From the NCBI GenBank assembly GCA_004367505.1, contig SFCB01000196.1, positions 1 through 35,395 of the forward strand: DNA of 35,395 bases, written 5' to 3'. The DNA is from Chloroflexi bacterium OHK40 (lineage in GTDB: Bacteria; Chloroflexota; Chloroflexia; Chloroflexales; Chloroflexaceae). Made by a program: the position numbers and the translations under genes. Under the pieces are notes generated by a model that had not been told where the DNA came from, did not search any database, and was given only the letters and a program-made list of their open reading frames with translations. Below, one piece after another: positions 1-35,395 of this stretch; position 1 is the first letter of the stretch; the number at the start of each line of letters is the position of its first letter.

Positions 1-1
1 G

Positions 2-88
2 GCCGAGCCCACCCCTGCGGCCCCGGCCGAGCCCACTCCCGCGCAGGCCGAGCCCACTCCCGCGCAGGTTGAGCCCACTCCCGCGCAG
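2..88 (+). repeat. In-frame 21-bp repeats encoding an AEPTPAQ linker
   Basis: Three near-identical 21-bp units at 26-46, 47-67 and 68-88 encode AEPTPAQ, AEPTPAQ and VEPTPAQ. A diverged 24-bp unit at 2-25 encodes AEPTPAAP. They form the Pro-rich tether of the substrate-binding lipoprotein. The array may extend left of the window, and the unit is prone to slippage. Confidence 0.85.
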
Positions 89-1594
89 GCGGGGAGCGCC
101 CCCACCGCAGATTCTTCTACCCAGCGCACGCTCACTGTTGGCCTGCGCGAGCTTGTGACATCCTTCGACTACCCCTACGACTGGGCAATCGTCGCCACCT
201 GGATCCACTCCAACATCGGCGATTGTCTCGTCTGGCGCGACCGCGAGACGGCCGAGTTCATCCCCTGGCTCGCTGAGTCCTGGGAGAATGTGGACGAGAC
301 CACCTGGACGATGAAGCTGCGCGAGGGGATCACCTTCCATAACGGCGAGCCCTTCAATGCCGAGGCCGTCAAGTACACCATCGAGCGCATCCAGGCCGAC
401 GAGACGGCGCTCGTCCACCCGCAGTGGCTCTTCATCAGCGAGGTGAACATCATCGACGACTACAACATCGAGTTCAAGACCGGCGCGCCCGAGCCGGCCT
501 TCCTGAGCAAGATGTCCGGCACGGCCTGCCAGGTGGTGCCCCCCGGCTACACTGAGGAGGTTGGCACCGAGGGCTTCGGCCAGGCGCCAGTCGGCACCGG
601 GCCCTTCAAGTTCGTCGAGTGGGTCAAGGACGACCGGGTAGTGCTCGAGGCCAACCCCGACTACTTCCAGGGCGCCCCCGGCATCGACCGGCTGGTGTTT
701 CGCGCCATCCCCGAGGACTCCACCCGCGTGGCCGAGTTGCTCACGGGCGGGGTTGACCTGATCGTCTCAGTGCCCATCCAGGACTGGGAGCGGGTAGAGA
801 GCACGGGCGAACTGGCACTCGACCGCTTCACCACCACCCAGGTCCAGCTGATCGCCCTGCGCTCCGGCCCCTCAAAGACCTACGAGGACTGGACGGGCGT
901 CACCGAGAACCCGCTCATCCGCCAGGCGATCGCCTACGCGATAGACCGCCAGGCGCTGGTTGACCTGCTGGACGGGATGGCGATCCCCACCATGACGCGC
1001 ATCACCCCGCCCACGCTTGGCAGCGACCCGAACCTCTATGGGAACGTCGGCACCTACGACCCTGAGCGGGCCCGGGCCCTGCTGGAGGAGGCCGGCTACA
1101 ACGGCGAGCCGCTCACCTTCCACTCTACCACCGCCTGGCCGATGCAGAAGGAGGTCACGGAGACGATCGCGGCGATGCTCCAGGACGTTGGCCTGAACAT
1201 CGATCTACAGATCCTTGAGATCACCGCCTTCCGCGAGCAGGTCTACGCACCACGGCGGAACGAGGAGATCTACATGGACGCGCTGGGCAACTCCTTCTTC
1301 GATCCATGGATCACCGTGCTCGCCGAGCAATCGGACCGGCGCGAGCGCTCGGGCTGGAGCGGCCCCCAGGCCGACGAGGCCGACGCGCTCATCCGCGCTG
1401 CGGCGGTGAACATGAATCCTGAGGAGCGGGCCGAGCAGTACATCCAGATCCAGAATCTGCTGCTGGCCGAGAATGGCGGCCCCTACGTCTTCCTCTACCA
1501 ACTCAAAGACACGATTGGTCGGAGCAGCCGGGTGAGCTTCACCCCTGCCCCCGACGGCTTCCTCTGGTTCGGCGCCGCAGCCGTGCAGCCGTAG
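2..1594 (+). CDS. ABC transporter family 5 substrate-binding lipoprotein (5' truncated)
   Basis: Extracytoplasmic solute-binding protein of the SBP_bac_5 (DppA/OppA/NikA) family, which delivers peptides, nickel or other small solutes to a DppBC-type permease. The reading frame is open to the left edge, so the signal peptide and lipobox lie outside the window; a GTG at 155 is internal. The first ~30 visible codons form an Ala/Pro/Glu/Thr linker with repeated AEPTPAQ units, the usual spacer between a lipid-anchored Cys and the folded domain. The family pattern follows: a segment LAESWENVDETTWTMKLREG, then FHNGEPFNAEAVKYTIER, then GTGPFKFVEW. The stop is at 1592-1594. No permease or ATPase of this type is adjacent. 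The only DppB/C/DF-type genes here are on the opposite strand at 22,201-24,315 and 30,107-32,394, so a functional link is possible but unproven. Substrate unknown. Confidence 0.9.
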   Translation, partial: AEPTPAAPAEPTPAQAEPTPAQVEPTPAQAGSAPTADSSTQRTLTVGLRELVTSFDYPYDWAIVATWIHSNIGDCLVWRDRETAEFIPWLAESWENVDETTWTMKLREGITFHNGEPFNAEAVKYTIERIQADETALVHPQWLFISEVNIIDDYNIEFKTGAPEPAFLSKMSGTACQVVPPGYTEEVGTEGFGQAPVGTGPFKFVEWVKDDRVVLEANPDYFQGAPGIDRLVFRAIPEDSTRVAELLTGGVDLIVSVPIQDWERVESTGELALDRFTTTQVQLIALRSGPSKTYEDWTGVTENPLIRQAIAYAIDRQALVDLLDGMAIPTMTRITPPTLGSDPNLYGNVGTYDPERARALLEEAGYNGEPLTFHSTTAWPMQKEVTETIAAMLQDVGLNIDLQILEITAFREQVYAPRRNEEIYMDALGNSFFDPWITVLAEQSDRRERSGWSGPQADEADALIRAAAVNMNPEERAEQYIQIQNLLLAENGGPYVFLYQLKDTIGRSSRVSFTPAPDGFLWFGAAAVQP

Positions 1595-1656
1595 GCACGC
1601 CCCCTGGCCTTGCCGCACCCGCGCCCCCCGGGGAAGGGGCCGAGCCTTGAGCCGAG

Positions 1657-1675
1657 CGGTGGCCTCGTGCCACCG
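1657..1675 (+). other. Hairpin after the substrate-binding protein gene
   Basis: A perfect 7-bp inverted repeat, CGGTGGC / GCCACCG, surrounds the 5-nt loop CTCGT. It lies in the 133-bp gap between the substrate-binding protein and the epimerase gene. There is no U-tract, so it is not a canonical intrinsic terminator. It could attenuate transcription or stabilise the mRNA end. Confidence 0.35.
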
Positions 1676-1727
1676 GCCCTCGACACTCGACACCTCCCCC
1701 GGGCAGAGCGCGGGATAAGGAGCTCCT

Positions 1728-2693
1728 GTGACAACACTGGTGACGGGCGCAGCCGGGTTCGTGGGCCTGAATCTCGTGCGCGGCCTTGCCGCGCGTGGAC
1801 AGCCCGTGATCGCCATGGCCCGCGCGGCGCCCGACGCCGCCACCCACGCCTTCCTCGCGCCTGTAGCGGAGCACGTACGCTTTACGACCGGCGACGTGCG
1901 GGATCGGGCCGGCCTTGCCGAACTGGCCCGTCATGAAGGGGTACGCCGGATCGTCCACGCCGCCGCGATCACTTCTGCCGAGGTGGAGCGAGCCGACCCG
2001 GCGGGCTTTGTCGACGTGAACCTCGGCGGCACCCTCAACGTGCTAGAGGCCGCCCGCAGCATTGGTGCGGAGCGGGTGGTGCTGATCAGCTCCTCGGCAC
2101 TCTACGGCGCCCCCAGTGATCCACGACGCCGCATCCGCGAGACCGACCCGCTGCAGATCAGTGGCCTCTACACCATCTGCAAGCAGGCTGGCGAGCAACT
2201 CTGCCGGCGCTACCGCGAGCTCTACGGCCTCTCCACCGTGGCCGGTCGGCTCGGGACCGCCTACGGCCCGATGGAGCGGCCCACCGGCTCGCGCCAGGCA
2301 ATGTCGCAGGTTTACACACTCATTCACGCCGGCCTGCAACGCCGCCCACTGCGGATCTACGGCGCCGAGCGGCTGCGGGATGTCTGCCACATCGACGATG
2401 TAGTAGACGCCTTCTGCGCTCTCACCCTGGCCGAGACACTCCCTCACGACACCTACAATGTCTCTGCGGGCACAGCCCACTCGCTGCGCGCGATCGCCAT
2501 GGCGGTGCAGGAACTGCTACCCGAACTGGTATGGAGCGTGGTGGAGACGCCCGAGCAGGCCGACCTTGCAGTGCTCCCGCCGAGCGAGCGCGGCCCGATG
2601 GACCTCGCGCGGCTCCAGGAAGACCTGGGTGTTCAGCCACGCCACACCCTCGCAAGCGGCCTGCGGGCCTATCTGGCGTGGCTCGGCACGTAG
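1728..2693 (+). CDS. NAD(P)-dependent epimerase/dehydratase (extended SDR)
   Basis: A 321-residue extended short-chain dehydrogenase/reductase of the GalE/RmlB type. Such enzymes use bound NAD(P) to oxidise, epimerise or dehydrate a sugar nucleotide or a related hydroxy compound. The N-terminal TGAAGFVG (residues 6-13) is the Rossmann dinucleotide loop. GDVRD follows near residue 50, and the catalytic pair is Y148 and K152 (YTICK) after an SSSALYG stretch. Length and order match the family. The start is GTG at 1728, preceded by AAGGAG at 1717-1722 with a 5-nt spacer. It lies 78 bp before the cyclic amidohydrolase, in the same direction. The substrate cannot be read from the sequence; among amide-hydrolysis genes it may act on a small hydroxy acid derivative rather than a nucleotide sugar. 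Confidence 0.85.
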   Translation: MTTLVTGAAGFVGLNLVRGLAARGQPVIAMARAAPDAATHAFLAPVAEHVRFTTGDVRDRAGLAELARHEGVRRIVHAAAITSAEVERADPAGFVDVNLGGTLNVLEAARSIGAERVVLISSSALYGAPSDPRRRIRETDPLQISGLYTICKQAGEQLCRRYRELYGLSTVAGRLGTAYGPMERPTGSRQAMSQVYTLIHAGLQRRPLRIYGAERLRDVCHIDDVVDAFCALTLAETLPHDTYNVSAGTAHSLRAIAMAVQELLPELVWSVVETPEQADLAVLPPSERGPMDLARLQEDLGVQPRHTLASGLRAYLAWLGT

Positions 2694-2771
2694 GAGGCTG
2701 CGCGGCTCGAACAGCCAGAGAGCATCCGGGCGCTCCATACGGCGCCCCGACAGACGGATAGGAGCGAGTGC

Positions 2772-4175
2772 GTGAGGCTCGATCTGGTGATCATCAACGG
2801 CACGCTCGTCGACGAGTACGGCAGCCGCCCCATCGACATCGGCGTCGTAGATGGCCGGGTGGCCCAGCTGGCTACGCCGGGCGACCTCGCGGCCACTGGC
2901 CGCGCCGAGTTGATCGATGCCACGGGCCTCTGGGTGCTCCCCGGTTTCGTGGACCCTCACGTGCACTGCCGGGCGCCCGACCACCCCGAGCGAGAGGATT
3001 TCGCCAGTGGCACCGCCGCCGCCGCCGCCGCCGGGATCACCACTATCCTCGAGATGCCGATCGCCGACGTGGGCGTGACCAGCCCGGAGATCCTGCACGC
3101 CCGACGCAAGCTGGCCGAGCGCGACGCCCACGTCGATTTTGGTCTCTTTGGGGCCGGTGGCTCGATCGACCGGACCCTCATCCACGGCCTCGCTGATGCT
3201 GGTGCCTGTGGCTACAAGATCTTCACCCTCGAAGTACCACCCGACCGCCGCCGGTCCTTTGAGGGGATCATGGTAACCCGCGAGGGCGAGCTCTACCACG
3301 CCCTGAGCCTGATCGCCGAGACCGGGCTCGTCTGCGCCGTTCACGCCGAGAATGACGCGCTGCTGCGGATCGGGCGCGAGCAGGCCCGTGCCCGGGGCCT
3401 CACTGGCGCCGATGCTTACCTCACCGCCCACCCCCAGGCGGCCGAAGCGATGGCCGTAGCCTGGCTGGTGGTACTCGCTGAGGCAACCGGTGCCCGCGTG
3501 CATGTGGTGCACGTGACCTCGGCCTGGGCACTCGATCTGCTGCGCCTGGCCCGGCGCCGTGGCGTGGCCATGACGGGCGAGGCCTGCCCCCACTACCTGC
3601 TCTTCGACGAAGAGACCGCCCGGCGCTTCGGCTCCTGGGCCAAGATCGCCCCGCCCCTGCGGCCCGCCACCGATCGCGAGGCGCTCTGGGCCGCCCTGGC
3701 CGATGGCACGCTCGACTTTCTCGCCAGCGATCATGCCCCCTTTCTCCCCGAAGAGAAGGAGATCGAGGATATTCTCGCCATCCCCTCGGGTGTACCAAAC
3801 CTGGAGGCATTCCCACCGCTTATGCTCGCGGCCGCCCGGGATGGACGCATGCCCATCCATCAGATGGTCGGCCTACTCGGCGCTCGCGCCGCCCGCCTCT
3901 ATGGGCTCTACCCCCAGAAGGGCGCCCTGCAGCCCGGCTCCGACGCCGACCTGGTACTCTACGACCCGGCCGCCAACGCGCAGGTGCGAATTAACACCTG
4001 GCAGTCGCGCTCGCGCGGGAGCGCCCGCATCTTCGACGGGATCGCCTACCGCGGTACCATCCTGCGCACGATCGTCCGTGGCCGCACCGTCTACCAACAG
4101 GGGCGGATCGTCGGGCCGAAGGGCTGGGGCCAGATGGTACGCCCCCAGCGCCCGGGGAGCGACGCCGGGCCGTGA
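2772..4175 (+). CDS. Cyclic amidohydrolase (dihydroorotase/hydantoinase/allantoinase family)
   Basis: A 467-residue binuclear metal hydrolase that opens cyclic amides such as dihydroorotate, hydantoins or allantoin. The metal site is complete: DPHVHC with H63 and H65, K149 in GYKIF (the lysine that is carboxylated and bridges the metals), later His residues in CAVHAEND and HVVHVTS, and the terminal Asp in LASDHAPF. The N-terminal LVIINGTLVDEYG and C-terminal GSDADLVLYDP strands form the usual small beta domain. GTG at 2772 was chosen because AGGAG at 2760-2764 sits 7 nt upstream. No pyrimidine biosynthesis genes are near. A HyuB-type subunit lies in the same series (14,070-15,716), so hydantoin- or allantoin-like ring opening is more likely than a housekeeping dihydroorotase. 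Exact substrate unassigned. Confidence 0.88.
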   Translation: MRLDLVIINGTLVDEYGSRPIDIGVVDGRVAQLATPGDLAATGRAELIDATGLWVLPGFVDPHVHCRAPDHPEREDFASGTAAAAAAGITTILEMPIADVGVTSPEILHARRKLAERDAHVDFGLFGAGGSIDRTLIHGLADAGACGYKIFTLEVPPDRRRSFEGIMVTREGELYHALSLIAETGLVCAVHAENDALLRIGREQARARGLTGADAYLTAHPQAAEAMAVAWLVVLAEATGARVHVVHVTSAWALDLLRLARRRGVAMTGEACPHYLLFDEETARRFGSWAKIAPPLRPATDREALWAALADGTLDFLASDHAPFLPEEKEIEDILAIPSGVPNLEAFPPLMLAAARDGRMPIHQMVGLLGARAARLYGLYPQKGALQPGSDADLVLYDPAANAQVRINTWQSRSRGSARIFDGIAYRGTILRTIVRGRTVYQQGRIVGPKGWGQMVRPQRPGSDAGP

Positions 4176-4256
4176 GGGCATCGTGGTTCGAACGAGCGCC
4201 GCGCCACGGCACACAGCCCCGGCACGCCCAGGCACAACCATACGAGAGGATCATCC

Positions 4257-5366
4257 ATGCCACGCGAGACAATCACGGTCGGTGGTGTTATCGTCGAGCC
4301 GGGCCAGCGCGCCTACGGCTCCCTCTACGCTGGCCACCTCGCCGCCCGCACCGAGGTGCGCATCCCCTTCCAGGTGCTCAATGGGATGGCCGATGGGCCA
4401 AACATCTGCCTGGAGGCCACCCTGCACGGCTGGGAACCCATGGGTGCCGAGATTCTACGCCGGGCGCTGCTACAGGTGGATCCCGCTCGGCTCCGTGGGA
4501 CGATCTACTGCCTGCCCCTCGCGAACCCCTTCTCAGTAGAGTTCGGGGGCAGCGTCGAGAGTACCGGCACGCGGGTGAACCCGGCCGACCTGCTCGACCT
4601 CAACCGTGTCTGGCCCGGTAAACGTGAGAACGCCTGGCTCACCGAGCAGATGGCCTACGTGATCTGGACCGAGGTGCTCTCGCGCTGCCAGTACCTGGTC
4701 GACTACCACGACGGTACTGGCGCCTGCGATGAACTGCCGGTGGCCTTCCCCCACGCCATCCCCGAGGATGGCGCCGTCCAGGCCACCCTGGCCGACGGGG
4801 TCGGTGGCAGTGGCGGCGGAAACCGGCTCACTTCCGAGTACATCGCCGACATGAACGGGAAGATCCGCGCGATGGCCGAAGCCTTCGGGTCGCCCGTGAT
4901 CTGGTGGCGCCAGACACCCGTCAACCCGGCAATGATCTCCGGGCACTGCCTGCTCAACGGGATTGTGCCCCTGGTGGTGGAGGCCGGCGGCGGCGGGCAG
5001 ATCGACTTCACGATTGATCAGGGTGTTACCTGTACGCTCAACATCCTGAAGCATCTCGGCATGATCGATGGCGAGCCGGTGCTTCCCGAACGGCAGTTGA
5101 TGGTCGAGCAGTATGTTGTCTACCGCTCGCGAACCGGCGGCTTCTACCTCCCGGAGTCGGGAATCGCGCTCGGCGTGGAAGTGACAAAGGGCCAACTGCT
5201 CGGCCAGGTGATCGACCCGCTGACCAGCGAGATCCAGGAGGAATGCCGCTCCCCGGTGAACGGCATGATCATCAGCCGCCGAATCAAGATGCCGATCAAC
5301 CCCGGAGGTTATATCGCGCACATCGCTGACCTCGACTCCACGATCTGGTCGCGCGAGAACGGCTAA
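4257..5366 (+). CDS. Succinylglutamate desuccinylase/aspartoacylase family deacylase
   Basis: A 369-residue member of the AstE/AspA (M14-like) zinc deacylase family, which removes acyl groups from N-acyl amino acids. The zinc motif GxHGxE appears as TLHGWE (H57, E60), and the third ligand is H151 in DYHDG. LDLNRVWPGK matches the family's NLNRxFPG substrate-binding signature. A beta-rich C-terminal domain begins near residue 280. ATG at 4257 follows GAGAGGA (4244-4250) by 6 nt. The family includes DoeB/EutE, the N-acetyl-diaminobutyrate deacetylase that partners the M24 ectoine hydrolase DoeA/EutD. A non-metallic M24 protein is encoded 4 kb downstream, so an analogous ring-opening/deacylation pair is a reasonable hypothesis. 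The substrate is not shown by the sequence. Confidence 0.85.
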   Translation: MPRETITVGGVIVEPGQRAYGSLYAGHLAARTEVRIPFQVLNGMADGPNICLEATLHGWEPMGAEILRRALLQVDPARLRGTIYCLPLANPFSVEFGGSVESTGTRVNPADLLDLNRVWPGKRENAWLTEQMAYVIWTEVLSRCQYLVDYHDGTGACDELPVAFPHAIPEDGAVQATLADGVGGSGGGNRLTSEYIADMNGKIRAMAEAFGSPVIWWRQTPVNPAMISGHCLLNGIVPLVVEAGGGGQIDFTIDQGVTCTLNILKHLGMIDGEPVLPERQLMVEQYVVYRSRTGGFYLPESGIALGVEVTKGQLLGQVIDPLTSEIQEECRSPVNGMIISRRIKMPINPGGYIAHIADLDSTIWSRENG

Positions 5367-5371
5367 GGCAA

Positions 5372-5409
5372 GGGGACACGGGACAGGGGAGAGGGGACAG
5401 GGGGTAGGG
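5372..5409 (+). repeat. G-tract repeat (potential G-quadruplex)
   Basis: Six runs of 3-5 guanines lie within 38 nt of the coding strand, separated by 2-4 nt spacers (ACAC, ACA, AGA, ACA, TA). The stretch is in the 110-bp gap between the deacylase and the Gfo/Idh/MocA gene. The pattern fits intramolecular G-quadruplex formation in DNA or mRNA. A shorter GGGAACAGGG-type stretch occurs near 8010-8020, suggesting a dispersed repeat family. Confidence 0.6.
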
Positions 5410-5476
5410 CCGCGGCAGCAGCAAGACACGCATGCGCACGACCTGGTAAGGAGCCTGAAGCCCTGTCTAATGAACT

Positions 5477-6565
5477 ATGGCACCAGAAACCGTCCGCATC
5501 GGCATTATCGGCACAGGGTTCGGCCAGTCGGCGATGGTGCCAGGGTTTCGCCTCGCCGAGGGCGCAACTGTGGTCGCGATCTGCAGCAGCAGACGCGAGC
5601 GGGCCGAGGCCGCCGCCAGGGTCCACGGCATACCCCGGGCCTACACTGACTACCGGGCCATGCTCGCCGAGTCCCAGCTCGACCTCGTGTGCATCGCGAC
5701 ACCTACTGCGACCCACGCCCCGATCACGCTGGCAGCGCTTGAGGCGGGGTGCCACGTGCTCTGCGAGAAACCGATGGCCCGGGATGTCGCTGAGGCCATC
5801 GCCATGCTCACCGCCGCTCGGCGGGCCGGCGTGATCCACCTGATCGACCACGAGCTGCGCTTCAACCCGACCCGGGCCCGTGCCGCCCGCCTGATCGCCA
5901 ATGGCTATGTTGGCCGTGTCTACTACGCCAGCATCCGCAATGTCTCCGGCATCCGCGCCGACCCGCAACAACCCTGGAGTTGGTGGTCGGACCGGGCCCA
6001 GGGTGGAGGGGCACTCGGCGCTAGCGGCTCGCACCAGATTGATCTGCTGCGCTGGTGGCTGGGCGAGTTCGAAGAGGTAAGCGGCCAACTGGAAACCTAC
6101 GTGCGCCAGCGGCCCGACCCGGCCACTGGCACGCTGCGCCCGGTGGACAGCGACGACCATTTCAGCTTCAGTGCCAGACTCACCGGCGGTATCGGCGCCC
6201 ATGTCTTCGTAAGCTACGTCGCCCGCCACGGCGGCTCCAGCCAGGTGGAGGTCCACGGCGACGCCGGCAGCCTCGTGCTCGACCACAATGACCGGCTGTG
6301 GGGGCGCCGGGTCGGGATGGACACCGCCGAAGAATTGACGCTACCCGACCCCCTGGAGGGCGCGCCGGGGCTATCGCAGAGTGTCTGGGCGCGCTCCTTT
6401 GCCCACCTGGCCGCCGAGCTGGTCGTTGCCATCCGCGAGGGCCGCCAGCCGCAGCGTGGGGCGAACTTCGAAGATGGGCTATGGTGCCAGGCGGTGCTCG
6501 ATGCCGTACGCCGCTCGTCCGAGGAGCGCAGGTGGGTAGAAGTGGAGAAAGGGGCAGAGCCATGA
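5477..6565 (+). CDS. Gfo/Idh/MocA family oxidoreductase
   Basis: A 362-residue NAD(P)-dependent dehydrogenase of the glucose-fructose oxidoreductase/inositol dehydrogenase family. The N-terminal Rossmann fold starts RIGIIGTGFGQ, an acidic/Ser-rich turn follows beta-2, and the hallmark CEKPMA places K98 at the active site. IDHELRFNP and ASGSHQIDLLRWW give the His/Asp pair of the C-terminal alpha/beta domain. The ATG at 5477 is the first start after an in-frame stop at 5471-5473. The nearest good ribosome site, AAGGAG at 5448-5453, is 23 nt away, which is unusually far. The stop overlaps the next gene's start (ATGA at 6562-6565), so the two are translationally coupled and probably act together. 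The substrate is probably a polyol or sugar-like alcohol; not determinable here. Confidence 0.9.
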   Translation: MAPETVRIGIIGTGFGQSAMVPGFRLAEGATVVAICSSRRERAEAAARVHGIPRAYTDYRAMLAESQLDLVCIATPTATHAPITLAALEAGCHVLCEKPMARDVAEAIAMLTAARRAGVIHLIDHELRFNPTRARAARLIANGYVGRVYYASIRNVSGIRADPQQPWSWWSDRAQGGGALGASGSHQIDLLRWWLGEFEEVSGQLETYVRQRPDPATGTLRPVDSDDHFSFSARLTGGIGAHVFVSYVARHGGSSQVEVHGDAGSLVLDHNDRLWGRRVGMDTAEELTLPDPLEGAPGLSQSVWARSFAHLAAELVVAIREGRQPQRGANFEDGLWCQAVLDAVRRSSEERRWVEVEKGAEP

Positions 6566-7989
6566 GCAGGCCCGAGCGGGCAAAGAAATTTGTCGGTATC
6601 CAGATCAGTCCGATCAGTTTCATTGACGAGGGCGTTGAGCAAGTACTCGACACCCTGCAGCAGCGCGTAGGGGTGAATGTGCTGCTCATCGGCACGATCT
6701 CCTGGTTGGGCCTCAAGGTCGGCCGGCGCATCTCCCACGCTCTTGAGGGTTGGCCCGACCATGGCGTACCGGCACCCTACACCATGCAGGGTGGCGCCTA
6801 CTGGGCCACTCATGAAGAATATTATGGCAATACACCAATCAAACAATTCCGCTCAGGCGACCCGGAGCTCGCCGGGAGGGACATCCTCGAACTGGTCATT
6901 CCAGCGGCCAGAGCACGTGGCATGCTGGTGATCCCTGAGATGATGGAGCCGCTCTTCAAGTACGCCGGCCACGGCTCGGCCAGCGCCGTCAACATTCCGG
7001 GCATGCCCCAGTACCTTGAGGTTGATGTCTACGGCCGGGTTGCCGGCGAGCCCTGCACCTCAAACCCTGCCTACCGGCGCTGGTGGCACGCCATCGTCGA
7101 AGACCAGTGCCGGAACTATGCCATCGACGGGATCATGTGGTGCAACGAGCGCAACAGCCCGCTCGATCGCATGATCCAGGGGCAGGCCCCTGGCTGCTTC
7201 TGCGAGCATTGCCGCCGCGAGGCATTGGAGCGGGGAATCGACGTCGAGCGGGCCCGCGCCGCCTTCCGCGAGCTGCACCAGTATTTCGAGCGCGCCAGAG
7301 CCGGCGAGCCCTTTGTGGATGGCTCATTGATCGAGTTCCTGCGCGTCCTGTTGCGCAACCCCGAGGTATTGCTCTGGGAACGCTTCTGGCTTGAACGCAA
7401 CAAAGATCTTGACCGCGAGCTCTACGGGATTGTCAAGTGGTGCAACCCCCAGCTCAGCTTTGGCCTGAACGTCTGGAACCGCAACCACTTTAACCCCTTC
7501 CGCAAGGCTCAGTGGCCCTGGGACGAGCAAACGCGCTACAGTGATTGGGTCAAGCCGATCACCTACCAGCACCAGGCCGGTGGAGTGTATGTCAAGGAGA
7601 TGAGCGAGCTCCACAGGAGCATCCTGCGCGACGTTACCCCCGAGGAGTTTACGCCGATCATGTACAAGATCCTTGGCCTGCAGGAAGCGCCCTGGGGCGA
7701 GCTCGTGCAGCGCGGCATGGACCCGGAGCGTTATGTGGGTGGCCAGTGCCGGGACACCCTGCGCGCCGTCGGCGACAGAGTGGCCGTGTACATGGGGATC
7801 GGCGTGGACGCCCCGCGCACCAGCGCCGACCAGGCCATCTGCACGCCGGAGATCGTCTACCGCAGCGTGATGGCCACCTACCAGAACGGCGGTCACGGTG
7901 TGGTCTTCTCGCCGAACTACGCCGGTATGAACCTGAGCACCCTGGACGGGGCGGCAGCGGCGCTCAAAGAACTGGGCCTACACACGTAA
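6562..7989 (+). CDS. Unrecognised TIM-barrel-like (putative glycoside-hydrolase-type) protein
   Basis: A 475-residue protein of no family I can name with certainty. The start is the ATG at 6562, which overlaps the TGA of the Gfo/Idh/MocA gene. There is no signal peptide, so it is probably cytosolic. The alternation of hydrophobic strands and Trp/Asn/His-rich loops resembles a beta/alpha barrel of the hypothetical glycosidase type. Visible landmarks are IMWCNERNSP (C194, E196), a Cys cluster CFCEHC (C212, C214, C217) that could bind a metal, and GLNVWNRNHFNPFR near residue 300. Similar short Cys clusters occur in barrel enzymes annotated as putative glycosyl hydrolases. Coupling to an oxidoreductase suggests a shared carbohydrate- or polyol-like substrate. 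Function unknown. Confidence 0.7.
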   Translation: MSRPERAKKFVGIQISPISFIDEGVEQVLDTLQQRVGVNVLLIGTISWLGLKVGRRISHALEGWPDHGVPAPYTMQGGAYWATHEEYYGNTPIKQFRSGDPELAGRDILELVIPAARARGMLVIPEMMEPLFKYAGHGSASAVNIPGMPQYLEVDVYGRVAGEPCTSNPAYRRWWHAIVEDQCRNYAIDGIMWCNERNSPLDRMIQGQAPGCFCEHCRREALERGIDVERARAAFRELHQYFERARAGEPFVDGSLIEFLRVLLRNPEVLLWERFWLERNKDLDRELYGIVKWCNPQLSFGLNVWNRNHFNPFRKAQWPWDEQTRYSDWVKPITYQHQAGGVYVKEMSELHRSILRDVTPEEFTPIMYKILGLQEAPWGELVQRGMDPERYVGGQCRDTLRAVGDRVAVYMGIGVDAPRTSADQAICTPEIVYRSVMATYQNGGHGVVFSPNYAGMNLSTLDGAAAALKELGLHT

Positions 7990-8071
7990 AAGGCGGCCAG
8001 GAGCAACAGGGAACAGGGTCACAGGCGCGGGGCGGCACCGCCCGGCACTCTACAATCGAGGAGCCACAGCA

Positions 8072-9298
8072 ATGCCTGAACAGCCAGCATGGCGCTTCCA
8101 GAAGACGATCGCCCCGATGTACGAAGTTCCGACCGGCCACACGATTCTCAAGGGCCGCGTGCTCACCTGCCGGGGCGACGAGGTGATCGAGCAGGGCTTT
8201 GTGGAGATCGAGGGCGCGATGATCAAGGCAGTGGGCAACGCCGTCGATCTCGGCGAACGCGGAGCCGAGGTGGTAGAGACCGGTGGCACGATTATCCCCG
8301 GGCTCTTCAACAGCCACGCCCACCTCGCCTGGGACGGTGTACACGATCTGGCCCAGCAGTCGCTGAACGACCCACCCGAGCTCTCGGCCTACAAGTGCGC
8401 CGGCAACATGCTGATCAGCCTGCGCGCCGGCGTTACCACTGTACGGGACCTCGGCATGCACCGCACCAACCTGGTGGCCAAACAGGCCGTGGAGCAGGGG
8501 ATCTTCCCCGGCCCACGCGTGCTGGCCTGTGGCGCCGCGATCGTGCAGACGGGCGGCCACACCTACTGGTGCTGCCGCGAGGCCTCGGGCGCCGACGAGA
8601 TGCGTCGGGCCGTGCGTGAGCAGGTGCGCGGCGGCGCCGACTTGATCAAGATCATGGCCTGCCACGACAGGCTCGAGTTCACCGACGAGGAGCTCCACGC
8701 CGTGATCGATGAGAGCCACCGCAATGGCCTGCCGATCACCGCTCACGCCACCTACGATGCCTGCATTCGCCGCGTGGCCGAGTTCGGCGTGGATTGCGTA
8801 GAGCACGGGGGTAGCATGAGCGACGAGACGATCGCGCTGCTCCTGGAGCGGAAGATCCCGATCGTCACGACCTTCGCCCCGGTGGTGATGCAGAGCCAAC
8901 CCGAGGTGGCCAGGAAGTTCAATATCCCCGATTGGAAGCTCCAGGAGCGTCAGCGGGCCGTGGCCAACCCCGCCCGCTACGAGGGCCTCGTGCGGGCGGC
9001 TAGGGCCGGCGTGGTGATCGGCTTCGGCACAGACGCGGGCAGCCCTGCCGTGGGCCATGGGGTTGTCGCTCCGGAATTGCAATTTATGCTCAAGCTCGGC
9101 GTGGTGGCAACCCCCTACGCGGCCCTGCGCAGCGCCACCAGTGTCGCCGCCGCGATCAGCCGCCTGGAGGCCACTCTGGGTACACTCGAGCCCGGCAAGC
9201 TCGCCGACGTGGTGGTGGTGGATGGCAACCCCCTCGACGATCTCGACGCACTCGCCAGTGTGCGCCGCACCTACGTCGGTGGGCGGCGCCTGGTGTAG
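8072..9298 (+). CDS. Metal-dependent amidohydrolase (imidazolonepropionase/Xaa-Pro dipeptidase-like)
   Basis: A 408-residue amidohydrolase-superfamily enzyme of the type often annotated imidazolonepropionase-like or metal-dependent Xaa-Pro dipeptidase. The ligand set is visible in order: NSHAHLAWDG (HxH), DLIKIMACHD (bridging Lys), PITAHATYDA, VEHGGSM and GFGTDAGSP (final Asp). The end, LEPGKLADVVVVDGNPL, is the typical beta-domain closure. ATG at 8072 lies 8 nt after GAGGAG (8058-8063). A small GGGCG/CGCCC hairpin (8030-8043) precedes the ribosome site. It is the second amidohydrolase of the series and is unlike the one at 2772-4175. It probably cleaves an N-acyl or dipeptide-like intermediate; the substrate is unresolved. 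Confidence 0.87.
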   Translation: MPEQPAWRFQKTIAPMYEVPTGHTILKGRVLTCRGDEVIEQGFVEIEGAMIKAVGNAVDLGERGAEVVETGGTIIPGLFNSHAHLAWDGVHDLAQQSLNDPPELSAYKCAGNMLISLRAGVTTVRDLGMHRTNLVAKQAVEQGIFPGPRVLACGAAIVQTGGHTYWCCREASGADEMRRAVREQVRGGADLIKIMACHDRLEFTDEELHAVIDESHRNGLPITAHATYDACIRRVAEFGVDCVEHGGSMSDETIALLLERKIPIVTTFAPVVMQSQPEVARKFNIPDWKLQERQRAVANPARYEGLVRAARAGVVIGFGTDAGSPAVGHGVVAPELQFMLKLGVVATPYAALRSATSVAAAISRLEATLGTLEPGKLADVVVVDGNPLDDLDALASVRRTYVGGRRLV

Positions 9299-9403
9299 GG
9301 CCATTACTCACGGCGCCGCGACGCGATCGAGTGGCTGGTCGCGCTGATCTGCGCGCCTGCACGACTCACCATGAACGCGACGGCCACCCACAGGAGCGAG
9401 CTT

Positions 9404-10567
9404 ATGTACACACAGGCCACACTCGCCGAACGTGATGCGCGCTACCAGCGCCTTCGGGTGGCGATGCGGGTTGCAGGGCTGGATGCTCTGCTGGTGGCCG
9501 GAAAGGGCCACTGGTGGACGGGCCGTGGCTACATCCGCTACCTGACTGACTTTCATCTCTGGGGCCACGATGGGCTGCTGCTCGTGCCGCTGGATGGCGA
9601 GCCTGCCCTCACCCTCACCAGCCCCGCCGTGGCCGCCCGAATCGCCGCGCGCGGCTGGGTCGAGGATGCCGACGGCGACGTCTACCTGGTGCCACGCACC
9701 GCTGCTGTTACCCGCGCGCGCGGCCTCGCGAAGGGGCGCATCGGGGTGGCCGGCATGCGCACCATCCTCGGTGCCGGGGTACTCGCCGAGCTGCGCGAGG
9801 CCCTCCCCGACGCCGAGTGGATCGACGCCGACGAACTGATCGACCGTGTACGCATGGTGCGCAGCCCGCTGGAGGTTCAGCAAATCCGCGAGCTCTGGAC
9901 GCTCTCGAAGGCCGCGATGGCGCGCTTCGTCGAGATCGTCACCCCGGGGATGAGTGGCCTGGCGCTCAGCGCCGAGTGTTCGCGCGTGGCGCTCGCCGGC
10001 GGCGCCCGCGATATCCTCGTCTTTCTCGGCGAGGATCCGCGCCATTTGAGTATCCCCGACGAGACTCCCCTACGCTGCGATGGGATCACCCGCTTTCACA
10101 TGGAGATTTGCGGCCCGAGCGGCCACTGGTCCGAACTGACCGTCACCTGCGCCTACCGCCCGCTTACCGACGACGAGGAACGTCTGATCGCGAGCGAACT
10201 GCGGGCCTACGATGCCATTCGTGCCGCTGCGCGTCCCGGGGCTACCTTGCCTGAGCTGGCCGCGATCTTCGAGCACACCCTCGCCGCCGACGGCTGGGAG
10301 CTCGGTCCGCCCACCCGCCACTTCGACTTCCACGGCCAGGGCCTTGATACGATCGAGCGGCCCTGGTTCGCTGCCCAACTCCCCTGGGGGGCTTCCCAGA
10401 GCTGGTCGTTGGAGGCCGGCATGACCTTCTCCTATCACCCACACCGCGACACGCGCCCCGCTGTGCACTGGGGTACGGGTATCAATGAGGATATCTTGAT
10501 CACGCCCAATGGCGCTGAGCGCCTGAGCGGCGACTGGGACTTACGATGGCTCCGTATGACGGCATAG
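9404..10567 (+). CDS. M24 'pita-bread' family protein, creatinase/ectoine-hydrolase-like, metal ligands replaced
   Basis: A 387-residue M24 protein with a creatinase N-terminal domain (about 1-150) and a pita-bread catalytic domain. Two in-frame ATGs exist, at 9371 and 9404. The second is preferred because AGGAG (9392-9396) precedes it by 7 nt. Metal-dependent M24 peptidases use two Asp, a His and two Glu. Here the first Asp position appears as E234 (FHMEI), the second as E244 (HWSEL), and the usual Glu of the EPG motif is His (FSYHP). H214 and E244 align by eye with the catalytic His232 and Glu262 of creatinase. The protein therefore looks like the non-metallic branch that includes creatinase and ectoine hydrolase (DoeA/EutD), not a working aminopeptidase. 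This rests on a manual alignment. Confidence 0.8.
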   Translation: MYTQATLAERDARYQRLRVAMRVAGLDALLVAGKGHWWTGRGYIRYLTDFHLWGHDGLLLVPLDGEPALTLTSPAVAARIAARGWVEDADGDVYLVPRTAAVTRARGLAKGRIGVAGMRTILGAGVLAELREALPDAEWIDADELIDRVRMVRSPLEVQQIRELWTLSKAAMARFVEIVTPGMSGLALSAECSRVALAGGARDILVFLGEDPRHLSIPDETPLRCDGITRFHMEICGPSGHWSELTVTCAYRPLTDDEERLIASELRAYDAIRAAARPGATLPELAAIFEHTLAADGWELGPPTRHFDFHGQGLDTIERPWFAAQLPWGASQSWSLEAGMTFSYHPHRDTRPAVHWGTGINEDILITPNGAERLSGDWDLRWLRMTA

Positions 10568-10746
10568 GCCAAGCGTACAGGCTGGCCCACGCCCGGGGGC
10601 CGCACCCGCCCCGGGGACTCCAGCCCCTGGCTACGGATGGCGAAGCCCGCTGATGCGGGTCGGGGGCCCGTACTGTGCCCTATCCCTCCCGCAGCCCGGC
10701 TCGCGAGAAGCGCCCGCGTCGGCGGGCACGTCAGGAGAAGCATCCC
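10568..10746 (+). other. 179-bp gap with two GC-rich hairpins before the S9 peptidase gene
   Basis: Two perfect small hairpins are visible: CCCGC-TGAT-GCGGG at 10646-10659 and GCCCGC-GTCG-GCGGGC at 10712-10727. The second ends 4 nt before the AGGAGAAG ribosome site (10732-10739) and could modulate translation of the peptidase. No T-tract follows either, so neither is a standard terminator. Confidence 0.4.
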
Positions 10747-12828
10747 GTGACATCGCGCCGCACGATCACCGCGCAGGACCTGCTGCGCCTCCAGATGTGT
10801 GATGACCCTCAGGTCTCGCCCGACGGCCGCGAGGTTGCCTGGGTCCATACCCGGGTTGACCCTGAGGCGAATGGCTACCGATCCCGCATCGTCGTGACCG
10901 AGATCGCCACGGGCGCCACCCGCCCGCTCACCGAGGGCCCCGGCCAGGACTCGCATCCCCGCTGGTCACCCGATGGGGCTACGATCGCCTTTCTGCGCTC
11001 GGCCCCCCCGGGCCCGAGCCTGCCCGGCGCTCCGCCTCCGGCGATCTCCATGCTCGATCGCGGTCCCCAGTTGATGGTCGTGCCGGCCCGGGGTGGCGAG
11101 CCTCGACCGCTCACGGCGCTGCGCGGCGGCGCCCGTGCGCCCGCGTGGTCGCCCGAGGGGGGCCGGATCGCCTTCATGACCCTGATGGATCCCGCCCGGG
11201 GTCTGGAGCAACTCGGCGACGAACACCTCGATTTCGACGACCTCTACGCGCGCTTCAATCGCGATGTGGTGGTCACAAACCGGCTACGCTGGAAGTCGGA
11301 CGCGGCGGGATTCCTGGGCAACTATTACGGCCACATCGCAATGGTCGGCTTCGACCCGGTAGCCGAGGTGCCCGGCCCCGTGACGGCACTCACCAGCGGG
11401 CCATACGAGTTCAGCCCGCCGGTCTGGTCGCCGGATGGCCGCTGGCTCGCGACCACCGGCAATCTCGACTCGGATGGCGAGTCCCGCCGCAAGGCGTACA
11501 TTTACCTGCTCGACACCACGGCCATCGGACCGCCACAGCCCCTTTTCGGCCTGGAGGAGATGCGCAGCAGCGACCTCTCCTGGTCACCGGATGGCACCAC
11601 CCTGGCAGTGTGTGGCCACAATGACCCGATGATCGGGCACTACGGCACGCCACACCTCTGGCTGGTGGATGTCGCTAGCGGCGCGGGTCGCTGCGTCACG
11701 GAGCCGATCGACCGGGCGATCGGCGACTACTCGCGAAACTACGATACGCGCCGCTACGGCGGCGACGACGAGCCCCGCTGGCTCCCCGACGGCAGAAGCA
11801 TGCTGCTGCTGCTCAACGAATCCGGCACGGTCCACCTCAACCGCCTGGATCTGGGCACTGGAACCCTGACGCCAATCACCAGCGGCGACTCAGTGGTGAG
11901 CGCCTTCTCCATGGACCCGGCAGGTCGCTGCCTTGTCGCTCTGATCGGCGATAGCCTCAACCCCGGCGATCTGTACGTGGTGGAGGCTGGTACGGAGCCC
12001 CGGCGACTCACCGCCGTGAACCGCGAACTCCTGGACGAACTGGAGCTCTCACCGGCGCTGCGTTTCGCCTGCGAGCACGACGGCGTCCGGATCGAGGGGT
12101 GGGTCAACCCACCCGTCAGGCGCGAGGCCGGCAAGCGCTACCCCGTGATCCTCTACACCGGCGGCGGCCCTGGCGGCATGCGGGCGAGCGTCTTTGTTCA
12201 CGAATGGCAGGTTTACGCAGCCGCCGGCTACACAGTGATCAACTGCAACACCCGTGGCAACCACGGCTACGGGCAGCCTTTCTCCGCCGCGACGCGGGGC
12301 AAGTGGGGCGACCTGGACTACGCCGACAATCTGGCCTTCCTGCGGGCGGTATGTGCGGCCTTCGACTTCATCGACTCGGAGCGGCTCGCGGTGGCGGGCG
12401 GGAGCTATGGCGGCTACAGCGCGGCGTGGATCATCGGGCGGCATCCTGAGTTCAAGGCGGCCATCGTCGATCGGGCACTCACCAACCGCACCTCGCAGGT
12501 TGGCACCAGCGACATTGGCTTCCTCCTCGACCAGGTTGAGTTCGACAAACAGCTCCCCTGGGAGAACGTCAACACGCTGATCGAACGCTCGCCAGTGATG
12601 TACGCCGGCCACATCCAGACACCGACTCTGGTTGTCCACTCTGCGCTCGACCACCGCTGCGCCGTGGAGCAGGGCGAGCAACTGTACATGGCGCTGCGGC
12701 GCCGTGGCATACCGACCGAGCTCGTGCGCTTTCCCGACGAGAGCCACGAACTCTCGCGCTCCGGCAAACCGTGGCACCGGATCTTCCGCATCGACCGCTA
12801 CCTGAACTGGTTCAACCGCTGGGTGTGA
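10747..12828 (+). CDS. S9 family serine oligopeptidase (dipeptidyl/acylaminoacyl peptidase type)
   Basis: A 693-residue prolyl-oligopeptidase-family enzyme. The N-terminal ~430 residues form a beta-propeller with repeated WSPDG/SPDG blades (PD40/TolB-like), which restricts access to short peptides. The C-terminal alpha/beta-hydrolase domain carries the triad: S553 in GGSYGGYSA, D635 in SALDHRC and H667 in DESHELSR. GTG at 10747 was chosen over in-frame GTG codons upstream because AGGAGAAG (10732-10739) is correctly spaced. No signal peptide is seen, so it is probably cytosolic. It lies 24 bp before the aminotransferase, which suggests co-transcription. In this context it would release amino acids from short or N-capped peptides imported by a Dpp-type transporter. 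S9C acylaminoacyl peptidase is the closest subtype by length and propeller form. Confidence 0.9.
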   Translation: MTSRRTITAQDLLRLQMCDDPQVSPDGREVAWVHTRVDPEANGYRSRIVVTEIATGATRPLTEGPGQDSHPRWSPDGATIAFLRSAPPGPSLPGAPPPAISMLDRGPQLMVVPARGGEPRPLTALRGGARAPAWSPEGGRIAFMTLMDPARGLEQLGDEHLDFDDLYARFNRDVVVTNRLRWKSDAAGFLGNYYGHIAMVGFDPVAEVPGPVTALTSGPYEFSPPVWSPDGRWLATTGNLDSDGESRRKAYIYLLDTTAIGPPQPLFGLEEMRSSDLSWSPDGTTLAVCGHNDPMIGHYGTPHLWLVDVASGAGRCVTEPIDRAIGDYSRNYDTRRYGGDDEPRWLPDGRSMLLLLNESGTVHLNRLDLGTGTLTPITSGDSVVSAFSMDPAGRCLVALIGDSLNPGDLYVVEAGTEPRRLTAVNRELLDELELSPALRFACEHDGVRIEGWVNPPVRREAGKRYPVILYTGGGPGGMRASVFVHEWQVYAAAGYTVINCNTRGNHGYGQPFSAATRGKWGDLDYADNLAFLRAVCAAFDFIDSERLAVAGGSYGGYSAAWIIGRHPEFKAAIVDRALTNRTSQVGTSDIGFLLDQVEFDKQLPWENVNTLIERSPVMYAGHIQTPTLVVHSALDHRCAVEQGEQLYMALRRRGIPTELVRFPDESHELSRSGKPWHRIFRIDRYLNWFNRWV

Positions 12829-12852
12829 TACAGCATAAAGGAGGAGCCTCGT

Positions 12853-14040
12853 ATGCGCACGTCGAGCACCAGCCTGATGGCCCGTATCGCCTCAGCGCGC
12901 GCGCGGCAGGTGGGCGCCACCCTCGCCCGGCAGACCTCGATCGGCGCGCCAGGGATGATCAACCTGGCCAGTGGCACGCCTGACTTTCCGACCCCACCCC
13001 ACGTCGTCGAGGCGGGCCAGCGCGCCCTTGCTGAAGGCAAGACTGTCTACACCGCATGGGCGGGCCTCCCGGCGCTCCGCGAGGCGATCGCCGAGCAGCT
13101 GCGGCGTGAAAAGGGCCTGGCCGTGGACCCGGAAAGCGAGATTATCGTCACCGCAGGCTCGCAGGCCGCCATGCTCACCGTAACCCTGGCCCTGCTTGAT
13201 CCCGGCGACGAAGTGCTCGTGCCCACGCCATTCTACGACGAGTACCGCCGCGACATTATGCTGGCCGGCGCCACCATGGTACCCGTGCCAACGCTGCTGG
13301 AAGACAGCTTCGAGGTGGAGCCATCGGCGCTGGAGGCCGCGATCACGCCACGTACGAAGGCCATGATCCTGATCTCACCCTCCAACCCCACCGGCGCGGT
13401 GATCGAGCTCTCCACGCTTCTACGTATCGCCTCGATCGCCCACCGTCACGATCTGCTCGTGATCTGGGACGAACTCTACGAGCGATTCGTCTACGACGGG
13501 TTCACACACGCGAGCTTCGCGGCACTGCCGGGCATGTGGGAGCGCACCGTGGTGATCAACGGGTTCTCGAAGTGTTACGGGATGACGGGCTGGCGCGTGG
13601 GTTACGTGGCCGCACGCCGCGAGATCGCCGACGCCATGCTACCGATCGCTCACGGCATGACGATCTGCGCGCCGTCCGTCTCACAGTACGCAGCGCTGGC
13701 CGCCATCAATGGCCCGACCGCCTGGTTCGAGGAGGTACTGGCTGAGTACGACCGCCGGCGCCGCCTGTGGATGCAGGCGCTCGACGCGATGGGCCTGCCC
13801 TATGGCCGGCCACGCGGTGCTTACTATATCATGCCGAGCATCACCAGCACCGGCCTGAGCTCCCAGCAGTTCGCCAGAGCCCTGCGCGAGGAGGCGAAAG
13901 TGATGATTGGCGGCGCCGGTGGAGCCACCGACCCCTTCAACGAAGGGTTCGTGCGTGGATCACTTGCCGCCCCCTATATACAGCTTGAGCAGGGGCTCGA
14001 GCGCATGGCCGCAATTGTAAAAAAGTACCAGGGGTCCTGA
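12853..14040 (+). CDS. Class I/II PLP-dependent aminotransferase
   Basis: A 395-residue fold-type I aminotransferase of the AspC/AAT subgroup. INLASGTPDFPTP is the N-terminal substrate-gate region, GSQAAMLT binds the cofactor phosphate, and SPSNPTGAV and WDELYERF hold the conserved Asn and Asp. K240 in NGFSKCYGMTGWRVGY is the Schiff-base lysine. The C-terminal part has the family's substrate Arg region (FVRGSLA). ATG at 12853 follows a strong AAGGAGGAG (12838-12846) by 6 nt. The gene is 24 bp after the peptidase and 29 bp before HyuB, so the three are likely one transcript. It would deaminate the amino acid freed by the upstream hydrolases; specificity cannot be told from sequence. Confidence 0.9.
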   Translation: MRTSSTSLMARIASARARQVGATLARQTSIGAPGMINLASGTPDFPTPPHVVEAGQRALAEGKTVYTAWAGLPALREAIAEQLRREKGLAVDPESEIIVTAGSQAAMLTVTLALLDPGDEVLVPTPFYDEYRRDIMLAGATMVPVPTLLEDSFEVEPSALEAAITPRTKAMILISPSNPTGAVIELSTLLRIASIAHRHDLLVIWDELYERFVYDGFTHASFAALPGMWERTVVINGFSKCYGMTGWRVGYVAARREIADAMLPIAHGMTICAPSVSQYAALAAINGPTAWFEEVLAEYDRRRRLWMQALDAMGLPYGRPRGAYYIMPSITSTGLSSQQFARALREEAKVMIGGAGGATDPFNEGFVRGSLAAPYIQLEQGLERMAAIVKKYQGS

Positions 14041-14069
14041 CACCCTGTTGCGGAAAGGCCAGGCAACCC

Positions 14070-15716
14070 GTGATCGACCCGATCACCCTTGAGATCCAGT
14101 GGCAGCGCCTGATCGCGATCATGGATGAGGTAGATAACGCTGTCGTGCGAACCTCGTTTTCCACCATCGTTGGCGAGAGCCGAGACTTCGCCGTCATCAT
14201 GACCGACCACCAGGGCGCCTCATTGTGCCAGTCGAGCTGGAGCCCGCCAAACTTCTGCGTCGTACTGCCGCGTACCTCGCGCCACATGCTCCGCCGCTTC
14301 CCGCCCGAGACCCTGCGGGAGGGCGATGTGCTGATCACCAATGACGCCTGGCTCGGTACGGGCCACCTGCCCGACTACGTGGTCCTGACGCCGATCTTCT
14401 GGCGCGGCAAGGTGGTAGCCTTCACCGGGATCGTGGCTCACCTGGCCGACGTCGGCGGCCACGCCGGCGATATCGAGGCCACCGATGTGTTTATGGAAGG
14501 GCTGCGCCTTCCCCCCTGCAAGCTTTATGAGGCCGGGGAGGAGAACCACCTGCTCTTCGAGATCATCGGCAACAACTGCCGCGTGCCCGAACTGGTCCTC
14601 GGCGACCTGCGCGCGATCGCCGGGGCCGCCGCTATGGCCGCCCGCCGCATCCACGAATTTCTCGACGACTATGGCCTCGACGATCTTGTGGAGCTCTCCG
14701 AGACCATCCACACCCGCTCCGAGGCGGCCATCCGCGCGCGGATAGCCGCCTTACCCGATGGGGTCTACCGATTTGGCCTCGACATCGACGGCTACATTGA
14801 GCCGGTGCACCTCCACGCCACGATCACGATCCACGGGAGCGACGTCTACGTCGACTATACCGGCAGCTCACCCCAGACCAACCGCGCCGCGATCAACTGC
14901 ACCTTCAATACCACCTACGCCTCGACGATGTACCCCTTCAAGTGCGCGCTCGTACCGGAGATCCCGAACAATGAGGGGCTCTTCCGGCCCATTCACGTGA
15001 GCGCGCCCGAGGGCTGCATACTCAACGCCACCTTCCCCGCGCCGGTGAAGGCCCGCGCCAAGACGACCAACAACCTGAACCAGGTGCTCTTCGGCGCCCT
15101 CTGGCCGATCTTCGGCGAACACGCCCAGGCCGGCTCCGGCTCGATCTGGCCCTTCAAGTTCTTCGGCGAGGAGGAGGGCTACGGCCGCTTTGGCGTGCAT
15201 TGTCTGCCCCATGGCGGGCGCGGTGCCATGCGCGATCTCGACGGACTGGTGCCGATCGCCTTTCCCCATAACAGCTCCGTGACACCCACGGAGATTCTCG
15301 AACTGCGCGCGCCGATCCTGATCGAGCGCAAGGCCCTGCGCCCCGACTCGGGTGGCCCCGGACGGCGCCGGGGCGGCCTTGGCCAGGAGATTGTGGTGCG
15401 CAGCATCGCCTCCCGGCCCATGACCATGCTCCTGCGTCCGGATAAACTCTTCTTCAACCCCCCCGGCTTGAATGGCGGACGGCCCGGGATGGTGGGGCAG
15501 GTCTTTGTGAATGGTGAGGAGATCACCCGCTTTCCGGCGCTGCAATTCAACCCCGGCGACGAGCTGCGCCTGCTAATGCCCGGCGGCGGTGGCTTCGGGC
15601 CCGTCGAGCAGCGCGAGGTTGCACTGGTGGCCGAGGACGTGGCTCTCGGTTATGTGAGCCCCGAGGCCGCCGCCCGTGACTACGGCTACGCGCCACCCCA
15701 GCGCACAACCTCCTGA
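14070..15716 (+). CDS. hyuB: Hydantoinase B / oxoprolinase-type subunit (HyuB)
   Basis: A 548-residue HydantoinaseB-family protein, the subunit found in N-methylhydantoinase, 5-oxoprolinase and acetone carboxylase complexes. The opening IDPITLEIQWQRLIAIMDEV, followed by RTSFSTIVGESRDFAV, is characteristic. ITNDAWLGTGHLPD, the central VDYTGSSPQTNRAAINC and the C-terminal LMPGGGGFG are also typical. GTG at 14070 follows a weak AAAGG/AGG site. HyuB normally works with HyuA, an ATP-binding ASKHA partner that activates the cyclic amide, and no HyuA is in this window. It may be encoded elsewhere or this subunit may have another role. It closes the left gene series before the repeat-bearing spacer. 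Likely role: ATP-dependent opening of a hydantoin- or oxoproline-like ring. Confidence 0.85.
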   Translation: MIDPITLEIQWQRLIAIMDEVDNAVVRTSFSTIVGESRDFAVIMTDHQGASLCQSSWSPPNFCVVLPRTSRHMLRRFPPETLREGDVLITNDAWLGTGHLPDYVVLTPIFWRGKVVAFTGIVAHLADVGGHAGDIEATDVFMEGLRLPPCKLYEAGEENHLLFEIIGNNCRVPELVLGDLRAIAGAAAMAARRIHEFLDDYGLDDLVELSETIHTRSEAAIRARIAALPDGVYRFGLDIDGYIEPVHLHATITIHGSDVYVDYTGSSPQTNRAAINCTFNTTYASTMYPFKCALVPEIPNNEGLFRPIHVSAPEGCILNATFPAPVKARAKTTNNLNQVLFGALWPIFGEHAQAGSGSIWPFKFFGEEEGYGRFGVHCLPHGGRGAMRDLDGLVPIAFPHNSSVTPTEILELRAPILIERKALRPDSGGPGRRRGGLGQEIVVRSIASRPMTMLLRPDKLFFNPPGLNGGRPGMVGQVFVNGEEITRFPALQFNPGDELRLLMPGGGGFGPVEQREVALVAEDVALGYVSPEAAARDYGYAPPQRTTS

Positions 15717-16000
15717 TACCCCCGGAAGGCTACGACGGCCCCAGGCGACCACGGCTGAGGGACGGGAATGACACCCATGTGGCCGAGCGCAGGGGGGTTG
15801 GTTCCCATGCAGGCCCCCGTGAAAGCGGGGGAGAGGCTAGGTTCCCGCGGAAGCAGAACGACACCCATGCGGACGGGCGCAGGCGGGGGCTGGTTCCCGT
15901 GCAGGTGGGCACCGCCCTCCCTCGCCACGAGCTTCGGTGCTGCGGCACGCAAGAGCACGGGGCACAGGGGCAGGAACATACGCCACATCCATCCGCCCGG
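15717..16000. other. Spacer between HyuB and the IclR promoter
   Basis: A noncoding stretch of about 280 bp. It holds two imperfect copies of a ~45-bp element (15770-15813 and 15860-15905) and a perfect hairpin between them. Short frames across it have repeat-like composition and no ribosome site, so no gene is called. Confidence 0.7.
15770..15905. repeat. Two imperfect direct repeats with an intervening hairpin
   Basis: Copy one (15770-15813) and copy two (15860-15905) share GACACCCATG, GCGCAGG, then TGGTTCCC and TGCAGG in the same order, with starts 90 bp apart. Between them CCCCCG (15814-15819) and CGGGGG (15826-15831) form a perfect 6-bp stem with a 6-nt loop. The arrangement resembles a dispersed intergenic repeat rather than a CRISPR: only two copies, unequal units, no cas genes. 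Confidence 0.6.
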
Positions 16001-16001
16001 A

Positions 16002-16030
16002 TTGACAAACTTCGCTACTCTTTCTATACT
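16002..16030 (+). promoter_or_regulatory. Sigma-70-type promoter of the iclR-corrinoid module
   Basis: A -35 TTGACA at 16002-16007 and a -10 TATACT at 16025-16030 are separated by exactly 17 nt, near consensus in a GC-rich context. Transcription should begin about 16037, some 40 nt before the regulator's GTG. Confidence 0.8.
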
Positions 16031-16032
16031 GT

Positions 16033-16068
16033 GTTCCACTCACCAGAACGCGTTCCATAGAGCGGAAC
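16033..16068. promoter_or_regulatory. Two tandem IclR-type operator palindromes
   Basis: GTTCCACTCACCAGAAC (16033-16049) and GTTCCATAGAGCGGAAC (16052-16068) are inverted repeats of the form GTTCC-N7-GGAAC. The second is perfect in its arms and the first has one mismatch. Their centres are 19 bp apart, about two helical turns, so two dimers could bind one face. They cover the predicted start site, directly before the regulator gene, as expected for autorepression by the encoded IclR protein. TTCC/GGAA half-sites are common in IclR-family operators. Confidence 0.65.
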
Positions 16069-16075
16069 ATCAGCC

Positions 16076-16849
16076 GTGGACGAGCTGTTCTCCAGCGCAC
16101 TGAACCAGTCGGTCCAGCGGGCTGTCTCCCTCCTCAAGGCCTTCGATACCGATGCGAGCGAGTTGGGTGTGAGCGAGCTCGCCCGAACCGTTGGCCTTCC
16201 CAAGAGCACTGTCGCGCGGCTCCTGGCGACCCTTGAACACGAGGGCCTGGTTGAGCGCGTGCCCCACGCCGATAAGTACCGCCTCGGTTTTCTGCTCGTG
16301 CGCCTGGCCGGGCGGGTGAGCCACTTCGGTGATGTGCGGGCGGTGGCGCGCCCGGTGCTGGCGCGCCTGAGTGAGCAGTCCCAGGAATCGGTGCACCTCG
16401 GCGTGCTGGATGGCGCCGAGGTGGTGAATGTGGACCAGATCGCCGGCCCGCACCTCATCCGCGAGACGAACTGGCTCGGCCGCCGTACTCCGCTCCATTG
16501 TGCCGCGAATGGCAAGGCGATCCTGGCGTTTCAGCCCGAGGCTGTGATCGCGCGGGTGCTGGCCGCGCCGCTGGCCCGGGTGACGCCCCTGACAATGACC
16601 GACCCGCGCCTGGTGCGCGGTGAGCTCGCCGAGGTCCGTGAGCGTGGCTACGCCTGGACCCTCGGTGAGGTTGAAGAGGGCCTTAACGGTGTGGCTGCGG
16701 CGATCCGCAACGGCGCCGGTGAGGTCTTTGCAGCTGTGAGTGTCTCGGGCCCGGCCTACCGCGTGCCTCCGGCCCGTATCCCCAGTCTCGGTGAGCTGGT
16801 GGTTGCCGCCGCCGCTGAGATCTCTCGCCGCCTTGGTTCACGCGTATAG
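16076..16849 (+). CDS. IclR family transcriptional regulator
   Basis: A 257-residue IclR-type regulator. The N-terminal winged helix-turn-helix spans about residues 8-70: SVQRAVSLLKAFD, then LGVSELARTVGLPKSTVARLL as the recognition helix, then a wing EHEGLVERV. The C-terminal ~180 residues form the GAF-like effector domain, with SQESVHLGVLDG, LHCAANGKAILAF and RGYAWTLGEVEEGLNGVAAAI. The start is GTG at 16076 with only a weak ribosome site. It is the first gene after a consensus promoter overlapped by two palindromes, so it probably represses itself and the methyltransferase genes 77 bp downstream until an inducer is bound. The inducer is inferred to be a methylated amine or its product. Confidence 0.9.
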   Translation: MDELFSSALNQSVQRAVSLLKAFDTDASELGVSELARTVGLPKSTVARLLATLEHEGLVERVPHADKYRLGFLLVRLAGRVSHFGDVRAVARPVLARLSEQSQESVHLGVLDGAEVVNVDQIAGPHLIRETNWLGRRTPLHCAANGKAILAFQPEAVIARVLAAPLARVTPLTMTDPRLVRGELAEVRERGYAWTLGEVEEGLNGVAAAIRNGAGEVFAAVSVSGPAYRVPPARIPSLGELVVAAAAEISRRLGSRV

Positions 16850-16926
16850 GGCTCACGCCCCCACGCGTGGCGGAGTGTCGCTCATCGCTTCATCTGCGCC
16901 GGGCCTTTGAGAATAGGAGTCCCCCC

Positions 16927-18450
16927 ATGACCGAACTCAGCGAGCGCCGGCGTGAGCGGCGTGCCAGGCAGGTGGCCCCTCGGCAGCTGGCCGCCCAGAT
17001 CAGCTACACCCAGCCCAGGCACGAACTGCTCGACACCAATGGCATCCGGCGCCTCCACGACGCCGCGATGCGGGTGCTCCGCGAGTTTGGGGTCGATTTC
17101 TACGATGAGGAGTGCCGGGCGATCTTCGCCGACCACGGCGCTCTAGTGAAGGGTGAGACGGTCTTCCTCGATGAGGAACTGGTGATGCGCGCGGTGGCGC
17201 GCGCGCCACGGCAGTTTACCCAGCTCGCCCGCAACCCCGCCCATCACGTCGTTATCGGCGCCGACAAGGTGACCTTTGCGCCCGTCTATGGGCCGCCATT
17301 TGTGCAGGATCTGGACGGGGTCCGCCGCGATGCCACGCTGGCCGACTTTCAGAACTTCGTTAAGCTGGCCTACCTGAGCCCCTGGATGCATCACTCGGGC
17401 GGCACGGTGGTGGAGCCGATGGACGAGCCGGTGGCTACGCGCCACCTCGATATGGTCCTCAGCCATATTCTCTACAGCGACAAGGCCTTTATGGGCTCGG
17501 TGACGTCGGGCCCCAACGCTGCCGATAGCGTGACAATGGCCGAGATCGTCTTTGGCGCGGCGGCCATCCGTGAGCACCCGGCCCTGATCTCGCTGATCAA
17601 TGTCTCGAGCCCGCGCCGCTACGACGACCGCATGCTCGCGGCCCTCAAGGTCTATGCCCGCGCCCGCCAGGGGCTGCTGATCACCCCCTTCATCCTCACC
17701 GGCGCCATGGGTCCGGCCTCGATCGCGGGTTCGCTGGCCCAGCTGATCGCTGAGGCGCTGGCCGGGATCGCCCTGGTGCAGCTGATCGAGCCGGGCTGCC
17801 CGGTGATCTTCGGCTCGTTCCTCTCGACGATGGATCTGCAGAGTGGCGCGCTGACGATGGGCACGCCCGAGGCTCAGCTTGGCCTCTACTGCGCAGCCCA
17901 GATGGCCCGCCATTACGGCCTGCCCTTCCGCAGCGGCGGGGCGTTCTCCTCGGCCAAGCTGCCCGATGCCCAGGCTGGCTATGAGAGCGCGCTCTCGATG
18001 CTGCCCACGCTCCAGGCCGGTACGCACTTTGTGCTCCACGCCGCCGGCTGGCTCGACAACGGTCTGGCCGCTGGCTATGCCAAGTTCATGCTCGACTGCG
18101 AGCTGCTCGGGATGCTCCACACCTGGGTGAAGGGCGTGGACCTCTCCGATGAGGCCCTGGCCTTCGACGCCATGGCGGAGGTGCCGCCTGGCGGGCACTA
18201 CCTCGGCACTGGCCACACGATGCGCCATTTCCGCGATGCCTTCTACCGCGCCGAGCTCTTTGACTACACGTCATCCGAGCAGTGGGAGCTTAACGGCGCG
18301 CAGGATAGTTACGCCCGCGCGTCGGCGAAGGCCCGCCAGCTCCTCGCGAGCTACGAGCCCCCGCCGCTCGACCCGGCCATCGCCGCGAATCTGCACGCAT
18401 TTGTGGCCGAGCGCAAGGCCGCGATCGCCCGCGAGCCACGGGATTTCTGA
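16927..18450 (+). CDS. MttB-family (non-pyrrolysine) corrinoid methyltransferase
   Basis: A 507-residue member of the trimethylamine methyltransferase (MttB) superfamily, which moves a methyl group from a methylated amine to the Co(I) of a partner corrinoid protein. ATG at 16927 follows AGGAG (16915-16919) by 7 nt; an upstream in-frame GTG lacks such a site. True trimethylamine enzymes read an internal amber codon as pyrrolysine. Here the homologous region near residues 335-350 (SGGAFSSAKLPDAQAG) uses sense codons only. That places it with the MtgB-like branch, whose characterised members act on glycine betaine, proline betaine, carnitine or related quaternary amines. The next genes encode the corrinoid protein and its reactivase. 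With a ProVWX transporter nearby, a betaine is the likely substrate; exact specificity is open. Confidence 0.88.
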   Translation: MTELSERRRERRARQVAPRQLAAQISYTQPRHELLDTNGIRRLHDAAMRVLREFGVDFYDEECRAIFADHGALVKGETVFLDEELVMRAVARAPRQFTQLARNPAHHVVIGADKVTFAPVYGPPFVQDLDGVRRDATLADFQNFVKLAYLSPWMHHSGGTVVEPMDEPVATRHLDMVLSHILYSDKAFMGSVTSGPNAADSVTMAEIVFGAAAIREHPALISLINVSSPRRYDDRMLAALKVYARARQGLLITPFILTGAMGPASIAGSLAQLIAEALAGIALVQLIEPGCPVIFGSFLSTMDLQSGALTMGTPEAQLGLYCAAQMARHYGLPFRSGGAFSSAKLPDAQAGYESALSMLPTLQAGTHFVLHAAGWLDNGLAAGYAKFMLDCELLGMLHTWVKGVDLSDEALAFDAMAEVPPGGHYLGTGHTMRHFRDAFYRAELFDYTSSEQWELNGAQDSYARASAKARQLLASYEPPPLDPAIAANLHAFVAERKAAIAREPRDF

Positions 18451-18655
18451 CCGCAGCGCGAGCGTCGTCTGGCGCCGCCGATGCTCACTGGGATCGTGCG
18501 TGTATCCCCGATCGATGTGGCCGTTCCAGCGCGCGCCCGTCGCTCCACACCCCCCTGGCGCTACACCGGGCTCGCGAGCCGTCAGGTAGTAGAAGTGGTT
18601 GAGTCCGAACGCATTGCGGAACCATCAAGGAGATCTGGCATCTAAGGAGCCGCGC
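18451..18655 (+). other. 205-bp gap between the methyltransferase and corrinoid protein genes
   Basis: No gene is seen. Two ribosome-site-like motifs lie near the end: AAGGAG near 18628-18633 and AAGGAG at 18644-18649. The second is the proper site for the corrinoid protein start. No convincing promoter was found, so the genes are presumed co-transcribed. Confidence 0.5.
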
Positions 18656-19339
18656 ATGTCGCTCAAGGAGCTTTCAGACGACGACCTCTGGCTGCAAATG
18701 CAGGACGATCTCTACGACGGCCAGAAGGACGAGGTGGTGGAGGAGACGAAGGAGGCCCTGGCGCGGGGCCACACGCCGCAGCAGGTGCTCAGTGAGGGCC
18801 TGGTGGCGGGTATGGATATCGTCGGCGCTGATTTCCGCGACGGGATCCTCTTCGTGCCCGAGGTGCTCATGTCGGCCAACGCGATGAAGGCTGGCATGGA
18901 GATCCTGCGCCCGCTCCTCGTGGAGACCGGTGCGCCCCGCATCGGTAAGATGGTGATCGGCACTGTCAAGGGCGACATTCACGACATCGGCAAGAACCTG
19001 GTGGCGATGATGATGGAGGGCGCCGGCTTCGAGGTGATCAACCTCGGTGTCAACAACGATGCCCAGAAGTTCATCGACGCGATCCGTGAGCACCAGCCCG
19101 AGATTATCGGGATGAGCGCGCTGCTCACGACGACGATGCCCTATATGAAGGTCGTGATCCAGGCGCTGAAGGACGAGGGCCTCCGCGACGATGTCTATGT
19201 GATGGTTGGTGGCGCCCCCGTGACCGAGAGCTTCGGGCAGGCGGTGGGCGCCGACGCCTACGCCCGCGATGCCGCCGTGGCTGTCGAGATGGCCAAGGCC
19301 TATATGGCCCGCCGGCGCGGGGAGGGCGTGGCCGCCTGA
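18656..19339 (+). CDS. Corrinoid (B12-binding) methyl-carrier protein
   Basis: A 227-residue two-domain corrinoid protein of the MtbC/MttC/MtgC type, which carries the methyl group between the MttB-like enzyme and an acceptor methyltransferase. Residues 1-90 form the helical cap (B12-binding_2). The Rossmann-like B12 domain follows, with the signature GDIHDIGKN, where D107-x-H109-x-x-G112 supplies the lower axial His. Later GMSALLTTTMPYMK and VMVGGAPV match the remaining cobalamin-binding loops. ATG at 18656 follows AAGGAG (18644-18649) by 6 nt; an upstream in-frame TTG at 18599 is poorer. Length is normal for the family. One nucleotide separates its stop from the reactivase start, indicating coupled synthesis. 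Cytosolic. Confidence 0.93.
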   Translation: MSLKELSDDDLWLQMQDDLYDGQKDEVVEETKEALARGHTPQQVLSEGLVAGMDIVGADFRDGILFVPEVLMSANAMKAGMEILRPLLVETGAPRIGKMVIGTVKGDIHDIGKNLVAMMMEGAGFEVINLGVNNDAQKFIDAIREHQPEIIGMSALLTTTMPYMKVVIQALKDEGLRDDVYVMVGGAPVTESFGQAVGADAYARDAAVAVEMAKAYMARRRGEGVAA

Positions 19340-19340
19340 T

Positions 19341-21392
19341 ATGTCCAGCAACCCCGCCCATCGGGTCGTCTTTCAGCCCTCCGGCCGCCAGGGCAGCGTC
19401 GCCCCCGGCACCTCGCTCCTCGCCGCCGCCCGCCAACTCGGCGTCGATCTCGACAGTATCTGCGGCGGTCGCCAGACCTGCGGCAAGTGCAAGGTGCGCG
19501 TGGAGGCCGGTACCTTCGACAAATATGGGATCGCGTCCCACCCGGAGCACCTCACGCCCGCCGGGCCCGCCGAGCAAGCGTACGTCGCCCGCCACCGCGA
19601 TGGGTTTCCCCCGGACACTCGCCTCGGCTGCGCCGCCTGCGTGCAGGGCGATCTGCTCATCACCGTTCCACCCGAGAGCCAGGCCCACCGCCAGATCATC
19701 CGCAAATCGGCTACCGAGCGCCCCGTCGCGCTCGACCCGGCCCTGCGCCAGGTACTCGTGTCGGTTGAGCCCCACCGTCTTGGTGAGCGACTCGGCGACT
19801 GGGAACGCCTCCAGGAGGCTTTGCGCCGCGAGTGGGGCCTGGAGTTGCTGCGTATCGACCTCCCCGCCCTGCGCCAGCTCGGCCCCGCCCTCGCCCAGGG
19901 TAAGGGCCAGGTTACGGTGGTGATCTGGAGCGAGGCCGAAGTGATCGAGGTGCGCCCCGGCTTCCAGGAGGGGCTCTATGGCCTCGCCGTCGATGTCGGC
20001 TCCACCACGATCGCCGGGCACCTCTGCGACCTCGCCACCGGCGCCATTCTCGCCACCGAGGCGCTGATGAATCCCCAGGTGACCTTCGGCGAGGACCTGA
20101 TGAGCCGTGTCAGCTACGCGATGCTGCACGACGACGGGCTCACGAAGCTCCACCAGGCGATCATTGGCGCCCTGAACAAGCTCGCCGGCGCGGCCGCCCA
20201 CGCCGCTGGCCTGCGATCGCGCGACATCCACGAGCTCGTGCTGGTGGGCAATACCGTTATGCACCACATCCTGCTCGGCCTCGACCCGGCCCCCCTCGGC
20301 GCCGCGCCGTTCACCCTTGCCACCCACGCGCCGATGGACCTCAAGGCCCGCGATCTCGGCCTCAAGCTCCACCCCGGCGCCAACCTCCATTTGCTCGCCC
20401 TGGAGGCCGGGCACGTGGGCTCCGACAATGTCGGTGTGCTGATCGCCGAGGCCCCCGACCTGCAGGACGAGCTCACGCTGGTGATCGATGTGGGTACCAA
20501 CGCGGAGGTGCTGCTCGGCAACCGCGAGGGGGTGCTGAGCTGCTCCAGCCCGACCGGCCCGGCCTTCGAGGGTGCCCAGATCGCCCACGGCCAGCGTGCC
20601 GCCCCGGGGGCCATTGAGCGTGTGCGCATCGACCGGGCCAGCGGCGAGCCTCGCTTCCGCGTGATCGGTCGTGAGGGCTGGTCCGACGAGCTTGAGCCCG
20701 GCGCGATCGGCGCCACGGGTATCTGCGGCTCGGGGATCATCGAGGTGGTGGCCGAGCTCGTGCTCGCGGGCATCCTCCGCCCTGATGGGCGCTTCGACCC
20801 GGAGTGGCAGCCCCGGGACGGGGGCGAGGCCACCCACCGGGTGCGCTGGCAGGGCCCGAGGGCGGAGTACCTGCTGGCGACCGCCGAGCAGACGGCCACG
20901 GGCCGCCCGATCGTGGTGACCCAGGACGATGTGCGCAACATCCAGCTGGCCAAAGGCGCCCTCTACGCCGGTTGCAAGCTGCTGATGCGCCGCCGTGGCG
21001 TCGAGCGGGTTGACCGGATTGTGCTCGCTGGCGCCTTCGGCAGCTACATCGACCCGCTGCGGGCGATGGTGCTGGGGCTCATCCCCGACTGCGACCTGGA
21101 GAAGGTAGTGGCCGTGGGCAACGCCGCCGGTGATGGCGCCCGCATTGCGCTCCTCAGCACCGTGCGCCGCGCCGAGTCGGCCCGGGCCGCGCGCCGCGTC
21201 CAGTATGTTGAGACGGCGGTAGACCCGCACTTCCAGGAGGAGTTCGTGGGCGCGATGCACATCCCCCATATGCGCGATCCCTTCCCCCACCTTGCGGCGC
21301 TCGGCATGCTGCCCGAACCCCGCGCCGCCGCACCCCGCGAGCGCCGCCGCGAGCGCCGGGCCGCCGTTGGGCCATCCACGGACGAGAGGTGA
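19341..21392 (+). CDS. RACo/RamA-like corrinoid reactivation protein (2Fe-2S ferredoxin + ASKHA domains)
   Basis: A 683-residue ATP-dependent activator that reduces accidentally oxidised Co(II) corrinoid back to Co(I). The N-terminal plant-type ferredoxin domain has C41-x5-C47-x2-C50 and C97 (RLGC) as 2Fe-2S ligands. A linker domain follows. From about residue 210 the ASKHA-type activator domain (DUF4445) begins, with YGLAVDVGSTTIAGHL, VGNTVMHH, VIDVGTNAEVLLG, ATGICGSGIIE and VLAGAFGSYID. The 2Fe-2S cluster makes it RACo-like, rather than the 4Fe-4S RamA of methanogens. ATG at 19341 lies 1 nt after the corrinoid protein's stop. Its presence supports the view that the neighbouring MttB homologue and corrinoid protein form a working methyl-transfer system. 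Confidence 0.92.
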   Translation: MSSNPAHRVVFQPSGRQGSVAPGTSLLAAARQLGVDLDSICGGRQTCGKCKVRVEAGTFDKYGIASHPEHLTPAGPAEQAYVARHRDGFPPDTRLGCAACVQGDLLITVPPESQAHRQIIRKSATERPVALDPALRQVLVSVEPHRLGERLGDWERLQEALRREWGLELLRIDLPALRQLGPALAQGKGQVTVVIWSEAEVIEVRPGFQEGLYGLAVDVGSTTIAGHLCDLATGAILATEALMNPQVTFGEDLMSRVSYAMLHDDGLTKLHQAIIGALNKLAGAAAHAAGLRSRDIHELVLVGNTVMHHILLGLDPAPLGAAPFTLATHAPMDLKARDLGLKLHPGANLHLLALEAGHVGSDNVGVLIAEAPDLQDELTLVIDVGTNAEVLLGNREGVLSCSSPTGPAFEGAQIAHGQRAAPGAIERVRIDRASGEPRFRVIGREGWSDELEPGAIGATGICGSGIIEVVAELVLAGILRPDGRFDPEWQPRDGGEATHRVRWQGPRAEYLLATAEQTATGRPIVVTQDDVRNIQLAKGALYAGCKLLMRRRGVERVDRIVLAGAFGSYIDPLRAMVLGLIPDCDLEKVVAVGNAAGDGARIALLSTVRRAESARAARRVQYVETAVDPHFQEEFVGAMHIPHMRDPFPHLAALGMLPEPRAAAPRERRRERRAAVGPSTDER

Positions 21393-21397
21393 CCGCC

Positions 21398-22132
21398 GTG
21401 AGCGTGGCCTTCGTGCTCTGCGGTGCCCTGGCCCGCGAGGTGATCGCTATCACCCGCCGCCACGGCTGGGTGGTGGACCTCTACGGCGTGGCCGCGAAGG
21501 AACACCTGCGCCCCCAGCGCATCGCGCCCGCCGTCGAGGCCCGCCTGCAAGAGCTCATCCCCCGCTACGAGCGGGTGGTGGTCATCTATGGCGACTGCGG
21601 GACCAGTGGCCAGCTCGACGCCGTGCTGGAGCGCTACAATGTCCCCCGCATCGCCGGGCCCCACTGCTACGAGATGTACGCCGGGCCCCGGTTCGATGCG
21701 CTCATGGAGGAGCAGCCCGGCAGTTTCTTCCTCACCGACTTCCTGGTGCGCTGCTTTGAGGGCACGATCGTCAAAGGCCTGGGGCTCGACCGCTTCCCCG
21801 AGCTGCGCCCGCTCTACTTCGCCAACTACACGCGGGTGGTCTACCTCGTTCAGGAGGAGCAGCCCGAGCTGCTGGCCAGGGCCGAGCAGATCGCCGCCAG
21901 CCTCGGCCTGCCGCTGGAGCTGCACACGAGCGGCTACGGGCTGCTGGAGGTGCGCCTGCTCAACCTGATGGCGAGCCTCCACGAGGAGCGCTACGCGCCA
22001 AGAGCGAGCACGGAAAACCAGGAGGAGCATCGCCAGGAGACGGCCGTTCTGACGCACGCAGGCCCGTTGCAGGCGGCTCAGATCAAGCCCGGTTTGAAGC
22101 GGGTGCAGGCTGGTGTGGGCGAAGGGGCGTGA
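21398..22132 (+). CDS. DUF1638 family protein
   Basis: A 244-residue protein of the DUF1638 family, of unknown function but recurrent beside corrinoid methyltransferase genes in methanogens and anaerobic bacteria. GTG at 21398 is preferred because GAGAGG (21384-21389) is 8 nt upstream. An alternative GTG at 21389 overlaps the previous stop. Conserved-looking Cys/His positions are C8 (LCGAL), C67 (YGDCG) and H89/C90 (PHCYEMYAG), which suggest a metal or cofactor site. The last ~25 residues are low-complexity and probably disordered. It ends the corrinoid module. A role in corrinoid or methyl-group handling is inferred from neighbourhood only. Confidence 0.85.
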   Translation: MSVAFVLCGALAREVIAITRRHGWVVDLYGVAAKEHLRPQRIAPAVEARLQELIPRYERVVVIYGDCGTSGQLDAVLERYNVPRIAGPHCYEMYAGPRFDALMEEQPGSFFLTDFLVRCFEGTIVKGLGLDRFPELRPLYFANYTRVVYLVQEEQPELLARAEQIAASLGLPLELHTSGYGLLEVRLLNLMASLHEERYAPRASTENQEEHRQETAVLTHAGPLQAAQIKPGLKRVQAGVGEGA

Positions 22133-22200
22133 CCTCTCCGCGTCGCCCGCCGATGCGTAGCATCAAGCCGGATGGGAGCGCAATCCTTCCGGGGAAGGTA
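22133..22200. terminator. Convergent intergenic region with two small hairpins
   Basis: This 68-bp gap separates the converging DUF1638 and ABC ATPase genes. It contains GATGC-GTA-GCATC (22152-22164) and CCTTC-CGGG-GAAGG (22185-22198), both perfect 5-bp stems. Neither has a clear T-tract, so they are only candidate bidirectional transcription-end structures. Confidence 0.35.
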
Positions 22201-24315
22201 TCAGGGTGCGCTGATCGCCACCACCGGCTCCAGGGCGCGCAGCCGCTCCAGCGGGATGTGGCAGTGGATGGTGTGGCCCGGACCAACCACCCTGGCCGGG
22301 GGCGCCTCGCGCTCACAAATGGCGCCACCGTCAGAGAGCAGCGCGCGGCGCGGGCAGCGGGTGTGGAAGCGGCAGCCAGGCGGCGGGTTCGCCGGGCTGG
22401 GGATCGTCCCGCCGAGCCGGATGGGCTGCTGCGTTGCCGCCGGTTCGGGGATGGGCACCGCCGCCAGCAGCGCCTCGGTATAGGGGTGGTAGGGCGGCGC
22501 GTAGATCGCCTCGGCTGGACCCACCTCCACGATCTTGCCCAGGTACATCACCGCCACGTAGTCGGAGAGGTAGCGCACCACGCTCAGGTCGTGGGCGATA
22601 AATACCATCGTTGTGCCGTGCTCGCGCTGGATCTCCAGCAGCAGGTTGAGCACCGCCGCCTGCACGCTTACGTCAAGCGCGCTCACCGGCTCATCGCAGA
22701 GCACCAGGTCGGGCCGCCCCGCGAAGGCCCGTGCGATGCCGACGCGCTGCTTTTCGCCGCCGGAGAGCTGGCGGGGGTAACGATCGTAATAGTGCGCGTC
22801 GAGCTTGACGGCCCGCAACAGTCGGATCACCTCTTCGCGTACGCGGGCAGGCGGCACCACCTTGAAGCGTCGCAGCGGCCGCGAGATCTGCTGCCCGACA
22901 GTGTAGCTCGGGTTCATCGTCGAGTCGGGGTTCTGGAAGACCATCTGCAACTCGCGGATGAGAGCCGCGTCGCGCCGGCTTGTCTGCCGCGCCAGATCGA
23001 AGCCGAGGAACTGGGCCTCGCCGCCGCTCAGCGGCTCCAGGCCGATCAGGGTCTTGATCAGGCTCGATTTGCCGCAGCCCGACTCGCCCACGATCCCGAG
23101 CGTCTTGCCCTGGGGCACACTAAAGCTCACCCCGTCCACCGCCTTGACCGTCGGGCGTGGCTGGCCACGCAGCGCGGCGAGGAGTGTTCCGTCCCGCTGG
23201 GGGTAGTGCGTCTTCAGGTCGGCCACGCTGAGGATGGCGGCGGGCGCCTCGGCCCCGCTGGCCGCCGGGGCGAGCGGGATGGCCGGGCCATCGGCAGGGC
23301 GCCACTGGCGCGGGTCGATCTCCTCGGCCCGCAGGCAGCGGGTGCGATGATCCTGGCCGATCGCCCGCAGGCCGGGGCGCTCCTGCCGACATGCGTCGGT
23401 CGCGTAGTCGCAGCGCGGCTCGAAGACACAACCAGGCGGAAGCCGGGCGGGCGCCGGCACCCGCCCCGGAATGGGGATGAGCGCGCTCGAGGCCTTGTCG
23501 GAGCCGAGGCGGGGCACACAGCGCATCAGGCCCTGGGTGTAGGGGTGGCGCGGGTTGGCGAACAGTTCGCCCACCGGGGCGAGCTCGACCACCTCGCCGG
23601 CGTACATCACGGCCACCCGGTCGCAGACGCGAGCGATCACCCCGAGGTTGTGCGAGATGATCAGGATGGCGGTGTCGAAGTCGCGGCGCAGGTCGGCGAT
23701 CAGGTCGAGCACGGCGGCCTCGACCGTCACATCGAGCGCGGTCGTCGGCTCGTCCATGATCAGCAGGGCCGGGTTGGTGAGCAGGGCCATGGCGATCACC
23801 ACGCGCTGCTGCTGGCCGCCGGAGATCTGGTGCGGGTAGCGCTCGAGCATGCGCTCCGGGTCGGGCATGTGCACGCGACGCAGCATCTCTGCCGCGCGGG
23901 CCAGGGCCTCGGCCTTTGGCATCCCCCGGTGGACGGTGAGCACCTCGGCGAGCTGGTCACCGATGCGCATGGCGGGGTTGAGCGAGGTCATCGGGTCCTG
24001 GTAGACCATGGCGATCTGGTCGCCGCGCAGGCGCCGGAGCTCCTCGCGGGAGCGGCCAACGAGCGACTGGCCCTGGAAGATGATCTCGCCTCTGGCGATG
24101 CTGCCGTTGCGGCCGAGGTAGTTGACGAGGCCGTAGGCTACGGTGGACTTGCCACAGCCCGATTCGCCGACGATGCCGAGCGTCTCGCCCCGATAGATCT
24201 CGAAGGAGACGTCGCGCACCGCCATGACGGCGCCCTCGCGGGTGGCATAGGCGATCGCCAGATTGCGCACCTGCACCACGGGCTGGTTCAGCTCATCAGA
24301 CGGAAGCCGGGTCAT
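22201..24315 (-). CDS. Fused DppD-DppF-type ABC transporter ATPase
   Basis: A 704-residue protein carrying two complete oligopeptide-type ABC ATPases in one chain, powering a Dpp/Opp permease pair. Domain 1 (about 10-330) has Walker A GESGCGKST (50-58), signature SGGQQQR, Walker B LLIMDEPTTALD and a C-terminal oligopeptide extension with CVFEPRCDYA. Domain 2 (about 385-700) repeats this with GESGCGKSS, LSGGEKQR, LVLCDEPVSALD and CRFHTRCP. The ATG at 24315 (MTRLPSDEL) is a better start than the GTG at 24381, which would overlap the previous gene. It begins 22 nt after the GMC oxidoreductase stop, so it is the last gene of the minus-strand operon. Its permeases are probably the DppC- and DppB-like genes at 30,107-32,394, separated by the glycine-betaine transporter genes. 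Confidence 0.92.
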   Translation of the reverse strand: MTRLPSDELNQPVVQVRNLAIAYATREGAVMAVRDVSFEIYRGETLGIVGESGCGKSTVAYGLVNYLGRNGSIARGEIIFQGQSLVGRSREELRRLRGDQIAMVYQDPMTSLNPAMRIGDQLAEVLTVHRGMPKAEALARAAEMLRRVHMPDPERMLERYPHQISGGQQQRVVIAMALLTNPALLIMDEPTTALDVTVEAAVLDLIADLRRDFDTAILIISHNLGVIARVCDRVAVMYAGEVVELAPVGELFANPRHPYTQGLMRCVPRLGSDKASSALIPIPGRVPAPARLPPGCVFEPRCDYATDACRQERPGLRAIGQDHRTRCLRAEEIDPRQWRPADGPAIPLAPAASGAEAPAAILSVADLKTHYPQRDGTLLAALRGQPRPTVKAVDGVSFSVPQGKTLGIVGESGCGKSSLIKTLIGLEPLSGGEAQFLGFDLARQTSRRDAALIRELQMVFQNPDSTMNPSYTVGQQISRPLRRFKVVPPARVREEVIRLLRAVKLDAHYYDRYPRQLSGGEKQRVGIARAFAGRPDLVLCDEPVSALDVSVQAAVLNLLLEIQREHGTTMVFIAHDLSVVRYLSDYVAVMYLGKIVEVGPAEAIYAPPYHPYTEALLAAVPIPEPAATQQPIRLGGTIPSPANPPPGCRFHTRCPRRALLSDGGAICEREAPPARVVGPGHTIHCHIPLERLRALEPVVAISAP

Positions 24316-24337
24316 CGCGGTCGCTTTCTCGCTGGAG

Positions 24338-25861
24338 CTAGGCGCTCGCCGAGGCGGGCGAGCCTGCGCCAGCGAGCACAAGCTCGGCGCACTTCTCGCC
24401 GATCATCATCACCGTCATGCAGAGGTTCACGCCGATCATGGTGGGGAAGACCGAGGCATCGGCGACGCGCAGCCCTTCGACCCCTCGCACGCATAGCGTG
24501 GGGGTGACGACGGCATCATCGGAACTGGCCGGCCCCATGCGGCAGGTGCCGGCCGGATGGTAGACGGTATTGGAGGTGTGGCGGGCATAGCGCCCGAGCG
24601 CTTCATCACTCTGGCAATCGGGGCCGGGCAGCACCTCGCGGGCGGCCCACGCGGCGAGGGCGGGCCGGGAAGCGATCGCCCTGGCGAGGCGAAGCCCCTC
24701 CACGAGCACACGCTCGTCGTAGCCTCCCGGGTCGCTGAAGTAGCGCGGGTCGATCAGCGGGGGGGCCGCCGGGTCGGCGGAGCGCAGGCGCACCACGCCC
24801 TCGCTTCGCGGGCGAGCGACATTCGGCGTCATACAGAAGGCGTGCTCGGGGATAGCAGCCGGGTAGCCCAGCGCGGCGAAGTCGATGTAGTAGGGCTCGC
24901 TGCCGAAGTGCATCATCATCTCAAAGCTCTCGGCGCCAGGCTCGAAGCGGGCGAAGAGCCCATTCTCCCAGCGCTGGCTCCCGAGTGGCGGAATGGGGTG
25001 CTGCGCCTCCCAGATCGCGACGCACTCGATATGGTCCTGCAGATGCTCGCCAACCGCTGGCAGATCGACCAGTGTGGGCAGGCCAAGGGCGCGCAGGTGG
25101 TCGGCTGGCCCGATCCCGGAGAGCATGAGCAGCTTCGGGCTATCGAAGGCGCCCGCGCAGAGGATGACCTCCTGGCGGGCACGGATCGGACCATGGCTCG
25201 TGAGCACACCGCTCGCGCGGCCACTCTCGTCCAGGGTGATCCGCGTCACGGTGGTGCTGGTGTAGAGCGTGGGGCGCGGGCGCGGCGCGGCGAGCGGAAA
25301 GAGGTAGGCCACCGCGCTGGACTGGCGGATCTCGCCGCTGACGTTGAGTGGCAGCCATGCCGAAGCATCGACCACATCCGGATGACGCAGGTCCGCCGGG
25401 GGAAAGCCCGCGTCGGCCGCCGCCGCCATGAAGGCCACCGCGCAGGGGTTGAGCGGCGGCGGCATGGTAACCGCAACACGCTCGAAGACCCGGCGAAAGG
25501 CCGCGGCGGTACCTTCGGGGCCCCAGCCGGAAGCGCCCATGGCCTCCCAGCGCCGCAGGTCGCTGGCGGGGCTGGCGATCGCGATCACGCTGTTGTGGGA
25601 GCTACAGCCGCCGAGCACCCGGGCGCGAGCGTGACGGATGGCCGAGTTCCCCCGCGCCTGCGGGGCGATAGTGTAGTCGTAGTCGTAGTCGGAGCCGAGC
25701 AATGCCGACCAGCGGCGGTATTCGAGGATGCGCGGGTCGTGCTCACCGCTCGGCCCGGCCTCGATCAGACCCACATCCGCGCCTGCCTCGGCAAGGCGCG
25801 CCGCAACGATGACACCACTCGTGCCACCGCCGACGACAATATACTCGTGTTCCTGGTGCAT
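24338..25861 (-). CDS. GMC family FAD oxidoreductase (choline-dehydrogenase-like)
   Basis: A 507-residue glucose-methanol-choline oxidoreductase. EYIVVGGGTSGVIVAARL is the N-terminal FAD-binding fold, VLGGCSSHNSVIAI is the GMC signature-1 region, and GAFDSPKLLMLSGIGP is signature-2. The C-terminal YHPAGTCRMG carries the catalytic-region His, with GVNLCMTVMMIGEK closing the FAD domain. The start is ATG at 25861: AGGAGG lies 6 nt upstream (25868-25873, complement), better than GTG at 25876. The family oxidises alcohols such as choline to aldehydes and passes electrons to O2 or the respiratory chain. Beside ProVWX and dimethylglycine-type oxidation, a choline-like alcohol is a sensible guess. 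No betaine aldehyde dehydrogenase is in the window, so another alcohol remains possible. Confidence 0.85.
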   Translation of the reverse strand: MHQEHEYIVVGGGTSGVIVAARLAEAGADVGLIEAGPSGEHDPRILEYRRWSALLGSDYDYDYTIAPQARGNSAIRHARARVLGGCSSHNSVIAIASPASDLRRWEAMGASGWGPEGTAAAFRRVFERVAVTMPPPLNPCAVAFMAAAADAGFPPADLRHPDVVDASAWLPLNVSGEIRQSSAVAYLFPLAAPRPRPTLYTSTTVTRITLDESGRASGVLTSHGPIRARQEVILCAGAFDSPKLLMLSGIGPADHLRALGLPTLVDLPAVGEHLQDHIECVAIWEAQHPIPPLGSQRWENGLFARFEPGAESFEMMMHFGSEPYYIDFAALGYPAAIPEHAFCMTPNVARPRSEGVVRLRSADPAAPPLIDPRYFSDPGGYDERVLVEGLRLARAIASRPALAAWAAREVLPGPDCQSDEALGRYARHTSNTVYHPAGTCRMGPASSDDAVVTPTLCVRGVEGLRVADASVFPTMIGVNLCMTVMMIGEKCAELVLAGAGSPASASA

Positions 25862-26008
25862 TGCCACCCTCCTCACCTGTTCGCCGTGGATGGCCGGACC
25901 GGCCAGACAGGGGGGCGGGGCGGCACACCTCCGCGCTGCGGGGGCCAGAGGGGCAGGGGTAGGCCAACAACAGCCATAGCGTCCTCATGCAAGCAGGCCG
26001 GAGCGAGC
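25862..26008 (-). other. 147-bp gap inside the minus-strand operon
   Basis: This is the only sizeable gap in the operon, between the fused ProW and the GMC gene. It contains the AGGAGG ribosome site (25868-25873). No clear promoter or terminator was recognised; an internal promoter cannot be excluded. Confidence 0.4.
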
Positions 26009-28012
26009 TCATCCGGCGCGGCGAGCCACAGCTTGAGTGATCCGGTCGAGGATCATAGCGAGAATCACAATCGCGAGGCCGGCCTCGATCCCACGGCCGG
26101 TCTCGTTGCGCGCGAGCCCCATCACCGCCTCCAGGCCAAGGCCGGCGCCACCCACGAGCCCGGCGATGATCACCATGGCGAGCACCATCATGATCATCTG
26201 GTTGACGGCGAGCATCAGCGCGGGGATGGCCTGGGGCAACTGAACCTTCAGCAGGGTTTGGAGGCGCGTGGAGCCGAAGGCCTCGGCGGCCTCGACGGTG
26301 GCCGGCGGCACCTGGGAGATCCCCAACTCGGTGAGCCTGATGCCAGGCGGCAGCGCGTAGAGCACGGCGGCGATCAGCCCCGGTACGCGACCGACATTGA
26401 AGAGCATGATCACCGGAACGAGATAAACAAAGGTAGGGATCGTCTGGAGGGCGTCAAGCACGGGCCGCAGCACGGCGCTCAGCCGCGGGTGCTGCGCGGC
26501 GAGCACACCGATCGGGAGCGCGCAGAGCATGGTCATGGCCACCATCAGCAGCACCTGGCTGAGGGTCTCCATGGCTGGCGCCCACATGCCGAGGGCACCG
26601 ATCGCGAGCATGCCGGTTGCGGCGCCGAAGGCGAGGCGAGGGCCACCGGCCACCGCCGCACACGCCGCGACGGCGAGCACCACCACCGGCCAGGGCAGCC
26701 AGGCGAGCAGCAGGTCGCGGGCCGGGTTGAGCAAGGAGCGTGTGATCCCATCGCTCAGCGGGCCTGTCACCACGAAGAGGTTGTCGCGGGCCCAGGCCAC
26801 GGCGGCGTTGGCCGGCCCGCGCAACCCGATCTGCCAGGCATCGGGGAACGAGCCGGCGCGCAGCACCAGGAGGTTGAGCACGGCGGCGACGAGGAGGAGC
26901 AGCGCCCCGTTGATCAGGCGCGGGTGGCGCAAGGCAAGCCGGCGTGCCGTATCGGTGGGCAGCCGATCGGCGATAGCGGTCGCGGGCCAGCCGGCGAGCG
27001 GGCCACGGGGACGGAGCCCATCGGGGGCGCCTGGATCTACCTGGCCGAGGCCCTGGCTCAGCCGGTCGAGCACCATCGCCAGCAGGGCGATGATCAGGCC
27101 AGCCTCGAGGGCCTGGCCCACATTGAGCCGCTGGAGGGCCACCAGCACCTCACGACCGAGGCCGCCGGCACCGATCATCGCCGCGATCACGACCATGCCC
27201 AGGGCCATCATAATCGTCTGGTTGACGCCGGCGAGGATGCTCGGCATGGCCAGGGGCAACTGTACGCCACGGAGTAGCTGCCATGGTGAAGCGCCGAAGG
27301 CCCGGGCCGCCTCCACGGCGGGCGGGTTGGCCTCGCGCACACCAAGAGCCGTGAGCCGGATCATCGGCGGTACGGCGTAGATCAGGGTGGCGATCAGGGC
27401 CGGTACCCGCGCCACGCCGAAGAAGAGCAGCACGGGGATGAGGTAGACAAAGGCCGGCATGGTCTGCATGGCGTCGAGCACCGGGCGGAGCAACCCATCC
27501 AGGCGCGGGCGCGCGGCGGCGGCGATCCCCAGCGGCAGGCCAATGAGCATGGCGAGCAGCAGTGCTGCCAGCATGAGCGCCAGGGTCTGTATGGTCGGCT
27601 CCCAGAGCCCGAAGAGCCCCGCGAGCAGCAGGCTCCCCGCGCAGAAGAGCCCGAGACGCAGGCCCCCGGCCAGGGAGCCGTGGATGAGGAAGAGCAGCAG
27701 GATCACCGGCCAGCCGAGGGCGAGCAAAGCACCCTCGATCAGCCGGAGGGCGGCGTCGAGCGTGGCACTCAGGGGGGTGAAGCCATAGACGAAGACCGGG
27801 TTGCTGGCCCGGTTGCCGATCACCCAGCCCTGAAAGGCGTCGATTGGCCCCCGCAGGCCGATGTTCCACGTCGCCGGAAAGGCGCGGGCTTCGGCTGGCC
27901 AGAGGAGAGCGAGCAGGGCGAGTATGAGCACGGCGGCGAGCCACGCCAGGCCCGCGCGCCACGGGCGGGGCGCCTGCCGCGCGATCGGAATAGGCTGGGT
28001 GCGCGTGGCCAT
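26009..28012 (-). CDS. proW: Tandem-fused glycine betaine/proline ABC permease (ProW-ProW)
   Basis: A 667-residue inner-membrane permease containing two ProW/OpuAB-type domains in one polypeptide. Each half starts with an extracytoplasmic WNIGLRGP / WQIGLRGP segment and then has several membrane helices. Each ends in the ATPase-coupling EAA loop: [14 protein letters not shown] near residue 240 and [15 protein letters not shown] near residue 570. Typical ProW proteins are 280-350 residues, so this is a duplication-fusion giving a covalent pseudo-dimer. ATG at 28012 is 5 nt downstream of the ProV stop, so translation is coupled. With ProV and ProX it should import glycine betaine, choline or a related quaternary amine, for use as a nutrient or as an osmoprotectant. 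Confidence 0.92.
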
Positions 28013-28017
28013 AGCGA

Positions 28018-29049
28018 TCAGGTCCGGCTGAGGGCCCGGAGCACCATCGCCCGGTCCAGGTGGCCAATCGTGCTCCCGCTCACGTCTACCACGGCGAGTG
28101 GCTCGGCGTGCGCCACAACGATGGGGAGCAGGTCATCGAGGCGGCTGTGGGCGGGCACGGCGACGGTGGCCGGCGGCGTCGGGCACGGATCGCAGGCGAC
28201 CATCACCGAGGCGGCGCTGAGCACCCGACCGAGCGGCGCATCCTGGACGAAGCCGCGCACATCGTCGTTGGCCGGGCGGAGCACCAACTCCTCTGGCGTG
28301 CCCACCTGCACGATCTGGCCCTGGCGCATCACCGCGATCCGGTCGCCGAGCTTCAAAGCCTCGGCGAAATCGTGGGTAATGAAGATACTGGTCTTGCGCA
28401 GGGTTGCCTGGAGCCGGAGCAATTCGTCCTGCATCTCGCGGCGGATGAGTGGGTCAAGCGCACTGAAGGGCTCGTCAAAGAGGAGCACCTCGGGCTCCAC
28501 GGCGAGGGCCCGAGCGAGCCCCACACGCTGCTGCATGCCGCCAGAGAGTTGCCGAGGGTAATGGTACTCCCAACCCTGAAGGCCCACCAGCGCCAGCATA
28601 GCGGCGGCCCGCTCGCGGCACGCGTGGCGAGGCATGCCACGCACCTCCAGCCCGTAGGCCACATTGTCGATCACCCGGCGGTGGGGGAAGAGGCCAAAGT
28701 GCTGGAAGACCATGCTCACCGTGTGGCGGCGCAGCTCCCGCAGCGCGGCGGGGGCCATCCGCACGACATCCTGGCCATCGATCAGGATGGCGCCGTTCGT
28801 CGGCTCAGTGAGGCGCGAGATGCAGCGGATCAGGGTAGACTTCCCGCTGCCGGAGAGCCCCATGATCACGAACGTCTCGCCGTGACGCACCTGGAAGCTG
28901 ACTCCCCGCACAGCCACGACATGGCCATCGCGGGGCGGGGCCTCCGGCGCGGCCAGCAGGGCCGCGTGCGTGCCACGGGGATCGGGCCCGAAGATCTTCC
29001 AGAGATCGCGGACCTCGATCTTGGGTCGTGCGTCAGGAGCGGCGATCAC
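28018..29049 (-). CDS. proV: Glycine betaine/proline ABC transporter ATPase (ProV)
   Basis: A 343-residue ATPase of the ProV/OpuAA type. The ABC domain has Walker [10 protein letters not shown], the Q-loop [10 protein letters not shown], signature LSGGMQQR, Walker [13 protein letters not shown] and the switch His in FITHDF. ProV-type proteins usually end with two CBS domains (about 400 residues in total) that sense ionic strength or nucleotides. Here only about 80 residues follow the ABC domain, with a single recognisable CBS-like end ([17 protein letters not shown]), so the regulatory part is shortened. GTG at 29049 is 9 nt after GGGAGG (29059-29064, complement); GTG at 29058 is too close to that site. 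It precedes the permease by 5 nt. Confidence 0.92.
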
Positions 29050-29109
29050 CAGCGGCACCCTCCCTCATCCAGAGTCCTTCCCTTCTGTCCACCACCGGGA
29101 CAGCAGCCC

Positions 29110-30081
29110 CTACGAATCGGTCGGGAGCCAGGCCCGCCAGACCGACTCATTGGCATCGACCCACTCCTTCGCGGCGGCGGCCGCCTCCTTGCCATCGAGC
29201 TCAGTGGCGGCGATCATGGCGATCTGGTCGTCGTTGGTGTACTGCATATTCTTGAGGAGCGCGTAGGCGTCGGGGGCGGCCTCCTGCAGGCCAGCCCACG
29301 CGGCCTTGTAGAGCACGTCCTCGGGGTAGTCGCAGGCCACACCGCCGCTCTCGGCCTGGGCGTAACACTCGTCGCTGTAGGCCGGCAAGGCCACCGGGGT
29401 AAGCTGGTAGCGAGCGTGGATGGAGTGGGGTGTCCAGAAGTAGAAGAGGATGGGCTCCTGGCGGCTGTAGGCCGCATCGACGGCGGCGAGCACCGCCTGC
29501 TCCGAGCCCGACTGCACCACCTGCAGATTGAGGCCGAGGTTCTCGATGATCGCCGCATCATACTGCACCCAACTCGGGTCGCCGGCGAGGAACTGGCCCT
29601 TCTCGCCCGTCTCGGCAGTCTTAAAGAGCCCGGCCAGGGCTGGGTCCTGGAAACCCTCCCAGCTCGCAAGTGCCGGATTCTGCTCGACCACATAGGTCGG
29701 CACATACCAGCTAATCTTGCCCACCACCCCGAGCGGCCCGAGGTCCTCCACCACCTGCTGGTCCTCGATATACTGCTTGCGGTTCTCGGCGTGGCCGGAG
29801 GGCCAGATCTCGAGTGTAGCGCTCAGGTCGCCGCTGGCGAGCGCGGCCCACTGGGCGTTTTCATCAATCGTCACAATCTCGACGGGATAGTCGAGTTGCT
29901 CCTCCAGGAGAATCTTTGCAACGTGCACATTCACGGACGAGCCGGTCCAGGGATTTTCGGCGAGCTTGATCGTGATCTTGGGCGTGGCCGCAGGCTGCTG
30001 GGCGCCACAGGCGGCGAGCAGCCCGACGACGAGGAGCAACAGGGCGAGCAGCGAGAGCGGGCGCATGCGGAGAGCGGGCAT
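29110..30081 (-). CDS. proX: Glycine betaine/proline-type substrate-binding lipoprotein (ProX/OpuAC)
   Basis: A 323-residue OpuAC-family binding protein anchored by a lipid. The signal peptide has charged RMR, a Leu-rich core and the lipobox LLAAC with C25 as the lipidated residue. The mature domain begins near ITIKLAENPWTGSS, where the Trp is the type of aromatic residue used in ProX ligand cages. It continues with GDLSATLEIWPSGHAE and ILFYFWTPHSIHARYQL. A Cys pair in the DECYAQAESGGVACDYP region could form a disulfide. ATG at 30081 follows GAGGTG (30087-30092, complement) by 5 nt. It is 25 bp downstream of the DppC-like gene. It should capture a quaternary amine for the fused ProW. Confidence 0.92.
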   Translation of the reverse strand: MPALRMRPLSLLALLLLVVGLLAACGAQQPAATPKITIKLAENPWTGSSVNVHVAKILLEEQLDYPVEIVTIDENAQWAALASGDLSATLEIWPSGHAENRKQYIEDQQVVEDLGPLGVVGKISWYVPTYVVEQNPALASWEGFQDPALAGLFKTAETGEKGQFLAGDPSWVQYDAAIIENLGLNLQVVQSGSEQAVLAAVDAAYSRQEPILFYFWTPHSIHARYQLTPVALPAYSDECYAQAESGGVACDYPEDVLYKAAWAGLQEAAPDAYALLKNMQYTNDDQIAMIAATELDGKEAAAAAKEWVDANESVWRAWLPTDS

Positions 30082-30106
30082 CGGTTCACCTCAGGCGTAG
30101 GGCGGC

Positions 30107-31054
30107 TTAGCGATAGCGTTCGAGCTCCTCCTGCACCCCATCGGCGAGGAGGTTGAGACCGACCACCAGCGAGGCAGTGGCGAGCGAGGCCCAGAGCGCG
30201 TCCCAGGGGTGGCCAGCCTGAATGAACTTACGCCCCGCGTTGACGATCGAGCCCCAATCGGGCGAGGGCGGCGGCAGGCCGAGGCCGAGGAAGCCCAGGG
30301 TTCCGATGGCGAAGACGGCGTAACCAACCCGCAGCATGGCATCGACGATGATCGGCCCCCGGGCGTTGGGCAGAATCTCCACGACCATGATGTACCACGG
30401 GCTCTCGCCGCGAGTCTGGGCCGCCGCCACATAGTCGCGGGTTTTGAGATCGAGCGTGAGCGAGCGTACCAGGCGCGCCACCCCCGGCGCCCCGGCGATG
30501 GTGATCGCCAGCACCACATTGAGCGCCGAGGGGCCAAGGGCGGCGATGATCACCAGGTAGAGCAAGATCTGGGGAAAGGCCATCAGCGCGTCGAGCAGGC
30601 GCATGACGATCTCGTCAGTCTGGCCGCCGAAGTAGCCAGCGATCAGCCCCAGGGCGCCACCCAGAAGCAGGGCGATGCCCACCGAGATCGGCGCGAGCAG
30701 CAGGATGATCCGGGCCCCGTGCGCGATCCGCGCCCAGAGATCGCGCCCCAGGCGGTCGGTGCCGAGCCAGTGCTCCCAGGATGGGCCCTGCAGGCCGGCG
30801 CCCTGGAACTGCTCCAGCGGGTCGTAGCGGGCTAGCAGCGGGGTAGCGGTAAACTCCGGGTCGCCCGACCAGCAGCGGGGCTGCACCAGGCAGGCATCGG
30901 CGAAGAGCGCCACCCCCACCCAGAAGAGCACCATCGCGAGCCCGGCCAGCGCCGTGCGTGAGCGGCGGAGGATGGCCCAGGCCGTCCGAAGGCCGCGCCA
31001 CCGCGCGGGGGGCGCCTCGGGGGCCACGGCTGTTGTCTGCTCGGCGAGGGCCAC
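30107..31054 (-). CDS. DppC-like ABC transporter permease
   Basis: A 315-residue inner-membrane permease of the DppC/OppC family. After an N-terminal helix (ALAGLAMVLFWVGVALF) comes the extracytoplasmic segment with HWLGTDRLGRDLWARIAHGAR, the family's entry motif. Membrane helices follow, and a cytoplasmic EAA-type loop YVAAAQTRGESPWYIM. LGLGLPPPSPDWGSIVNAG is the conserved DppC ending. GTG at 31054 is preceded by GAGGTG with a 5-nt spacer. It lies 32 bp after the DppB-like gene and 25 bp before ProX. It pairs with the DppB-like protein and probably with the fused ATPase at 22,201-24,315. Substrate unknown. Confidence 0.92.
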   Translation of the reverse strand: MALAEQTTAVAPEAPPARWRGLRTAWAILRRSRTALAGLAMVLFWVGVALFADACLVQPRCWSGDPEFTATPLLARYDPLEQFQGAGLQGPSWEHWLGTDRLGRDLWARIAHGARIILLLAPISVGIALLLGGALGLIAGYFGGQTDEIVMRLLDALMAFPQILLYLVIIAALGPSALNVVLAITIAGAPGVARLVRSLTLDLKTRDYVAAAQTRGESPWYIMVVEILPNARGPIIVDAMLRVGYAVFAIGTLGFLGLGLPPPSPDWGSIVNAGRKFIQAGHPWDALWASLATASLVVGLNLLADGVQEELERYR

Positions 31055-31086
31055 GGGCCACCTCGTACGGCCAGCACGCGCGGGGG

Positions 31087-32394
31087 TCAGGCGAAGCGGA
31101 TGCGCGGGTTGAGCCAGGTGTAGATCAGGTCGGCGACGAGCTGGGTAATGACGGCGATCACCACGAGCACCATGGTGGCGGCGGAGATCGCGAAGACATC
31201 GCGGAAGAGGGCCGCCTCCAGCACGTAGCGGCCCAGCCCGGGGAAGCCAAAGAGCGTCTCGACCACCACGATCCCGCCGATCAGCCAGTTGACGTGGAGA
31301 ATAATGACGGTTACCGGGGCCATCAGGGCGTTGCGCAGGGCGTGGTGCAGGATGATCCGTCGCTCGGGCAGGCCCTTGAGCGTGGCGGTGCGGATGTAGT
31401 TCGTGCGCATCACCTCAACCATGCTCGAGCGGGTGATTCGCAGCACGTAGCCCAACTCGATCAGCGTGAGGGTGATGATCGGCAGGACGAGCATCTGGGG
31501 ATTTTGCCAGATCGTGCTCTCGGAGGTGACGACGACGGCGCCGGGCAACCAGCCGAGCCAGGAAGAGAAGATCAGGATCAGGAAGACCCCGGAGGCGAAC
31601 TCGGGTGTGGCCGTGGCGATGAGGCTGGCAATCGAGAGGAGCCGATCGGTGAGGCGGCCCTCATTGAGCCCGGCGAGGAGGCCAAGGGCGAGAGCCAGGG
31701 GCATCACCACCACAAAGGCGATCGCGGCGAGCAGCAGTGTGTTCAGCAGCCGGGGGAAGAGCGTCTCGGCCACGGGGCGGCGGGTGAGAAAACTCACGCC
31801 GGGGTCACCCCGTAGCAGGCCCTTCTGGAGCGGCACGTACTGGCGTGGCGCGCCGGGCACGCTCGTCCAGGCGCCCTTGTTCTGGGTCCAGGCCTCGAGC
31901 TGATCGCCGCGCACCCACATCGCGGCGCGGCCCTCGCGGTCCACCCCCCAGAAGATCTCGAAGCCCTCGGCGTTGCGCTGCCACACCTCGGGGCCCAGCG
32001 TCACCTCACGGATGCCGCCATCGGCCAGGCGCTCGATCCGCAGCATGGTCTCGCCGTCGGCGGTGGCATTCTGGTAGAGCGTCCCGTCGGGCAGGCGGCC
32101 CCACCAGTTGTAGCGCCCATTCTCGGGCTCGTAGATCCGCGCCACCTCGGTACCGATCAGGCGCCGGGCCTGCCAGTCACTGCCGAGCATCCAGCGAATA
32201 TAGCGCGTGAGCGGGGGCTGATCGAGGCCATTCTGGGCGTTGAACGAGGCCTCCTGCTCCGGGGTGATCGTATTGCCCAGCGAGTTGATCGCGATATTGC
32301 CTGGGGCGATCTCGCAGATCGCAAAGACTGCGATCGAGACGAGGAAGAGGGTGAGCACCAGGTAGAGGAGCCGGCGGATCAGGAACACGGCCAT
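31087..32394 (-). CDS. DppB-like ABC transporter permease with large extracytoplasmic insertion
   Basis: A 435-residue permease of the DppB/OppB family, which is usually 305-340 residues. The N-terminal helix (LIRRLLYLVLTLFLVSIAVF) and the conserved GDPGVSF motif (196-202) are present. The EAA-type coupling loop TATLKGLPERRIILHHALRNA and the ending VVVETLFGFPGLGRY are typical. Between RWMLGSDW (67-74) and GLLRGDPGVSF lies an extra ~118 residues (about 74-191), hydrophilic and Trp-rich. These should form an extracytoplasmic domain after the first helix. ATG at 32394 is 3 nt after the flavoprotein stop, and the flavoprotein's last codons supply the AAGGGG ribosome site. The insertion could assist substrate capture, which would fit the lack of an adjacent binding protein. 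Confidence 0.9.
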   Translation of the reverse strand: MAVFLIRRLLYLVLTLFLVSIAVFAICEIAPGNIAINSLGNTITPEQEASFNAQNGLDQPPLTRYIRWMLGSDWQARRLIGTEVARIYEPENGRYNWWGRLPDGTLYQNATADGETMLRIERLADGGIREVTLGPEVWQRNAEGFEIFWGVDREGRAAMWVRGDQLEAWTQNKGAWTSVPGAPRQYVPLQKGLLRGDPGVSFLTRRPVAETLFPRLLNTLLLAAIAFVVVMPLALALGLLAGLNEGRLTDRLLSIASLIATATPEFASGVFLILIFSSWLGWLPGAVVVTSESTIWQNPQMLVLPIITLTLIELGYVLRITRSSMVEVMRTNYIRTATLKGLPERRIILHHALRNALMAPVTVIILHVNWLIGGIVVVETLFGFPGLGRYVLEAALFRDVFAISAATMVLVVIAVITQLVADLIYTWLNPRIRFA

Positions 32395-32397
32395 GGG

Positions 32398-34830
32398 CTA
32401 CCCCTTCATGCGGGCGCCGGCCCGGTCGAAGAGCGGCTCTTCGCTCACAACCGCCCGCAGCGGCTCGCCAAAGTACTCGACCGTCACCGCGCTGCCCGGG
32501 GCGGCGATCGCGGCGGGGAGGTAGCCATAGGCGATCAGCGCGCCCACGCTGTAGCCATAGTTCGCGCTCGTCACGTAGCCCACGGGCTCGCCGGCGTGGA
32601 GGATGGGCTCCTTACCGAGCAGCACTGCGCCCGGCTCGTCGATGCGCAGGCAACAGAGCTTGCGGGCGAGCCCCTGCCCCTGCTGGCGCAGGAGCGCCTC
32701 CCGCCCGATGAAGTCGCCCTTGTTCAGGCGCACGGCCCAGCCGAGGCCCGCCTCATCGGGGGTGTAGTCGGTATGAATGTCGGCGCCCCAGAGGCGATAG
32801 CCCTTCTCCAGGCGCAACGAGTCGAAGGCCCCGCTGCCAGCGGCGATGATCCCCTCCGGCTGCCCGGCCTCCCAGAGCACATCCCAGAGCTTCAGCCCGA
32901 ACTCGGTGGGGCAATACAACTCCCAGCCCAACTCGCCCGCATAGCTCACACGCAGCGCATAGGCCGGCACCGTATCGACTGTCAGCGGCCGGGCCGTATA
33001 GTAGGGAAAGGCCTCGTTGGAAACATCCTGCTCGGCCACCCGCGCGAGCACAGCCCGCGCCCGTGGTCCCCAGAGCCCGAGGGTCACCAGGCCCGACGCG
33101 CGGTCGATGAGGGTGACGGAGCCATCATCCGGGGCGTGGCGCTGCAGCCAGGCCAGATCGTGGGGCACGAGCGCGCCGCCGGTGATCACCCAGAAGCGTT
33201 CAGCGGCCACGCGCACCACCGTCAGGTCGGCCACGATCCCGCCGCGCGCGTTCAGCAGGCTGGTGTAGACGATCTTGCCCACGGGCCGGTCGATCTGGTT
33301 GGCGGCCACCCGGTTCAGGAAGGCCAGGGCACCCGGGCCGGTAACCTCGATCACCGCGAGGGCCGCCAGGTTGAAGAGCCCCACCCGCTCGCGCACCGCC
33401 AGATGCTCGGCGCCCTCGATCGGCGACCAGAACCGCGCCGCCCAGCCCTCACGACGGGGGATGCGAGCGCCATACACGTCGAGCAGGGGCGCGTTGGCCT
33501 CGTGCCAGGTAGCCACCTCCCAACCGGCGCTCTGGGTAAAGACAGCGCCCAGATCCGCGAGCCGCCCGTGCCAGGGGCTCAGGCGCACATTGCGCGGGCG
33601 CTGGATCGGCTCTTTAGGATGGATAATATCGTAGACCTCGCGGTAGTTCTGGGCGCAGCGCTCCTGAATGTACGCCCGTGAGCACTGATGCGGATGGAAG
33701 CGCGTAATATCGGCCTCCCGCAGATCCATCGGCGGCGTGCCCCCGGTCATCCACTCAGCGATGGCGCGGGTGGCGCCACCGGCGTGGGTGAGCCAGAGGC
33801 CGATGCAGGTCCAGACGCCCTTCACCGGCGTTTCACCCATCACCGGGTAGCCATCGATCGTGAAGGCGAACATCCCATTGAACTTCCGGCGCAGGTCGGC
33901 GCCACGCAGGGGCGGCAGCAACTCGCAGGCGGCTTCCCACCCCGCCACGAAATGGTCGGGGGTGAAGGGCTTCAGCGCGGTGCGCTCGAGATCACGCGGG
34001 TCCACCATCAGCGGCTCGTGGCGATAGGAGCCGACGCCGTAGCACACGCCCTCCTGGCGGAAGTACAGCGCGCGGTCCTGGTCGCGCATGAGCGGGTGGC
34101 GCACCTCGGCGGATTCGCCGGCCAGCTCGGCGAGGGGCGTGGTAACCGTATAGAGGTGCTGGGCAGCCATGAGCGGGATTGTCACCCCGAGCTTCGCGGC
34201 CAGCAGCGGCCCCCAGATATTGGTGCAGAGCAGCACCGTCTCGGCCTCGATCCGGCCCTGGGGGGTGAGCACCGCCGCCACCCGCCCATCCCGCACTTCC
34301 AGGTCAAGCACCGGCGTGTCGCCAGCGAAGCGCACCCCCATCGCTTCAGCCGCCCGCGTCAGCGCCGTGATCGTACGCACGGCCTTGGCCACCGCATCGC
34401 GCGGCACATAGTAGGCGCCGTGGATGCGCTGCTCATCAAGAATGGGCACCAGCGCGCGCACCTCAGCCGGCGAGATGAGGTACGACTCGAGGCCGTAGGC
34501 CTTCGCGAAGCCCTGCTTGCGCCGCAAATCGCGCCAGCGGGCCTCAGTGCGGGCCACCTCGATCCCACCCACACCATAGAGACAGGGAGCGCCATCGAGC
34601 TCAAGCGAGCCGTAGAGCTCACGCGAGTACCTGGCGAACTCGGTCATCATCCGCGAGGGGTTGGTGAGGAACATCCCGCCGGGGGCGTGGGAGGTGGAAC
34701 CGTCATTCTCGAAGAGCGGGCCCTTATCGAGCACCAGCACGTCGGACCAGCCGAGCCGGGCGAAGTGGTAGGCGGCGCTACAGCCGACGATCCCGGCGCC
34801 AACGATCACCAGGCGGTCACGTGACTGCAT
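32398..34830 (-). CDS. Dimethylglycine/sarcosine dehydrogenase-like flavoprotein (FAD + GcvT domains)
   Basis: An 810-residue oxidoreductase with the DMGDH/SARDH layout. Residues 1-380 are a DAO-type FAD domain with the GAGIVG loop (11-16) and GSTSHAPGG, where H48 matches the His that bonds covalently to FAD in mammalian dimethylglycine dehydrogenase. An FAO-type connector (about 380-430) follows. Then come the GcvT/aminomethyltransferase folate domains, with VTGPGALAFLNRVAANQ, VSYAGELGWELY and LRLEKGYRLWG. The enzyme oxidises an N-methyl group and passes the one-carbon unit to tetrahydrofolate. It is the first gene after the minus-strand promoter and is tightly followed by transporters. Beside an MttB-type demethylase it would handle dimethylglycine or sarcosine formed from betaine. 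Which of the two is preferred is not resolved. Confidence 0.9.
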   Translation of the reverse strand: MQSRDRLVIVGAGIVGCSAAYHFARLGWSDVLVLDKGPLFENDGSTSHAPGGMFLTNPSRMMTEFARYSRELYGSLELDGAPCLYGVGGIEVARTEARWRDLRRKQGFAKAYGLESYLISPAEVRALVPILDEQRIHGAYYVPRDAVAKAVRTITALTRAAEAMGVRFAGDTPVLDLEVRDGRVAAVLTPQGRIEAETVLLCTNIWGPLLAAKLGVTIPLMAAQHLYTVTTPLAELAGESAEVRHPLMRDQDRALYFRQEGVCYGVGSYRHEPLMVDPRDLERTALKPFTPDHFVAGWEAACELLPPLRGADLRRKFNGMFAFTIDGYPVMGETPVKGVWTCIGLWLTHAGGATRAIAEWMTGGTPPMDLREADITRFHPHQCSRAYIQERCAQNYREVYDIIHPKEPIQRPRNVRLSPWHGRLADLGAVFTQSAGWEVATWHEANAPLLDVYGARIPRREGWAARFWSPIEGAEHLAVRERVGLFNLAALAVIEVTGPGALAFLNRVAANQIDRPVGKIVYTSLLNARGGIVADLTVVRVAAERFWVITGGALVPHDLAWLQRHAPDDGSVTLIDRASGLVTLGLWGPRARAVLARVAEQDVSNEAFPYYTARPLTVDTVPAYALRVSYAGELGWELYCPTEFGLKLWDVLWEAGQPEGIIAAGSGAFDSLRLEKGYRLWGADIHTDYTPDEAGLGWAVRLNKGDFIGREALLRQQGQGLARKLCCLRIDEPGAVLLGKEPILHAGEPVGYVTSANYGYSVGALIAYGYLPAAIAAPGSAVTVEYFGEPLRAVVSEEPLFDRAGARMKG

Positions 34831-34948
34831 AGGATGAGGCCCCTCCCCTCAGCCCGGCTGCGCCGGCGCGAACCAGACCGGGGCGCCGCAAGCTGCCAGG
34901 CACTGCGACGCACGATTTCGATTTCTGGGCGGGAAAAAGAGTGGCTGT

Positions 34949-34978
34949 ATGATAGATGAGAAGTCGGGCCGGTGTCAA
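34949..34978 (-). promoter_or_regulatory. Sigma-70-type promoter of the flavoprotein/transporter operon
   Basis: On the minus strand the -35 TTGACA is the complement of 34973-34978 and the -10 TATCAT is the complement of 34949-34954, with an 18-nt spacer. Transcription would begin near 34942 and run through the flavoprotein, both permease sets, ProXVW, GMC and ATPase genes. Confidence 0.65.
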
Positions 34979-35003
34979 GGGAGGGTGACGAGGCCAAGCC
35001 TCC

Positions 35004-35032
35004 TTGACGGGCGCGCGCAGGTCGCATATACT
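35004..35032 (+). promoter_or_regulatory. Sigma-70-type promoter of the DinB-like gene
   Basis: TTGACG at 35004-35009 and TATACT at 35027-35032 have a 17-nt spacer. The expected start is near 35039, about 110 nt before the ATG at 35151. It diverges from the operon promoter on the other strand. Confidence 0.65.
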
Positions 35033-35150
35033 CACGCCCACCGCCCCCGAGCAAACCGGATACTCCGCGCACGCGGCGCAGCGGGCACCGCCTCAGCGGT
35101 CAACGCTGGGCCGAACCCCGTGCCTCTGCCCGCCATCCAGGACCCGAGCC

Positions 35151-35395
35151 ATGAGCCGCCGCGCAGTGCTGATGGAGGCCCTCGCCGCTACCCAGAGCGA
35201 CCTGGAGCGCCTGGCTCGCCGGCTTGACCCTGCCACGGCCGCGCGCCGGCCGGCCCCCGAGAGCTGGTCAGTGGCCGAGGTAGTGGCCCACATGGCCGAG
35301 ATCGAGGCTCGCTACCGCGACCAGCTGCGCCAGACCCTGATCGACGACCATCCCACCCTGTCGCCCCTGGTCCCCGACGAGGCCGCCCACGATAC
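35151..35395 (+). CDS. DinB-like protein (3' truncated)
   Basis: The first 81 codons of a gene that runs off the right edge. It starts at ATG 35151 with MSRRAVLMEALAATQSDLERL. PESWSVAEVVAHMAEIEARYRDQL matches the DinB/YfiT four-helix family, where the His in VAHM is normally one of three metal ligands. Members are putative thiol- or damage-responsive metal-dependent transferases. It is transcribed away from the betaine operon and is probably unrelated to it. Only the first helices are visible, so family assignment is good but subfamily unknown. Confidence 0.75.
   Translation, partial: MSRRAVLMEALAATQSDLERLARRLDPATAARRPAPESWSVAEVVAHMAEIEARYRDQLRQTLIDDHPTLSPLVPDEAAHD

Follow-up and report, generated by a model that had tools for sequence, protein, structure and literature searches.

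Two genes on a contig of Chloroflexi bacterium OHK40 (hereafter the window, the whole analysed stretch of 35,395 nucleotides) encode an AstE/AspA-type deacylase (AspA) and an M24-fold protein (M24). Both genes are intact, neither product belongs to the DoeA/DoeB families of ectoine breakdown, the two are found together and alongside the same partner genes, and their active-site residues are conserved. We propose that M24 and AspA act one after the other as C-N hydrolases in a single uncharacterised catabolic set, which would act on an imported amide, a cyclic amide or ureide, or an N-acyl amino acid; on this reading our confidence is evenly balanced.

Two hydrolase genes in one gene series

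The AspA gene (4257 to 5366, + strand) encodes 369 amino acids and the M24 gene (9371 to 10567, + strand) 398 amino acids, each as an intact open reading frame. They are 4 kb apart on one strand, within a same-strand gene series from 155 to 15716 with intergenic gaps of -1 to 133 nt. In Pfam searches, M24 matched Creatinase_N (score 49.1, cut-off 22) and Peptidase_M24 (56, cut-off 23), and AspA matched AstE_AspA_cat (PF24827) with 54.5 bits against a gathering cut-off of 25, which places it in this superfamily. The initial annotation had placed proteins of these two fold families in one gene series, and the intact reading frames and Pfam matches bear this out. Tetranucleotide usage of the window correlated at 0.81-0.95 with 14 stretches, drawn one each from 14 further contigs of its bin, ruling out a mis-binned contig; the correlation with a stretch of another genome was 0.003.

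M24 and AspA are distinct from DoeA and DoeB

The initial annotation had interpreted the two genes as a possible ectoine-hydrolase-like pair. The top NCBIfam matches were indeed DoeA for M24 (TIGR02993, 43.8 bits, curated cut-off 613) and DoeB for AspA (TIGR02994, 62.4 bits, curated cut-off 402.7), both far under the cut-off. In a profile comparison, M24 was about equally close to DoeA (E 1.4e-22) and to prolidase (E 4.5e-22). The M24 tree, which contained one metal-type PepQ and no creatinase, left out L037 and had long branches (1.79 for PepQ), separated the clade of the window protein (support 100/100) from the annotated DoeA clade. Grouping of M24 with metal-dependent Xaa-Pro peptidases, named by the initial annotation as counter-evidence, was not seen in this tree with its single PepQ. 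AspA likewise fell in a clade of its own, separate from DoeB, in a tree built without L082 and L083. On these scores and trees, we rejected DoeA/DoeB membership for both proteins.

It is nevertheless worth asking whether the pair works as DoeA and DoeB do. M24 would then be a ring-opening enzyme for ectoine, hydroxyectoine or a closely similar tetrahydropyrimidine, and its product would be deacetylated by AspA. M24 shares with DoeA/EutD (6TWK) the pita-bread fold, a creatinase-type N-domain, an altered metal site and the presence of an AspA-type deacylase in the gene set, and DoeA was the best structural match of the M24 model (Z 34.8). AspA shares with DoeB/EutE (6TWL/6TWM) the AstE/AspA catalytic domain, the Zn motif and a catalytic-type Glu. 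However, the five ligand positions are F/P/Y/M/T in DoeA/EutD and H/E/H/H/N in the M24 family of the window, the HGDE of DoeB/EutE is HGWE in AspA, and AspA is just 24-25% identical to two DoeB proteins. The neighbours differ as well: annotated DoeA/DoeB loci carry eutB/eutC and further ectoine genes, whereas eutB/eutC, ectoine transport genes and other ectoine genes were not seen in the window. With profile scores, clades, ligand positions and neighbours all departing from the known pair, the interpretation as an ectoine-hydrolase-like pair was not upheld, and we consider an ectoine-type pathway very unlikely. Some other substrate, cyclic or N-acyl, may still fit, in line with the broader proposal of the initial annotation.

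Active sites of M24 and AspA

Alignment to metal-type prolidases placed their ligands D, D, H, E and E at H243, E255, H321, H356 and N372 of M24. The first four residues are invariant in 13/13 M24 orthologs, as is E245, two residues past H243, and position 372 is N in 11/13. Three sister paralogs retain E255, H321 and H356. M24 thus keeps one of the five positions of the metal-dependent M24B prolidase ligand set (H321), and falls outside that set. The initial annotation was right that the metal ligands are altered, but its Glu/Glu/His is in fact H/E/H/H/N. These residues do not make M24 non-metallic, as it had been described, since H, E, H and H are all able to bind metal. It had also described a creatinase-like His214/Glu244 pair, which was counted from Met12 and corresponds to H225/E255 in full numbering. 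The Glu, although invariant, occupies one of the metal-ligand positions, and His at position 225 occurs in only 1/13 orthologs; on this conservation we dropped H225 as the creatinase-like His. In creatinase, the catalytic His is sited upstream of the first ligand strand.

The predicted structure of M24 (pLDDT 85.5), together with Pfam, confirmed an M24 fold with a creatinase-type N-domain. After DoeA, its nearest folds were Xaa-Pro dipeptidase (Z 33.0) and creatinase (Z 31.6). The M24B Xaa-Pro dipeptidases/PepQ resemble M24 in fold (Z up to 33.0) and share one ligand of five, H321, but the other four positions are substituted in M24, three of them by potentially metal-binding residues. Creatinases (1CHM, 1KP0, 7YTO) resemble it in fold (Z 31.5-31.6) and differ in the poorly conserved His, as judged from the 13 M24 orthologs. 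The DMSP lyase DddP is another non-peptidase on the M24 fold, with a Z of about 27 to the M24 model. Early reports pointed to a metal-free enzyme, and its structure then revealed two irons (PMC4108388). DddP retains the M24 metal ligands (PMC4108388), which are mostly replaced in the M24 family of the window. In the open-licence PMC literature, we found no paper on pita-bread ligand swaps of this kind.

AspA has a predicted Zn motif, H57-G-W-E60 ... H151, a catalytic-type E242, and the motif D114-x-N116-R117-x-W-P-G. The HGWE, H and E motifs are retained in all aligned AspA orthologs; we take the catalytic roles of HxxE, H and E to be those of the AstE/AspA family.

M24 and AspA co-occur across genomes

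M24 orthologs were detected in 5/219 genomes of one class and AspA orthologs in the same five, with none carrying one gene alone. Four of these five genomes look closely related, so they represent few independent events. Among 12 genomes found via M24, nine carry an AspA ortholog with 61-69% identity; none was found in the other three (G512, G513 and G515), whose completeness was not given. In a sample of 400 genomes of the phylum, M24 or AspA was present only in the genome of the window. These searches scored few candidates per genome, and rare misses are possible. The two genes share one gene series in three of the genomes examined: the window, L033 and L124, the last with the single-strand order SBP-DppB-DppC-M24-Epim-AspA. 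On one contig they are separated by about 20 kb in G511, 39 kb in G509 and 47 kb in G505, and in other genomes they lie on different contigs. The suggestion of the initial annotation that the two genes belong together is thus supported by the class sample, the M24 genomes and the shared series, and the absence of co-occurrence in relatives, which it had named as evidence against itself, was not seen.

AspA is present at only 1/12 of the M24 loci themselves, and HyuB was for this reason considered as the sole true partner of M24; the genome-level counts led us to drop this idea. It is also conceivable that M24 and AspA have unrelated functions and are found together as passengers of a catabolic island that is transferred as one block. 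The M24 orthologs are rare and scattered over MAGs labelled Chloroflexota, Trueperaceae, Thermoleophilia, Hyphomicrobiales and Bacillota, a pattern resembling horizontal transfer, and the gene series has many different hydrolases. Co-occurrence that holds when the genes are far apart or on different contigs argues against this explanation, which we regard as improbable. No M24 relative was found in viral contigs. Plasmid tblastn searches returned 29 records for M24, all of about 31% identity or less, and 52 records for AspA, of at most 29% identity among the 30 that were listed.

Partner genes of M24 and AspA

All genes of the series described below are on the + strand. It begins with a DppA/NikA-type substrate-binding protein (SBP, 155 to 1594), whose orthologs of 55-62% identity are found close to AspA or M24 in relatives and were present in 7/9 AspA regions examined. 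An SDR-type NAD-dependent epimerase/dehydratase (1728 to 2693) follows; this gene adjoins AspA in L033, L081-L084 and L124. Next is a cyclic amidohydrolase (allantoinase/dihydropyrimidinase-like; 2772 to 4175) with 41-44% identical homologs near M24 in 6/12 loci. Between AspA and M24 are a Gfo/Idh/MocA oxidoreductase (5477 to 6565), GHLx (6565 to 7989) and an amidohydrolase (8072 to 9298). GHLx matched no Pfam, NCBIfam or PDB family, and its structural model (pLDDT 42.7, from 4 sequences) was too poor for use. Its ortholog is found in 11/12 relative genomes, the twelfth having a stub at a contig end, and orthologs of the amidohydrolase (63-75% identity) adjoin GHLx in most regions examined. 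Downstream of M24 are an S9 prolyl-oligopeptidase-type peptidase (10675 to 12828), a class I/II aminotransferase (12853 to 14040) and the hydantoinase B/oxoprolinase-type subunit HyuB (14070 to 15716), with homologs near M24 in 11/12 loci. HyuA was not found within the window or beside HyuB. The wider M24/AspA gene set takes in a peptide-type ABC transporter, HyuB, the amidohydrolase, the epimerase and GHLx. We found no paper on M24 family/hydantoinase/aspartoacylase gene clusters, or on a Chloroflexi counterpart, in the open-licence PMC literature.

These partner genes are compatible with several chemistries. One is peptide salvage, in which the transporter would import di- and oligopeptides and M24, the amidohydrolase, S9 and AspA would be conventional peptidases or carboxypeptidases, with Xaa-Pro or N-capped dipeptides as the substrates of some. 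Oligopeptide/nickel-type models match the SBP, every one below cut-off. The amidohydrolase resembles an Xaa-Pro dipeptidase model (201.7 bits, under the cut-off of 500) and is related to Xaa-Pro/Arg carboxypeptidase and ochratoxinase structures, S9 enzymes adjoin AspA in L078 and L080, and the M24 fold is nearly as near to Xaa-Pro dipeptidase as to DoeA. On the other hand, the canonical two-metal peptidase ligands of M24 are mostly lost, HyuB and the cyclic amidohydrolase are of non-peptidase families, and the gene set is rare among the 400 genomes sampled from the phylum, whereas salvage of peptides is a common trait. We consider peptide salvage unlikely, although it is the alternative that we weigh most seriously.

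A possible degradation pathway

If M24 and AspA are successive C-N hydrolases, the substrate would be imported by the DppA-type binding protein and its permeases. HyuB, working with a HyuA from another part of the genome, and the cyclic amidohydrolase may open ring amides. The C-N bond cut by M24 would be that of an amide or an amidine-like group, and E255, H321 and H356 may bind one metal there instead of the two that are usual. AspA, as a Zn-dependent enzyme, would deacylate the N-acyl amino acid so formed, and the free amino acid would then pass to the aminotransferase. Both the substrate and the sequence of steps are conjectural. As a more specific and rather speculative idea, this clade may form a new M24 subfamily whose two-metal peptidase site was rebuilt as a single-metal 2-His-1-Glu triad (E255, H321, H356). 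A dedicated AspA-type deacylase and HyuAB would be its partners in a new degradation route, for a cyclic amide or for a compound resembling a compatible solute.

Annotations frequently list M24 proteins as Xaa-Pro peptidases or, with ligands missing, as non-metallic hydrolases, and the invariant swapped ligand set of this clade offers a clear test of how the M24 fold shifts its chemistry. The most conserved member of the gene set, GHLx, matches no family known so far. Taken together, the co-occurring genes suggest an uncharacterised route of nitrogen-compound degradation that is spread over MAGs of several phyla.

Gene series containing the M24 protein and the AspA-type deacylase

The 35,395-base window belongs to a 6.9 Mb genome of 301 contigs, and its composition matches the remainder of the bin. 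The genes for the M24 protein (9371-10567, 398 aa, Creatinase_N and Peptidase_M24 domains) and the AstE/AspA-type deacylase (AspA; 4257-5366, 369 aa), as read in the initial annotation, are intact ORFs. They lie in a plus-strand gene series (155-15716) with intergenic gaps of -1 to 133 nt, which encodes, in order, a DppA/NikA-type substrate-binding protein (SBP, 155-1594), SDR epimerase, cyclic amidohydrolase, AspA, Gfo/Idh oxidoreductase, a protein outside known families named GHLx (6565-7989), amidohydrolase, M24 protein, S9 peptidase, aminotransferase, and the hydantoinase B/oxoprolinase-type subunit HyuB (14070-15716). Next come an IclR gene and a methyltransferase module, set off by a 359-nt gap with a promoter-like site at 16002-16030 (11/12 matches; three such sites versus a mean of 1.7 in shuffles).

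The region 16076-22132 encodes IclR, an MttB-type methyltransferase, a corrinoid protein close to glycine-betaine MtgC models, a RACo-type activator, and DUF1638, and is likely a quaternary-amine demethylation module. The methyltransferase is not of the pyrrolysine type, because an in-frame stop is absent. On the minus strand, 24338-34830 encodes betaine-type import and oxidation, with a choline-dehydrogenase-like GMC oxidoreductase, a ProXWV-type transporter, peptide-type permeases, and a DAO-GCV_T oxidoreductase; among 150 genomes of the class, 21 others have relatives of the latter. There are tandem fusions at 26009-28012 and 22201-24381, one ORF with two ProW-type permease domains and another with two peptide-type ABC ATPase domains.

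Co-occurrence of the genes in relatives

Scanning named genomes for M24 detected 12 loci (48-63% identity), in MAGs labelled Caldilineaceae/Caldilineales, Anaerolineae, Trueperaceae, Thermoleophilia, Hyphomicrobiales, and Bacillota, and one bacterium without further label. Nine of these genomes harbored an AspA ortholog (61-69% identity; one case split across two contigs), which was not found in G512, G513, and G515. Among 219 genomes of the class to which relative G509 belongs, M24 and AspA were each present in five, the identical five; four of these are among the 12 genomes detected above, and only G648 is new. The chance of this overlap is 2.5e-10 if all genomes are independent, but four of the five look closely related, so that the support corresponds to about two independent lineages (chance 4e-5). 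Among 400 sampled genomes of the window's phylum, M24 or AspA was detected only in the window's own genome at the limits used.

Both genes share one series in the window and in relative loci L033 and L124, the latter with the single-strand order SBP, DppB, DppC, M24, epimerase, AspA; on shared contigs of G511, G509, and G505 they are ~20, ~39, and ~47 kb apart. In 11 loci, all but L044, a HyuB homolog is found ~7 kb or less from M24, and six of the 12 have a cyclic amidohydrolase near M24. SBP (55-62% identity) was present in seven of nine fetched AspA regions. Set beside this recurrence and these distances, block transfer of functionally unrelated genes seems rather unlikely.

GHLx orthologs (60-75% identity) were found in 11 of 12 relative genomes, the 12th having a 27-residue match that runs off the contig end. 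In the phylum sample, GHLx occurred in 4/400 genomes, including the window's own; the other three lacked M24 and AspA at the limits used, so GHLx is not exclusively tied to the pair. GHLx (474 aa) matched no Pfam or NCBIfam model (E up to 0.01), nor was there any meaningful match in the PDB. It is conserved over several phyla at 60-75%, usually next to the amidohydrolase; a CFCxxC-type motif in the window's copy is missing from some orthologs.

The window encodes no HyuA. Another contig of the genome, C40 (L110; 8 kb), carries two copies (69% and 61% identity to HyuA of relative locus L040), oppositely oriented and without HyuB, and it is possible that they are partners of the window's lone HyuB. 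A third HyuA, on contig C248, is accompanied by a separate HyuB.

Active sites of M24 and AspA

To map the metal ligands, we aligned M24 with the PepQ encoded in the same genome and with a three-member profile of metal-type prolidases that contains this PepQ. The prolidase ligands D, D, H, E, E align with H243, E255, H321, H356, and N372 of full-length M24, although the first position is ambiguous owing to an alignment gap, with E245, two residues further, as the alternative. H243, E245, E255, H321, and H356 are present in all 13 aligned orthologs, and position 372 varies (11 N, one S, one H); the additional L124 ortholog carries identical active-site residues. Together, E255, H321, and H356 could bind one metal in a 2-His-1-carboxylate arrangement. 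The proposed creatinase-like His214 (numbered from Met12) is H225 of the full-length protein and was not conserved, being His in 1/13 orthologs. Sister paralogs near M24 orthologs (L042, 7603-8679 and 15753-16859; L078, 12419-13501) have D, D, and S as first ligand. E255, H321, and H356 are retained in all three: a broader clade shares the altered site.

Three annotated DoeA proteins (ectoine hydrolase) have F, P, Y, M, and T at the five positions, in contrast to H, E, H, H, and N; thus, the ligands are exchanged in the present M24 family but lost in DoeA. DddP, suggested to be metal-free in early reports, contains two irons in its structure (PMC4108388), which advises caution over calling M24 relatives metal-free.

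AspA looks catalytically able, since H57-G-W-E60, H151, and E242, residues with catalytic roles in the family, are retained throughout the orthologs. DoeB, the deacetylase partner of DoeA, has HGDE, whereas every aligned AspA ortholog has Trp in place of Asp. Second, divergent AspA-type genes with HGHE or HGDE motifs (L033, 5009-6085; L114, 17975-18952) adjoin M24/HyuB or neighbor a cyclic amidohydrolase homolog.

Relationship to ectoine degradation

In Halomonas elongata, ectoine degradation by DoeA and then DoeB is established (PMC3187862), and EutD and EutE are described as acting together (PMC8739950). For 575 EutD proteins, a 2026 survey lists clusters from Proteobacteria, Thermosulfobacteriota (so spelled), Bacillota, Actinomycetota, and Archaea (PMC13188858); Chloroflexota are not among these named groups. 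M24 scored 43.8 bits against NCBIfam DoeA (cut-off 613) and AspA 62.4 bits against DoeB (cut-off 402.7). The AspA clade (support 98/99) was apart from DoeB of annotated plasmid loci, and the M24 clade (100/100) apart from the corresponding DoeA, in a tree with a single, long-branched metal-type PepQ, zero creatinases, and an uncertain deeper branching order. We therefore rejected the assignment as DoeA/DoeB. The ectoine-hydrolase-like reading in the initial annotation is not supported, and a true ectoine-type pathway is improbable.

By profile comparison, the M24 family is roughly equally close to metal-dependent prolidases (E 4.5e-22) and DoeA (1.4e-22). The predicted M24 model (pLDDT 85.5) marginally best matched DoeA (Z 34.8, rmsd 2.8, 361 aligned), followed by Xaa-Pro dipeptidase (33.0, 2.8, 362) and creatinase (31.6, 3.3, 360). 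Peptide salvage, to be weighed with this prolidase kinship and the exchanged ligands, is conceivable but doubtful.

Proposed function

Searches of open-licence PMC papers yielded none describing this gene set. The co-occurrence of its genes and their motifs are observed; the reaction order, the M24 metal site, and the substrate are what we infer. Most likely, the gene set serves to import an amide-containing compound and hydrolyze it step by step; HyuAB and the cyclic amidohydrolase would open rings, M24, AspA, and the amidohydrolase would cut the resulting C-N bonds, and transamination would follow.
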